From NCBI GenBank assembly GCA_021798575.1, contig JAJZGI010000006.1, positions 1 to 61,606 of the forward strand: a stretch of DNA of 61,606 nucleotides, in the 5' to 3' direction. Positions 1 to 61,606 of the stretch are shown piece by piece; position 1 is the first letter of the stretch; every line of letters begins with the position of its first letter. This stretch comes from Pseudomonadota bacterium. Lineage in GTDB: Bacteria; Pseudomonadota; Alphaproteobacteria; Acetobacterales; Acetobacteraceae. The notes beneath the pieces are model-generated. The model did not search any database, had not been told where the DNA came from, and saw only the letters and a program-made list of their open reading frames with translations. Made by a program: the position numbers and the translations under genes.

Positions 1-68
1 TTGCCCAGCGACTGCACGAGGTACATGACGATATGGTAGAGGCGCGTGTTGATGGGCTCACATGACAT
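1..68 (-). CDS. 5' end of an unidentified gene, cut by window edge
   Basis: Reading the minus strand from an ATG at 68, 22 codons stay open to the window edge, beginning MSCEPINTRLYH. One of the other two frames has an early stop and the other gives an unnatural composition. I do not recognise the product from so few residues. The case for a real gene rests on the promoter just upstream: TTGACA and TATAAA with a 17-bp spacer, with transcription expected to begin within a few bases of this ATG. No Shine-Dalgarno sequence is visible, so either the mRNA is leaderless or the true start is a later codon such as the ATG 14 codons in. Confidence 0.4.
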   Translation of the reverse strand, partial: MSCEPINTRLYHIVMYLVQSLG

Positions 69-70
69 TC

Positions 71-87
71 TGTTATTTATAATAACA
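71..87. promoter_or_regulatory. 17-bp palindromic operator, copy 1
   Basis: TGTTAT and ATAACA arms flank a 5-bp AT spacer, and the inner bases extend the match to 7-bp arms. It covers the -10 of the minus-strand promoter. The same arm sequence, spacing and placement on a -10 recur at 58816-58832 ahead of the acyl-CoA synthetase/MarR genes, which makes it a likely repressor operator rather than a chance palindrome. Confidence 0.6.
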
Positions 88-104
88 TTTTGGTTGGATG
101 TCAA
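76..104 (-). promoter_or_regulatory. sigma70-like promoter for the truncated gene
   Basis: On the minus strand a consensus -35 TTGACA (plus 99-104) is followed by exactly 17 bp and a -10 TATAAA (plus 76-81). The -10 lies inside the palindrome at 71-87, so a repressor bound there would exclude RNA polymerase. The predicted start of transcription is about plus 69, next to the first ATG. Confidence 0.6.
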
Positions 105-134
105 GGGGAAGTTTGGGGGTTCGTTGTAAAAAAT

Positions 135-215
135 GGATTGCTTCGTCATGCGCAGATTGCGCATGACTCGCAATGACGAGGTGGGAGCGTACGCTGCGCA
201 TGACTCGCAACGACG
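135..215. repeat. REP-like palindromic repeat, possible terminator
   Basis: A perfect 10-bp stem with a 3-base loop lies at 145-167 (GTCATGCGCA / TGCGCATGAC), flanked by GGATTGCTTCGTC and CTCGCAATGACGA. This is the arrangement of a dispersed REP-type repeat common in bacterial intergenic DNA. The right half, 159-178, recurs almost exactly at 196-215 (19 of 20 bases). For minus-strand transcripts leaving the Hint gene the hairpin is followed, 13 bases on, by six T, so it may also end that transcript. Confidence 0.55.
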
Positions 216-231
216 CTAACGTAAGGTTGGA

Positions 232-3200
232 TCAGGCGGCGGCATGGAGGGTTTGTGCCCTGGTGTTCAGACGATCGCGCAGGGCGTCGAGCTCGGCGCC
301 TTCCCGCACCATTTTGACGCAGAATTGCGCATCCGCCGGGCTGCGGAAGTCCGCATGCAGGCGCATGGCGGGCGCGCCCTCGAACATGTCTCGGTTGCCG
401 GTATCGAGGAAGCTCTCGGCGGGCAGACCCTCGGCCAGCACCACATCGTGGCCATCCAGCTCGATGTGATGGTAGGTGACGTGGCGCGTGTTCTGCTCCT
501 GCAGGATGGTGACGCCGTTGACCAGGCTCAGCACCTCGAACAGGCAGCCATCAGCATAGACCGCGTGGTGCGGCGAGAGGCGCAGATCACGCTCCGGCAG
601 GCCGACACCGAACGCCCCGGCGCGGATGCGCACCGGGCGCACCAGCTCGGGCTCCGGATGGCGCGGGATATCGATGCTGCGCTGCCCGGTCCACACTACT
701 TTGCGCGTGGTGGGACCGCCCTGCCGCACGGTGACCACCGTGTCGCCCACCGCGATATCCTCCACCGGCACCTCACCCCCGAGGGTGAGGATTCGTGTGC
801 CCGAGGCGAAGCAGTGGATCAGGATATCCAGCACGCCGCCGGTGGTGCTGAGGTCGATCGAGGCGGGGACATCGCCCGTCGCCAGCCCGACATTCAGCGT
901 GACCACCGTGCCGCTGGTGGAGTCTGTCACCACCAGCTGGTCCGTGCTGGTGTTATAGGTATAGCCCAGCGTGTCGCCTGGGCTGTCGAGGTGGAAATTG
1001 GTGCCACCCAGGATGATCTGGTCGGTCTGGCCGAAATTGATCAGCGGCGTGCTGAGGGTGCCGGTGGTGACGTCGCTGCCGATGAAATCGGCCACGCTAT
1101 TGGCGTTATCGCCCTCCAGGTTGATCGGCGTGGTGAGCCCACCCAGCAGGTTGAGCGTGCCGAAGTCGTTGACCGCGGTGAAGTTGGAACCCGGCGCCAG
1201 CGTGGCGGTGACGCCGCTCTCCACCGTGAGTATGCCGGGCCCGGCGATGGAGCCGCTGTCGGCGAAATTGCCCGAGATGGTGACCGCCCCGCCATTGAGC
1301 GCGACGGGCGCGGCAAAGGTGCCCGCGAGGTTCAACGTGCCGGCATCGGTGATGGCGCCCAGGGTACCGCCGCCGGTGAAGGTGGCGCCGGCGCCCGACT
1401 GCACATTCAGGACGCCGTTGCCCGTGAACGAGCCGGTATCGACAAACTGGCTCTGGTCGGTGATCGCGCCATTATCCACCAGCGCGCCGCTGGCGATGGA
1501 GGCGGTGCCCGCGGCGATCACCACATTCATGTTGGGGGCGATGTTGTTGCCCGGCGCGAAGCCGCCGACAAAATTCGCCGGATTCTCGAAGCTGGTGTTG
1601 CCGCCAGCGCCGTTGAAGATGAAGTCGCTCGCCGCCGGGCTGCTCGCCAGCTCGATGGTGACGCCATTGGTGCCGTAGAGCGGCGTGAAGGCCGGGGTAT
1701 CGCCCGTGGTGACCGCGACGGTGACGTTCTCGCTGGCGATGGAGGCGCCGGCGGCGTTGGTCTCGGTCACGCTCAATGTGCCATTGGCGTAGCTCAGCGA
1801 GACGCCATCGCCCGGGGCGAGTGAGCCGAAGGTGGGGACGATTTTGTCTGTCGTGCCGAAGTTGGTCAGCTGCGTACCGGTGGTGGTGCCGGTGAAATCG
1901 AACGCCGAGTTCGCGCCGTTGCCCTCCATGTTCACCGGGCTGATGTCCCCCGCGCCGGTGACGGACAGCGTGCCGAAATTATAGATGCCCCCCAGGGTGG
2001 TGCCGCCCGCCAGCGTGGCGCTGGCGCCCGAGTCGACGATGAGCGTGCCGAGGCCGGTGATGGGGGTTGGATCGTTGAAGTTGGTGCCAACCTGAATGGT
2101 GCCGTTATCCACCACCGGGCCGCTGGAGACCGAGGCGGTGCCTGCCGCGATGGTGACGTTCTCACCCGGGCTGATATTATTGCCCGGCGCGATCCCGCCC
2201 ACGAAGTTGGCGGGATTCTCGAAGCTCGTGTTGGTACCGCCGCCCGTGAAGGTGAAGTTGGTGGCGGCAGGGCTGCTCGCCAGCTCGATGCTCACCCCGT
2301 TGGTGCCATAGAGCGGCACGAAAGCGGCTACGTCGCCGGTGGTGACCGCGACGGTGATGTTCTCGCTGGCGATGGAGGCACCCGAAGCGTTCGTCTCGGT
2401 GACGCTCAATGTGCCGTTGGCATAGCTGAGAGACACGCCATCGCCCGCGGGGAGCGCGCCGAAGGTGGGGATGATTTTGTCTGTCGTGCCGAAGTTCACG
2501 AGCTCGGTACCGGTGGTAGTACCGGTGAAACCGAACACCGTGTTCGCGTTATTGCCGCCCATGTTCACCTGGCCCAGGCCCTGGTTGCCGGTGAAGGTGA
2601 GCGTGCCGTCGTTGGTGATGTTGCTGATGCCGCTGATCGAGCCGTTTACCGTCCAATCCGCGCCGGCCCCGACGCTGAGGCTGGTGAAGCCGATATAGCT
2701 GCCGGGATTGGCCAGAAGCCCGGTCTGGCCGACCGAGCCCCCGAGCTCGAGCGTGGAGCCCGTGCCGAAGCTGGCGACGCCGCCATCGAGCGACTGGCCG
2801 GGCAGCAGGTTCAGCACGCCGACCTGGTTATCCTGCGCCGAGAGGGTTGAGTTGGCCCCGCTGCCGCCGAGCTGGCCCAGCGTGCCCGAATTCACCAGCG
2901 TGCCGGTGGTGACGTCGAACAGGCCCACGCCGTGCTGGAGGATGCCTGAGTTGATGATGGTGCCGGTGCCCGCGTCCGCTTGATTGATCCAGGCTGAGGC
3001 GTTGCCGGCCTGGCTATCGATGATGCCGGCGTTGATGATCGCATCGGGCGCACCGCCGATGGATTTCTCGTAGACGCCAAAGCCCCTGGTGCCGATGATG
3101 ACGCCGGTACTCTCGTTGTTCACGGTGCCCGAGACGCCGAAGCCCAGCACCACCGCCGAGCTGAACGCCTGGGTTGAATTCGCGCTGTTCTCGATCGTCC

Positions 3201-3540
3201 CGAAATTGGAGATGGAGACGACGCTTTTGGCGCTGGAGCTGCCACCGCCTGACTCGATATCGATCCCGTAGAGTGACCCGGAGATCAGTGCCGTGCTGTT
3301 GTTGGATGCGCCATTGGTGACGACCGCGCCATAGGCCGCACCGCTCAGCGTGGTGGCGGCGCGCAGATAGACGCCGGTGTTATTGACGCTGTCGGCAACG
3401 ATCACGCCCAGGTTTACGAGGTCCGGGTTGAAATTCGCGGCGTAGCTCGCCGTAACACCATTACCTGTGGTCGCCGTGATCGTGGTGGTAGAGCTCACGG
3501 TATATGGGTTGTTCGCCGAAGTGATGGTGGTGCCCGACAT
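232..3540 (-). CDS. large repeat protein with C-terminal Hint domain
   Basis: A 1102-residue protein, almost entirely Gly/Ser/Thr/Asn/Ala-rich and without charged clusters, as in beta-helical surface proteins. Residues from about 910 to the end form a Hint_2-type domain: it opens CFASGTRILT, with Cys910 in the position of the splicing nucleophile, and holds the RLSPHHAVYADG and LAEGLPAESFLDTGNR blocks typical of acetic-acid-bacterial Hint proteins. Before it lie two long internal repeats (about residues 326-480 and 537-690) and a degenerate third (about 806-909). There is no obvious signal peptide, which would suit type I export, but no RTX nonapeptides are seen. The ATG at 3540 has GGAG at good distance. 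Autoprocessing or self-attachment is inferred from the domain, not shown. Confidence 0.8.
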   Translation of the reverse strand: MSGTTITSANNPYTVSSTTTITATTGNGVTASYAANFNPDLVNLGVIVADSVNNTGVYLRAATTLSGAAYGAVVTNGASNNSTALISGSLYGIDIESGGGSSSAKSVVSISNFGTIENSANSTQAFSSAVVLGFGVSGTVNNESTGVIIGTRGFGVYEKSIGGAPDAIINAGIIDSQAGNASAWINQADAGTGTIINSGILQHGVGLFDVTTGTLVNSGTLGQLGGSGANSTLSAQDNQVGVLNLLPGQSLDGGVASFGTGSTLELGGSVGQTGLLANPGSYIGFTSLSVGAGADWTVNGSISGISNITNDGTLTFTGNQGLGQVNMGGNNANTVFGFTGTTTGTELVNFGTTDKIIPTFGALPAGDGVSLSYANGTLSVTETNASGASIASENITVAVTTGDVAAFVPLYGTNGVSIELASSPAATNFTFTGGGTNTSFENPANFVGGIAPGNNISPGENVTIAAGTASVSSGPVVDNGTIQVGTNFNDPTPITGLGTLIVDSGASATLAGGTTLGGIYNFGTLSVTGAGDISPVNMEGNGANSAFDFTGTTTGTQLTNFGTTDKIVPTFGSLAPGDGVSLSYANGTLSVTETNAAGASIASENVTVAVTTGDTPAFTPLYGTNGVTIELASSPAASDFIFNGAGGNTSFENPANFVGGFAPGNNIAPNMNVVIAAGTASIASGALVDNGAITDQSQFVDTGSFTGNGVLNVQSGAGATFTGGGTLGAITDAGTLNLAGTFAAPVALNGGAVTISGNFADSGSIAGPGILTVESGVTATLAPGSNFTAVNDFGTLNLLGGLTTPINLEGDNANSVADFIGSDVTTGTLSTPLINFGQTDQIILGGTNFHLDSPGDTLGYTYNTSTDQLVVTDSTSGTVVTLNVGLATGDVPASIDLSTTGGVLDILIHCFASGTRILTLGGEVPVEDIAVGDTVVTVRQGGPTTRKVVWTGQRSIDIPRHPEPELVRPVRIRAGAFGVGLPERDLRLSPHHAVYADGCLFEVLSLVNGVTILQEQNTRHVTYHHIELDGHDVVLAEGLPAESFLDTGNRDMFEGAPAMRLHADFRSPADAQFCVKMVREGAELDALRDRLNTRAQTLHAAA
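1465..2561 (-). repeat. internal tandem duplication in the Hint-domain gene
   Basis: Segments 2097-2561 and 1465-1929 are close copies about 632 bp apart. Both encode the series NFGTTDKI, SLSYANGTLSVTETNA, TPLYGTNGV-type, SFENPANFVGG and IAAGTAS. Identity looks near 85 percent by eye. A third diverged copy is recognisable in protein sequence only (around 820-1122), just before the Hint domain. Confidence 0.75.
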
Positions 3541-3698
3541 GATTGCTCCAGGATTGAATAGTCTAAATAATATAATCTCGTAATGAACCTATAAGAATTC
3601 TATGTCGCGTCAAACGCAAATAGCGCAGAATCGGCGATGGTCACGGAGATTTGATCACGTTTGCGGATCGAAGTTCAATCTCTGCGTGCGCAACGCAA
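3541..3698. other. intergenic region upstream of the Hint gene
   Basis: AT-rich for about 80 bp next to the Hint start, as expected of a promoter region. A TTGACG (minus strand, near 3610) and a TATATT are present but not at standard spacing, so I do not call a promoter. Nothing else is recognised. Confidence 0.3.
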
Positions 3699-3730
3699 AA
3701 CGGCCCGGGGTTTGCACCATCCGGGCCGTT
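3699..3730 (-). terminator. intrinsic terminator after rplQ
   Basis: A perfect 10-bp GC-rich stem (AACGGCCCGG / CCGGGCCGTT) with a 12-base loop lies 28 bases past the rplQ stop, with TTTTG on the minus strand at its foot. It marks the end of the long str-S10-spc-alpha transcript. The T-run is short. Confidence 0.65.
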
Positions 3731-3757
3731 TGTATTCGCAGGTAGGTCAGGTGGTTT

Positions 3758-4177
3758 TTATGCCGCCTCTTCCTCGGGCGCCACGGCGACTGGCCCGCTG
3801 TCCTGACCTTTGGCGGCCACGTCGCGGTCTACCAGTTCGATCACGGCCATGTCCGCCGCGTCCCCGTAACGCATGCCGGCCTTCAGCACGCGGGTATAGC
3901 CGCCGCTGCGGGACTTATAGCGGGTGGCCAGCGCATCGAACAATTTGGCGACGATCTTCTCGTCCCGCAGCTGGTTGAAGGCCTGCCGCCTGGCGTGCAG
4001 CCCGCCGCGCTTGCCCAGCGTGATGAGCTTCTCGGCGACCGGCCGAAGCTCCTTGGCTTTCGGCAGGGTGGTCGAGATTTGTTCGTGTTTGATGAGCGCC
4101 ACCGCCATGTTCCGGAACATGGCCAGGCGATGGGATGAGGTGACGCCGAGTTTTCGACCGCTGAGACCGTGACGCAT
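3758..4177 (-). CDS. rplQ: 50S ribosomal protein L17
   Basis: A 139-residue L17 with the standard start [11 protein letters not shown] and the [13 protein letters not shown]-like helix around residues 20-35. L17 sits near the peptide exit tunnel. The C-terminus carries an acidic Glu-Ala tail, common in alphaproteobacteria. It follows rpoA by 19 bp as last gene of the alpha operon, before an intrinsic terminator. Confidence 0.97.
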
Positions 4178-4196
4178 TGCAAATAATCCTGATCGC

Positions 4197-5234
4197 TTAG
4201 AAGGGTTGGTCGGAACGCTTGGCCAGTTCCTCGATGTTCTCGGGCGGCCAGTCGGTCACGTTCATGCCCAGAGACAGGCCCATGACGGTGAGCACTTCCT
4301 TGATCTCGTTGAGCGATTTGCGGCCGAAATTCGGCGTGCGCAGCATCTCCTGCTCGCTCTTTTGGACCAGGTCGCCGATGTAGACGATGTTGTCGTTCTT
4401 GAGGCAGTTGGCGCTGCGCACCGAGAGCTCCAGCTCGTCCACCTTGCGCAGGAGGTTGGCGTTGAACGGCAGCTCGATGCGCGGCTCCTCGGCGCGCAGG
4501 CGGGCAGGCTCCTCGAAGTTCACGAACATGCCCAGCTGGTCCTGCAGGATGCGGGCGGCCAGCGCCACGGAATCCTCCGGCGCGATGGCGCCGTTGGTCT
4601 CGACCTCCAAGATGAGCTTGTCATAGTCGGTGATCTGGCCGACGCGCGTTTTTTCGACGCGGTAGGAGACGCGGCGCACCGGCGAGTAGATGGCATCGAC
4701 CGGGATGAGGCCGATCGGCGCATCCTCCGGGCGATTGGCGGAGGCGGGGTCGTAGCCGCGGCCCGAGGCGACCGTGAATTCCATGCCCAGGCTGGCGCCG
4801 TCATCCAGCGTGCAGAGCACGAGATCCGGGTTCATGATCTCGATGTCGTGCCCGGCCTGGATATGCCCGGCCTTGACCTCGCCCGGTCCGGTGGCGGTGA
4901 GGACCATGCGCTTTGGCCCCTCCCCGTGCATGCGCACGGCGAGCTGCTTGATATTCAGCACGATGTCCGTCACGTCCTCCCGCACGCCGACGAGCGTGGA
5001 GAATTCATGCAGCACGCCGTCGATCCGCACCGAGGTTACGGCCGCGCCTTGCAGCGAGGAGAGCAATATGCGGCGCAGCGAGTTGCCGAGCGTCATGCCG
5101 AAGCCGCGCTCCAGAGGCTCGGCCACGATGGTCGCCACGCGCGCGGCATCCGGCCCGAACTCGACACCGAGTTGTTCCGGCTTGATCAGCATCTGCCAGT
5201 TACGTTGCAGAGATAAATTCGTTTCTTTCAGCAT
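4197..5234 (-). CDS. rpoA: RNA polymerase alpha subunit
   Basis: A 345-residue alpha subunit, within the usual 330-345 range. The N-terminal assembly domain begins near NWQMLIKPE and contains [19 protein letters not shown]. The C-terminal domain (about 265-330) has the DNA- and activator-contacting helices, with [15 protein letters not shown] and [16 protein letters not shown]. The ATG at 5234 has GGAGGG six bases upstream, which favours it over the internal Met15. It lies between rpsK and rplQ as in other proteobacteria. Confidence 0.97.
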
Positions 5235-5282
5235 CTAACCCTCCGGCCTGGCGGCATACCGCCCCTGGCCAACCAAATATAA

Positions 5283-5672
5283 TCAGACGCGGCGGCGCTT
5301 GCGCGGGCGACAGCCATTATGCGGAATCGGCGTGAGATCCCGGATCGCGGAGATCTGGAACCCGACCGTTTGCAGGGCGCGCAGCGCGCTCTCCCGGCCG
5401 GAGCCGGGGCCGCTCACCTCGATCTCGAGCATCTCCATGCCATGCTCGCGCGCCTTGCGCCCGGCATCCTCGGCCGCCACCTGCGCCGCGTAAGGCGTGG
5501 ATTTGCGGCTGCCCTTGAAGCCCTGGCTGCCGGCGGAGGACCAGGCGATGGTGTTGCCCTGCGCATCCGTGATGTTGACCATGGTGTTGTTGAAGCTGGC
5601 GAGCACATGCGCAACACCGGAGATGATGTTTTTGCGTTCTTTCTTGCGGGGGCGTGAGGCGGGCTTCGCCAT
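5283..5672 (-). CDS. rpsK: 30S ribosomal protein S11
   Basis: A 129-residue S11 starting [15 protein letters not shown]. The reading frame is open further upstream into rpsM, but the ATG at 5672 matches the family start and has AGGA upstream. [17 protein letters not shown] and the basic end [13 protein letters not shown] identify it. S11 lines the E site and mRNA exit on the 30S platform. Downstream of rpsM by 37 bp. Confidence 0.97.
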
Positions 5673-5709
5673 ATTCGTGATCCTGTAAAAACGTGAGAGA
5701 CGCTGGAGA

Positions 5710-6087
5710 CTACTTCGTGACCTTCTTTTTGCCGGCGATCGCCACGGCCTTGCCTTTGCGGGTGCGGGCGTTGGTGTGGGTGCGCTGGCCACGAACCGGC
5801 AGGCCCTTGCGGTGGCGCAGGCCACGGTAGCAGCCAAGATCCATCAGGCGCTTGATGTTCATGGCGTTTTCCCGGCGGAGATCACCCTCGACCCGGTAAT
5901 CCTTGTCGATCAGTTCGCGCAGGCGCAAAATCTCGTCGTCCGAGAGCTGGTTGACCCGGCGCTCATCGGGGATGTTGAGCGCGGTGCAGATGTCCTGCGC
6001 CTTCACCGGGCCGATGCCATAGATGTAGCGAAGGCTGATGAGGACACGCTTGTTTGTGGGAATGTTTACGCCGGCAATACGCGCCAC
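5710..6087 (-). CDS. rpsM: 30S ribosomal protein S13
   Basis: A 125-residue S13 with the start [15 protein letters not shown] and the [16 protein letters not shown] block and basic tail. It contacts the P-site tRNA and L5 across the subunit bridge. The start codon is GTG at 6087, preceded by AGGAG at seven bases. It is the first gene of the alpha set, separated from adk by 124 bp that contain a strong hairpin. Confidence 0.97.
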
Positions 6088-6115
6088 GTGGTCTCTCCTG
6101 TGGTCATAACAAGTA

Positions 6116-6140
6116 GCGGCGCACCGAAACGGAGCGCCGC
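6116..6140 (-). other. hairpin in the rpsM leader
   Basis: An imperfect 11-step stem with one mismatch: GCGGCGC, a single base, CCG, three-base loop, CGG, a single base, GCGCCGC. It lies between adk and rpsM, 29 bases before the rpsM start. No T-run follows on the minus strand, so it looks like a processing or translational control structure rather than a terminator. Confidence 0.5.
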
Positions 6141-6211
6141 GAAAGCGGATTATAACGCGCGGACCAGCGGAGTCAACGCCAAGCCATCAAATTTTCGTGA
6201 AGAATCGGACG

Positions 6212-6892
6212 TCACGGGGCCTGCACGCCCACCCGGCGCAGCACCGCCTCGATCTGCGCCTCGACCTCATCCATCTCTGCCATACCGTCCACCGAATATA
6301 GACGGTTTTTTGCCGCATAATAGGGCATGATCGGCGCAGTTTGGGCGCGGTAGGCCTCCAGGCGCGCATGGACCGTCTCGGCCCGATCGTCCGGCCTGCG
6401 GATGAACTCCGTGCCGCCACAGACATCGCACACGCCCGGCTGTTTGGGCTGTTTGAACCTGTCGTGATACCCGGCCCCGCACTTTGCGCAGGTGAACCGG
6501 CCGCTGATGCGCTCCACCAGCACGACCTCGTCCACCTTCAGCTCGATCACCGCGTCCAGATCCACCTTGGTCTCGTGCAGCAACTTGTCCAGCGCCTCGG
6601 CCTGCGGCACGGTGCGCGGGAAGCCATCGAGGATGAAGCCATGCGCGCAGTCGGGCTTGGCGATGCGCTCGCCGATCATCCGGATGATGAGCTGATCCGA
6701 GACCAGCCCGCCGACATCCATGACGCGCTTGGCCTCCAGGCCGATCGGGCTGCCTGCCTTGACCTCGGCCCGCAGCATATCGCCCGTGGAGATTTGGGCC
6801 ACGCCGTAGCGAACCTCCAGCAGCTTGGACTGCGTGCCTTTTCCGGCACCAGGCGGCCCCAGTAGAATAAGTTCCAAACTGGACTCCCTCAT
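6212..6892 (-). CDS. adk: adenylate kinase
   Basis: A 226-residue long-lid adenylate kinase that interconverts ATP + AMP and two ADP. The P-loop GPPGAGKGTQS is at about residues 12-22. The NMP-binding region has STGDMLRAEV, then the FILDGFPRT motif. The lid carries four cysteines in CAKCG and CDVCG (about 141-164), so it should bind a structural zinc, as in Gram-positive and many alphaproteobacterial enzymes. The ATG overlaps the secY stop by four bases, so the two are translationally coupled. Confidence 0.96.
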   Translation of the reverse strand: MRESSLELILLGPPGAGKGTQSKLLEVRYGVAQISTGDMLRAEVKAGSPIGLEAKRVMDVGGLVSDQLIIRMIGERIAKPDCAHGFILDGFPRTVPQAEALDKLLHETKVDLDAVIELKVDEVVLVERISGRFTCAKCGAGYHDRFKQPKQPGVCDVCGGTEFIRRPDDRAETVHARLEAYRAQTAPIMPYYAAKNRLYSVDGMAEMDEVEAQIEAVLRRVGVQAP

Positions 6893-8226
6893 CTGCGGCC
6901 CTTTCCGCGACTTTTGCGGATCATGCCCTCGTACTGATGCGCCAGCAGATGGGACTGGATCTGCGCGACCGTGTCCATCGTCACCGAGACGATGATGAGC
7001 AGCGAGGTGCCGCCAAAATAGAACGGCAGGCTGTATTTGCTCATCGCATAGTCTGGCAGGAGGCAGACCACGACCAGATAGGCGGCGCCGATGGTCGTGA
7101 GGCGCGTGAGAACGGTATCGAAATATTTTGCCGTGTTGCCGCCAGGGCGGATGCCGGGGATGAAGCCGCCGTGCTTCTTGAGATTATCCGCCGTCTCCTC
7201 CGGGTTGAAGACCACCGCGGTGTAGAAATAGGAGAAGAAGATGATCAGCCCGGCGAACAGCACCATGTACCCGACCTGGCCGTTGGTGAGCTGATGCGCG
7301 ATGAACTCGAGCCAGCCCGGCCCGCCATGGGAAAACCCGATGATGCTGGCGGGCACCAGCAGCAGCGAGCTGGCGAAGATCGGCGGGATGACGCCCGAGG
7401 TGTTGATCTTCAGGGGCATATGAGTCGAGTCCCCGCCATATATTTTCTGCCCGACCTGGCGCTTGGGATATTGCACGAGAATCCGCCGCTGCGCGCGCTC
7501 CATGAAGACGATGAAGGCGAAGACCGCGATGCCGACGATGAAGAACATCACCACGAACAGGGTGGAGAGCGCACCCGTTGACCCGAGTTGCAGGATATCG
7601 GCGATGGCGACCGGCAGGTTGGCCACGATGCCCGAGAAGATGATGAGGCTGACGCCGTTGCCGATCCCCCGCGAGGTGATCTGCTCGCCCAGCCACATCA
7701 GGAAGATCGTGCCGCCGACCAGCGAGACCACGCAGGTGAAGGTGAACATCAGTCCCGGGTCGATCACCGCCGGGCCCTGCGCCGTGTGCATCGCGGACAG
7801 GCCGGCGGAGATTCCGTAGGCCTGGACCGCGGCGATGAGGACCGTGAGATAGCGCGTGTACTGCGTGATCTTCTGGCGGCCGGAGTCGCCCTCCTTCTTC
7901 AGCGCCTCGAGCGTCGGGATCGCCGCTGTCATGAGCTGCATGATGATGCTGGCGCTGATATAGGGCATCACCGCCAGCGCGAAGATGGTCATGCGCCCCA
8001 GTGCGCCGCCGGTGAACATGTTGAACATGCCCAGGATGCCGCCGCCGTTCTGCGTCATCAGATGCGCCATCACGCTCGCATCCACCCCCGGGACGGGGAT
8101 GTAGGTGCCCAGCCGAAAGACGATGAGCGCCCCCAGCGTGAACCAGATGCGCTTCTTGAGATCCGTCGCCTTGCCGAACGCGCCCAGATTGAGGCTCGCT
8201 GCCATTTGTTCCGCGGCCGATGCCAT
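6889..8226 (-). CDS. secY: Sec translocon channel subunit SecY
   Basis: A 445-residue SecY with ten hydrophobic segments. Recognisable blocks are FRLGTYIPVPGVD near residue 37, the plug/TM2 area with GGALGRMTIFALAVMPYISAS, MWLGEQITSRGIGNG, and the cytosolic loop ending GGFIPGIRPGGNTAKYFD. It forms the inner-membrane protein-conducting pore with SecE and SecG. secE is not found in the window. Located between rplO and adk as in the spc operon. Confidence 0.97.
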   Translation of the reverse strand: MASAAEQMAASLNLGAFGKATDLKKRIWFTLGALIVFRLGTYIPVPGVDASVMAHLMTQNGGGILGMFNMFTGGALGRMTIFALAVMPYISASIIMQLMTAAIPTLEALKKEGDSGRQKITQYTRYLTVLIAAVQAYGISAGLSAMHTAQGPAVIDPGLMFTFTCVVSLVGGTIFLMWLGEQITSRGIGNGVSLIIFSGIVANLPVAIADILQLGSTGALSTLFVVMFFIVGIAVFAFIVFMERAQRRILVQYPKRQVGQKIYGGDSTHMPLKINTSGVIPPIFASSLLLVPASIIGFSHGGPGWLEFIAHQLTNGQVGYMVLFAGLIIFFSYFYTAVVFNPEETADNLKKHGGFIPGIRPGGNTAKYFDTVLTRLTTIGAAYLVVVCLLPDYAMSKYSLPFYFGGTSLLIIVSVTMDTVAQIQSHLLAHQYEGMIRKSRGKGRR

Positions 8227-8280
8227 ACCCTGTCCTTCTCATCAAAAACGGCACCTGACCTTGCCGCCAGGGCCCGGCCA

Positions 8281-8322
8281 AGCGCCGTTTGTTGGCGCTA
8301 TAGTGCCGGAATTTCTCCGGCA
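8281..8322 (-). other. two adjacent hairpins between rplO and secY
   Basis: Two perfect stems lie in the 109-bp rplO-secY gap: AGCGCC / GGCGCT with a 7-base loop (8281-8299) and TGCCGGA / TCCGGCA with a 5-base loop (8304-8322). Neither is followed by a T-run. They could be processing sites or adjust the ratio of SecY to ribosomal protein. Confidence 0.45.
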
Positions 8323-8335
8323 AATGCAATAGAGC

Positions 8336-8821
8336 TTAAGCCGGGATGGCGGCGGGTTTTTGAACCAGGGTTTTGACGGTGCCGCCGGCCTGCTCCACCG
8401 CCGCGACGGCGGCGGCTGAGGCGCGCGAGACCTCGATGTGCACGGCGCGGGTGATGGCGCCCTTGGCCAGCAGGCTCACGCCATCCACCTTGCCCAGCCG
8501 CACCAGCCCGGCCGCGAGCAGCGCCGCCTCGTTGATCGGTTGGCCGGCGTCCAGCCTGCCCGATTCAAACGCAGCTTCCAGCGCCGCGAGATTAAGCGCC
8601 GCATACTCCTTACGGTTCACGTTGGTGAACCCGCGCTTGGGCAGGCGGCGGTAGATGGGCAACTGCCCGCCCTCGAAACCGTTCAGCGCCACGCCTTCCC
8701 GCGCCTTTTGGCCCTTGACGCCCTTGCCGGAGGTTTTGCCCTTGCCCGAGCCGATGCCACGGCCCAGCCGCTTGGACTTGAGGCGCGCCCCGGGATTGTC
8801 GCGAATTTCATTCAGTTTCAT
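8336..8821 (-). CDS. rplO: 50S ribosomal protein L15
   Basis: A 161-residue L15 with the family start [15 protein letters not shown] and the glycine-rich [15 protein letters not shown] stretch followed by [17 protein letters not shown]. The ATG at 8821 is preceded directly by an in-frame GTG (8824), but the ATG fits the family. L15 is a late 50S assembly protein. It precedes secY in the spc operon. Confidence 0.97.
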
Positions 8822-8846
8822 CACAAAAACCCTATTTGAGCTGGCG

Positions 8847-9035
8847 TTATGCCAGATCCTCCACCTTAAGCAGATGTGCTACCTTGCGCACCATGCCGCG
8901 AATCTCCGGCGTATCATTGAACTCACGGCTCTTGCTGATCTTGTTCAGGCCCAGGCCGATGAGTGTCGCCTGCTGGCCCGGCTTCTGACCATTGCCGGAG
9001 ACAATCTGCGTAACCCTGATTTTTTTCTCAGACAT
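8847..9035 (-). CDS. rpmD: 50S ribosomal protein L30
   Basis: A 62-residue L30 beginning [14 protein letters not shown] and ending [15 protein letters not shown], the typical bacterial length. The start overlaps the last codons of rpsE (stop at 9028), so translation is coupled. The upstream open frame belongs to the rpsE shadow. Confidence 0.96.
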
Positions 9036-9612
9036 CGTTCGCCTCCGCCGGTGCTTCCTTGGCGGTGGTGCCGTAGAGATCCGCCACCTTTTTGCCACGG
9101 CGCGCGGCCACCAGACGCGGGCTGGTCACGCCGCGCAGCGCCGCGAACGTCGCCTTTACCATATTATGCGGGTTGCGGCTGCCGAGTGATTTCGCCACCA
9201 CGTCGCCGATGCCCAGCGTCTCGAACACGGCGCGCAGCGGGCCGCCGGCGATGATGCCCGTTCCGGCCGGGGCCGCGCGGATCACCACATCGCCCGCGCC
9301 GAATGTGCCTCGGATATCGTGGTGGAGCGTGCGGCCTTCCTTCATCGGCACGCGGATCATGGTTTTTTTGGCGCGCTCGGTCGCCTTGCGGATCGCCTCC
9401 GGCACCTCGCGCGCCTTGCCCGCGCCATAGCCGACGCGGCCCTTCTGGTCACCCACCACCACCAATGCGGCGAAGGCGAACCGACGCCCGCCCTTCACGA
9501 CCTTCGCGACACGGTTGATGGTGACGAGCTTGTCAACCAGCTCATCCCCGCCGTCCCGGTCGCGCTCACGCTCCCGGCCTCTGCCACCGCCTTCACGTGC
9601 CTCACGTGCCAT
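9028..9612 (-). CDS. rpsE: 30S ribosomal protein S5
   Basis: A 194-residue S5 starting [12 protein letters not shown]. The ATG at 9612 has AGGAG eight bases upstream; the longer open frame above it is the rplR region read out of frame. An Arg/Glu/Asp-rich N-terminal extension of about 25 residues precedes the S5 core ([14 protein letters not shown], then [15 protein letters not shown] and the GTGIIAGGP loop). S5 helps control decoding accuracy. Confidence 0.96.
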
Positions 9613-9623
9613 ATCAAATGCTC

Positions 9624-9986
9624 CTAGAAATCCAGGCCGCCCTCGCGGGCCGCCTCTGCCAGGGCCTGCACCCGGCCATGATATAAATAAGACCCGCGGT
9701 CGAACACCACGGCGAGGACGCCGGCGGCCTTCGAGCGCTCGGCGATCAACTTGCCGACCGCGCTGGCCGCCGCTTTGTCCGCGCCGGTCTTCAGGTTTGC
9801 CTTCAAGTCCTTGTCCAGGCTTGAGGCAGCCGCGACCGTGCGACCGGCGGCGTCGTCGATGACCTGCGCATAGATGTGCTTGCCGGAGCGAAAGACCGAC
9901 AGGCGCGGACGCCCGACCGACTTCTGGCGCAGCTGATAGCGCAGACGGGCCCGACGGCGACTTTGCAGTAAAAGACTCGTTGTCAT
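9624..9986 (-). CDS. rplR: 50S ribosomal protein L18
   Basis: A 120-residue L18, a 5S rRNA-binding protein of the central protuberance. [17 protein letters not shown] and the C-terminal [26 protein letters not shown] identify it. Its ATG shares one base with the rplF stop (TAATG), which implies translational coupling. Confidence 0.97.
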
Positions 9987-10519
9987 TACTTCTTCTTACC
10001 CTCTTTCCGGCGGATGGCTTCACCCTCGAACTTCACGCCCTTGCCCTTATACGGCTCGGGCGGGCGGTATGACCGCAGCTCGGCGCAGACCTGGCCGACC
10101 TGGCGCTTGTCCATGCCCTCGACTTTGATGAGGGTTGGCTTTTCACAGGTGACCTTGATGCCATCGGGGATGGCGTAGACCACGTCGTGCGAGAAGCCGA
10201 GGTTGACCACGAGGCTTTTACCCTGGACCGCGGCGCGGTAGCCGGTGCCCGTGATCTCCAGGGTTTTGGCGTAGCCGACTGAGACGCCCCGGACCAGGTT
10301 CGCGATATTGGCGCGCGTGGTGCCCCACATCATCCGCGCCTGCGCCTCTCGTGTTTTGGGTGCGACGGAGACCTTGTTGCCCTCAACCTTGGCGTCCACC
10401 TTGTCCGTGAGGGAGAGGCGCAACTCGCCCAGCTTGCCTTTTGCGGTGAGGATATTATCGACGATCGCCACCGTGACGCCGGCGGGGAGTTCAACGGGAT
10501 ATTTGCCAACACGTGACAT
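9986..10519 (-). CDS. rplF: 50S ribosomal protein L6
   Basis: A 177-residue L6 starting [15 protein letters not shown] and ending with the conserved basic [16 protein letters not shown] and RRKEGKKK. L6 lies by the sarcin-ricin loop near the factor-binding site. Preceded by AAGGGAG and followed by rplR with a one-base overlap. Confidence 0.97.
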
Positions 10520-10531
10520 GATCGTTCTCCC

Positions 10532-10930
10532 TTAAAATACGCGACAGAGAACTTCGCCGCCGACATTGGCGGCGCGGGCCTCCACATCGCTCATCACGCC
10601 GCGCGGCGTGGAGAGGATGGAGACGCCCAACCCGGAGTAGACCCGTGGCAGTTCCTTGATTTTGGAATAGACGCGGCGGCCGGGGCGGGAGACGCGGTTG
10701 ATCTCCTTGATCACTGGCTGGCCCTCGCTGTATTTCAGCTCGATGCGCAGCTGCGCGATGCCGGGCCGCAGCTCCTCCCGGGTGAAGCCACGGATGAAGC
10801 CCTCGCGCTTGAGGACATCCAGCACATTGGCGCGCAGGCTGGAGGCCGGGGCGACGCACATGGTGAGGCGCGCGTGCTGGGCGTTACGGATGCGGGTGAG
10901 CATATCACCCAACGGATCGGACATCGACAT
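10532..10930 (-). CDS. rpsH: 30S ribosomal protein S8
   Basis: A 132-residue S8 with [18 protein letters not shown] at the start and the C-terminal [20 protein letters not shown] signature. It binds central-domain 16S rRNA and in enterobacteria is the translational repressor of the spc operon; that role here is only inferred. The ATG at 10930 has GGGAGGG seven bases upstream, better than the second Met. Confidence 0.97.
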
Positions 10931-10945
10931 TTTTCAGCCCTCCCC

Positions 10946-11251
10946 TTACCAGCTGGCTTTGACGACGCCGGGGATCTGCCCGGCGCTTGCGAGATCGCGG
11001 AAGGCGATGCGGCAGAGCTTGAACTTGCGGTAGTTGCCGCGTGAACGGCCGGTGAGCTCGCAGCGCAGGCGCACCCGCACCTTGGCACCATTGCGCGGCA
11101 GCTGGGCGAGTTTGATGCTCGCCTCGAAACGATCCTCGACCGGCAGCGTGCGGTCCATGATCGTGTCCTTCAGCGCCGCACGCTTGCCCTTGTCCCGAGC
11201 CGCCATGCGCTCGCGCTTGCCATTACGGTTAACCTGCGATGTCTTAGCCAT
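10946..11251 (-). CDS. rpsN: 30S ribosomal protein S14
   Basis: A 101-residue zinc-free (long, C-minus) S14: no CxxC zinc knuckles are present, and the end [23 protein letters not shown] is typical. [19 protein letters not shown] is the rRNA-contacting block. It sits between rplE and rpsH. Confidence 0.97.
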
Positions 11252-11320
11252 TTATTTGCAACCCCTCCGGAACCTGCTGGACAACACCAGCCGTTTTCCA
11301 AAACTCCAAAAACCAGACGT

Positions 11321-11881
11321 TCACTTCGCGAACGGTAGATTAAAACCCTTGAGCAGCGCCTTGGCCTCGGCATCGGTCTTGGCACTCGTCACGAAAATAA
11401 TGTCCATGCCGCGGATCGCATCCACCTTGTCGTAGACGATCTCGGGAAAAATGATCTGCTCCTTGAGACCCATGGCGAAATTGCCCCGGCCATCGAAGCC
11501 CTTGCCGGCCGCGATGCCGCGGAAGTCCCGCACGCGCGGCAGGGCGATGGTGACGAGACGGTCGAGGAATTCATACATCCTTGCCTTGCGCAGAGTCACC
11601 TTGCAGCCGATCGGCAGGCCCGCACGGATTTTGAAGCCCGCGATCGCCTTTTTGGCGATGGTCTTCACGGGCTTCTGGCCCGCGATCAACGCCAACTCGG
11701 CGACTGCGGCGTCCAGTTTTTTCTGGTCGGCGGCGGCCTCACCCACGCCCATGTTGATGACGATTTTTTCCAAAACCGGCACTTCCATCGGGTTTTTGTA
11801 GCCAAATTCATTGCGCATCTGCGGACGCACCACCTCACGGTAGTGGGTCTGCATGCGCGGCAGGGATTTTACTTCACTCAT
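11321..11881 (-). CDS. rplE: 50S ribosomal protein L5
   Basis: A 186-residue L5 beginning [16 protein letters not shown]. The frame is open further upstream, but the ATG at 11881 is preceded by GAGGAGG at five bases and by the rplX stop. [12 protein letters not shown] and the end [27 protein letters not shown] are diagnostic. L5 binds 5S rRNA and bridges to S13. Confidence 0.96.
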
Positions 11882-11891
11882 TGCGGCCTCC

Positions 11892-12212
11892 TCAGCCATC
11901 AATCGCCGTGCCGCTCTTGCGCGCGACACGAACTTTGCGGCCACCATCCAGAACGCGGAAGCCAACCTTCGTCGGCTTGTCCGAGCCTGGATCGATCAGG
12001 GCCAGATTGGACAGATGCACCGCAGCCTCACGCTCGATGATGCCGCCGGGCTGGCCCATGCCTTTCGGCTTGGTGTGGATTTTCGCGACGGCGACGCCCT
12101 GCACCACGGCGCGCTGCTCCTTGGGGATCACGCGCAGGACCTCGCCGCGCCGACCCTTGGACGCACCGGAGATGACCAGCACCTTGTCGCCTTTTTTGAT
12201 CCGTGCCGCCAT
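11892..12212 (-). CDS. rplX: 50S ribosomal protein L24
   Basis: A 106-residue L24 with the KOW motif at the start ([23 protein letters not shown]). One of the two assembly-initiating L proteins. The Shine-Dalgarno GGAGGTG is embedded in the end of rplN, two bases upstream in the operon. Confidence 0.97.
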
Positions 12213-12214
12213 GA

Positions 12215-12583
12215 TCAGAGCACCTCCGGCGCCAGGCTGATGATCTTCATGAATTTCTTGGCGCGAAGCTCACGCACCACCGGCCCGAAGATGCGGGTGC
12301 CGATCGGCTCCATCTGTTTGTTGATCAGCACCGCCGCGTTGCGATCGAAACGAATGGCGCTGCCATCGGCCCGGCGCACGGGGAAGGCCGTGCGCACCAC
12401 GACCGCCTGGTGGACATCGCCCTTTTTCACCTTGCCGCGCGGAATGGCATCCTTGATGGAGACCACGATCACATCCCCCACGGAAGCGGCCTTGCGCTTG
12501 GAGCCGCCGAGCACCTTGATGCACTGCACGCGGCGGGCACCGGAGTTATCGGCGACATCGAGGTTAGATTCTACAATAATCAT
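12215..12583 (-). CDS. rplN: 50S ribosomal protein L14
   Basis: A 122-residue L14, exactly the family length, starting [19 protein letters not shown] and containing the [21 protein letters not shown] block. L14 forms the intersubunit bridge with 16S helix 14 and is the binding site of silencing factor RsfS. Confidence 0.97.
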
Positions 12584-12601
12584 CTATTTGATCCTTCAAC
12601 C

Positions 12602-12874
12602 TCAGACGCCGGCCGATGCGGCAGAACCGGCCAGCGCGGCGCCATTGCGCTCTGTCACGATCCAGGTCTTGCGCTTGCTGATCGGCGCGCATTCCTCGAT
12701 CCGCACGAGGTCGCCCTCGACGCAGGTATTGGCTTCGTCGTGCGCCGCGTATTTTTTCGAGCGACGAATGAATTTTTTATACAGCGGGTGCATGATGCGA
12801 CGCTCGACAAGCACGGTGATCGTCTTGTCCATCTTATCGCTCACAACCCGTCCGGTCAGAACACGTTTCGGCAT
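12602..12874 (-). CDS. rpsQ: 30S ribosomal protein S17
   Basis: A 90-residue S17. [21 protein letters not shown] and the C-terminal half of the OB fold ([18 protein letters not shown]) identify it. A short Ala/Gly-rich tail follows the core. GAGGA lies just before the ATG. Confidence 0.97.
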
Positions 12875-12883
12875 GGTATCCTC

Positions 12884-13090
12884 TTAACCCTTGGGCGCGA
12901 GGCGCACGCGCTCGGCCAAAATTGTCTTCACCCGCGCAATATCGCGCCGCACCGCACGCACCCGGCTCGTATTCTCCTGCTGGCCAGTCGCCCGCTGGAA
13001 GCGCAGGTTGAACTGCTCCTTGCGCAGGTCGAGCAGCATGCCCGTCAGTTCATCCGGCGTCTTGGCGCGGATATCGCTTGCAACCGTCAT
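12884..13090 (-). CDS. rpmC: 50S ribosomal protein L29
   Basis: A 68-residue L29 starting [15 protein letters not shown] and containing [20 protein letters not shown] Met five codons earlier would overlap the rplP end; the ATG at 13090 has GGAG eight bases away and fits the usual length. L29 sits at the tunnel exit near the trigger factor and SRP docking point. Confidence 0.95.
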
Positions 13091-13091
13091 C

Positions 13092-13508
13092 TCAAACGTC
13101 TCCAATCCGGGTCACGAATTTGGTCCTGATCGGCAGCTTGGCAGCGCCCAGCGCCAGCGCCTGGCGGGCCAGAGGCTCGGCCACCCCGTCGATCTCGAAC
13201 ACGATCCGACCGGGATGCACGCGCGCCACCCAGAACTCCGGGCTGCCCTTGCCCGAGCCCATCCGCACCTCAGCCGGCTTGGTGGAGACTGGAACATCCG
13301 GGAAAATACGGATCCAGACGCGCCCGGCGCGCTTCATCGCACGGGTGATCGCACGGCGCGCGGACTCGATCTGGCGGGCGGTCACGCGCTCGGGCTCCAG
13401 CGCCTTCAGCCCGAAGGCGCCGAAGTTGAGCTGCGTATTGCCCTTGGCCAGACCGTGGATACGGCCCTTATGGGCTTTACGAAATTTGGTACGCTTGGGC
13501 GACATCAT
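13092..13508 (-). CDS. rplP: 50S ribosomal protein L16
   Basis: A 138-residue L16 with [19 protein letters not shown] at the start (the family has Met-Leu-Ser here, so the first of two adjacent ATGs is kept) and [22 protein letters not shown] in the middle. It helps position A-site tRNA. Confidence 0.97.
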
Positions 13509-13520
13509 GGCAAAAATTCC

Positions 13521-14198
13521 TTACCGCTGCGGCGCTTGTTCAGCGGCGCGCTTATCCTGCGCCAGCGGGTCCTGTACCAGGATCTCGCCCTTGAAAATCC
13601 AGACCTTCACACCGCAGGTGCCGTAGGTCGTTTTGGCGGTGGCTACGCCGTAGTCCAGGTCCGCGCGCAGCGTGTGCAGCGGCACCCGGCCCTCACGGTA
13701 CCACTCGACCCGCGCGATCTCGGCGCCGCCCAGACGGCCGCCGCAGGTGATTTTGATGCCCTGCGCGCCCAGCCGCATGGCGGACTGCACGGCGCGCTTC
13801 ATCGCGCGGCGGAACGCTACCCGGCGCTCCAACTGCTGCGCGATATTCTCGGCGACCAGCGTCGCGTCGATCTCGGGCTTGCGGATCTCCATGATATTGA
13901 GGGAGACCTCGGCCTTCGCCATCGTTGACAACTCCTTGCGGAGGGTATCGATATCCTGGCCTTTTTTGCCGATGACGACACCGGGACGCGCGGCGTAGAT
14001 CGTGACGCGCGGCTTCTTCGCGGGGCGCTCGATGACGACCTTGGAGACGCCGGCCTGGCTGAGCCTGGCGCGCAGATGGTTGCGCAGCTTGATATCGTCG
14101 TGCAGCAGGCGGGCATAGTCCTTGTCCGCGTACCAGCGGCTGTCCCACGTGCGGGTGATGCCAAGGCGCATGCCGATCGGATTGATCTTATGACCCAT
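13521..14198 (-). CDS. rpsC: 30S ribosomal protein S3
   Basis: A 225-residue S3 starting [20 protein letters not shown]. The KH domain contains [17 protein letters not shown] (about residues 75-91), and the C-terminal S3 domain has [21 protein letters not shown]-type sequence with [12 protein letters not shown]. It lines the mRNA entry tunnel. The ATG shares one base with the rplV stop. Confidence 0.97.
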
Positions 14199-14647
14199 TA
14201 CGCGGCCTCCCCGGCGGATTTGGCAGTTTCAGACTTCGAGTGGCCAGGGCGCGCATCGCGCATAGGCTTGGCGACCGGCTCGCGCTCCTCCACCACGATC
14301 TTCAGGTGGCTGAACCATTTTTCAACGGTGGCGGAGCGCCCGCGCCCGCGCGCATGGAAGCGCTTCATGACGACGCCGCGCCCGACCTCGGCCAGCTTCA
14401 CCACCAGTTTGTCGACATCCAGCTGGTGGTTGTTCTCGGCATTGGCGATGGCGCTCTCCAATGTTTTTTTCACCTGCTGGGCGATGCGGCGCTTGCTGAA
14501 GGTGAGGTCCGCCAGGGCGCGCCCGGCCGGCATGTTGCGGATGGATTGCGCGACCAGGTTGAGCTTGCGCGGGCTGACCCGCATATTTCGGGTGATCGCC
14601 TGTGCCTGGAAATCCTCGAGGCCGCGTTTGGCTTTCGGTTTGCTCAT
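14198..14647 (-). CDS. rplV: 50S ribosomal protein L22
   Basis: A 149-residue L22 beginning [17 protein letters not shown], with [18 protein letters not shown] and the loop end [17 protein letters not shown]-type (actual: [18 protein letters not shown]). Its beta-hairpin reaches the exit tunnel where macrolides bind. An Ala/Lys/Glu C-terminal extension of about 30 residues is present. The start at 14647 lies just past the rpsS stop; the longer frame upstream is rpsS read out of frame. Confidence 0.96.
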
Positions 14648-14648
14648 C

Positions 14649-14927
14649 TCAGCCCCGCTTCGCTTTCTTGTCGGCCGAGTGGCCCGTGAAGGTCCGCGTC
14701 GGCGAGAATTCACCGAACTTATGGCCCACCATATTCTCGTTCACCTGCACCGGCAGAAATTTTTTGCCGTTGTAGACACCAAAGGTGAGCCCGACGAATT
14801 GCGGGAGAATAGTGGAGCGGCGCGACCATATTTTGATGATCTCGTTACGACCGGAGGCCTTGGAAGCCTCCGCCTTGCCCAACAAATACCCGTCCACGAA
14901 CGGGCCTTTCCATACAGAACGCGACAT
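14649..14927 (-). CDS. rpsS: 30S ribosomal protein S19
   Basis: A 92-residue S19 starting [16 protein letters not shown] and containing [18 protein letters not shown] and the [15 protein letters not shown] signature. It pairs with S13 on the 30S head. AAGGG precedes the ATG. Confidence 0.97.
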
Positions 14928-14930
14928 CTA

Positions 14931-15764
14931 TCAGCCCTTCCCGCTCTTGGCGCGGCGGATGATGAGATCATCCGTACGTTTATTGCTACGTGTCTTGTAG
15001 CCCTTGGTCGGCTTGCCCCACGGCGTGACCGGATGGCGGCCACCCGAGGTGCGGCCCTCGCCACCGCCATGCGGGTGATCCACCGGGTTCATCACCACGC
15101 CGCGGTTATGCGGCTTGCGGCCCAGCCAGCGGCTGCGCCCCGCCTTGCCGATCTGCTGGTTCTGGTGATCCGCGTTCGAGACGGCGCCGATGGTCGCCAT
15201 GCATTCGGCGCGCACCACCCGCAGCTCCCCGGACATCAGCTTGAGCTGCGCGTAGCCTTGGTCTTTGCCGACAAGCTGCGCGAAGGTTCCGGCGGAGCGC
15301 GCCATCTTGCCGCCGGCGCCCACCTTCAGCTCGATGTTGTGGATGATCGTGCCCACGGGGATCGCGGCCAGCGGCATCGCGTTGCCCGGCTTGATATCCA
15401 CCTTCGCGCCGGAGATCACCGGATCACCCGCCTTGAGGCGCTGCGGCGCCAGGATATAGGCCAGCTCGCCATCAGCATATTTGATGAGCGCGATAAAGGA
15501 AGTGCGGTTCGGGTCGTATTCCACCCGCTCCACCACCGCGCCCACATCGTATTTGCGGCGCTTGAAATCGACGATCCGGTAGGCCTGCTTATGTCCGCCG
15601 CCGCGGAACCGGCTGGTGATCCGCCCGTGGTTGTTGCGCCCGCCAGACGAGTGCTTGCCCTCGGTCAGGCCTTTTACGGGCTTGCCCTTCCACAGCTCGC
15701 TGCGGTCGATGAGCACGGTGCCGCGCAAGCTGGCCGTGACGGGATTGAAATGTTTCAGTGCCAT
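14931..15764 (-). CDS. rplB: 50S ribosomal protein L2
   Basis: A 277-residue L2 with [17 protein letters not shown] at the start, [18 protein letters not shown] near residue 40, and the conserved [21 protein letters not shown] near residue 223 that contains the histidine close to the peptidyl-transferase centre. It is one of the proteins nearest the catalytic site. Confidence 0.98.
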
Positions 15765-15775
15765 CGTCTAAAGCC

Positions 15776-16087
15776 CTATGCCAGACCGGTGGTGAAATCG
15801 ATGCTCTCACCCTCGGCGAGAGTCACGAACGCTTTTTTCACGTCCGAGCGGATGCCAGGGCGGCCCTTGAACCGCTTGGCCTTGCCCTTGGTGATGAGCG
15901 TGTTCACCCCGGTTACCTTCACCTTGAACAATGTCTCGATCGCCGCCTTGATCTCGGGCTTCGTCGCATTGTTCGCCACCTTGAAGACGAACTGGTTACG
16001 CTCGGAGAGCATCGTCGCCTTCTCGGTGATCAGCGGCGCGCGCACCACCTCATACATCCGCTCGGCGGAAATTTTCACGCTGCTCAT
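15776..16087 (-). CDS. rplW: 50S ribosomal protein L23
   Basis: A 103-residue L23 with [20 protein letters not shown] and the C-terminal [19 protein letters not shown] loop. L23 is the docking site for trigger factor and SRP at the tunnel exit. Its ATG overlaps the rplD stop by four bases. Confidence 0.97.
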
Positions 16088-16698
16088 GCCAGGCGCTCCT
16101 TCAAGCCATCGATCCCGGCCTTGGTGATCACCAGCACATCGTGGCGCACGATGTCATAGACATTGGCGCCGACGACCGGGAGAATATCGACGCCCTCGAC
16201 ATTGCGGCTGGCGCGCAGGAAGACCTCATTCACCGCGGCATCGACGATCAACGCCGAGCCCCAGCCGAAATGCTTCACCTTGGCCGCGACATCCTTGGTT
16301 TTCTCGATGGCGCCGACCTGGTCCAGAATCACAAGCTTGCCGTCCGCCGCTTTTTGGCTGAGCGCCGAGAGCAGGCCCAGGCGACGGACCTTTTTGTTAA
16401 GTGAATAGCCATGGTCGCGCACCACCGGCCCATGCACCACGCCACCGGTACGGAACTGCGGCGCACGCAGGCTGCCCTGGCGCGCATTGCCCGTACCCTT
16501 TTGCTTGAATGGCTTGCGGGTGGTGCCGGAGACCTCGCCCATGCCCTTGACCTTGTGGTTGCCCGAGCGGCGCTTGGACAATTGCCAGTGGATTACGCGC
16601 GCGATGATGTCCGGCCGCGGGGCGATGCCGAAGATCTCGTCCGGCAGCTCGGCGCTGCCAGCGGCCTTCGCGTCGATATCGAAAATATCCAGTTTCAT
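16084..16698 (-). CDS. rplD: 50S ribosomal protein L4
   Basis: A 204-residue L4 containing the exit-tunnel loop [20 protein letters not shown] (about residues 63-82) and [20 protein letters not shown]. In E. coli L4 also represses the S10 operon; whether that applies here cannot be judged from the sequence. Confidence 0.97.
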
Positions 16699-16702
16699 CG
16701 GC

Positions 16703-17377
16703 TCAACCCTTCAACGCAGCAGGGTAGGCGGCATCCGCCGGCCGCGCCTTTTTGATCGCATCGCGCAGCAGCACATAGCTGCCCTTGGAGCCCGGAACGG
16801 CGCCTTGAATGAGCACGAGATTGCGCGCCTCATCGAGGGCCGCGACCTGCAAATTCAGCGTCGTCACACGGTCCTGGCCCAAATGCCCGGCCATTTTTTT
16901 GTTCTTGAACGTTTTGCCAGGGTCCTGGCGGTTACCCGTGGAGCCCAGGCTGCGATGGCTGATGGAGACACCGTGGCTGGCCTCCAACCCGGCGAAGTTC
17001 CACCGCTTCATGCCGCCGGCAAAGCCCTTGCCCTTGGTGATCCCCGCCACATCCACGAACTGGCCGACCGAGAAGTGCGTGGGGGAGATGACCGCGCCGG
17101 CCTCCAGCAGGGCGTCCTCCGCCACGCGGAACTCGACCAGCTTCATCGCGGGCTCGACCTTCGCCTTGGCGAAATGGCCGCGCTGCGGCTTGCTCACATT
17201 CTTGGGCTTGGCCTTGCCGATCCCCAGCTGCACGGCGGCGTAGCCGTCGCTCTCGACCGTCCGCGCTGCTACGACCCGCACCTCATCGAGGTGCAGCACC
17301 GTGACCGGCACGTGCGTGCCATCTTCCCTGAACAACCGGGTCATCCCCAGTTTTTTTGCAATCACACCGGTACGCAT
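16703..17377 (-). CDS. rplC: 50S ribosomal protein L3
   Basis: A 224-residue L3 with [16 protein letters not shown] at the start and [20 protein letters not shown] with the [21 protein letters not shown] block. Two ATGs are adjacent; the second (17377) is chosen because it fits the family start and sits seven bases from AGG. L3 reaches the peptidyl-transferase centre and starts 50S assembly. Confidence 0.97.
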
Positions 17378-17391
17378 CATTCCACCTGGTC

Positions 17392-17700
17392 TTAGATCTT
17401 GATTTCGACTTCAACGCCGGCGGCGAGGTCGAGCTTCATCAGCGCGTCCACGGTCTGCGGTGTCGGGTCAACGATATCGAGCAAGCGGCGATGCGTCCGG
17501 ATCTCGAACTGTTCGCGGCTCTTTTTATCCACATGCGGCGAGCGGTTCACGGTGAACCGCTCGATATGTGTCGGCAACGGAATTGGCCCCCGCACCTGCG
17601 CGCCCGTGCGCCTTGCCGTGTTGACGATGTCCTTCGTGCTGTTGTCCAGCACGCGGTGGTCATACGCCTTCAGGCGGATACGGATATTTTGACTGTCCAT
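17392..17700 (-). CDS. rpsJ: 30S ribosomal protein S10
   Basis: A 102-residue S10 with [20 protein letters not shown] and the loop [20 protein letters not shown]. It is also NusE, a partner in antitermination. It follows tuf by 27 bp without a visible terminator, so the S10 set appears to continue the str transcript. Confidence 0.97.
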
Positions 17701-17727
17701 TTTAGTCGTGCTCCTGGGGCCAGCCGC

Positions 17728-18915
<1,188 letters not shown>

Positions 18916-18959
18916 TTGTCTGCTCCGTGCGGGCTAAAAATTTACCTTAAAAAACCAAA

Positions 18960-19436
18960 TTACCAACGATAATGACTGAAGGCCTTGTTTGCCTCGGCCA
19001 TCCGGTGGGTGTCCTCACGCTTCTTTACCGCAGAGCCGCGATTGTTCACCGCATCCTGCAATTCGTTCGAGAGCCGCTCTTCCATCGTGTGCTCACCACG
19101 CTTGCGCGCCGAATCGATGATCCAGCGGATCGCCAGCGCCTGGCGGCGGTCCGTGCGGACCTCGACCGGCACCTGGTAGGTCGCCCCGCCGACGCGGCGC
19201 GAGCGCACCTCGATCGCCGGTTTTACGTTATCCAGTGCCTCGTGGAACATGCGCACCGGATCGGCATTCGCCCCGCCACGTTTTTTCAACACGTCCAGGG
19301 CGCCGTAGACGATGCCCTCGGCGGCGGATTTTTTACCATCGTACATCAGCACATTCATGAAACGGCTGATTACGATATCCCCGAATTTCGCATCCGGGAG
19401 GACTTCGCGTTTTACCGCGCGGCGACGTCTGCTCAT
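18960..19436 (-). CDS. rpsG: 30S ribosomal protein S7
   Basis: A 158-residue S7 starting [20 protein letters not shown] and ending [11 protein letters not shown], with the [19 protein letters not shown] block at about residue 70. It nucleates assembly of the 30S head. rpsL lies 11 bp upstream; tuf follows at 44 bp. Confidence 0.97.
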
Positions 19437-19447
19437 ATCTCTCCCCC

Positions 19448-19819
19448 TTACTTCGGCCGCTTGGCGCCATAGAGTGAACGGCGCTTGCGGCGCTTGGGCA
19501 GGCCCTGCGTATCCAGCACGCCGCGCAGGATATGGTAGCGCACACCCGGCAGATCCTTCACGCGGCCACCGCGGATGAGCACCACCGAGTGCTCCTGGAG
19601 GTTATGCCCCTCACCCGGGATGTAGCTCACGACCTCAAAACCATTGGTCAGGCGGACCTTGGCGACCTTACGCAGCGCGGAGTTCGGCTTCTTCGGCGTC
19701 GTGGTATAGACGCGCGTGCAGACGCCACGCTTTTGCGGGCAACCCTCCAGCGCCGGTACCTTATTGCGCTTTGGCGCTGGCTCACGGCCCTTGGCGATCA
19801 ACTGATTAATGGTCGGCAT
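19448..19819 (-). CDS. rpsL: 30S ribosomal protein S12
   Basis: A 123-residue S12 starting [14 protein letters not shown]. The streptomycin-related positions look wild type: Lys in [15 protein letters not shown] and Lys in [14 protein letters not shown]. It is first gene of the str-S10-spc-alpha string. AGGA six bases before the ATG is the likely ribosome-binding site. Confidence 0.98.
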
Positions 19820-19882
19820 TGCTCATCCTGCTACCTGTGGTCCTGAAAGCGCCCCGAGCGTTGCGAGAACCGGATCATCCAT

Positions 19883-19914
19883 AAAAAACAACCGCAAGGC
19901 GTGAACGCCTTACG
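19883..19914 (-). terminator. attenuator-like terminator in the rpsL leader
   Basis: On the minus strand a 9-bp stem (CGTAAGGCG / CGCCTTGCG, with one U-G pair) and a TTCA loop are followed by GTTG and six T. It has the form of an intrinsic terminator but lies between the promoter at 20023-20051 and rpsL, so it would control read-through into the entire str-S10-spc-alpha string. Confidence 0.6.
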
Positions 19915-20022
19915 GAAACGCTCCAGCTCGCGGCCTAAGCCCCTTGGGGGGACGGCGCCGCACGCGCCAGATTTTTTACAAACCACCCGGAAACCGAAAA
20001 GCCCGGAACCGCGAGAGCGCTC

Positions 20023-20051
20023 TCCTTAGGAGCCAGCATCTGGCAAGTCAA
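20023..20051 (-). promoter_or_regulatory. candidate rpsL (str operon) promoter
   Basis: Minus strand: -35 TTGACT (plus 20046-20051), 17 bp, -10 TAAGGA (plus 20023-20028). The -10 is weak, but a nearly identical design (TAGACA, 17 bp, TAAGGC) precedes rplK. A perfect 12-bp palindrome GAGAGCGCTCTC (20013-20024) covers the expected start point. Confidence 0.45.
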
Positions 20052-20133
20052 GCATTGGGGAGTGGTAACCGCGAGAAAAAGGCTGATGGCGCAAAAGCAC
20101 ATGGCTGAAGGCAGCGGCAGGCCCTAAACAGCA

Positions 20134-20158
20134 AACGGCACCCTGTTGGGGCGCCGTT
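20134..20158 (-). terminator. terminator-like hairpin after rpoC
   Basis: Ten-step stem with one mismatch, AACGGCACCC / GGGCGCCGTT with a 5-base loop, 35 bases after the rpoC stop. On the minus strand TTTG continues from the stem but there is no long T-run, so termination may be partial. Confidence 0.55.
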
Positions 20159-20192
20159 CACTAGCCTTATAAGCGTTAATTAGCCCTGGTTA

Positions 20193-24353
<4,161 letters not shown>

Positions 24354-24405
24354 TCATCACCCTTAAAGTGCCGGGTACGGGCCCGCGCCCGCACCCGGCG
24401 AAAGA

Positions 24406-28593
<4,188 letters not shown>

Positions 28594-28642
28594 CGCATCA
28601 CCTTCGTTCCAGAATTTCGTCGTTTAATCTAAAAACAGCGGC

Positions 28643-28672
28643 GCAGGCGACCATCCGAGGATGATCGCCTGC
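28643..28672 (-). terminator. terminator/attenuator between rplL and rpoB
   Basis: A 14-step stem with a single mismatch (GCAGGCGA, one base, CATCC / GGATG, one base, TCGCCTGC) and a 2-base loop, followed on the minus strand by GCCGCTG and five T. Placed between rplL and rpoB it probably lets only a fraction of transcripts reach rpoBC, as at the same position in other bacteria. Confidence 0.6.
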
Positions 28673-28724
28673 CCTTTAGGCGGGTTATACGCCGCAGCCG
28701 CAAAGCCGCAGCGGAAGAATGAGG

Positions 28725-29108
28725 TTATTTGACTTCGACAGTCGCGCCCTGCTCTTCCAGCGTCTTCTTGATCGCCGCGGCCTCATCCTTGGTCGCGTTC
28801 TCCTTAACGGTCTTGGGCGCGCCCTCGACCAGATCCTTCGCTTCCTTCAGGCCGAGGCCCGTGATGGTGCGGATCTCCTTGATCACGTTGATCTTCTTGT
28901 CACCCGCGGCGGCCAGAACCACCGTGAACTCGGTCTGCTCCTCAGCCGGAGCGGCGGCAGCGCCACCGCCCGCCGGGCCAGCGGCGGCCACGGCGACCGG
29001 CGCCGCGGCAGATACGCCCCACTTCTCCTCGAGCAGCTTGGAGAGCTCTGCTGCCTCCAGCACCGTGAGTTTGGACAGCTCGTCTACGAGTTTGCTTAAA
29101 TCCGTCAT
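28725..29108 (-). CDS. rplL: 50S ribosomal protein L7/L12
   Basis: A 127-residue L7/L12. The N-terminal dimerisation helices ([19 protein letters not shown]) are followed by an Ala/Gly-rich hinge (about 35-55) and the factor-binding domain with [20 protein letters not shown] and [17 protein letters not shown]. It forms the stalk that recruits translation GTPases. Confidence 0.97.
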
Positions 29109-29196
29109 GTTCGATTTCTCTCTTAGTTAGGCTTTGAAAGGTTCCCTGCAAGGCCGCACCACGCAACCCCGCCATTACGATACTCGCGAAGCGCCG

Positions 29197-29721
29197 TCAG
29201 GCCGCATCACGCTGGCTGGCATCGGCATACGCCGCAAAAACCCGAGCGAGCTGTCCGGCCGGTGCCTGGAGCACGCCCGCGATCCGCGTCGCCGGGGCGG
29301 CGATAAGCCCCAGCAATTTGGCCCGCAGTGCATCCAACGATGGCAATTCGGCGAGCGCCTTGACCCCGGCTACATCGAGCAGCTGGGGGCCGAGCGCACC
29401 ACCGACCAGAACAAACTTCTCATTGGTCTTGGCGAAGTCGACGGCGGCTTTGGCCACGGCAACCGGGTCTCTCGACCAGGAAATCGCCGTGGGCCCCTTC
29501 ATCAGGGGCGCCAGACCGTCAAACCGGGTTCCATCGAGCGCAAGCAAAGCCAGACGGTTCTTCGCAACCTTGAAACTCGCTCCCGCCGCCCGCATCCGCC
29601 GGCGCAGCTCGGTCACGTCGGCCACTGTCATGCCCGCATTGCGAGTCACGACAACCATCGACGTATCGGCAAACACCGCAGACAACTCAGCGACGAATTC
29701 ACGCTTCTCTATGCGATCCAC
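29197..29721 (-). CDS. rplJ: 50S ribosomal protein L10
   Basis: A 174-residue L10 starting at GTG (29721) with (V/M)DRIEKREFVAELSAVF. The frame is open for 28 more codons upstream with an unrelated composition; GGAG six bases before the GTG decides the start. RLALLALDGTRFDGLAPLMKGPTAI is typical. The C-terminal helix binds L7/L12 dimers. L10 commonly autoregulates rplJL through its leader. Confidence 0.95.
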   Translation of the reverse strand: MDRIEKREFVAELSAVFADTSMVVVTRNAGMTVADVTELRRRMRAAGASFKVAKNRLALLALDGTRFDGLAPLMKGPTAISWSRDPVAVAKAAVDFAKTNEKFVLVGGALGPQLLDVAGVKALAELPSLDALRAKLLGLIAAPATRIAGVLQAPAGQLARVFAAYADASQRDAA

Positions 29722-29989
29722 ATCCGTCTCCAACTTGACGATGGCGCGAGAAAACCCGCACCATCTGGTTACCCAAAGCGCTCTGAGACCATCCCAGAAC
29801 GCCAATCGCCTGTCCTATCATCAGAACCACCAAAACCCTTGGGCGAACCAAAGCTTTCGGCACCTCGTCTACCGTGTGCGGGATTACCCCCATTAAACCC
29901 GTTTAAGGGTGCATCCGGTCTTGGACAGGTATCAGTGGGGTTGCCCCCACCTGCCCGCAGCGGCGAACCGCTGCGTATTACAAAACGCC
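29722..29989 (-). other. rplA-rplJ intergenic region, L10-leader position
   Basis: This 268-bp stretch occupies the place of the autoregulatory L10 leader. Next to rplA are three tight hairpins (see separate entry). Nearer rplJ the minus strand reads through GGGTAACCAGATGGTGCGGG, which resembles the kind of purine-rich internal loop bound by L10, but I cannot confirm a fold. No complete gene is seen. Confidence 0.4.
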
Positions 29990-29998
29990 TCAGGCGTT
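29935..29998 (-). other. three consecutive hairpins at the end of rplA
   Basis: Perfect stems at 29984-29998 (AACGCC / GGCGTT, with the rplA stop codon TGA as the loop), 29957-29974 (GCAGCGG / CCGCTGC, 4-base loop) and 29935-29950 (GTGGGG / CCCCAC, 4-base loop). The first is followed on the minus strand by TTG, not a full T-run. Together they probably terminate or process the rplKA message. Confidence 0.5.
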
Positions 29999-30682
29999 GA
30001 TGCTGGCCACGTCCACGCCGATGCCCGGACCCATGGTGGAGCTCATCGCCACCTTTTGCAGGTAGGTGCCCTTGGCACCCGTCGGCTTGGCCTTCTGCAC
30101 GGCATCGATCAACGCCCTCGCGTTCTCCACCAGCTTCATATCCTCGAAGCTCGCCTTGCCGATGCCCGCGTGGATGATCCCGGCCTTCTCGGCGCGGAAT
30201 TCCACCTGACCGGATTTGGCAGCGGTAACCGCGCCCTTCACGTCCATGGTCACGGTACCGAGCTTGGGGTTCGGCATCAGGCCGCGCGGCCCGAGGATTT
30301 TGCCCAGCCGCCCGACCAGCGCCATCATGTCCGGCGTCGCGATGCAGCGGTCGAAGGCGATCTCGCCGGCCTGCACCTTCTCGGCCAAATCATCGGCGCC
30401 CACCACATCCGCACCCGCCGCCAGCGCCTCATCAGCCTTCGGACCACGGGCGAACACGCCGACCCGCAGAACCTTGCCGGTGCCGTTGGGCAGGGAGATG
30501 AGCCCGCGCACCATCTGGTCGGCGTGGCGTGGGTCGATGCCCAGATTGAGCGAGATCTCGATCGTCTCGTCGAACTTTGCCTTGGCATTGGCTTTGGCCA
30601 GCGCCACCGCCTCCACCAGCGCGTAATTTTTGTTGCGGTCCACCGTGGCGGTGGCGGCAGCCAGACGCTTGTTATGTGCCAT
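29990..30682 (-). CDS. rplA: 50S ribosomal protein L1
   Basis: A 230-residue L1 starting [18 protein letters not shown]. An in-frame TTG three codons earlier overlaps the rplK end, but the ATG at 30682 fits the family. The second domain has [20 protein letters not shown]1 moves deacylated tRNA out of the E site and in E. coli represses its own operon. Confidence 0.97.
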
Positions 30683-30687
30683 CGCTC

Positions 30688-31122
30688 TCAACCCTCCACC
30701 ACGGTGACGCCCATGGAGCGCGCCGAGCCGATCAACATCCGCACCGCCCCGTCGACGTCGTTCGCGTTCATGTGGATCATTTTTTTCTCGGCGATCTCAC
30801 GAAGCTGCGCCATCGTCACGCGGCCGACCGCGGCACCCTTGCCCGGCGTCGTCGTGCCCTTGGCGATGCCCGCGGCCTTTTTCAGGAAATAGGTGTTCGG
30901 CGGCGTTTTCATCACGAAGCTAAATGTACGGTCGCCAAAGGCGGTGATCACCACCGGCACCGGCATCCCGGGCTCCATGCCCTGGGTGGCGGCGTTGAAT
31001 TCCTTGACGAACTGCATGATGTTCAGGCCGCGCTGGCCCAGCGCCGGGCCCACCGGCGGCGAAGGGTTCGCCTTGCCAGCAGGGATCTGCAATTTGATAT
31101 AGCCGGTAATCTTCTTTGCCAT
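30688..31122 (-). CDS. rplK: 50S ribosomal protein L11
   Basis: A 144-residue L11 with [23 protein letters not shown] and the rRNA-binding C-terminal domain ([16 protein letters not shown]). It forms the GTPase-associated centre and is needed for RelA activation. AGGAG lies six bases upstream of the ATG. It is the first gene of the minus-strand block; the usual secE-nusG pair is not upstream. Confidence 0.97.
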
Positions 31123-31217
31123 TCCTGGCTCCTAATCCTTTGGCCGCCGCCATTAGACCGTGGTACAACCGGCCGGACAAACCTTTGCCCAACCTCCCGC
31201 GTTCCGTTGAGCGCGGA

Positions 31218-31246
31218 GCCTTATCCTATCTAACTCGCCCTGTCTA
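31218..31246 (-). promoter_or_regulatory. candidate rplK promoter
   Basis: Minus strand: -35 TAGACA (plus 31241-31246), 17 bp, -10 TAAGGC (plus 31218-31223), then a GC-rich discriminator as in stringently controlled promoters. The leader of about 90 bases contains an imperfect stem CTCCGCG / CGCGGGAG. Confidence 0.45.
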
Positions 31247-31312
31247 CCTCCCCACCACCGCGTCGCCCAGCGGTCTTGCCTTCCACACCGCACCCGGCCA
31301 GAAGTCCATGCC

Positions 31313-32416
31313 ATGGACCGCCACCGCTACGTGAACCGGATCGACCGCTATATCTTCGGTCAGCTCCTGCTCGCCCTGCTGCTCGTCACCGCCGGGCTGG
31401 TGGCGCTGATCTGGCTCACCCAGTCGCTCCGCTTCATCCAGCTTATTGTCAATCATGGCCTCTCGCCGGTGGTCTTCATGCGGCTCACCATGCTGCTGGT
31501 GCCGAGCTTCGTGTCCACCATCCTGCCGATCACCTGCTTCATCGTCGTGCTCTTCACCTACACGCGCCTGGCGGGGGACCGCGAGATCACCGTGATGCGG
31601 GCCGCCGGCATGTCGGATTTCGCTCTGGCAAGGCCAGCACTCATGCTCGCCGTTTGCGCCATGCTGTGCGGCTATCTCCTCAATATCGTACTGGTCCCCG
31701 CCTCGCTGCGCGCCTTCCGGAACTATGAATTCGAGATCCGCAACCAGATCGCCGCTTTTCTGCTGGAGCCCGGCGTCTTCACGCCCGTTACCAGCCATAT
31801 CACGGTCTATGTCCAGTCCCGCGGCAGCAATGACAGCCTGCACGGCATCCTCATCGAGGACGCGCGCGACCCCGCCGCACCCGCCACCATCCTCGCGCGC
31901 TCCGGCCAGCTCATGCTCAGCCCGCAGGGCCCGCTGGTGCTGCTGCGCCATGGCTCACGGCAGCAGATCGACCCAAAAACCGGCCAACTCGACGTCCTCA
32001 CCTTCAACCGCAACACGATCTCGCTGGCGCAGGCCGCCAAAAACGCCTCGCCCGAGATGACGGACTCCGCGGAGGCCTCCATGCCGGAATTATTCCACCC
32101 GAACCCGGCGCTGCCCGCGGATGAGCGCGCCAAATGGCTGGTGGAGGCCCAGCGCCGCCTCAGCGCGCCCCTCACCACCCTATGTTTTACCCTCATCGGC
32201 CTGTTCGCGGCGCTGAGCGGCGTGTTCCGCCGCCATGGCAGCATGCTGCGCCCGGCGCTCGCCGTTATCACCGTCACGCTGCTGGTGGCGCTCGGCCTGG
32301 GCGTGAACAATCTCGCGGCACGCAGCATCACCCTGCTGCCGCTCATCTGGACCACCGTTTTGGCCCCCGGCGTCATCGTCGGCGTTCTGCTGTTCCTCCA
32401 GCGCGCCCCGCGGTGA
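31313..32416 (+). CDS. lptF: LPS export permease LptF
   Basis: A 367-residue inner-membrane subunit of the LptB2FG transporter that extracts LPS from the inner membrane. It begins DRYIFGQLLLALLLVTAGLVAL and has the 3+3 transmembrane layout: TM1-3 up to about residue 125, a periplasmic beta-jellyroll (about 130-265), then TM4-6. GDREITVMRAAGMS is the cytoplasmic coupling motif that contacts LptB. First gene of a plus-strand operon and divergent from rplK. Confidence 0.93.
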   Translation: MDRHRYVNRIDRYIFGQLLLALLLVTAGLVALIWLTQSLRFIQLIVNHGLSPVVFMRLTMLLVPSFVSTILPITCFIVVLFTYTRLAGDREITVMRAAGMSDFALARPALMLAVCAMLCGYLLNIVLVPASLRAFRNYEFEIRNQIAAFLLEPGVFTPVTSHITVYVQSRGSNDSLHGILIEDARDPAAPATILARSGQLMLSPQGPLVLLRHGSRQQIDPKTGQLDVLTFNRNTISLAQAAKNASPEMTDSAEASMPELFHPNPALPADERAKWLVEAQRRLSAPLTTLCFTLIGLFAALSGVFRRHGSMLRPALAVITVTLLVALGLGVNNLAARSITLLPLIWTTVLAPGVIVGVLLFLQRAPR

Positions 32417-33528
32417 CCTCCATTCCCCTCACCATCTCGCTCTATTTCGGCCGGCAGTTCGCGACCGCGGTGGTGATCATGCTGGCCGCCCTCACGGCGC
32501 TGGTCTCGCTGTTCGATTTTCTGGAGCTGTTGCGCGAGTCCGCCACAGTGCCCGCCGCCGGTTTCGGGGTGATCCTGGAGATGGAATTGTTCCGCGTGCC
32601 CTGGTCGCTGCTGCAAATTTTGCCGTTTGCCGTACTGCTGGGCGGCATCATCGCCTTCTGGCGTCTCGCCCGCTCATCGGAGCTGGTGGTGGCGCGCGCC
32701 GCCGGCGTCTCGGCCTGGCAGTTCCTCACCGTGCCCGTGCTCATCGCCACTCTGTTTGGCGCGTTTGGCACCGGGGCGGTCAGCCCGCTCTCGGCCATCA
32801 TGTATAGCCACGCGGAGGCGTTGTATAACACGTACCTCAAGCCGGGTGGCGGCCCACTCTCGCTCAACGGCGGGCAGCTCTGGGTGCGCCAGGCGGATAC
32901 CGGGCTGGTGCCGGACGGCGTCGCGGTGCTCAACGCCCAGAACGTGCATCTCCATGACAATATCCTGGGCGCGGACCAGGTCACCATCCTGCGACTGAGC
33001 GACCAGACCGCGCTCCTGCAACGCATCGCCGCCGCCCACGCCACCTTGAACACGGGTGCCTGGGACCTGACCGGCGTCAGCATCCTGCGACCAGGCGCCG
33101 ACCCGGTGCGCCAGGGCGCGCTCGACTTCCCGACCGACCTCACCGTGCACCGGGTGGAGGAGAGCTTCGCCTCACCCAGCGCGCTCTCCTTCTGGGCGCT
33201 GCCGCGATTCATCGCGCTGCTCAAAAAATCCGGCTTCTCGCCGATCCAGCATGAGCTCGCCTTCCAGGCGCTAGCGGCGCTGCCGCTGCTGTGCGCCACC
33301 ATGGTGCTGGTCGCCGCCGGGTTTTCCATGCGCCCCTCGCGGCGGGGCGGCGCCAGCCGGCTGCTGGTCAGCGGAGTCGGCTGCGGTTTCGCGCTGTTCA
33401 TGGTCTCGCAGGTCGCCAACCAGTTCGGTACTTCGGGCGCCATCCCGGTCATCCTCGCCGCCTGGGCGCCCAGCGTCGCCGGATTATTTTTGGCGCTTGC
33501 GTTGTTGCTGCATCTGGAAGATGGCTGA
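32413..33528 (+). CDS. lptG: LPS export permease LptG
   Basis: A 371-residue partner of LptF with the same 3+3 topology. It starts at a GTG that overlaps the lptF stop (GTGA), giving MTSIPLTISLYFGRQF. ARSSELVVARAAGVSAWQF (about residue 88) is the coupling helix equivalent. The periplasmic domain spans roughly 130-265. The upstream open frame within lptF is not part of the protein. Confidence 0.92.
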   Translation: MTSIPLTISLYFGRQFATAVVIMLAALTALVSLFDFLELLRESATVPAAGFGVILEMELFRVPWSLLQILPFAVLLGGIIAFWRLARSSELVVARAAGVSAWQFLTVPVLIATLFGAFGTGAVSPLSAIMYSHAEALYNTYLKPGGGPLSLNGGQLWVRQADTGLVPDGVAVLNAQNVHLHDNILGADQVTILRLSDQTALLQRIAAAHATLNTGAWDLTGVSILRPGADPVRQGALDFPTDLTVHRVEESFASPSALSFWALPRFIALLKKSGFSPIQHELAFQALAALPLLCATMVLVAAGFSMRPSRRGGASRLLVSGVGCGFALFMVSQVANQFGTSGAIPVILAAWAPSVAGLFLALALLLHLEDG

Positions 33529-33531
33529 ACC

Positions 33532-35745
33532 ATGAACCGATCCGGCAGAATCGCCCTGGGCCTGGCCGCGAGCATCCCGCTCACCAGCCACGCCAACGCC
33601 CAACTCTCTCCGCTGCTCGGCAGCGCCGGGCCGACCAGCTCGCAGAACGCCCCGGTGAGCTTTCTCGCCGACCAGATCAGCTACAATAAGGCGGGGAGCA
33701 TCGTCACCGCGACCGGCCATGTCCACGCCGTGCAGAACGGCCAGAGCCTCTATGCCGACAAGGTCGTGCTTAATCGCCGCACCGATGTCGCGACCGCGAC
33801 GGGCCATGTGATTCTCACCCAGCCCTCGGGTGTTACGGTGTATGCCAACCAGGCGGTGCTGAGCAAAGGCATGAAAAACGCCATCATGCGCGGGGTCGCC
33901 GCGCGCATGGCGATGAACGCGCGGCTTATCGCCAATGGCGCCCGCCGCTACGACGGGAGGATCGACGAGCTGAGCAAGGTCGTCTACTCCGCCTGCGATC
34001 TGTGCAAAAAAGACCCGACCGCGCCGCCGACCTGGGAGATCCGTGCGATCTCCGCGACGCGCGACCTCCAGCATAAGATGATCGAATTCCGCGACGCGGA
34101 GATGGAATTCGACGGTTTTCCGGTCTTCTACACGCCCTATCTCACGGAGCCGGACCCCTCGGTCAAACGCCAGAGCGGGCTGCTCATCCCCTTCGCGGGC
34201 AGCACCTCGCGCCTCGGCGTTTTCGCCGCGATCCCCTATTATTATGTCATTGGCCCGTCATCGGACGTCACGCTGACCCCCACCATCGCCAGCAAGCAGG
34301 GCCCGGCGCTGGATGCAAAATACCGCCGTGTCTTCAATAACGGCCGGTTGAATATTAACGTATCCGCTGGCCAGGTGAACGGCACGCTGGGCGATGCGAT
34401 CTTCTCGAACGGTATCTTCGACCTCAACCGCAGCTGGCGCGGCGGCTTCAACTATGATCACGCCTCCAACCCGACCTATCTCTATGACTTCAACGTTCTG
34501 CCACCCGCCGCGTTCCTCACCAGCAATGTCTTTCTGGAGGGTTTCGCGCCTGGCGCCTACGCGCGGGCGGATGTGCAGGAGTTCCAGGGGCTTGTGGCCA
34601 GCGTCAACCAGAGCGAGCTGCCAATCGTCACGCCGCATCTGCAATATCACTTCGTCTCGCGGCAGGATTCTCTGGGCGGCCAGTTCACGCTGGATGCCGA
34701 CATGTTCAACGTGCTGCGCAAGCTCGGCACCAACACGCGCCGCCTCGCCGCCATCCCGGGCTATTCGGTTCCCTTCATGCTGCCGCTGGGCATCGCTGGC
34801 ACCGCGCGGGTGAAGGTGATCGCCGCCACCTATAACGCGACCCGGCTCAACGAGCAGCCCAATTTCAGCACGGTGGATGGCGCCAGCGCCTCGCGCGTGC
34901 AGCCCTACGGCGCGGTGTATCTGCACTGGCCGCTCATCCGGCAGGGCGCGCTCGGCTCGCAGCTCATCGAGCCCGAGGTGCAGCTCGTCACCTCGCCGCT
35001 GGTCGGGATCTCGCAGAATAACGTCATCCCCAACGAGGACAGTCTGGACCTCGAATATTCCGACGCCAACCTGTTCAGCCTCAACCGCTACCCCGGCATC
35101 GACCGGCTGGAGGGCGGCACGCGGGTGGATTACGCCATGCACGCCGCCTGGTACCTGCCCCGCGGCGCCTTCATCGACGGGTTGATCGGCCAATCCTACC
35201 GTTTCCATAAGGACCATAACTATCTCCCGGCATCCGGGCTGAACGGCAATGTCTCGGATTTCGTCGGCCACATCATCTTGGAGCCGTCGCCATTTTTTAA
35301 CCTGATCTATCGCACCCGTCTCAGCCGCGCCAACCTCAGCGCGCGGATGATCGACGCCTCCGCGAATTTCGGCACCCAACTTCTGAACTTCTCGGGCGGA
35401 TATCTCTATTCCAATACCGACCCCTATGTGCTCTACGACAGCCCCAGCCTGATCTCCCCCACGCTCTCGCCACCAGCCGGCTATTTCACGCCCCGGCGCG
35501 AGATCATCGCGAATGTGGACACCAATTTCGGCCCCTGGTCGCTCAGTTCGGGCTTCCAGCGCAACCTGCAAACCGGCCGGTTCGACCTCGCCAGCTTCTC
35601 CGCCGGCTGGCAGAACAATTGCTTCGGCGTGAACCTGCTCTATGAGCAGCAGTTCACATCCTTCAACCTGAACCACGGGGCCACGACGGTGCTCCTTCGG
35701 TTTGATTTCAAAACACTCGGCAACATTGGGTTTAGCGCCATATGA
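33532..35745 (+). CDS. lptD: LPS-assembly outer-membrane protein LptD
   Basis: A 737-residue LptD/OstA. A signal peptide (LALGLAASIPLTSHANAQ-like region) precedes the N-terminal OstA jellyroll (ISYNKAGSIVTATGHVHAVQ, about residues 48-160), with the barrel after about 200. Cysteines in SACDLCKKD near residue 158-162 may take part in the maturation disulfides. It inserts LPS in the outer leaflet with LptE, which is not seen here. The stop overlaps the next start by four bases. Confidence 0.94.
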   Translation: MNRSGRIALGLAASIPLTSHANAQLSPLLGSAGPTSSQNAPVSFLADQISYNKAGSIVTATGHVHAVQNGQSLYADKVVLNRRTDVATATGHVILTQPSGVTVYANQAVLSKGMKNAIMRGVAARMAMNARLIANGARRYDGRIDELSKVVYSACDLCKKDPTAPPTWEIRAISATRDLQHKMIEFRDAEMEFDGFPVFYTPYLTEPDPSVKRQSGLLIPFAGSTSRLGVFAAIPYYYVIGPSSDVTLTPTIASKQGPALDAKYRRVFNNGRLNINVSAGQVNGTLGDAIFSNGIFDLNRSWRGGFNYDHASNPTYLYDFNVLPPAAFLTSNVFLEGFAPGAYARADVQEFQGLVASVNQSELPIVTPHLQYHFVSRQDSLGGQFTLDADMFNVLRKLGTNTRRLAAIPGYSVPFMLPLGIAGTARVKVIAATYNATRLNEQPNFSTVDGASASRVQPYGAVYLHWPLIRQGALGSQLIEPEVQLVTSPLVGISQNNVIPNEDSLDLEYSDANLFSLNRYPGIDRLEGGTRVDYAMHAAWYLPRGAFIDGLIGQSYRFHKDHNYLPASGLNGNVSDFVGHIILEPSPFFNLIYRTRLSRANLSARMIDASANFGTQLLNFSGGYLYSNTDPYVLYDSPSLISPTLSPPAGYFTPRREIIANVDTNFGPWSLSSGFQRNLQTGRFDLASFSAGWQNNCFGVNLLYEQQFTSFNLNHGATTVLLRFDFKTLGNIGFSAI

Positions 35746-37028
35746 AAAAACTGCTCGCCGCCGCCTTGGTCTTCGCCTCGCTCCACGGCGCACCAGCCCT
35801 GGCACAGAATGCGCCACAGCTCGCCCCCACGCCCGACAGCGCCAGCATCGCCGCCATCGTCAACGGGGAGGTCATCACCAGCCAGGATGTGGAAGACCGG
35901 GCGCGGCTGCTCGCCGTCTCCATCGGCCTGCCACCGACCGGCCAGCTGCTGGCGCGGCTGGAACCGCAGGTCACCAACCTGCTGATCGACCAGACGCTCA
36001 AGCTGCAGGAGATCAACAAGCTCGGCATCGTCGTCCATGAGTCGGACATCATCGCCGCCATCAACCATATCGAACAGAATAATAACCTGCCGCCCGGCGG
36101 GCTGCGCCTGAAGCTGGCGGGAGTCGGTATCCCCTACACCACCCTTGTCGCCCAGTTGCGTATAGAGCTGGGCTGGCAATCCGTGCTGCACCAGATCCTC
36201 GGCCCGGGCCTGCAACCCACCGCGGGGGACATGCATGCCGAGAAAACCGCGCTGCGGGCCGAGCTCGGCACGACGCAGTATCACATCGCTGAAATTTTCA
36301 TCCCCGTGTCGAACCCTTTGAGCGACAAGTCGGCGCAGGATTTCGCCACCACGGTGATCACCCAGCTGCGCTCTGGCGCGCCATTCCCGATCATCGCCGC
36401 GCAGTTCAGCCAGGGGCCGACCGCGCTGCAAGGCGGGGACCTTGGCTTCGTCCAGCTCAGCCAGCTCGACCCTTCGGTTGCCGCCGTGGTCACCACCATG
36501 CCCGTCGGCGCCATCAGCGACCCGGTGCGCGTGCCCGGCGGTTATGACATCGTGCAGCTGCTCGATACCCATGATATCGGCAACAGCAAGCAGACCATCC
36601 TCTCATTGCGCCAGGCTTTCGCGCCCTATCCCACCATCACCAACGGCCAGGTCGGGCCGGCGCAGGTCGCCGTCATCAACCATCTCATCCAGGCCGCACA
36701 CCAGGCGCATTCCTGCGCCGATATCGCGGCGCTGAACGCCCAGCTGGGCAACGCGCAACCCGCCGACCCCGGGCCGGTGAACCTCGCCACCGTCACCCCG
36801 CCGGCATTCCAGAATATCCTGGCAAACCTCGTCCCCGGCCAGCTCAGCCAGCCGCTGGTCGCGCAGAACGGCGTCTCGGTCGTCATGCTGTGCAGCAAAA
36901 AACAACAGGCCGAGAGCCTGCCGTCGGATACAGACATCACCAACATCATCATCAACCGCCGGGTTGAGATGGAATCCCACCAGCTGCTCGACCAGTTGCG
37001 GCACCAGTCGATCATCACGCAGAACTAG
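35742..37028 (+). CDS. surA: periplasmic chaperone/peptidyl-prolyl isomerase SurA
   Basis: A 428-residue protein with a signal peptide (MKKLLAAALVFASLHGAPALA), an N-terminal SurA chaperone domain (VNGEVITSQDVEDRARLL then helices to about 190) and one clear parvulin domain (about 185-285, with QYHIAEIFIPV, PFPIIAAQFSQG and LQGGDLGFVQ). A second parvulin domain looks degenerate. It escorts outer-membrane proteins such as LptD, consistent with the ATGA overlap with lptD. Confidence 0.9.
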   Translation: MKKLLAAALVFASLHGAPALAQNAPQLAPTPDSASIAAIVNGEVITSQDVEDRARLLAVSIGLPPTGQLLARLEPQVTNLLIDQTLKLQEINKLGIVVHESDIIAAINHIEQNNNLPPGGLRLKLAGVGIPYTTLVAQLRIELGWQSVLHQILGPGLQPTAGDMHAEKTALRAELGTTQYHIAEIFIPVSNPLSDKSAQDFATTVITQLRSGAPFPIIAAQFSQGPTALQGGDLGFVQLSQLDPSVAAVVTTMPVGAISDPVRVPGGYDIVQLLDTHDIGNSKQTILSLRQAFAPYPTITNGQVGPAQVAVINHLIQAAHQAHSCADIAALNAQLGNAQPADPGPVNLATVTPPAFQNILANLVPGQLSQPLVAQNGVSVVMLCSKKQQAESLPSDTDITNIIINRRVEMESHQLLDQLRHQSIITQN

Positions 37029-37177
37029 GTGGCGATGGGCCAAAAAATACCCGCATTTGTTGTAAATTTCCGGTTTTCTGGCAATTCACCGGTTTTTGAT
37101 CGGCGCGCCCAGCCATCGCCATTGTGCTGCGGGGCCAAAATCGGGCATAGCTAAACGATATGTGACATTTCGTTCGT

Positions 37178-39490
37178 ATGCCTGCCAAAAAGGTCCGACC
37201 CTGCATGAACGACACGCCGCGCAGCCCCGGTTCGGGCGCGCATCCGGGGCAGGCCGCCACCAACCCGGATATCGCCGCCCTGAACGACGCCGCCATCGGC
37301 CTGACGCCGACGCTGGAATCGCGCTTGGCCGCAGTGATGAATGTCGCACGCTACCACGGCGTGGAGATGAACCCGGAGACCCTGCGACTGCGGCGGGACG
37401 AGCCCGCGTCACCCCCGGTATCGATCGAGTGGCTGCGCGAGGCCGGGCTGTGGGCACGCGGCGCGCCTTTGAACTTCCGCCAGCTGATGAAAATAGACGA
37501 CCCGGCGCCGATCGTCCTGCTGCTCGATGACGGTGGCGCGGCGCTCGTCGTGGGCCGCAACCGCGAGCAGCAGGTGCTCCTCCTACGCGACCCACGCAGC
37601 CCGCGCAGCGAACCCGCCGTGCCGGTCGATGAACTCCGGCTGAAGCAGGTGTGGAGCGGCGGCACGTTGCTGGCCCGCGCCACGCGCGGCGGGGTGGAGG
37701 ATGAACCACCCTTCAACTTCGCCCTCATCGCCCGGATGGTCTGGACCGACAAAAAAATCCTGAGGGATATCGCCATCGCCTCCGTCACCATCACCATCCT
37801 CAGCATCATCCCCATCCTCATCGTGATGCGCACGATCGGCACCGTCATCCAGTATCACAGCGTCGCCACGCTCGAGCTCGTCACCGTGCTGCTGATCGTC
37901 GCGGTCTTCTTCGAGATGCTGCTGAGCTGGGGGCGCAAGCTGCTGGAGGTGGTGATGGCCGCCAAGCTCGACGCGCGGCTGAACCTGATGATCTTCGACC
38001 GGCTGCTCGCGTTGCCGATCGAGTTTTTTGAGCGCGAGCAGGCCGGCGTGCTGTCCTATAAAATCTCCCAGGTTTATAAGGTGCGGCAGTTTCTCACCGG
38101 CCGGCTCATGAACACCTTCATCGACATGTTCATGGTCGCCCTGCTGTTGCCGCTACTGTTCTATATGGACGCCACGCTGGCCTGGACCATCCTGATCGCC
38201 GCCGCCATGATCGCGTCGATCATCGGCGTCTTTCTGCGGCCCATGGGCGCCATGACCAGCCGGATCATCGCCGCCGAATCCGCCAAGAACTCGGTGATGG
38301 TGGAGAGCGTCTATGGTATCCGCACCGTGAAGGCCCTGGCGCTGGAGCCCACCCGCGCGGCGGACTGGGACCGCAAGGTGGCCCACACGGCGGATCTCAA
38401 CATCCGGGCCAGCCAGCTCGCCAACTGGCCCGCCACGCTCGTGATGCCCCTGCAACGCTACAGCCAGTATGGCGTGATGATCCTGGGCTCCTACATCGCG
38501 CTCAACTCCAACAATCCGGTAGACGCGGGCACCCTGTTTGGCTTCATGATGCTGGGCGGGCGCGTCGCCGGGCCGCTCGTCAGCCTGGCCGGGGTCATGG
38601 AGCATGTGCAGGAGGCCCAGGCCGCGGTCTACCAGGTCGCCTCCGTGCTCAACCGCCCGAATGAAAGACGCGCCCTCACCCACGGCCTGCGCCCCCGGTT
38701 CGAGGGCGCCATCGAGTTCGATGACGTGACCTTCCGCTATGAGGGCACCAAAACCCCGGCCCTGGATAGAATGAGCTTCAAAATCCCGGCCGGCACCATG
38801 CTGGGGCTGGTCGGCCGCTCCGGCTCGGGCAAATCCACCGTCACGAGGCTCTTGCAGGGCATCAACCGGGACTATTCCGGCGCCATAAAAATCGACGGCA
38901 ACGACATGCGTGAGATCAACCTGCGCCATCTGCGCAAGAATTTCGGCATGGTGTTGCAGGATAATTTTCTGTTCCGTGGCTCGGTGCGGGAGAATATCCT
39001 GGCCGGGCGCCCTGGCCTGTCGTTCGAGGATGCGGTGCAGGCCGCCCGGCTCGCCGGCGCCGAGGAATTCATCGAGCGCCTGCCCCAAGGCTACGACACC
39101 TTCATCCAGGAGGGCTCACCCAACCTCTCCGGCGGGCAGAAGCAGCGCCTCGCCATCGCGCGCGCCATCGTCTCGGACCCTCGGGTATTGATTTTGGATG
39201 AGGCGACCTCGGCGCTCGACCCGGAGAGCGAAGCGCTGGTCAACGCCAACCTGCTACGCATCGCCTCGGGCCGCACCATGGTCATCGTCTCGCACCGGCT
39301 CTCCTCGTTGATCGACTGTGACCTGATCATGGTACTGGACCATGGCCGGACGATGGATATCGGCACGCATCACGAGCTGGTGGAGCGCTGCGCCATCTAT
39401 CGTCACCTCTGGCTACAGCAGAACCGCCACCTCGACCCGGAAGGAAACGCCTATGCCAAGCCCGCTCCGGCGCTTAACCCTGGGGAGTAG
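37178..39490 (+). CDS. type I secretion ABC transporter
   Basis: A 770-residue HlyB-like exporter. Residues about 45-170 resemble the C39-peptidase-like domain but lack the catalytic cysteine (Val-Ala-Arg-Tyr-His replaces it), so it should bind rather than cleave substrate. The transmembrane domain covers about 190-480 (six hydrophobic segments, with VVMAAKLDARLNLMIFDRL). The ATPase has Walker A GRSGSGKST (about 545), signature LSGGQKQRLAIARA (about 649) and Walker B VLILDEATSALD. The ATG at 37178 lacks a Shine-Dalgarno; the ATG at 37205 is an alternative. Works with the HlyD downstream; no TolC-type gene is nearby. Confidence 0.9.
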   Translation: MPAKKVRPCMNDTPRSPGSGAHPGQAATNPDIAALNDAAIGLTPTLESRLAAVMNVARYHGVEMNPETLRLRRDEPASPPVSIEWLREAGLWARGAPLNFRQLMKIDDPAPIVLLLDDGGAALVVGRNREQQVLLLRDPRSPRSEPAVPVDELRLKQVWSGGTLLARATRGGVEDEPPFNFALIARMVWTDKKILRDIAIASVTITILSIIPILIVMRTIGTVIQYHSVATLELVTVLLIVAVFFEMLLSWGRKLLEVVMAAKLDARLNLMIFDRLLALPIEFFEREQAGVLSYKISQVYKVRQFLTGRLMNTFIDMFMVALLLPLLFYMDATLAWTILIAAAMIASIIGVFLRPMGAMTSRIIAAESAKNSVMVESVYGIRTVKALALEPTRAADWDRKVAHTADLNIRASQLANWPATLVMPLQRYSQYGVMILGSYIALNSNNPVDAGTLFGFMMLGGRVAGPLVSLAGVMEHVQEAQAAVYQVASVLNRPNERRALTHGLRPRFEGAIEFDDVTFRYEGTKTPALDRMSFKIPAGTMLGLVGRSGSGKSTVTRLLQGINRDYSGAIKIDGNDMREINLRHLRKNFGMVLQDNFLFRGSVRENILAGRPGLSFEDAVQAARLAGAEEFIERLPQGYDTFIQEGSPNLSGGQKQRLAIARAIVSDPRVLILDEATSALDPESEALVNANLLRIASGRTMVIVSHRLSSLIDCDLIMVLDHGRTMDIGTHHELVERCAIYRHLWLQQNRHLDPEGNAYAKPAPALNPGE

Positions 39491-40871
39491 CCCGCGCGCC
39501 GTGGCACGGGGCGGGCCCGAGGCGCTGCCCCTGGTCGCGCTGGAGTTCCAGTCGCCCACGGCGGCCATCATCGCGACCCCCGTGCCGCGCATGGCGGGCT
39601 ACACCAATTATTTCGTCACCGCGCTGGTGTTCAGCATGCTGCTCATCGCGGGCACCATGCACACGGATAAAATCGTCGCCGCCAATGGCGAGCTGGTCTC
39701 CAGCGCGCCCAACTCCACCATCCAGGCGTTCAACGCCACCTCCATCGTGCAGAGTATCGACGTGCATTCCGGCGAGCTGGTCAACAAGGGCCAGTTGCTG
39801 GCCACGCTCAACCCGACCTACGCCACCGCCGACCTCACCTCGCTCACGCAGCAGCAACAGCTCTATTCCGCCGAGGTCGCCCAGCTCCAGGCGCAGGAGA
39901 ATGGCAAGCCCTATGTGCCGGACCCGGCCAATCCGCAATCCGCCCTGCAGGCGCAGACCTACAACCAGCAGGTCGGCCAGTTTCAATTCACGATGCAGGA
40001 CGATGCGCAAAAGATCAGCGAGCTGAAGACCGAGATTGCGGGCTATGACGGCCAGGCGGCCTATTACCGGCAACGGCTCGGTATCGCCACGAATGTCGAA
40101 AACATGCGTAAATCCCTGCAAAAAATGCAAGTGGGCAGCAGGTTGGATACGCTAGCCGCCACCGATGAGCGGGTGAATATCCAGGCCGAACTCTCGAACG
40201 CTGTCTCCTCTGCCGCCGCCGATGCGCGCCAACTCGCCGCCCAGCAGGCCGAGCGCGCGGGCTACGCCGAGCAATGGAAGGCGACCGTCTCCCAGCAGCT
40301 CGCCACCGCCATCGATAATCTGGCGCAGGCGCAGCAGCAGCTCACCAAGGCGAGGCTGGCGGACCAGTTGGTCGCCCTCACCGCGCCGCAGGACGCCATC
40401 GTGCAATCCATCGCTTCGGTATCCGCGGGCTCCATCCTGCAAGCTGGGCAGACGCTGATGGAACTCGCCCCCGTGGACGCGCCCCTCACGGTCGAGGCGG
40501 ATATCCAGGCCGACGAGTCCGGCTATGTGCATGTCGGGAACCGGGTGAACATCAAATTCGACACGCTGCCGTTTTTGCAGTTCGGCACCGCGCGGGGCAC
40601 CGTTGTCTCCATCAGCCCGGAGAGCTTCAACCCGCTCGACCAGCAGGCCGCCGCCACCAATGGCGCGCCGCTGCCCGGCACACCGCGAACCCTGTACTAC
40701 AAGACCGAGATCGCGCTCGATGTGCTGAACCTGCATAACGTGCCGCCCGGCTTCCGGCTGGTGCCGGGGATGCCGCTGGAGGCGGATATGATGGTAGGGA
40801 CGCGGACCATCCTGGGCTATTTCCTGCAACAGATGATGCCGGTGGCCTATAACAGCCTGCATGAGCCCTGA
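39453..40871 (+). CDS. HlyD-family periplasmic adaptor
   Basis: A 472-residue membrane-fusion protein. A short cytosolic N-terminus is followed by one transmembrane helix (about 50-68), a biotinyl-lipoyl-like half (IVQSIDVHSGELVNKGQLLATL), a long Gln/Ala-rich coiled coil (about 125-320) and the second lipoyl half with LTAPQDAIVQSIASVSAGS. It links the inner-membrane exporter to an outer-membrane channel. The start at 39453 has AAGGA upstream and overlaps the ABC gene by 38 bp. Confidence 0.9.
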   Translation: MPSPLRRLTLGSSPRAVARGGPEALPLVALEFQSPTAAIIATPVPRMAGYTNYFVTALVFSMLLIAGTMHTDKIVAANGELVSSAPNSTIQAFNATSIVQSIDVHSGELVNKGQLLATLNPTYATADLTSLTQQQQLYSAEVAQLQAQENGKPYVPDPANPQSALQAQTYNQQVGQFQFTMQDDAQKISELKTEIAGYDGQAAYYRQRLGIATNVENMRKSLQKMQVGSRLDTLAATDERVNIQAELSNAVSSAAADARQLAAQQAERAGYAEQWKATVSQQLATAIDNLAQAQQQLTKARLADQLVALTAPQDAIVQSIASVSAGSILQAGQTLMELAPVDAPLTVEADIQADESGYVHVGNRVNIKFDTLPFLQFGTARGTVVSISPESFNPLDQQAAATNGAPLPGTPRTLYYKTEIALDVLNLHNVPPGFRLVPGMPLEADMMVGTRTILGYFLQQMMPVAYNSLHEP

Positions 40872-40891
40872 GACAGGAATTTAGGGTAGGG

Positions 40892-42634
40892 ATGCGCCTG
40901 CAATCCAAGCTCACGGACCGCCTGGCCGCCCGCAGCCCGCAAGGTGCGCTGGCCCGCGCCCGGACGTTGCAGAGTGAGCGCCAGCACGCCCGCGCCTTCA
41001 AACTCTTCAGCCTCGCCGCATCGGCCGGAATCACCGAGGCCGAGCGCGCGCTCGGCCTCTATTATCTGAGCGGCCAGGGCGTGCCGCCCAACACCACCCA
41101 GGCCGCGCGCTGGCTCGGCCTCGCCGCTGAAAAAAACGACATCGAATCCCAGCGCCAACTCGCCACCCTGAGTTTGTTGGGTACAGCCAGCCCGGCAGGC
41201 GGCCTGTTCACGGCGGGCGCATCATCCGGCGCGGATTTCAACGCCGCCCTGCGCTGGGCGCTGCCCGCAGCCACGGCGGGAGATGTCGAATCCCAGGTGC
41301 TCATGGGCTTCATCCACATGGTCGGCCCGGGCTCGCTGCGCGACAACGACAAAGCCATCGAATGGTTCGCCAAGGCCGCCGCTACGGGTTCGCCGCAGGG
41401 CCATCTGGGCGTGGGCACGCTCAGCCTGTACCGCGCGGACACCGATGCGAAGACCTTCGCCGCGCTGGCGCATATCCGCGCCGCAGCGGAGGCCGGCTTG
41501 ACTGCCGGGCATCACTATCTGGCCTTCGTCCATGAGCACGCCATCGGCGTGCAGGGCGATCCCAGCCTCGCGACGCAGCACTATGCCCTGGCAGCCAATG
41601 GCGGCATCCGAGACGCCCAGACCCAATATGGCTACCGGCTGCTGCACGGCATCGGCGCCAAAGCCAACCCGGTGGAAGGTGAAACCTGGCTGCGCCGGGC
41701 TGGGCTCGCGGGGGACGCGCAGGCGGCCGCATTGGTCGCGGGCATCTATCTCGAAGGCGGGGAGCTGCCCCCCAGTTTCGCGGAGGCGGCCAACTGGTTT
41801 CGCCTCGCCGCCGAGGCCGGGCACAGCGGCTCGGCGCGGGCACTGGGCCTGTTCTACCTCACCGGCACGGGTGTCGCGCGGGACGCCGATGCGGCCGCCA
41901 TCTGGTTCCGCCAGGCCGCCCAGGGGGGTGACACGCTGGCCCAGTGCGACCTCGCGACCCTGCTGCTGAGCGGTCGCACCCGCCCTAACTTCACCGAGAT
42001 TACGCCGGTGCATGAATGGTTCGAGAAGGCCGCCGAATCGGGCGACCTCATCGCCGCCTTTAACTACGCGGTATGCCTTGCCCGGGGACTGGGCATGGCC
42101 CAGGACGATGCAAGGGCTGCGATATATTTTCGCCGCGCGGCGGAGGGCATCGTGAACGCGCAGTACTGGTACGGCACGCTGCTGCTCGAAGGCCGCGGCG
42201 TGGCGACGGACCCTGAAGAGGCCAGGATATGGCTGCAAAGAGCCGCCGATTTCGGCGCGGCGGACGCGCAGGTCAGCCTCGCGCTGCTACATCTGACCGG
42301 CCAGGGCGGCCCGGCGGACGCGGCCCGCGCCCGGGACCTCTATGAACAGGCCGCCGCCCAGGGCCATGTGGAGGCGATGTTCGCGCTGGGTGTTCTATAT
42401 GGCGGCGGGCACGACCTCCCGGCGGACCGCGCCCGCTCGCTCGCCTGGTATTGGGCGGCGGCGGAAAAAAACCACGCCAGATCCGCCCTGATGCTGGGCC
42501 GATATCTCAACCTCGGCATCGCCACCGCGCGGGACCCGGAGGCCGCCCTGCACTGGTTCACCCGGGCGCTGCAGGCGGGCATCGCGGAGGCCGCGCCGGA
42601 GATCGCGGCGCTGCAACAAGTTGCCACGCCGTAA
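40892..42634 (+). CDS. Sel1-type repeat protein
   Basis: A 580-residue protein made of about 13 Sel1-like repeats (consensus A..LG..Y..G.GV..D...A..WF..AA..G), for example ARALGLFYLTGTGVARDADA. There is no signal peptide or membrane segment, so a cytoplasmic adaptor or scaffold is likely. It lies between the secretion genes and the glycosyltransferases and its last bases overlap the next gene. Sel1 proteins often organise protein complexes; the partner here is unknown. Confidence 0.85.
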   Translation: MRLQSKLTDRLAARSPQGALARARTLQSERQHARAFKLFSLAASAGITEAERALGLYYLSGQGVPPNTTQAARWLGLAAEKNDIESQRQLATLSLLGTASPAGGLFTAGASSGADFNAALRWALPAATAGDVESQVLMGFIHMVGPGSLRDNDKAIEWFAKAAATGSPQGHLGVGTLSLYRADTDAKTFAALAHIRAAAEAGLTAGHHYLAFVHEHAIGVQGDPSLATQHYALAANGGIRDAQTQYGYRLLHGIGAKANPVEGETWLRRAGLAGDAQAAALVAGIYLEGGELPPSFAEAANWFRLAAEAGHSGSARALGLFYLTGTGVARDADAAAIWFRQAAQGGDTLAQCDLATLLLSGRTRPNFTEITPVHEWFEKAAESGDLIAAFNYAVCLARGLGMAQDDARAAIYFRRAAEGIVNAQYWYGTLLLEGRGVATDPEEARIWLQRAADFGAADAQVSLALLHLTGQGGPADAARARDLYEQAAAQGHVEAMFALGVLYGGGHDLPADRARSLAWYWAAAEKNHARSALMLGRYLNLGIATARDPEAALHWFTRALQAGIAEAAPEIAALQQVATP

Positions 42635-45299
42635 TTCGCCGCTCGGCCCCGCTGCCGCCGCCTGGATGCGGGGGCGCGCGGGTGGGCAGCAGGCCATCCA
42701 GTGGCTGGAACGCGCCGCCCGGTTGGCGCCGAACGATCCGCGAATCGCGCTGGAGCTGGCGCAGGCGCGGCTGAACAGCGGCACGGCAGCCAACGTGACG
42801 GAGGCCGCCACCGCCTACGCGCAACTGGCCGAGAAGCACGAAGCACTGCCCGCCTGGCTCGGCCTCGCGATGGCCCGCCACCGGCTGGGGGACGCAGCCG
42901 GCGCTGCGGCGGCGCTCGAATCCCTGCTCGCCCGTCACTACATCCCCGAGGAGCCCGGTTTTGCCGAGCTCGCCCACAACATCGCGATCGCGGCGGGCCG
43001 GCCGCTGGGCGGCAATGGCCCCGTCATCACCCGCACCGAGGGCGTGGTCGCCCCGGCGAAATCGGGGCTCATCGGCTGGGCCACCTGCCGCGTCGCGCCG
43101 CGGACCCCGCCGCAGCTCAAGCTCCATGATGCGACCGGGGCGCAAAGAACGGTCAAATTTGGCAGAGTTCTGCCTGCGGACGATGATTCACCTCTGCTGG
43201 AGCGCCACAGTTTCAGAATCTCCCACCGCCAGCTCCATGGCCTCACGCCACCCTTTCACCTGATCACGGCGGACGGGGGCGAGCTTATGGGCAGTCCGGT
43301 CGACCCCGCTATCCTGCAACTTCCGCCAACCCCGGCCCGCCGACGCGGCAGGCCACCCGCCGAGCCGCCCGCACCGCGCCCGTTTTGCGTCATCATCCCC
43401 GTGTTCCGTGGCCTGCGGGAGACGCAGGATTGCCTGCACGCGCTGCAATCCGCCCTGGCGCCGGGTACGCCGTGCATCGTGGTGGATGACGCGACACCTG
43501 AGCCAGCCCTCGCCGCCTGGCTGGACGCGCAGGCGGCAGCCGGGCGCTTCACCCTGCTGCGCCACGCACAAAACCGGGGTTTTCCCGCCGCGGTGAATAC
43601 CGGGCTCGCCGCCGCGCACAGCCGGGATGTGCTGCTGCTCAACAGCGACACGCTGGTGCCCGCCCGCGCGGTGGAAACCCTCCGCCGGGTGGCCTACGCA
43701 CGGGCCGATACCGGCTCGGTCACGCCGCTCTCCAACGCCGCCAGCATCCTCAGCTACCCCAACCGCCGGGGTGGCAACGCCGCACCCGACCTGCCCGGAA
43801 CGGAGCGCCTGAACGTCCTCGCCCATGCGGCGAATGGCGATAGATCCGTCGAGATCCCCACCGGCGTCGGCTTCTGTATGTATCTGCGACACGACTGCCT
43901 GGAAGCGACCGGCGGCTTCCGCGCCGAGGTCTTCGCCCAGGGCTACGGCGAGGAGAACGATTGGTGCCTGCGCGCCCGGCATCTGGGATTTGCCCCTCGC
44001 GCTGCGCCGGGCGCCTATGTCGCACATCTGGGCGGCGTGTCCTTCGGCGCGGCGGCGCAGGCGCTCATGGGTCGCAACCTCGCGCTGCTGAACGCGCTCT
44101 ATCCCGGCTATCATGCGCTCGTCATGGCGCATATCGCGGCGGACCCGCTGCGCCCGGCGCGCGCGCGGATCGACGCGCTGCGCCTGCGCGCCAGCCACTC
44201 CGGGCAGGAGGCGGTCCTGTTGGTGTCGCACAACCATGGCGGCGGCGTGGCGCGCCAGGTGGCCCGGCATATGGCGGCGCTGCGCGCGCAGAACCTCCGG
44301 CCTCTGCTGCTCACCACCCAATTCCCTGAAAACCCGACGCGAACGCCCTACCCCTGGCCGGCCTGCCTCAGCGAGGGTGCGCCAGACGATACAACGAATC
44401 TCACCTTTAATCTCGCGCAGGATGAACCCGCCCTGCTGGCCCTGCTGCATGACTTGCGCGTTTCCTCGGTGGCGCTGCACCACAGCCTCGGCCATCATCC
44501 GGGCGTGCGCGGGCTCGCGGCACGGCTCACCGTCCCCATGGATATCTTCATCCACGACTACGGCGCCTTCTGCCCGCGCGTGAACCTGCTCGCTCCGGAG
44601 GATAAAGCCACGCCGGCGCGCTATTGCGGCGAGCCCGATTTGAGCGCCTGCACCGCCTGCTGCGCGCGGGCGCGGGCGGGCATCCCGGAAAATCTATCGC
44701 CGCGCGCCCTGCTGGCGCGCTCCGCGCGGGAGTTCGCCACGGCGCGCTCCGTCATCGCGCCATCGGCGGACGCCGCCCGGCGCATCAACCGGCATTTTCC
44801 CGGTATCAAACCCGCAATCACCCCGTGGGAGGACGACCTGATCCCGTCCAGCCTCCGCCCACCGGCTGACGGCCCGCGCCGAGTCGTCATCATCGGCGGG
44901 ATCAGCGCGGCCAAAGGACTGGAGCCGCTCATCGCCTGCGCGCGGGACGCCGCGCAGCGCTCCCTCGGCCTCGAATTCATCCTGATCGGCGCCAGCGCCG
45001 ATGACGCCAGGCTGCTGGACGCCGGGGTCTTCGTCACCGGCCACTATGCCGAGGGCCAGGCCACCGGCCTGATTACCAGCTTTCAGCCGGACCTCGTGTT
45101 CCTGCCCTCGATCTGGCCTGAGACCTGGTGCTTCGCCTTGAGCGAGGCCTGGCGCGCCGGACTGTACGCCATTGCGTTCAATCTTGGTGCCCAGGCAGAG
45201 CGCATCCACGCCACCGGGCGCGGCGCCACGCTGCCGCTGGGGTTGCCCGCCGCCCGGGTGAACGATTTTTTGCTGAGCTGGTCCCCCGCACCGCCGTAG
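42621..45299 (+). CDS. two-domain glycosyltransferase (GT2 + GT4)
   Basis: An 892-residue protein: TPR-like helices (about 20-110), a linker, a GT2 domain starting near 253 (PFCVIIPVFRGLRETQDC, then VVDDAT and LLLNSDTLVP with the metal-binding acidic pair) and a GT4-like domain from about 528 (LVSHNHGGGVARQVARH, then FIHDYGAFCPR and a CGEPDLSACTACC cysteine cluster, ending with a FLPSIWPETWCFALSEA donor-binding motif). Start is uncertain: TTG at 42621 overlaps the Sel1 gene, and ATG at 42666 is the first Met. Possibly glycosylates the secreted product of the cluster; inference. Confidence 0.85.
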   Translation: MPRRNSPLGPAAAAWMRGRAGGQQAIQWLERAARLAPNDPRIALELAQARLNSGTAANVTEAATAYAQLAEKHEALPAWLGLAMARHRLGDAAGAAAALESLLARHYIPEEPGFAELAHNIAIAAGRPLGGNGPVITRTEGVVAPAKSGLIGWATCRVAPRTPPQLKLHDATGAQRTVKFGRVLPADDDSPLLERHSFRISHRQLHGLTPPFHLITADGGELMGSPVDPAILQLPPTPARRRGRPPAEPPAPRPFCVIIPVFRGLRETQDCLHALQSALAPGTPCIVVDDATPEPALAAWLDAQAAAGRFTLLRHAQNRGFPAAVNTGLAAAHSRDVLLLNSDTLVPARAVETLRRVAYARADTGSVTPLSNAASILSYPNRRGGNAAPDLPGTERLNVLAHAANGDRSVEIPTGVGFCMYLRHDCLEATGGFRAEVFAQGYGEENDWCLRARHLGFAPRAAPGAYVAHLGGVSFGAAAQALMGRNLALLNALYPGYHALVMAHIAADPLRPARARIDALRLRASHSGQEAVLLVSHNHGGGVARQVARHMAALRAQNLRPLLLTTQFPENPTRTPYPWPACLSEGAPDDTTNLTFNLAQDEPALLALLHDLRVSSVALHHSLGHHPGVRGLAARLTVPMDIFIHDYGAFCPRVNLLAPEDKATPARYCGEPDLSACTACCARARAGIPENLSPRALLARSAREFATARSVIAPSADAARRINRHFPGIKPAITPWEDDLIPSSLRPPADGPRRVVIIGGISAAKGLEPLIACARDAAQRSLGLEFILIGASADDARLLDAGVFVTGHYAEGQATGLITSFQPDLVFLPSIWPETWCFALSEAWRAGLYAIAFNLGAQAERIHATGRGATLPLGLPAARVNDFLLSWSPAPP

Positions 45300-45313
45300 T
45301 CCACCATGCACCT

Positions 45314-45341
45314 TTGCCGATGCTGCATATTTCATTAAGAT
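45314..45341 (+). promoter_or_regulatory. weak candidate promoter for the ChW-like gene
   Basis: TTGCCG and TAAGAT are 16 bp apart in the AT-rich 80-bp gap before the gene at 45380. Matches are only 4 of 6 at each box, so this is tentative. Confidence 0.25.
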
Positions 45342-45379
45342 GATTTAACGATACGCCGATATCAACCCGAGGAACGCTC

Positions 45380-46234
45380 ATGGCTTCAGTCAAACCCACC
45401 CCGTCTCCAGCCGACGCCGGGCCAGCCGCGCCGCCCGCCGAGACCTCGCTCCAGGAGCTCAAGGTCACCGGCCATATGATGTCCCTGCCGACGGGGCTGT
45501 TTTGCTTCGTCAACGAGGCCAACCCGACCAGCGCGCGATACCATGGCATGCCGGGCGTGCGCGTCTCGCCGCCACCCTCGGGCGGACAGAATTTGGAGAT
45601 CGTCGGCTTCCGTCCGGATGGCTGGCTGGACGCCAGGGGAGACGCCGCTTTAGTACGGGTCCATAGGGGCCCGGCCCAGGTGCTGGTCACCATCTACCAG
45701 CATCCCAACCAGCCCGGCGCAGCACCCAAGCTACAGGTCCGCCAGTTGCTGAGCGAGAACGACGGGCCGCAGGCCCCAGTGCCCGTCGCCGCGCCGGCGC
45801 CTCAGCGCATGGACTTTCTTGCCCATATTCAGGGCCAGGGCGACGTCGGCGCCCGGTTCGGGGAGTGGCTAGGCCAGCGCGGCGGCACCAGCTGGGTCGA
45901 GGGCTTCGCCATCTCCGCACCCGAGGGCGTCGCATCCTCGGATATCACCTACCAGGCCGTGCTCGGCCGCGGCTGGCTCAGCCCCTGGGTCGAGGCCGGG
46001 GAGTATTGCGGCTCCCGCGGCATGGCGCTGCCGCTGCTCGGCCTGCGCATCCGCCTCACCGGCCAGGCCGCGGAGCAATACGACCTCACCTACAGCGCCT
46101 CCTTCGTCGGCGGCGCCACCGCCGGGCCGGTCGGCAACGACGAGACCTGCGAGGGCGACACGCTCGCCCCGCTGGAGGCATTGCAGGTCACCCTCACACC
46201 GCGCACGCGCAAAGCAACCAAGGCAAAGCGCTGA
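45380..46234 (+). CDS. protein with ChW-like repeats, function unknown
   Basis: A 284-residue protein with a Pro/Ala-rich start and a beta-rich N-terminal half (about 25-130). The C-terminal half has three segments patterned like clostridial hydrophobic-W (ChW) repeats: from residue 144 (HIQGQGDVGARFGEWLG), from 188 (YQAVLGRGWLSPWVEAGEYC, then GLRIRLTG) and from 234 (YDLTYSASFVGG, ending LEALQVTL). No signal peptide; type I export by the upstream genes would fit. ATG has GAGGA at seven bases. I do not know a function; a cell-surface or carbohydrate-binding role is inference. Confidence 0.7.
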   Translation: MASVKPTPSPADAGPAAPPAETSLQELKVTGHMMSLPTGLFCFVNEANPTSARYHGMPGVRVSPPPSGGQNLEIVGFRPDGWLDARGDAALVRVHRGPAQVLVTIYQHPNQPGAAPKLQVRQLLSENDGPQAPVPVAAPAPQRMDFLAHIQGQGDVGARFGEWLGQRGGTSWVEGFAISAPEGVASSDITYQAVLGRGWLSPWVEAGEYCGSRGMALPLLGLRIRLTGQAAEQYDLTYSASFVGGATAGPVGNDETCEGDTLAPLEALQVTLTPRTRKATKAKR

Positions 46235-46241
46235 ACCGGCT

Positions 46242-47531
46242 GTGAACTTCCTCTTCGTCCACCAGAACTTCCCCGGCCAGTATCTGCACATCATCCGCAG
46301 CCTCCTGGCCGACAATGCGGCGCGCGACGGCACGCACCAGATCGTCTTCATGACCGAGCCGAACCGCAACAATATGAGCGGGGTGCGCAAGGTCACCTAC
46401 GCCCGGCCGCCCTCCGTCTCCGCCAGCGTGCATCTGGATGCCCGCGAATTCGAGATGGCGACGCGGCGCAGCCAGGCCGCCTATAAGGGCGCGTTGCAGA
46501 TCAAGGCGCTGGGCTACAGGCCGGACATCATCATCGGCCACCACGGTTGGGGGGAGATGCTCAATTTGACCGACGCTTTTCCCGGCGTGCCGATCCTCGG
46601 GTATTTTGAATTCTATTATCGTATTCTCGGCGCGGATGTGAATTTCGACCCCGAATTCCCCATGGCCGAGGCGCGCTATTCCGCTGTGCGCGGCAAAAAT
46701 GCCGTTAACCTGCTGGCGCTTTCGCTCGAGCAATATGGCCAGTCCCCGACCCGGTGGCAGCATGGCACCTACCCGAAATGGACCCACAAGCAGATCCGCC
46801 TGCTGCATGAGGGCGTCGATCTGGAGGTCTGCAAACCGGACCCGCTGGCCCGCAAAACACCGCTCACCGTCGGCAGCCTCACGGTTAAACCGAGGCAGAA
46901 GCTGCTCACCTATGTCGCGCGCAACCTGGAGCCGTATCGCGGCTTCCACACGCTCATGCGCGCACTCCCGGAGATCCTGAAGGCACGGCCTGATGTCATC
47001 GTCTCGATGGTGGGCGGTGACGAGGTGAGCTACGGCGCGACCCCCGCCACCGGTGGCTCCTGGCGCGAGGTTATGTTGCGCGAGATGGGCGACCGACTCG
47101 ACCTCAGCCGCGTGCATTTTCTTGGCAAGCTCCCCTATGAGCAGCATCTCGCTTTGCTCAAACGCTCCGATGCCCATGTATACCTATCGTACCCGTTCGT
47201 CGCCTCATGGTCCCTGCGGGAGGCGCTCGCCATCGGCTGCGTGGTGGTGGGCGGGGACACGGAGACCGTCACGGAATTTGTCACACACGGGGAAAACGGG
47301 CTGATCGCGCCGACGCTCGACGCCGCCGGGCTCGCCCGCACCATCCTCACCGCGCTCGGGGACAAAAAACTGGCGGCCCGCCTGCGCGCCGGCGCGCGGG
47401 CCTATGCCGAGCGGCATCTGGACCTCCATGATTATATCGCCAGCTACCGCGCCTATATCGAGGAGATCACCGGCCAGAGATTGCTCCCGCCAACGCCCGC
47501 GCGGCGCAGAATCCGTCCCTCACTTGGATAA
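46242..47531 (+). CDS. family 4 glycosyltransferase
   Basis: A 429-residue GT4 enzyme starting at GTG with NFLFVHQNFPGQYLHII, the N-terminal signature of the Glyco_trans_4_3 type. HHGWGEMLNLTDAFPG and the C-terminal nucleotide-sugar region (LLTYVARNLEPYRGFHT, VYLSYPFVASWSLREALAIG) are intact, with the usual Glu in the donor pocket. No membrane segment. It starts seven bases after the ChW-like gene, so the two are co-translated; its end overlaps the convergent SCO gene by 12 bp. Confidence 0.88.
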   Translation: MNFLFVHQNFPGQYLHIIRSLLADNAARDGTHQIVFMTEPNRNNMSGVRKVTYARPPSVSASVHLDAREFEMATRRSQAAYKGALQIKALGYRPDIIIGHHGWGEMLNLTDAFPGVPILGYFEFYYRILGADVNFDPEFPMAEARYSAVRGKNAVNLLALSLEQYGQSPTRWQHGTYPKWTHKQIRLLHEGVDLEVCKPDPLARKTPLTVGSLTVKPRQKLLTYVARNLEPYRGFHTLMRALPEILKARPDVIVSMVGGDEVSYGATPATGGSWREVMLREMGDRLDLSRVHFLGKLPYEQHLALLKRSDAHVYLSYPFVASWSLREALAIGCVVVGGDTETVTEFVTHGENGLIAPTLDAAGLARTILTALGDKKLAARLRAGARAYAERHLDLHDYIASYRAYIEEITGQRLLPPTPARRRIRPSLG

Positions 47532-48158
47532 ATGGCCCCTCAGCACCGAAGTGAGCTGAGCAGCGGTGATGGTGGCCGGAAACAGATTCAAAAACCGGCC
47601 ATCGCGCCCCATCAGATAGATATAGGTCGAGTGACTGATCACGCTGGCGCCGGATGCCTCGGCGTTATTCGCGTCGAACGCCACGTCATACTCATGCGCG
47701 ACCCGGACGATCTGCGCGCGGCTCCCTGTCAGCCCGACCAGCTCCGGGCCGAATTTCAGCAGATAGGCGCGCAGCACCGGCGGCGTGTCGCGCGCCGGGT
47801 CGATCGTGATGAAAATCGGCACCACTTTACGCGCCAGTGGCCCCAGCGCATGCATCGCGAGCGCTATTTTTTGCAGCGTCAGCGGGCATTCATCCGGGCA
47901 ATGACTATAGCCGAAAAACACCAGCATGTAGCGGCCCCGGTAGGTTGCATCGCTCACCATGTGGCCAAGCTGATCGGTGAGGTGGAACGCACCGCCGATC
48001 GGCGCACCCGGTGGGATGGCGGAGTTCACCGTGCTGGCCATCTGACCATCATTCGTGGGTGCGCCGTGCCATACCAATGCCGGGTCGATCGCGACCAGTG
48101 TCACCAACACCGCCAGCACGACGCTGAATGCCAATAAGATTTTACGCGACCGACTCAT
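47520..48158 (-). CDS. SCO1/SenC-family copper/thiol protein
   Basis: A 212-residue protein anchored by an N-terminal helix (LLAFSVVLAVLVTLVAI). The thioredoxin-fold domain has the copper-binding CPDEC (in FFGYSHCPDECPLTL) and the distal His in SVISHSTYIYL. Family members deliver copper to, or reduce, the CuA site of cytochrome oxidase. Its ATG overlaps the stop of the upstream reductase gene by four bases. Confidence 0.9.
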   Translation of the reverse strand: MSRSRKILLAFSVVLAVLVTLVAIDPALVWHGAPTNDGQMASTVNSAIPPGAPIGGAFHLTDQLGHMVSDATYRGRYMLVFFGYSHCPDECPLTLQKIALAMHALGPLARKVVPIFITIDPARDTPPVLRAYLLKFGPELVGLTGSRAQIVRVAHEYDVAFDANNAEASGASVISHSTYIYLMGRDGRFLNLFPATITAAQLTSVLRGHLSK

Positions 48159-50260
48159 CGGCCACCTGCCCGCCGCAGCGCATCCATCACCACGCCAGGC
48201 GTCAACAGGCTCGGCAGAACGATCCCCCGCGGCGCGCCCGGCCCGTACACTACGTCCAGCGGCACGCCGTAACGATCAAAACGCTCGAGATACGCGGTGA
48301 TCACAGGGCTCGGGCGCGTCCAGTCACCGCGCATGGCGGTCACATCCGCGGCCCGCAACGCCGGGGCCACCGGGCTGCGCTCCAGAACCGTCAGCGCATT
48401 GACCTTGCAGATCAGGCACCAGGCGGCGGTGATATCCACAAACACCACCCTGTTGCGGGCGACGAACCCGGGGATTCGCGCCTCATCAAAGGGCTGCCAT
48501 ATCGTGCTCACGGCGGGTGCTGCCACGCTCTGCTGTATCAAGCCCGGCAATATCCCCGCACTCAACCCAAGCCCGACCGCCAGGCCGGTCAGCGCCGGGC
48601 GCCACCGCTTTAGCAAACGTTTTTGCTGCCGCAGGAACAGCACCAGCAGAAAGATCCCCAAAACCACCCCGGTGATGATGGCGGCGTTTGGCGAGACCAC
48701 GGCGCTGATCACCCAGACCAGCCACATCGCCGTGCCTAGTAGCAGGAAGCCCAGAACAACCTGCAATCTGACCATCCATGCGCCGGGCTTTGGCAGCCAG
48801 CCTACCAGCCTGGGGAGCGCCGCCACCACCAAATAGGGCAGCGCCATGCCCAGCCCGAGTGCCGTAAAAATCCCGATGATCGTCATCGGCCCGCGCGCCA
48901 GGGCGAAGCCCACCGCCGTGCCGATGAACGGCGCCGTGCAGGAGGCCGCCAGAACGCTCGCCAACACGCCGGTGAGGAAGGCAGCCAGGTGCTTTTTTGG
49001 CCCCACACCCAGCGCACCTACAAAGCCCGGCACGCCGATGGGCACCCACTCCCACAGGCTGGCCGCGAACAGGCTCGTCACCACCGCCATCGCGCCCAAA
49101 AACCATGGCTGCTGAAACTGTATCCCCCAGCCGATCGCGGCACCGGCCGCTTTCAATAAAACCAACGCCAGCGCGATCACCAGGAACGAGGCCATCACCC
49201 CGGCCGCTGTGGCTATCAGGCTGCGGCGGAACTCGCGCAGCGCCTGCCCCTTGGCCTCCGCCAGCCCGAATAGTTTGAGCGACAACACAGGCAGAACGCA
49301 TGGCATCACGTTCAAAATCAGCCCGCCCAGCAGCGCGATCAGGATGATCAACGGGTCGAACCCGCCCGCGATACGCGGCATCTCCCCCAACACCGGAACG
49401 GCGCTGAACGTCGCCGCCTGACCATTCGCCTCGACCGTGAATGTCAGCGGCCGCCCCGCCACCGCGCTCGGCTTGCTGTCCGCCAGAAATACGCTCAGAA
49501 CCGCGCGATGGCCCGTCCCGCCCAGTTGAATTTTTGGGCTCCCCGGCGTCGGCCCCAGGGTCCCCTCCACGAACATATCCGGGGCCTCAATCGCGCTCTG
49601 GCTGCGCAGCGAGACCGATAATTCCGCGCCAGGGCCGCCCTTGGGCGAGACGATCACGGATGCGAGCGATAATCCGGCGTCGGTGAGGCTGCCTGGAATC
49701 CGCGTCCAAGCCTGGGCGATGAGCGGCGCTCGTGCGCCCGGTGTCGCCAGGCCCGCCGGCAGCCGCAGCGTGAATGCCGCCGTGTAGGGAACGCAGATAT
49801 CCTTGCAGGCGGCATAATGCACCAGCGCATGGAGCAGAACCGGCCCGCCCGGCTGGCGCATCGTCACCGCGATCGGCAGGACGACGTTCTTCTCATACCC
49901 CTGGGTGATCAGCCCATCGAGCCGGAAGCGTTTTGGCGCCGACCAGTATATGGCAGCGGACTTCAGGTTCTGCGAGCCACTCCAGTCGATGGATGGCGGG
50001 AATCCCGCGTCGCCCGGGCTGCGCCAATAGGCGTGCCAACCCGGTGCCAGGCGGATCTGCAACGCCGCGTCCAGCTGCCCCGCCGAGCCCGTGGCCCGCA
50101 CTGCGGTCATCATCCGCGCCGCCGCGTGGGCATCGCCGATCCATGGCGTGCTCGCGGCGAATACTGGGGAGGCTGCAAAAAACAGGCACACGACCAGCAC
50201 CATCGTTCGGAATGTCGTTCTGATCGAAATGCCCATATGCAAACCCGCCCCTGTCATCAT
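48155..50260 (-). CDS. DsbD/ScsB-type transmembrane thiol reductase
   Basis: A 701-residue protein: signal sequence, an N-terminal DsbD-alpha-like domain (with HYAACKDICVPY, about residue 150), a membrane domain of about eight helices with paired cysteines in NVMPCVLPVLSLK and AASCTAPFIGTA, and a C-terminal thioredoxin-like domain with AAWCLICKVNAL. It passes electrons from cytosolic thioredoxin to periplasmic thiol proteins, probably the SCO protein encoded next. ATG at 50236 is an alternative start with GGGG upstream. Confidence 0.88.
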   Translation of the reverse strand: MMTGAGLHMGISIRTTFRTMVLVVCLFFAASPVFAASTPWIGDAHAAARMMTAVRATGSAGQLDAALQIRLAPGWHAYWRSPGDAGFPPSIDWSGSQNLKSAAIYWSAPKRFRLDGLITQGYEKNVVLPIAVTMRQPGGPVLLHALVHYAACKDICVPYTAAFTLRLPAGLATPGARAPLIAQAWTRIPGSLTDAGLSLASVIVSPKGGPGAELSVSLRSQSAIEAPDMFVEGTLGPTPGSPKIQLGGTGHRAVLSVFLADSKPSAVAGRPLTFTVEANGQAATFSAVPVLGEMPRIAGGFDPLIILIALLGGLILNVMPCVLPVLSLKLFGLAEAKGQALREFRRSLIATAAGVMASFLVIALALVLLKAAGAAIGWGIQFQQPWFLGAMAVVTSLFAASLWEWVPIGVPGFVGALGVGPKKHLAAFLTGVLASVLAASCTAPFIGTAVGFALARGPMTIIGIFTALGLGMALPYLVVAALPRLVGWLPKPGAWMVRLQVVLGFLLLGTAMWLVWVISAVVSPNAAIITGVVLGIFLLVLFLRQQKRLLKRWRPALTGLAVGLGLSAGILPGLIQQSVAAPAVSTIWQPFDEARIPGFVARNRVVFVDITAAWCLICKVNALTVLERSPVAPALRAADVTAMRGDWTRPSPVITAYLERFDRYGVPLDVVYGPGAPRGIVLPSLLTPGVVMDALRRAGGR

Positions 50261-50279
50261 CGCACAGCCAACTCAGAGC

Positions 50280-50471
50280 CTATTTACGGGCGGCTGCCAA
50301 ATTCGTGGTTTTACGCTGCAATAATTCCCAATCCTGCATCACCCACAGCACATCCCGGGCGAAGCCCGGCACGGAGAAGACCAGCGCGATCAACGGCGCG
50401 AGAGACAATCTTCCAAGCTTCGCTAATCTGGGCGTCCCGATGCGGGATAGCCTCCTCGCGCCGCTTTTCAA
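50280..50471 (-). CDS. possible small secreted or membrane protein
   Basis: A 63-residue frame with a TTG start overlapping the AraC-gene stop (TTGA). It has a basic N-terminus, a hydrophobic stretch (LAPLIALVFSVPGFA) resembling a signal peptide and a short polar tail. No family is recognised and there is no Shine-Dalgarno, so this may be chance. It is the only candidate between the reductase and regulator genes. Confidence 0.2.
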   Translation of the reverse strand: MKSGARRLSRIGTPRLAKLGRLSLAPLIALVFSVPGFARDVLWVMQDWELLQRKTTNLAAARK

Positions 50472-51370
50472 GCGTCACGCCCCGCGCCCGCCTGCTGCCT
50501 GAACGCGCGCGGTGAGCGCCCCGCCCGCTTGGCAAAAAACCGGGAAAAATACGCGCTGTCGGAAAATCCGAGATCATGCGCCGCTTCCCCCACCGTCATA
50601 TTCGTATAGAGTAACACTCTTTGCGCCTCCAGGAATATCCGGTCCTGCACCATCAACATCGGCGCCTGCCGGGCCACCTGCACGCAGGCGCGGCGTAGCT
50701 GCGCCTCCGTCACCCGCAGCAGCGCCACGTACCGCGACAATGAGAGCCCGGCCGCGTAATGGATTTCGATAAAATCCCGGAACCGCGCCACCAGCGCCGT
50801 GCTCCGGCTGGCGGCGGTGAATCCTGGCTGCGCCGCGTGGTGCAGAAACCTCAGCACGGTCACCAGAACACAAAGCAAATGCCCCTCGATGGCCGCCGTA
50901 TAACCGGGCGCATTCCACACCAGCTCCTGGGCCAGAATCCTCAACCGGCCCAACGCATCCATCTCGCCCGCAACCGGCAGGCTCAAGGGTGCCGCAAATA
51001 ACGCTGCAAAACCTGGCTCGCGCGCGACCAGCTCGCGCCAATAGGCATCCGCGATCGTCAGCACCCAGCCGGCCGCCGTGGGCGTATAGGTAAAACCATG
51101 CACCGTCCGCGCCGGTATCAGCAATATGCACGGCGCCTCGAATCGCATCGTCTCACCGTCGGCCAAGAGAACCCCGCTGCCCTCCTGGATGAAAAACACA
51201 TGGTTCAGATTGGCGTGGGTATGCGCGCGGATATTCCAGTCATTCGGCCTGGATCTGTCCTCCAGCGGCTCCAGATGCAGAAACCGCGGGCCGATCTCGC
51301 GTCTCGGCTCGCCATAGAGGAAGAAGCTCGGAACCTCCGTATCCCGCTGGGCTGCACCGCGTGGCATCAT
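50468..51370 (-). CDS. AraC-family regulator (PobR-like)
   Basis: A 300-residue regulator, starting MMPRGAAQRDTEVPSFFLYG. The first of two ATGs at 51370 has GAGAGG four bases upstream; a longer frame is open but would run into the pobA promoter. An N-terminal cupin sensor (HTHANLNHVFFIQEGSGVLL) precedes the C-terminal double helix-turn-helix (LSRYVALLRVTEAQLRRACV and VGEAAHDLGFSDSAYFSRFF). Divergent from pobA, it is the probable 4-hydroxybenzoate-responsive activator. Confidence 0.88.
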   Translation of the reverse strand: MMPRGAAQRDTEVPSFFLYGEPRREIGPRFLHLEPLEDRSRPNDWNIRAHTHANLNHVFFIQEGSGVLLADGETMRFEAPCILLIPARTVHGFTYTPTAAGWVLTIADAYWRELVAREPGFAALFAAPLSLPVAGEMDALGRLRILAQELVWNAPGYTAAIEGHLLCVLVTVLRFLHHAAQPGFTAASRSTALVARFRDFIEIHYAAGLSLSRYVALLRVTEAQLRRACVQVARQAPMLMVQDRIFLEAQRVLLYTNMTVGEAAHDLGFSDSAYFSRFFAKRAGRSPRAFRQQAGAGRDA

Positions 51371-51395
51371 CCGGCCTCTCGAATCACTTTGATCG

Positions 51396-51410
51396 AAAAG
51401 TCTAACTTTT
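51396..51410. promoter_or_regulatory. palindrome in the pobR-pobA divergent region
   Basis: AAAAGT and ACTTTT arms with a 3-bp spacer lie in the 124-bp region between the two start codons. No strong -35/-10 pair toward pobA is visible, as expected of an activator-dependent promoter. The regulator and site pairing is inferred. Confidence 0.35.
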
Positions 51411-51494
51411 TTGCGGCTTTGTCCATCGCCCGCCGGGCCCACCGGCGCGATAAAGCAGCATAAAAACCCATGCCGCCAGGGGAACCGCCATCAA

Positions 51495-52667
51495 ATGCGT
51501 ACAAAAATCGCGATCATCGGTGCGGGTCCGGCGGGCTTGTTTCTCGCGCATCTGCTCTACCAGAACGGCGTCGACTGCGTCATCCTGGAAAACCGCACAC
51601 GCGCCTATGTCGAGGGCAGGGTCAGGGCCGGGATTCTGGAGCAGATCACGGTCGATCTCATGGAGAGCCTCGGCCTGGCTGCCAGGATGCGCCGGGAGGG
51701 TCTCGTCCATGCCGGTATCAACCTCGCGGTCGATGGCAAGATCTTCAGGATCGACATGGCGGACCTCACCGGCTCCACCGTGATGGTCTATGGCCAGCAG
51801 GAGGTCATGCACGACCTGTTCGGTGCCGCCCTGGCGCGCGGTATCACCATCATCTTCGAGGCCGCGCGGGTCCAGCCGCACGAGGTCGACTCCTCGCAGC
51901 CCCACGTCAACTGGCGCGAGGGTGGCGTGGAGCGCCGGTTGGATTGTGACTATATCGTCGGCTGCGATGGTTTCCACGGCATCAGCCGCGCCAGTATTCC
52001 AGCCAATAGCCTGAACATCTACGAGCGCGTCTATCCGTTCGGCTGGCTCGGAATCCTGGCGGATGTGCCGCCCGCCAACCATGAGCTCATCTACGCCAAC
52101 CATGCGCACGGCTTCGCCCTGGCCAGTATGCGCTCTTCCACCCGCAGCCGGTATTATATTCAATGCGCGCTGGATGAGCGGCTCGAAGACTGGCCGGATG
52201 AACGCTTCTGGGACGAGCTCTGCCTGCGCCTTGGGCCACACACCGCGCCGCACGTCGCGCGCGGCCCATCCTTCGAGAAGAGCGTCGCCCCGCTGCGCAG
52301 CTTCGTCGCCGAGCCGATGCGTCATGGTCGCCTGTTCCTGGCCGGAGACGCCGCGCATATCGTGCCGCCCACCGGGGCCAAGGGCATGAATCTCGCGGTC
52401 TCGGACGTGATTCTGCTGGCCCGGGCCTTCACGCAATTCTACACCAAAAACTCCACGGCGGGCCTCGATGCCTATTCGGCGAGCGCGCTGGCCCGGGTAT
52501 GGAAGGCCGAGCGTTTCTCCTGGTGGTTCACCGGTATCACCCATCGCTTCCCCGAAATGGACAGTTTCACCCGGAAAATGCAGCTTGCGGAGCTGAACTA
52601 TATCCGCAGTTCCCGCGCCGCGCAGACGACACTGGCGGAAAACTATGTCGGCCTACCGTTGAATTAG
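51495..52667 (+). CDS. pobA: 4-hydroxybenzoate 3-monooxygenase
   Basis: A 390-residue FAD hydroxylase converting 4-hydroxybenzoate to protocatechuate with NAD(P)H and O2. KIAIIGAGPAGLFLAHLL (FAD GxGxxG) is at the start, the DCDYIVGCDGFHG motif is near 150-165 and GDAAHIVPPTGAKGMNLA, the second FAD site, near 285-300. The upstream frame is open, but the ATG at 51495 fits the family and AGGGGAA lies 10-15 bases ahead. First gene of the pca operon. Confidence 0.95.
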   Translation: MRTKIAIIGAGPAGLFLAHLLYQNGVDCVILENRTRAYVEGRVRAGILEQITVDLMESLGLAARMRREGLVHAGINLAVDGKIFRIDMADLTGSTVMVYGQQEVMHDLFGAALARGITIIFEAARVQPHEVDSSQPHVNWREGGVERRLDCDYIVGCDGFHGISRASIPANSLNIYERVYPFGWLGILADVPPANHELIYANHAHGFALASMRSSTRSRYYIQCALDERLEDWPDERFWDELCLRLGPHTAPHVARGPSFEKSVAPLRSFVAEPMRHGRLFLAGDAAHIVPPTGAKGMNLAVSDVILLARAFTQFYTKNSTAGLDAYSASALARVWKAERFSWWFTGITHRFPEMDSFTRKMQLAELNYIRSSRAAQTTLAENYVGLPLN

Positions 52668-52680
52668 GGAAAGACCTCAA

Positions 52681-53829
52681 ATGTTTATCCGAGTGAGGGA
52701 CATCGACATCCACGTGCAGCAGGAGGGCCCGGCGCAGGCGCCGCCCGTGGTGCTGCTGCACTCACTGGGGACCAACGCCCATATCTGGGATGACCAGGCC
52801 CGTGAACTGGCCAGAAACCACCACGTCATAAGGCCGGATCTGCGCGGCCACGGGCTGACGAGCTGCACGCCCGGCCCCTATAGCATGGAACTGTTCGTGG
52901 ATGACCTGCTCGGCCTGCTCGAGGCGCTGGGTCTCCGGCAGATCCATCTCGGCGGCATTTCCATTGGCGGGCTGATCGCCCAGGCATTCGCCGCCGCCCA
53001 TCCACAGCGCCTCGCCTCCCTCATCCTCATCGATACGGCGATGGCATTCCCCCCGCCGCAATCCTGGACCGAGCGCGCGGCGCTGGTCCGTGCACAGGGT
53101 CTCATCGCCATCGCGGATGCGGTGATCAGCCGCTGGGTGACGCCGGATTTTTCAGCCACCCCCACCACCGCCGGCCTGCGCGCCATGCTGTTGCGCACCC
53201 CGGTGGAGGGCTATGCCGCGGCGGCCGAGGCGCTGGCGACGGCGGACCTCACCCACGCCACCGCCACGCTGCAAATCCCCACGCTGGTCATCGTGGGCGC
53301 GCAGGACCCCTCCACGCCGATCGCCACCGCCCAGGCCCTGCACGCCGCCATCACCGGCTCGTCCCTGTGCATCGTTCCGGGTGCCGCGCATATTCCGCTC
53401 GTTGAAAAACCCGAGGAAATTACCGCCGCCATGCTGAATTTCCTCAATCCGCCGATAACCGACTACGCCGCCGCTGGCATGGCGGTGCGCACCCAGGTGC
53501 TCGGCGCGGCGCATGTCGCCCGGGCAGCGCGGAATACTACCGATCTCGACCGGGATTTCCAGGCCTTCATCACGCGCACGGCCTGGGGCGGCGTGTGGGC
53601 GCGCCCGGGGCTGGAGCGGCGCACGCGCTCCCTGCTCACCATCACCATGATGGCCTCGCTAGGCCATGAGGAGGAACTGAAACTCCATCTGCGCGCCAGC
53701 CAGAACACCGGCGTCACCCAGGCGGATATCACGGAGGTACTGATGCAGGTCGCCGTCTATGCCGGCGTCCCCGCCGCCAATTCCGCCTTCCGGATCGCCA
53801 AGGAAGTTTTTGCGGAGACCCAACCATGA
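52681..53829 (+). CDS. pcaL: fused PcaD-PcaC (enol-lactonase/decarboxylase)
   Basis: A 382-residue fusion. Residues 1-260 form an alpha/beta-hydrolase (PcaD) with nucleophile elbow GGISIGG (Ser94), Asp and His in VGAQDPSTP and PGAAHIPLV. Residues about 265-382 are carboxymuconolactone decarboxylase (PcaC), with TRSLLTITMMASLGHEEELK and EVLMQVAVYAGVPAANSAF. The two consecutive reactions, decarboxylation then lactone hydrolysis to beta-ketoadipate, are thus on one chain, as in PcaL of actinobacteria, but with the hydrolase first. No separate pcaC or pcaD is present. Confidence 0.93.
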   Translation: MFIRVRDIDIHVQQEGPAQAPPVVLLHSLGTNAHIWDDQARELARNHHVIRPDLRGHGLTSCTPGPYSMELFVDDLLGLLEALGLRQIHLGGISIGGLIAQAFAAAHPQRLASLILIDTAMAFPPPQSWTERAALVRAQGLIAIADAVISRWVTPDFSATPTTAGLRAMLLRTPVEGYAAAAEALATADLTHATATLQIPTLVIVGAQDPSTPIATAQALHAAITGSSLCIVPGAAHIPLVEKPEEITAAMLNFLNPPITDYAAAGMAVRTQVLGAAHVARAARNTTDLDRDFQAFITRTAWGGVWARPGLERRTRSLLTITMMASLGHEEELKLHLRASQNTGVTQADITEVLMQVAVYAGVPAANSAFRIAKEVFAETQP

Positions 53830-54530
53830 ACTTCAGCAATACGGTGTTCCGCGCCTACGCGCCCGGCACCCAGCCCGACAATAACACCCCCGCCTATCGC
53901 AGCACGCAATGGCGCCACCCCGCCAGAGCCCTGCTCAAAATCCCGCAGACCCTCACCGAGCTCACCGGCCCGCGTTTTTCCCCGACGCAGTTTCCACCCA
54001 TCGAAAATATGGCCATGCACGCAGGGCGCGAGGCGTTGGGCGAGCGCATCATCGTCGCGGGCCATGTGCGCGATGAGGATGGAATGCCGGTCGCAGGCAC
54101 GATGCTCGAGATCTGGCAGGCCAATGCGGCGGGCCGCTATAACCACGCGCGCGATACGCATGACGCCCCGCTCGACCAAAATTTCACGGGCGCTGGCCGG
54201 GTCTTTACCGATGCCGATGGCGGCTACCGGTTCGTCACCATCAAGCCTGGCGCCTACCCATGGGGCAACCACCCGAACGCCTGGCGGCCCAATCACATCC
54301 ATTTCTCGCTCTTCGGCCCCGGCTACGCGACCCGCCTGATCACCCAGATGTACTTTCCCGGCGATCCGCTGCTCAGTCTGGACCCTATTTTCCAAGCGAC
54401 GGCGGACGTCGCCGCCCGCAACCGGCTGGTCTCCAGCTTCGACCTCGCCCTCACGCAGCCCGACCACGCGCTCGGCTACCGGTTCGATATCGTGCTACGC
54501 GGCCGGCTGGCCACGCCGATGGAGGAGTGA
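53826..54530 (+). CDS. pcaH: protocatechuate 3,4-dioxygenase beta subunit
   Basis: A 234-residue catalytic subunit. The four Fe(III) ligands are all in place: Tyr in AAGRYNHARD, Tyr in PGAYPWGNH and two His in RPNHIHFSLFG. It cleaves the protocatechuate ring to 3-carboxy-cis,cis-muconate together with PcaG. ATG overlaps the pcaL stop by four bases. Confidence 0.96.
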   Translation: MNFSNTVFRAYAPGTQPDNNTPAYRSTQWRHPARALLKIPQTLTELTGPRFSPTQFPPIENMAMHAGREALGERIIVAGHVRDEDGMPVAGTMLEIWQANAAGRYNHARDTHDAPLDQNFTGAGRVFTDADGGYRFVTIKPGAYPWGNHPNAWRPNHIHFSLFGPGYATRLITQMYFPGDPLLSLDPIFQATADVAARNRLVSSFDLALTQPDHALGYRFDIVLRGRLATPMEE

Positions 54531-54533
54531 TCC

Positions 54534-55055
54534 ATGCAGCACACCACCACCAGCCAGACCATCGGCCCCTACTGGCACCTGCTCGAGGATTCCTCCTGGC
54601 AGGATCTGACCCGTTTCGGCGCGGATGGCGAGGTCATCCATGTCACCGGCCATGTGCTGGACGGCTCCGGCACGCCGCTGGCCGACGCCTGCGTGGAGAT
54701 CTGGCAGTCATCTCCCCCCGCGTCCCAGAGCTTCACCGGCTTTGGCCGCTCCGCCACCGATGCCACGGGCACGTTTCACTTCACAACCATCAAACCCCAG
54801 CCGGTACCCGGCCCCGGCAACGCATCGCAGGCGCCCCACCTCGCCTTGACGATCATGGCGCGCGGCCTGCTGTTCCACCTCTCCACGCGCCTGTATTTTG
54901 CCGATGATCCCGCCAATGCGGACGACCCTATCCTCAGCCTCATCGAATCGCCAGAGCGCCGCGCGACCCTGCTGGCCCGGCAGACAGCGCCCGGCACCTG
55001 GAGTCTTGATATTCATTTGCAGGGCGATGCCGAAACGGTTTTTTTAGAGATATGA
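54534..55055 (+). CDS. pcaG: protocatechuate 3,4-dioxygenase alpha subunit
   Basis: A 173-residue alpha subunit, somewhat shorter than the usual 190-205. It opens TSQTIGPYWHLLEDSSWQD and has the ADACVEIWQSSP and FGRSATDATGTFHFTTIKP blocks but no iron ligands, as expected. The Shine-Dalgarno GGAGGAG is in the last codons of pcaH, three bases upstream. Confidence 0.94.
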   Translation: MQHTTTSQTIGPYWHLLEDSSWQDLTRFGADGEVIHVTGHVLDGSGTPLADACVEIWQSSPPASQSFTGFGRSATDATGTFHFTTIKPQPVPGPGNASQAPHLALTIMARGLLFHLSTRLYFADDPANADDPILSLIESPERRATLLARQTAPGTWSLDIHLQGDAETVFLEI

Positions 55056-55085
55056 TATCCATACCCAAGGAGCAAACCGCTGAAC

Positions 55086-56288
55086 GTGAATGACGCCTTT
55101 ATCTGCGACTTTGTCCGCACGCCTTTTGGCCGCTATGGCGGCGCTTTGCGCAACGTCCGGGCCGACGACCTGGCGGCGCATCCACTCCGCGTCCTCATGG
55201 CGCGCCACCCGCGGCTGGACTGGGAGGCGGTCGATGACGTGATCCTCGGCTGCGCCAACCAGGCGGGGGAGGACAACCGCAACATCGCCCGCATGGCGCT
55301 GCTGCTGGCCGGGCTGCCGGTCTGCGTCCCCGGCTCCACCGTCAACCGGCTCTGCGGCTCCGGGCTGGATGCGCTGGGCACGGCGGCGCGCGCCATCCGC
55401 TCGGGCGAGGCGCAGTTGATGCTCGCCGGCGGCGCCGAGAGCATGACCCGCGCGCCCTTCGTCACGCCAAAGGCCCATGAGGCCTTCGCTCGCGCGCCTG
55501 AAATCCATGATACCACCATCGGCTGGCGATTCGTGAACCGGCTCCTGAAAGCGCAATACGGCGTCGATTCGATGCCCGAGACCGGCGAGAATGTCGCGGA
55601 GGATTTCCATATCTCGCGCCACGACCAGGATCTCTTCGCCTGGCGCAGCCAGATGAAGACCGGCGCCGCCCAAGCCGCCGGCTATTTCACCCGCGAGATC
55701 GCGCCGATCACCGTCCCAGGCGCCAAAATTGATACGCTGGTCGAGCATGACGAACATCCGAGGCCGGATACGAGCCTGGAGGGTCTGGCGCGGCTCAAAA
55801 CCCCGTTCCGTAACCCGGGCACGGTCACCGCGGGCAACACCGCGGGCGTGAATGACGGTGCGGGCGCGCTCATCCTCGCCAGCGCCGCCGCTGCGCACAC
55901 GCACGGCCTCACGCCTCGGGCGCGTATCGTTTCCATGGCAACCGCAGGCGTGGCACCCCGCGTCATGGGCATCGGCCCGCTGCCCGCCATCCAGAAGCTT
56001 CTGGCAAAATGCAGCCTTTCTCTGCACCAGATCGACATCATCGAGCTGAACGAGGCCTTCGCGTCGCAGGCGCTCGCGGTCACACGCGGCCTCGGGCTGA
56101 ATGACGACGACCCGCGGGTCAACCCGCATGGGGGTGCCATCGCCATCGGCCACCCGCTCGGCGCGTCGGGCGCGCGCATCGTCATGACCGCCGTCAACGC
56201 GCTGGAGCATATCGGCGGGCAGCGCGCCATCGCCGCCATGTGTGTCGGCGTCGGCCAGGGCATCGCCATGCTGATCGAAAAAACCTGA
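55086..56288 (+). CDS. pcaF: beta-ketoadipyl-CoA thiolase
   Basis: A 400-residue thiolase that splits beta-ketoadipyl-CoA into succinyl-CoA and acetyl-CoA. The nucleophile is Cys90 in NRLCGSGLDAL, with GGAIAIGHPLGASGARI and the second Cys in MCVGVGQGIAML. Start is GTG at 55086; AAGGAG is 13 bases away from it but seven from an in-frame CTG at 55080, so a CTG start is possible. It follows pcaG by 30 bp. Confidence 0.95.
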   Translation: MNDAFICDFVRTPFGRYGGALRNVRADDLAAHPLRVLMARHPRLDWEAVDDVILGCANQAGEDNRNIARMALLLAGLPVCVPGSTVNRLCGSGLDALGTAARAIRSGEAQLMLAGGAESMTRAPFVTPKAHEAFARAPEIHDTTIGWRFVNRLLKAQYGVDSMPETGENVAEDFHISRHDQDLFAWRSQMKTGAAQAAGYFTREIAPITVPGAKIDTLVEHDEHPRPDTSLEGLARLKTPFRNPGTVTAGNTAGVNDGAGALILASAAAAHTHGLTPRARIVSMATAGVAPRVMGIGPLPAIQKLLAKCSLSLHQIDIIELNEAFASQALAVTRGLGLNDDDPRVNPHGGAIAIGHPLGASGARIVMTAVNALEHIGGQRAIAAMCVGVGQGIAMLIEKT

Positions 56289-57445
56289 TGTCGCTCGCCG
56301 AACAGACGGCGGCGACGCCCGCCATGCTGGGGCTGTTCTCGCCGGGCGCCACCGTGCAGGCCATGCTGGACGTGGAGGCAGCACTGGCCCAGGCGGGCGC
56401 CGCTACAGGCCTGATCTCCGCGCAATCCGCGCTCGCCATCGGCAACGCCTGCCAGGGCGCCGACATCGACCTCGAGCTTCTGGCCGATGACGCCAGGCAC
56501 AGCGGCACGCTCGTCATTCCGCTCGTGCAGTGGCTCAAATCCCGCGTCCCCGGGCATGAGAGCGCCGTCCATGTCGGCGGCACCAGCCAGGACATCATCG
56601 ACACCGCGATGGTCCTGCAACTGCGCGCGGGCGTCGCGCTCTTGCAGGCCGATCTCTCACGCATGGCCGATGCCGCCGCCACGCTGGCGCAGGCACACAC
56701 CGCGACACCCCTGGCCGGTCGCACCCTCCTGCAACCCGCGCTGCCGATCACCCTGGGGCTGAAGGCCGCCTACTGGCTGGCCGCCATCACCGACTCCCGC
56801 CGCGCGATCGCGCACGCGAGCGCCACGGCGTTCTTCCTGCAATGCGGCGGTGCCGCCGGAACGTTGGACGTACCGGGCGAGAATTATCCGGCCTTCGTAC
56901 AGGCATTCGCAGGCGCGCTGGCGCTGCCCGTCGGCCTGCCCTGGCACACCGCGCGGGCACCCCTGGTCCGGCTCGCCTCATCCATCGCCGCAGCCGTCGG
57001 CGCTGCGGGGAAAATCGGCACGGACATCGCGCTGATGATGCAGCCTGAAATCGGCGAGGCCGCCGAACCCGCGGCACCTGGTCGCGGTGGCTCCTCCGCC
57101 ATGGCGCATAAGCGCAACCCCACACTCAGCATCGCCGCCCGCGCCGCCGCCATCCGGATGCCGGGCTATATCGCCACGCTCCTCGCCGCCCAGGACCAGG
57201 CACACGAGCGCGCCGCCGGCGCCTGGCAGGCGGAGGCCGTGACCTGGACGGCCCTGATACTCTGCGCGAGCGGTGGTCTCGCCGCCATCGCACAGGCGTT
57301 GCCCGGGCTCGAGATCAACCCGCAGCGCATGGCCGAAAATCTGGCTCAGCTCGCCCCTGCCCAACCCTCCGCCGCCATCCCCCACCTCATCGAAACCGCC
57401 CTGGCCGATCACCAGGCCTTCCAAGGCACCCGCGCGCATGATTGA
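56288..57445 (+). CDS. pcaB: 3-carboxy-cis,cis-muconate cycloisomerase
   Basis: A 385-residue member of the fumarase/argininosuccinate lyase superfamily, starting MSLAEQTAATPAMLGL. The signature GGSSAMAHKRNPTLS is near residue 275, and HVGGTSQDIIDTAMVLQ contains the catalytic region. It lactonises carboxymuconate to 4-carboxymuconolactone. ATG shares one base with the pcaF stop; the frame open before it is pcaF read out of frame. Confidence 0.94.
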   Translation: MSLAEQTAATPAMLGLFSPGATVQAMLDVEAALAQAGAATGLISAQSALAIGNACQGADIDLELLADDARHSGTLVIPLVQWLKSRVPGHESAVHVGGTSQDIIDTAMVLQLRAGVALLQADLSRMADAAATLAQAHTATPLAGRTLLQPALPITLGLKAAYWLAAITDSRRAIAHASATAFFLQCGGAAGTLDVPGENYPAFVQAFAGALALPVGLPWHTARAPLVRLASSIAAAVGAAGKIGTDIALMMQPEIGEAAEPAAPGRGGSSAMAHKRNPTLSIAARAAAIRMPGYIATLLAAQDQAHERAAGAWQAEAVTWTALILCASGGLAAIAQALPGLEINPQRMAENLAQLAPAQPSAAIPHLIETALADHQAFQGTRAHD

Positions 57446-58118
57446 CAAATTTGTCCCCGATATCGCCGCCGCCCTCAAAGGCATCGCCGATGATTCCGTC
57501 ATCATGATTGGTGGGTTCGGCGCGGTCGGCTCCCCCAATGCGCTCATCGATGGCTTGCTGGAGCTGAACCTGAAAGGCCTGACCATCGTCGCGAACAATG
57601 CCGGTGCCGCGTTCGGCGGCCTGCCCAAACTCATGCAGGCCGGTTCCATCCGTAAGGTCGTCTGCTCCTACCCCAAGGGCGTTGAAAAATCGGTCTTCGT
57701 GGAATTATACCGGGACGGCAAAATCGAGCTGGAGCTCGTCCCGCAAGGCACGCTGGCGGAGCGCATCCGCGCGGCCGGCGCGGGTATTCCGGCCTTTTTC
57801 ACCCCCACAGGCGCCGGCACGCTGCTCACCGAGAACCGGGAGACCCGCGTCATCAATGGCAGGCTCTGCGTGTTGGAGGACGCTCTGTTCGCCGACGCCG
57901 CCCTGGTGGAGGCCTGGCAGGCCGACCGCTGGGGCAATCTCACCTACCGCTTGGCGGGGCGGAATTTCAACCCTGTCATGGCCGGCGCCGCGAAACTCAC
58001 CATCGTGCAGACCCAGCACAGGGTCGCGCTGGGTGAGCTCGCCCCCGATCACGTCATCACCCCGGGTATCTACGTGGACCGAGTCGTCCACGTGCCCTAC
58101 GGCGACCCAGAAATTTAG
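57438..58118 (+). CDS. pcaI: 3-oxoadipate CoA-transferase subunit A
   Basis: A 226-residue alpha subunit that activates beta-ketoadipate with succinyl-CoA. VIMIGGFGAVGSPNALIDGL (CoA-transferase family I) and AGIPAFFTPTGAGTLL are typical. Its ATG lies inside the end of pcaB (8-bp overlap). Confidence 0.95.
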   Translation: MIDKFVPDIAAALKGIADDSVIMIGGFGAVGSPNALIDGLLELNLKGLTIVANNAGAAFGGLPKLMQAGSIRKVVCSYPKGVEKSVFVELYRDGKIELELVPQGTLAERIRAAGAGIPAFFTPTGAGTLLTENRETRVINGRLCVLEDALFADAALVEAWQADRWGNLTYRLAGRNFNPVMAGAAKLTIVQTQHRVALGELAPDHVITPGIYVDRVVHVPYGDPEI

Positions 58119-58128
58119 AGGTATGCGC

Positions 58129-58785
58129 ATGTCAGCAGCCATTCCACTCAAAACCCTGTCGCGGGATGCGATGGCGGCGCGCATCGCGTCCGACATCCCG
58201 GAGGGCTGGGTCGTCAATCTCGGCATCGGCGCGCCGACCCTGGTGGCCAACCACGTCCCCGCCACGCGCGAGGTCATCTTCCATTCCGAGAACGGCGTGC
58301 TGGGCGTCGGCCCGGCGCCCGCGCCGCACCACACTAACCCCTGGCTCATCAACGCGGGCAAGCAGCATATCACCCTGCGCGACGGCGCCAGCATCATCGG
58401 CCATGCCGACAGCTTCGCCATCATCCGCGGCGGCCATCTGGACCTCGCGGTACTCGGCGGCTACGAGGTCGCGCAGAACGGCGACCTCGCCAACTGGTCA
58501 ACCGGCCCGGACGATATCGCACCCGGTGTCGGCGGCGCGATGGACCTCGGCGCGGGTGCCAAGCGGGTCTGGATCCTGATGGACCATGTGAGCAAATCCG
58601 GCGCGTCGAAGCTCGTGGAAAAATGCAGTTATCCGCTCACCGCGCTGGGCTCGGTCACACGCGTCTACACCAACATCGCGGTCATCGACATCACCGCGCG
58701 CGGATTTGTCCTGTGTGAGGCCGCACCGGGCCTCAGCTTCGAGGACATCCAGAACCACACGGAGGCAAAATTACATCTTCCATAA
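58129..58785 (+). CDS. pcaJ: 3-oxoadipate CoA-transferase subunit B
   Basis: A 218-residue beta subunit with the catalytic glutamate in HSENGVLGVGP (about residue 48). WVVNLGIGAPTLVANHVP is conserved. The ATG at 58129 is seven bases after GAGG; an ATG six bases earlier is too close to it. Last gene of the pca operon; the next gene has its own promoter. Confidence 0.95.
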   Translation: MSAAIPLKTLSRDAMAARIASDIPEGWVVNLGIGAPTLVANHVPATREVIFHSENGVLGVGPAPAPHHTNPWLINAGKQHITLRDGASIIGHADSFAIIRGGHLDLAVLGGYEVAQNGDLANWSTGPDDIAPGVGGAMDLGAGAKRVWILMDHVSKSGASKLVEKCSYPLTALGSVTRVYTNIAVIDITARGFVLCEAAPGLSFEDIQNHTEAKLHLP

Positions 58786-58795
58786 TCTGTTGCGC

Positions 58796-58824
58796 TTTAC
58801 AGGGCCAACGCTGTAAGTTATACT
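58796..58824 (+). promoter_or_regulatory. promoter for the acyl-CoA synthetase/marR pair
   Basis: -35 TTTACA (58796-58801), 17 bp, -10 TATACT (58819-58824), each one base from consensus. The predicted start is near 58831, about 33 bases before the gene. The palindrome at 58816-58832 covers the -10 and start point. Confidence 0.65.
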
Positions 58825-58832
58825 TCATAACA
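58816..58832. promoter_or_regulatory. 17-bp palindromic operator, copy 2
   Basis: AGTTAT and ATAACA arms flank a 5-bp spacer (ACTTC). Arms, spacing and position on a -10 match the element at 71-87. The MarR protein encoded two genes downstream is the obvious candidate ligand. Confidence 0.65.
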
Positions 58833-58863
58833 TAATAAACCGGGCGCCAGGGGATAGACGATC

Positions 58864-60984
58864 ATGACCGCCGACAATTCGCCTCGTCCGCACCTTACCC
58901 CCGCTTCATTAAACCGTCTGCTGCGCCCGCGCTCCATCGCCATCATCGGCGCCTCCGCCACGCCGGGCTCGCTCGGTGCCAGCGTGCTGGGCAATCTGGA
59001 GCGCCAGCGCTACGTGGGGGAAATCCATCTCGTCAACCCCAACCGCGCGGAGATCAACGGCAGGCCATGCGTGGCCTCCGCGCTGGATCTCCCCCCGGGC
59101 ATCGATTGCGCGGTGCTCGCCGTGCCGCGCGCGGCGGTGCTGCAAGCGGTGCGGGACTGCGCGGCGCGCAATATCGGCGGTGTCATCATCTACGCCGTCG
59201 GCTTCGCCGAATCCGGCCCAGAGGGCCTCACGCAACAGCAGGAGATCGCCCGGATCGCTGTGCAATCCGGCATGGTGATCGAAGGGCCGAACTGCCTCGG
59301 CATGGTGAACTATATCGACGGCGCACCGCTCACCTTCGTCGAGACTCCAGCCCGCAGATTGACCGGCCAGGGTGTCGCCATCGTCAGCCAGAGCGGCGCC
59401 ATCGCGGCGATCCTCAGCGTCTCGTTGCATAATCGCGACGTCGCGCTGTCCTTCACCGTCTCCACGGGGAACGAGGCCGTCAGCGGCGTGGAGGACTATC
59501 TGGAATATATGATCGAAGATGAGCAGACATCGGTCATCACCCTCATCGCCGAACATTTCCGGGACCCACAGCGCCTGCTCACCCTCGCCCGCCGCGCCGC
59601 CGCGCTGGGCAAGCCCGTCGTCCTGCTGCACCCTGGCCGCAGCCAGGCCGCGCGCGCCTCCGCCGCCACCCACACCGGCGCCATGGTGGGGGACGATGCG
59701 GTGATGCGCGTGATGGTGCAGGACGCCGGGTTCATCCTCGTCGAATCCCTGGCGGAAGTCCTGGATGTCACCGAGCTGCTGGCGCGTTGCCCGGGTCCAT
59801 TCAGCGGCGGCACCATGCTGCTCACCGAATCCGGCGCGTTCAAGGCCCTGGCGCTGGACCAATGTATCGAGGCGGGCGTGCCCCTGCCAGAAATATCGGA
59901 CTCCAACGCCACGCGGCTGCGGGAGACGATCCCTGACTTCATCCCCGCCACCAACCCGCTGGACCTCACCGCCCAGGCCCTCGTGGATCCGGATATCTAC
60001 AGTCGCGCGCTGGAAGCCCTGCTCGATGACCCGCAATTCGGCGTGCTCATGTTCGGCATCATTCTAACCGATGAGGCCACATCTGGCCGCAAGCTTCCGG
60101 CCATCATCCAGGCCATCAAAAACCTGAAACCCACCAAGCCGGTCATCGTCGCCGGGCTGGATGAGGGTGCCGCCGTAGCGCCCGCGCATATCAAGGCGCT
60201 GCGCGAACTGGGCGTGCCGTTCTTCCATTCGGCTGAACGGGTTTTTCTCGCTTTGGCCCGTCTCAAACCGCATCCTCCGCGCCCGGCATTCGCGGCGCCG
60301 GCCATCCATAGCATCGCACCCCTGCGGCCTGGAATCATGGCCGAATACCGCGCCAAACATCTGCTAAAGGAGCTTGGCCTCACCACGCCCCCCGGTCATC
60401 TGGCTGGCACGATCGCCGAGGCCGAGACCATCGCGCGGAGCATCGCCTATCCGGTCGTGCTCAAGGCGCAGTCGCCTGATCTTCCCCATAAAACCGAGGC
60501 AGGCGGCGTCATCCTCAACCTGGCCGATGCGGCCTCGCTCCGCCAGGGCTGGGCGCGCCTGCATGAGAACATCGCCGCCTATCACCCCGGCCTGACGCTG
60601 GACGGTGTCCTGGTGGAGACCATGGGTGCCCGCGGTACCGAGCTCATCATCGGCGCGCGGCGCGATGCGGACTGGGGGCCCGTCCTGCTCGCAGGCTTCG
60701 GCGGCGTGATGGCGGAGGTCACGCAGGATATCCGGCTGATGCCGCCCGGTCTCTGCGAGGCGGCGATCCTGGATGAGCTTCGCAAACTGGCAGGCGGTGT
60801 GATCCTGGATGGATTTCGTGGCTCGCCACCGCTCGATATCGTCGCCGTCGCCGACATCATCATGCGCCTCGATGCGTTTGTCTCCGCCCACCCCGAGGTG
60901 AAGGAAATTGATATCAACCCCGTCATTGTGTATCCGCGAGGCCAAGGCGCGCTGGCGCTGGACGCGCTGATGCTCGTCGCGTGA
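58864..60984 (+). CDS. NDP-forming acyl-CoA synthetase, feruloyl-CoA synthetase-like
   Basis: A 706-residue single-chain acyl-CoA synthetase of the ADP-forming superfamily. Order: CoA-binding domain (SIAIIGASATPGSLG, about residue 22), succinyl-CoA-ligase-like domains with VIEGPNCLGMVNYI and the phospho-His in ATHTGAMVG (His270), then an ATP-grasp domain from about 480 (VVLKAQSPDLPHKTEAGGV). FerA of Sphingobium SYK-6, which activates ferulate and coumarate, belongs to this family and is likewise controlled by a MarR protein. Substrate here is inferred from the pca context; other acids are possible. Confidence 0.85.
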   Translation: MTADNSPRPHLTPASLNRLLRPRSIAIIGASATPGSLGASVLGNLERQRYVGEIHLVNPNRAEINGRPCVASALDLPPGIDCAVLAVPRAAVLQAVRDCAARNIGGVIIYAVGFAESGPEGLTQQQEIARIAVQSGMVIEGPNCLGMVNYIDGAPLTFVETPARRLTGQGVAIVSQSGAIAAILSVSLHNRDVALSFTVSTGNEAVSGVEDYLEYMIEDEQTSVITLIAEHFRDPQRLLTLARRAAALGKPVVLLHPGRSQAARASAATHTGAMVGDDAVMRVMVQDAGFILVESLAEVLDVTELLARCPGPFSGGTMLLTESGAFKALALDQCIEAGVPLPEISDSNATRLRETIPDFIPATNPLDLTAQALVDPDIYSRALEALLDDPQFGVLMFGIILTDEATSGRKLPAIIQAIKNLKPTKPVIVAGLDEGAAVAPAHIKALRELGVPFFHSAERVFLALARLKPHPPRPAFAAPAIHSIAPLRPGIMAEYRAKHLLKELGLTTPPGHLAGTIAEAETIARSIAYPVVLKAQSPDLPHKTEAGGVILNLADAASLRQGWARLHENIAAYHPGLTLDGVLVETMGARGTELIIGARRDADWGPVLLAGFGGVMAEVTQDIRLMPPGLCEAAILDELRKLAGGVILDGFRGSPPLDIVAVADIIMRLDAFVSAHPEVKEIDINPVIVYPRGQGALALDALMLVA

Positions 60985-61001
60985 TGCGGGAAAAGGGTGA
61001 C

Positions 61002-61484
61002 ATGGACGACGAACCGACTGAAAACCTCCCGGCGGTCAGCCATCCGCTCGCCTCCCATATCGGGTTTTTGCTGCGGCGCGTGCAGCTCGCCGTCTTCAGC
61101 GACTTTCAGACCCGCACGGCCACGTTCGAGATCACGCCGTCCGAATACGCGATCCTACAGGTGCTCCACGCCTCGCCCAGAATGCAGCAGAACCGGCTGG
61201 CGGAGATCATCGGGGTCAAACCCGCCAACTGCGTCGTGCTGATCAACGGGCTGGAGAAGCGCCATCTGCTGATCCGCCGGGCCTATTCCAAAAAACTGCC
61301 GCAGGGGCGTGCGCTCGCGTTGAGCCTGACGATGGAGGGCAAGGAGTTCCTCAAAAAAATGAACGTCCGGGTGCTCGAACACCAGAAATTCCTGGTCGAT
61401 CTGCTCGGCGTCAGAGCGCACGAAGAGCTACGGGACCATCTCACATCCCTGCTGGACCAGGCCGACCGGGGCTTGCTGGGCTAG
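61002..61484 (+). CDS. MarR-family transcriptional regulator
   Basis: A winged-helix regulator of about 160 residues. The HTH core is EITPSEYAILQVLHASP, NRLAEIIGVKPANCVVLING and LEKRHLLIRRAYSK; the dimerisation helices follow at the C-terminus. The ATG at 61002 has AAGGG four bases upstream; the frame also allows GTG at 60981 or ATG at 60984, overlapping the synthetase stop. It probably represses its own operon through the palindrome at 58816 and responds to an aryl-CoA thioester, as family members in hydroxycinnamate catabolism do. Confidence 0.9.
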   Translation: MDDEPTENLPAVSHPLASHIGFLLRRVQLAVFSDFQTRTATFEITPSEYAILQVLHASPRMQQNRLAEIIGVKPANCVVLINGLEKRHLLIRRAYSKKLPQGRALALSLTMEGKEFLKKMNVRVLEHQKFLVDLLGVRAHEELRDHLTSLLDQADRGLLG

Positions 61485-61606
61485 GGAACCTCTGCGTAGT
61501 CTGATTGGATCAGGCCTATTTTGAGATACATCGGCTTTTCTTCATGTTTTTACTTAGTTTTTGGCAAAGTTTTCTATTTTTCCATGCTTTGGACGCAATT
61601 ATCCTA
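61485..61606. other. AT-rich right end, possible insertion-sequence edge
   Basis: After the marR stop the sequence drops in GC. The stop lies in CTAG, followed at once by GGAACCTCTGCGTAGTC, which resembles the terminal repeat of some IS5-type elements that insert at short CTAG/TA targets. No transposase is visible before the window ends, so this is only a suggestion. Confidence 0.25.

What the first reader, a model, noticed from the sequence alone, without database searches (positions are those of the whole stretch)
37178..47531. Secretion-glycosylation cluster with ChW-like protein
Six plus-strand genes are packed with overlaps or short gaps: HlyB-type exporter, HlyD adaptor, Sel1 scaffold, GT2+GT4 enzyme, ChW-like protein and GT4 enzyme. 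The combination suggests that a protein is modified by sugar and exported, with Sel1 as scaffold. The exporter's C39-like domain lacks its cysteine, so the substrate would not be a cleaved double-glycine peptide. I know of no described system with this gene set.
Basis: inference. Interest (0 to 1): 0.7.

Follow-up and report, generated by a model that had tools for sequence, protein, structure and literature searches.

The report
Sugar-and-export module for RTX proteins
A six-gene set, kept in the same order in many genera of one bacterial family, most likely attaches sugars to a repeat-rich protein inside the cell and then exports that protein through a dedicated transporter; no description of such a system turned up.

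Summary
In detail: six plus-strand genes (HlyB-type exporter, HlyD, Sel1 protein, TPR-GT2-GT4 enzyme, ChW protein, GT4) fill 37178-47531. They form a real module: 43 of 50 related loci, from 27 genera by label, keep all six in that order. An RTX-type gene lies beside, or one gene from, ChW in 3 Acetobacteraceae loci and in 5 of 6 loci of other alphaproteobacterial families; one holds all seven parts within about 15 kb. In G682 the only RTX gene detected is next to the enzyme. In G682 and G652 ChW is fused to GT2-GT4, so ChW is probably an enzyme partner, not cargo. The window's genome has two RTX-like genes elsewhere and one type I HlyD above cut-off, this one. Best reading: RTX-like proteins are glycosylated in the cytoplasm, then exported by type I secretion, in logic like accessory-Sec adhesins. 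Linkage and architecture are shown; glycosylation and export are inferred. Against: no RTX gene is linked in the 43 loci, and 67 of 170 ChW genomes show no RTX-like match. Paper searches found no such system.

The parts
37178..39490 (+). HlyB-type ABC exporter, 770 aa, with N-terminal C39-like region without Cys
   Evidence: Pfam ABC_membrane/ABC_tran; TIGR01846 HlyB 503 bits, below cut-off 725.55; aligns to HlyB structures over 50-747 at 3.5e-107, though ABCB1-type chains score higher; Walker, signature and switch motifs conserved; Cys count
39453..40871 (+). HlyD-family type I adaptor (start codon inferred)
   Evidence: TIGR01843 295 bits vs cut-off 208.65; only match above cut-off in this genome
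40892..42634 (+). Sel1-repeat protein, 580 aa; no signal peptide apparent by eye
   Evidence: PF08238, 10 repeats, 3.3e-72; part of the full set in 43 of 50 loci
42621..45299 (+). Bifunctional glycosyltransferase: N-terminal TPR, GT2, C-terminal GT4; relatives in G682 and G652 are fused to ChW
   Evidence: fusions; LLNSDT and PETW motifs largely conserved in 45 sequences
45380..46234 (+). ChW protein, 284 aa: two conserved parts, Pro/Ala-rich linker, basic C-terminal tail
   Evidence: PF07538 28.4 bits; in 170 of 249 Acetobacteraceae genomes; tail and linker; 9 of 385 class-level and 7 of 398 phylum-level genomes, own family included
46242..47531 (+). GT4-family glycosyltransferase (PF12000)
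   Evidence: relatives at E<=1e-40 in 209 of 249 family genomes

Best explanation
The six genes encode a dedicated glyco-secretion module. In the cytoplasm the GT2-GT4 enzyme, its partner or domain ChW and the second GT4 enzyme put sugars on a Ser/Thr/Asn-rich, almost Lys/Arg-free RTX-type passenger without an apparent signal peptide; the TPR and Sel1 repeats would hold enzyme and passenger together. The HlyB-type exporter, whose C39-like region would dock but not cleave, and HlyD (with an outer-membrane channel from elsewhere) then export the passenger to the cell surface. In the Acetobacteraceae loci with the full set the passenger genes lie elsewhere; in the window's genome the candidates are C30:17379-18875 and C31:4-693. 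SHOWN: module conservation, RTX-ChW-GT linkage (with the exporter in two loci), GT-ChW fusion, passenger candidates, only one type I HlyD above cut-off. INFERRED: that glycans are transferred to the passenger, that it leaves through this exporter, and the Sel1 and ChW roles.
For: Fixed order in 43 of 50 loci; the next most widespread ORF cluster is in 14 of 51 loci. RTX gene (PF00353) beside or one gene from ChW in L071-L073 and in 5 of 6 followed loci outside the family. G168 (L072, L149): RTX, ChW, GT4, GT2, GT4, GT2, ABC, HlyD, Sel1 in one direction. L167: Sel1, GT4, methyltransferase, RTX, ChW-like, TPR-GT2-GT4, HlyD, ABC. In G682 all 6 PF00353 stretches lie in the one gene beside the GT::ChW fusion. 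A profile of Acidocella passengers alone finds four ChW-linked RTX proteins at 1.7e-18 to 1.3e-38, and none of 200 shuffled copies at E<=10. RTX-like genes at E<=1e-15 are in 88 of 249 family genomes, 84 of them with ChW; ChW is in 86 of the other 161 (still 2.4e-12 by Fisher without 8 source or congener genomes). One type I HlyD above cut-off and two passenger candidates in the window's genome. C30 passenger: 24.6% S+T, 0.8% K+R, no Cys.
Against: No direct evidence of glycosylation or export. No RTX-like gene was found in the stretches of the 43 full-set loci. Of the 8 loci with a linked RTX gene, the exporter pair was seen in 2 (G168, L167) and not in the stretches of the other 6. 67 of 170 ChW genomes have no RTX-like match even at E<=1e-6, and 24 genomes have such a match without ChW; genomes are related, so the test overstates independence. 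Acidocella passengers lack a PF00353 match. The RTX genes beside ChW in L175 and L176 do not match the passenger profile (0.77 and 7.6 for the two listed; L175's second gene not at all). RTX genes are numerous in several of these genomes (up to 138 stretches). ChW of L167 has no Pfam ChW match and is weak by profile (1.3e-7). ChW fold unresolved.
Confidence: 0.6

Rival explanations
1. The glycosyltransferases build a surface polysaccharide or LPS part, and the HlyB-HlyD pair separately exports RTX adhesins that bind this polysaccharide; the genes stay together because both products act at the surface.
For: GT2 and GT4 enzymes are the usual ones of polysaccharide clusters (recalled); NCBIfam similarities are to EpsE, PgaC and HpsN, and for Sel1 to ExoR and AlgK, all far below cut-offs; further GT genes lie in G168, and a double-GT2 protein lies nearby on the opposite strand in 7 loci.
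Against: Beyond the six, no ORF cluster is in more than 14 of 51 loci. Other ABC genes downstream, merged into the exporter's cluster there, occur in 18 loci; the two tested read as an ABC-F-type protein and, beside a PhoU gene, a phosphate-type ATPase, not chain exporters. No conserved initiating transferase, flippase or polymerase was seen. The TPR domain in the GT and the GT::ChW fusion beside a sole RTX gene suggest a protein acceptor.
Confidence: 0.22
2. The ChW protein is itself the exported, sugar-modified product.
For: It sits inside the module, lacks an apparent signal peptide (by eye), has a Pro/Ala-rich linker and a ChW domain, which is a surface domain in clostridia (recalled; PF07538).
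Against: It is fused to the GT2-GT4 enzyme in G682 and G652; its tail is Lys/Arg-rich and it shows no RTX match; a separate RTX protein lies beside or one gene from it in 8 loci.
Confidence: 0.12
3. The exporter moves a glycolipid or small glycosylated metabolite, and the RTX association is incidental.
For: The ABC protein also resembles MsbA-type and NHLM exporters (below cut-offs), and ABCB1-type chains outscore HlyB in the PDB search.
Against: HlyD meets the type I adaptor model; full-length HlyB alignment including the N-terminal region; RTX linkage in several families.
Confidence: 0.05

Closest known systems
HlyB/HlyD type I secretion of RTX proteins (HlyA, RsaA, LapA types; names recalled)
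   Same: ABC exporter with a C39-like region lacking Cys, plus HlyD adaptor; RTX-type passenger without apparent signal peptide; exporter and RTX gene linked in two relatives (G168, L167)
   Different: Two glycosyltransferase genes, a ChW protein and a Sel1 protein are fixed parts; passenger gene unlinked in the 43 full-set loci; curated HlyB model cut-off not met
Accessory Sec (SecA2/SecY2, Asp1-3, GtfA/GtfB) export of serine-rich repeat glycoproteins in Gram-positives (abstract start and passages of PMC5578698 seen)
   Same: Logic: dedicated glycosyltransferases and carrier proteins with a dedicated exporter; intracellular glycosylation before export
   Different: A type I ABC exporter replaces SecA2/SecY2; an RTX-like passenger replaces the SRR adhesin; relation of the enzymes not tested
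Glycosylated RTX proteins of cyanobacteria, oscillin and SwmA (passages of PMC3034196 seen)
   Same: RTX proteins that carry or appear to carry sugar on the cell surface
   Different: The passages shown name no linked glycosyltransferase set; other phylum; relation not tested
ChW (clostridial hydrophobic W) proteins
   Same: PF07538 match above the gathering score
   Different: One match, no apparent signal peptide, alphaproteobacterial, fused to a glycosyltransferase in two relatives

Membership tests
Type I secretion system (HlyB-HlyD) | HlyD-family type I adaptor | tested here: met
   TIGR01843 295 bits, cut-off 208.65
Type I secretion system (HlyB-HlyD) | ABC exporter with fused transmembrane and ATPase domains | tested here: met
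Type I secretion system (HlyB-HlyD) | N-terminal C39-like domain without catalytic Cys | tested here: inconclusive
   Aligns with HlyB from residue 50 and weakly with 3zua (E 0.29); Pfam C39 gave no match in the window protein but did in the L167 relative (1.1e-4); no Cys at residues 40-64, two of 44 rows have one
Type I secretion system (HlyB-HlyD) | Curated HlyB subfamily model TIGR01846 | tested here: not met
   503 bits against cut-off 725.55; so it works like a HlyB exporter but is outside the subfamily as curated
Type I secretion system (HlyB-HlyD) | RTX passenger encoded with the exporter | tested here: inconclusive
   Not among the window's six products nor in the 43 full-set loci; met in G168 and L167; related RTX-like genes elsewhere in the window's genome
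Type I secretion system (HlyB-HlyD) | TolC-type outer-membrane partner | not tested
   No search for TolC was made
Double-glycine peptide (bacteriocin/NHLM) exporter | Cys peptidase domain and curated model | tested here: not met
   No Cys at residues 40-64; TIGR03796, TIGR03797 and TIGR01193 below cut-offs
Accessory Sec SRRP glyco-export system | SecA2/SecY2 translocase in the locus | tested here: not met
   None among the six gene products; exporter is ABC type; the rest of the genome was not searched for them
Accessory Sec SRRP glyco-export system | Cytoplasmic glycosylation of the passenger before export | not testable with these tools
   Needs glycoproteomics
ChW family (PF07538) | Pfam gathering score | tested here: met
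   28.4 bits vs 22 for the window protein; met too in L064 (26.2) and L165 (30.9), below it in L072, L164 and L176, no match in L167 and L175
Polysaccharide (Wzx/Wzy or synthase) cluster | Initiating transferase, flippase or polymerase as conserved members | tested here: not met
   Only the six genes are shared by most of 51 loci; next cluster in 14, a GNAT-like gene by eye on the opposite strand; downstream ABC genes tested are not chain exporters

The most novel reading that the evidence does not exclude
A previously undescribed glyco-type-I-secretion system of Alphaproteobacteria: a seven-part set in which a GT2-GT4/ChW enzyme complex, a second GT4 and a Sel1 protein glycosylate RTX-type passengers in the cytoplasm and hand them to a dedicated HlyB-HlyD exporter; a Gram-negative counterpart, evolved independently, of the accessory-Sec route for serine-rich adhesins, whose ChW marker is in 170 of 249 sampled Acetobacteraceae genomes.
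Probability: 0.5. Interest if true: 0.78.

Novelty: new variant of a known kind. Interest (0 to 1): 0.64.

Why it matters
RTX proteins and type I secretion are well studied, but sugar modification built into a type I export locus is, as far as the searches here reach, undescribed. The ChW marker gene is in 170 of 249 sampled Acetobacteraceae genomes, a family that includes acetic-acid bacteria and insect symbionts (recalled). If true, these bacteria make a dedicated set of glycosylated surface proteins by a route that the papers searched do not mention. It would give a function to the PF12000-type and ChW proteins of these bacteria, make the role of glycans in RTX folding or secretion testable, and offer a Gram-negative protein-glycosylation route.

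Tried and rejected
Chance neighbourhood: rejected by 43 of 50 loci with fixed order. PF00353 in the window's genome first gave one weak match below cut-off, in a gene that reads as ribB; the profile of ChW-linked RTX proteins then found the two candidates. Anti-phage system: PADLOC matches were to mad3, mad8 and a TPR model only. PHROGs: no match for ChW or an Acidocella passenger, one unknown-function match for the L073 RTX protein. ChW structure: the whole protein modelled poorly (pLDDT 62), the C-terminal half better (80.6); Foldseek found nothing at E<=0.001 for either, so the fold is unresolved. No solved-structure relative of ChW by sequence. The GT4 presence search was not used as evidence because weaker PF12000 relatives occur in genomes without ChW. 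One seed set by mistake held a stray antisense ORF (L073_15850); it was left out of A3, but the profile used for the scan held it. The weak class-level ChW hit in G596 (5.7e-4) was not followed. An order-level search (198 of 299) added no other family among the rows listed. A read of passages of an Asaia genome paper (PMC8156966) showed Sel1 and GT counts but no such cluster.
Full report
OBSERVATION. Small corrections: HlyD probably starts at 39453, and the GT2-GT4 ORF starts at TTG 42621. The exporter's N-terminal C39-like region has no Cys at residues 40-64; Pfam's C39 model itself did not match. The window is contig C44 of a 2.37-Mb, 95-contig assembly, 96.4% complete. A genus-mate's contig (G224:C2, 428052 bases) has the same length as the Acidocella aromatica record that holds L033, so the genus is most likely Acidocella.

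CONSERVATION. The ChW protein has relatives in 170 of 249 sampled genomes of the family. I compared 50 loci with the window's proteins by tblastn: 10 from named contigs and 40 stretches of up to about 20 kb, chosen by me for spread from the hits. The set ABC-HlyD-Sel1-GT2GT4-ChW-GT4, all in one direction and order, is in 43 of 50: 7 Acidocella-like contigs and 36 stretches from 26 other genera by the tool's labels. In some the GT2-GT4 match comes in two pieces, and in L080 the GT4 match does. Of the other 7, four (L032, L038, L040, L061) are cut by contig ends and three (L071-L073) have another arrangement. An ORF clustering that needed whole ORFs found all six in order in 39 of 51 loci, window included. 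Genes flanking the window's copy (LptD, SurA, SCO1, DsbD) matched none of the 50 loci at E<=1e-5, but many stretches reach only 0 to 1.7 kb beyond the exporter. Apart from the six, the most widespread ORF cluster is in 14 of 51 loci, on the opposite strand. That clustering merged other ABC genes with the exporter: 18 loci have one downstream, and the two tested are an ABC-F-type protein and an ATPase beside a PhoU gene. So the six genes behave as a unit.

THE MISSING SEVENTH PART. In the three odd loci an RTX-repeat protein of 402-507 aa, without an apparent signal peptide, lies beside the ChW gene or one gene away (PF00353 5e-18 to 4e-15). ChW searches found 9 of 385 genomes at class level and 7 of 398 at phylum level, own family included. 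Outside the family that is seven genomes. I followed six: G682, G652, G581, G676, G1056 and G1033; G596 (E 5.7e-4) was not followed. Five of six have an RTX gene beside ChW; the sixth, G652, is on a 5.4-kb contig filled by the glycosyltransferase genes. In G676 (L167) Sel1, GT4, a methyltransferase, RTX, ChW-like, TPR-GT2-GT4, HlyD and ABC lie within about 15 kb; its ChW is weak by profile (1.3e-7) and has no Pfam match. Counting both groups, 8 loci have a linked RTX gene; the exporter pair was seen in 2 of them (G168, L167) and not in the stretches of the other 6. In G682, all 6 PF00353 stretches of the 5.5-Mb genome are in the one gene next to the enzyme. In G1056, 26 stretches fall in five ORFs, two of which flank ChW. 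RTX genes are numerous in other genomes of the set (up to 138 stretches), so adjacency there counts for less.

CHW IS AN ENZYME PARTNER. In G682 (1324 aa: TPR, GT2, GT4, then ChW at 21.5 bits, just under the gathering score of 22) and in G652 (a frame of 1195 aa or more: GT2, GT4, then ChW at 30.9 bits) the ChW part is fused behind the enzyme. Such natural fusions usually mark proteins that work together (recalled). The separate ChW proteins have two conserved parts, a variable Pro/Ala-rich linker and a Lys/Arg-rich tail. No fold relative was found.

PASSENGER IN THIS GENOME. A profile from the three RTX proteins found one partial match in the window's genome and matches in 23 of 31 genomes of the genus. 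An enlarged profile found two in the window's genome: C30:17379-18875 (1.2e-100) and one cut by a contig end at C31:4-693 (2.2e-75). Acidocella passengers lack a PF00353 match over the cut-off, so the relation rests on profiles. A profile of Acidocella passengers alone matched L072, L073, L071 and L164 at 1.3e-38 to 1.7e-18, L166 and L167 at about 1e-6, none of 200 shuffled copies at E<=10, and of the three f70 RTX proteins L175's first at 0.77, L176's at 7.6 and L175's second not at all. hhalign of the Acidocella set against the four RTX proteins gave probability 99.8. The C30 passenger has 24.6% Ser+Thr, 0.8% Lys+Arg and no Cys. In 8 of 10 stretches around Acidocella passengers the gene lies near genes that read as rsmA and a chloride channel (names by eye), not near the exporter. 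The window's HlyD is the only match above the TIGR01843 cut-off in the genome: 295 bits, next 50. By exclusion it is the likeliest exporter for these passengers, within a 96%-complete assembly.

CO-OCCURRENCE. In the same 249 genomes, RTX-like genes at E<=1e-15 are in 88, of which 84 have ChW; of the 161 others 86 have ChW (Fisher 1.6e-13, not corrected for relatedness). Five of the profile's 16 source genomes are in this sample and the others are congeners of the window; leaving out eight such genomes gives 2.4e-12. Against this, 67 of 170 ChW genomes have no match even at 1e-6, and 24 genomes have one without ChW. Those genomes may use more divergent passengers, or the link may be looser than I propose. 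A scan with an early passenger profile found no RTX-like ORF in the stretches of the 43 full-set loci.

MECHANISM. Two GT enzymes, one with TPR repeats, plus a ChW partner and a Sel1 repeat protein, with a type I exporter and a Ser/Thr-rich RTX passenger, fit cytoplasmic glycosylation followed by type I export. The GT2 LLNSDT and GT4 PETW motifs are largely conserved (45 sequences). In the second GT4 gene the first Glu of the usual EX7E motif (recalled) is Phe, in a YPFVaSWSLREA context conserved in at least 90% of 48 sequences at most positions, which leaves its chemistry open. Known parallels: accessory-Sec SRR adhesins, glycosylated intracellularly and then exported (abstract start and passages of PMC5578698), and glycosylated cyanobacterial RTX proteins oscillin and SwmA (passages of PMC3034196). 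Neither is the same system.

LITERATURE. Searches for ChW with type I secretion and Acetobacteraceae, type I secretion with glycosyltransferase, Sel1 and Acetobacter, ChW, glycosylated RTX, Sel1 with RTX (20 of 47 papers listed) and S-layer with RTX listed no paper that by title or abstract start describes such a system. Only listings were seen, apart from passages of PMC3034196, PMC5578698 and PMC8156966. The library lacks most subscription journals.

VERDICT. A real, family-wide, apparently undescribed module. Its composition and RTX link are shown; glycosylation and export are the best inference (about 0.6).

Noticed in passing
G000:C30:17379-18875 (L154:9317-10882) and G000:C31:1-702 (L097): Two RTX-like, Ser/Thr/Gly/Asn-rich proteins with few Lys/Arg and no Cys, outside the window; no Pfam or NCBIfam match for the C30 one.
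   Followed up: partly
L164:4396-8367 (-) and L165:8-3595 (+): Natural fusion of a GT2-GT4 enzyme with a ChW part in two other alphaproteobacterial families.
   Followed up: yes
L175:5144-8330: ChW gene between two RTX genes, one of which carries a Hint_2 domain (PF13403, 1.6e-44).
   Followed up: no
L167:6067-8244 and L166:11461-13206: A gene between GT4 and RTX in both f51 loci, with a methyltransferase domain (PF13489, tested for L167 only); possibly a further modifier of the glycan or passenger.
   Followed up: no
window 46242-47531: Second GT4 enzyme: the first Glu of the usual EX7E motif is Phe within a conserved YPFVaSWSLREA context (48 sequences).
   Followed up: partly
window 33532-37028 and 47520-50260: The module lies between LptD-SurA and SCO1-DsbD genes; none of these matched in the 50 compared loci, though many stretches barely reach beyond the exporter.
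   Followed up: partly
L063:12579-15080 (-) and counterparts in 6 further loci: A double-GT2 protein (834-875 aa) on the opposite strand about 3 to 6 kb downstream of ChW; could belong to a separate surface-glycan locus.
   Followed up: partly
window 20193-28593 (-): RNA polymerase beta-prime and beta subunit genes on the opposite strand, about 5 kb before LptD.
   Followed up: no
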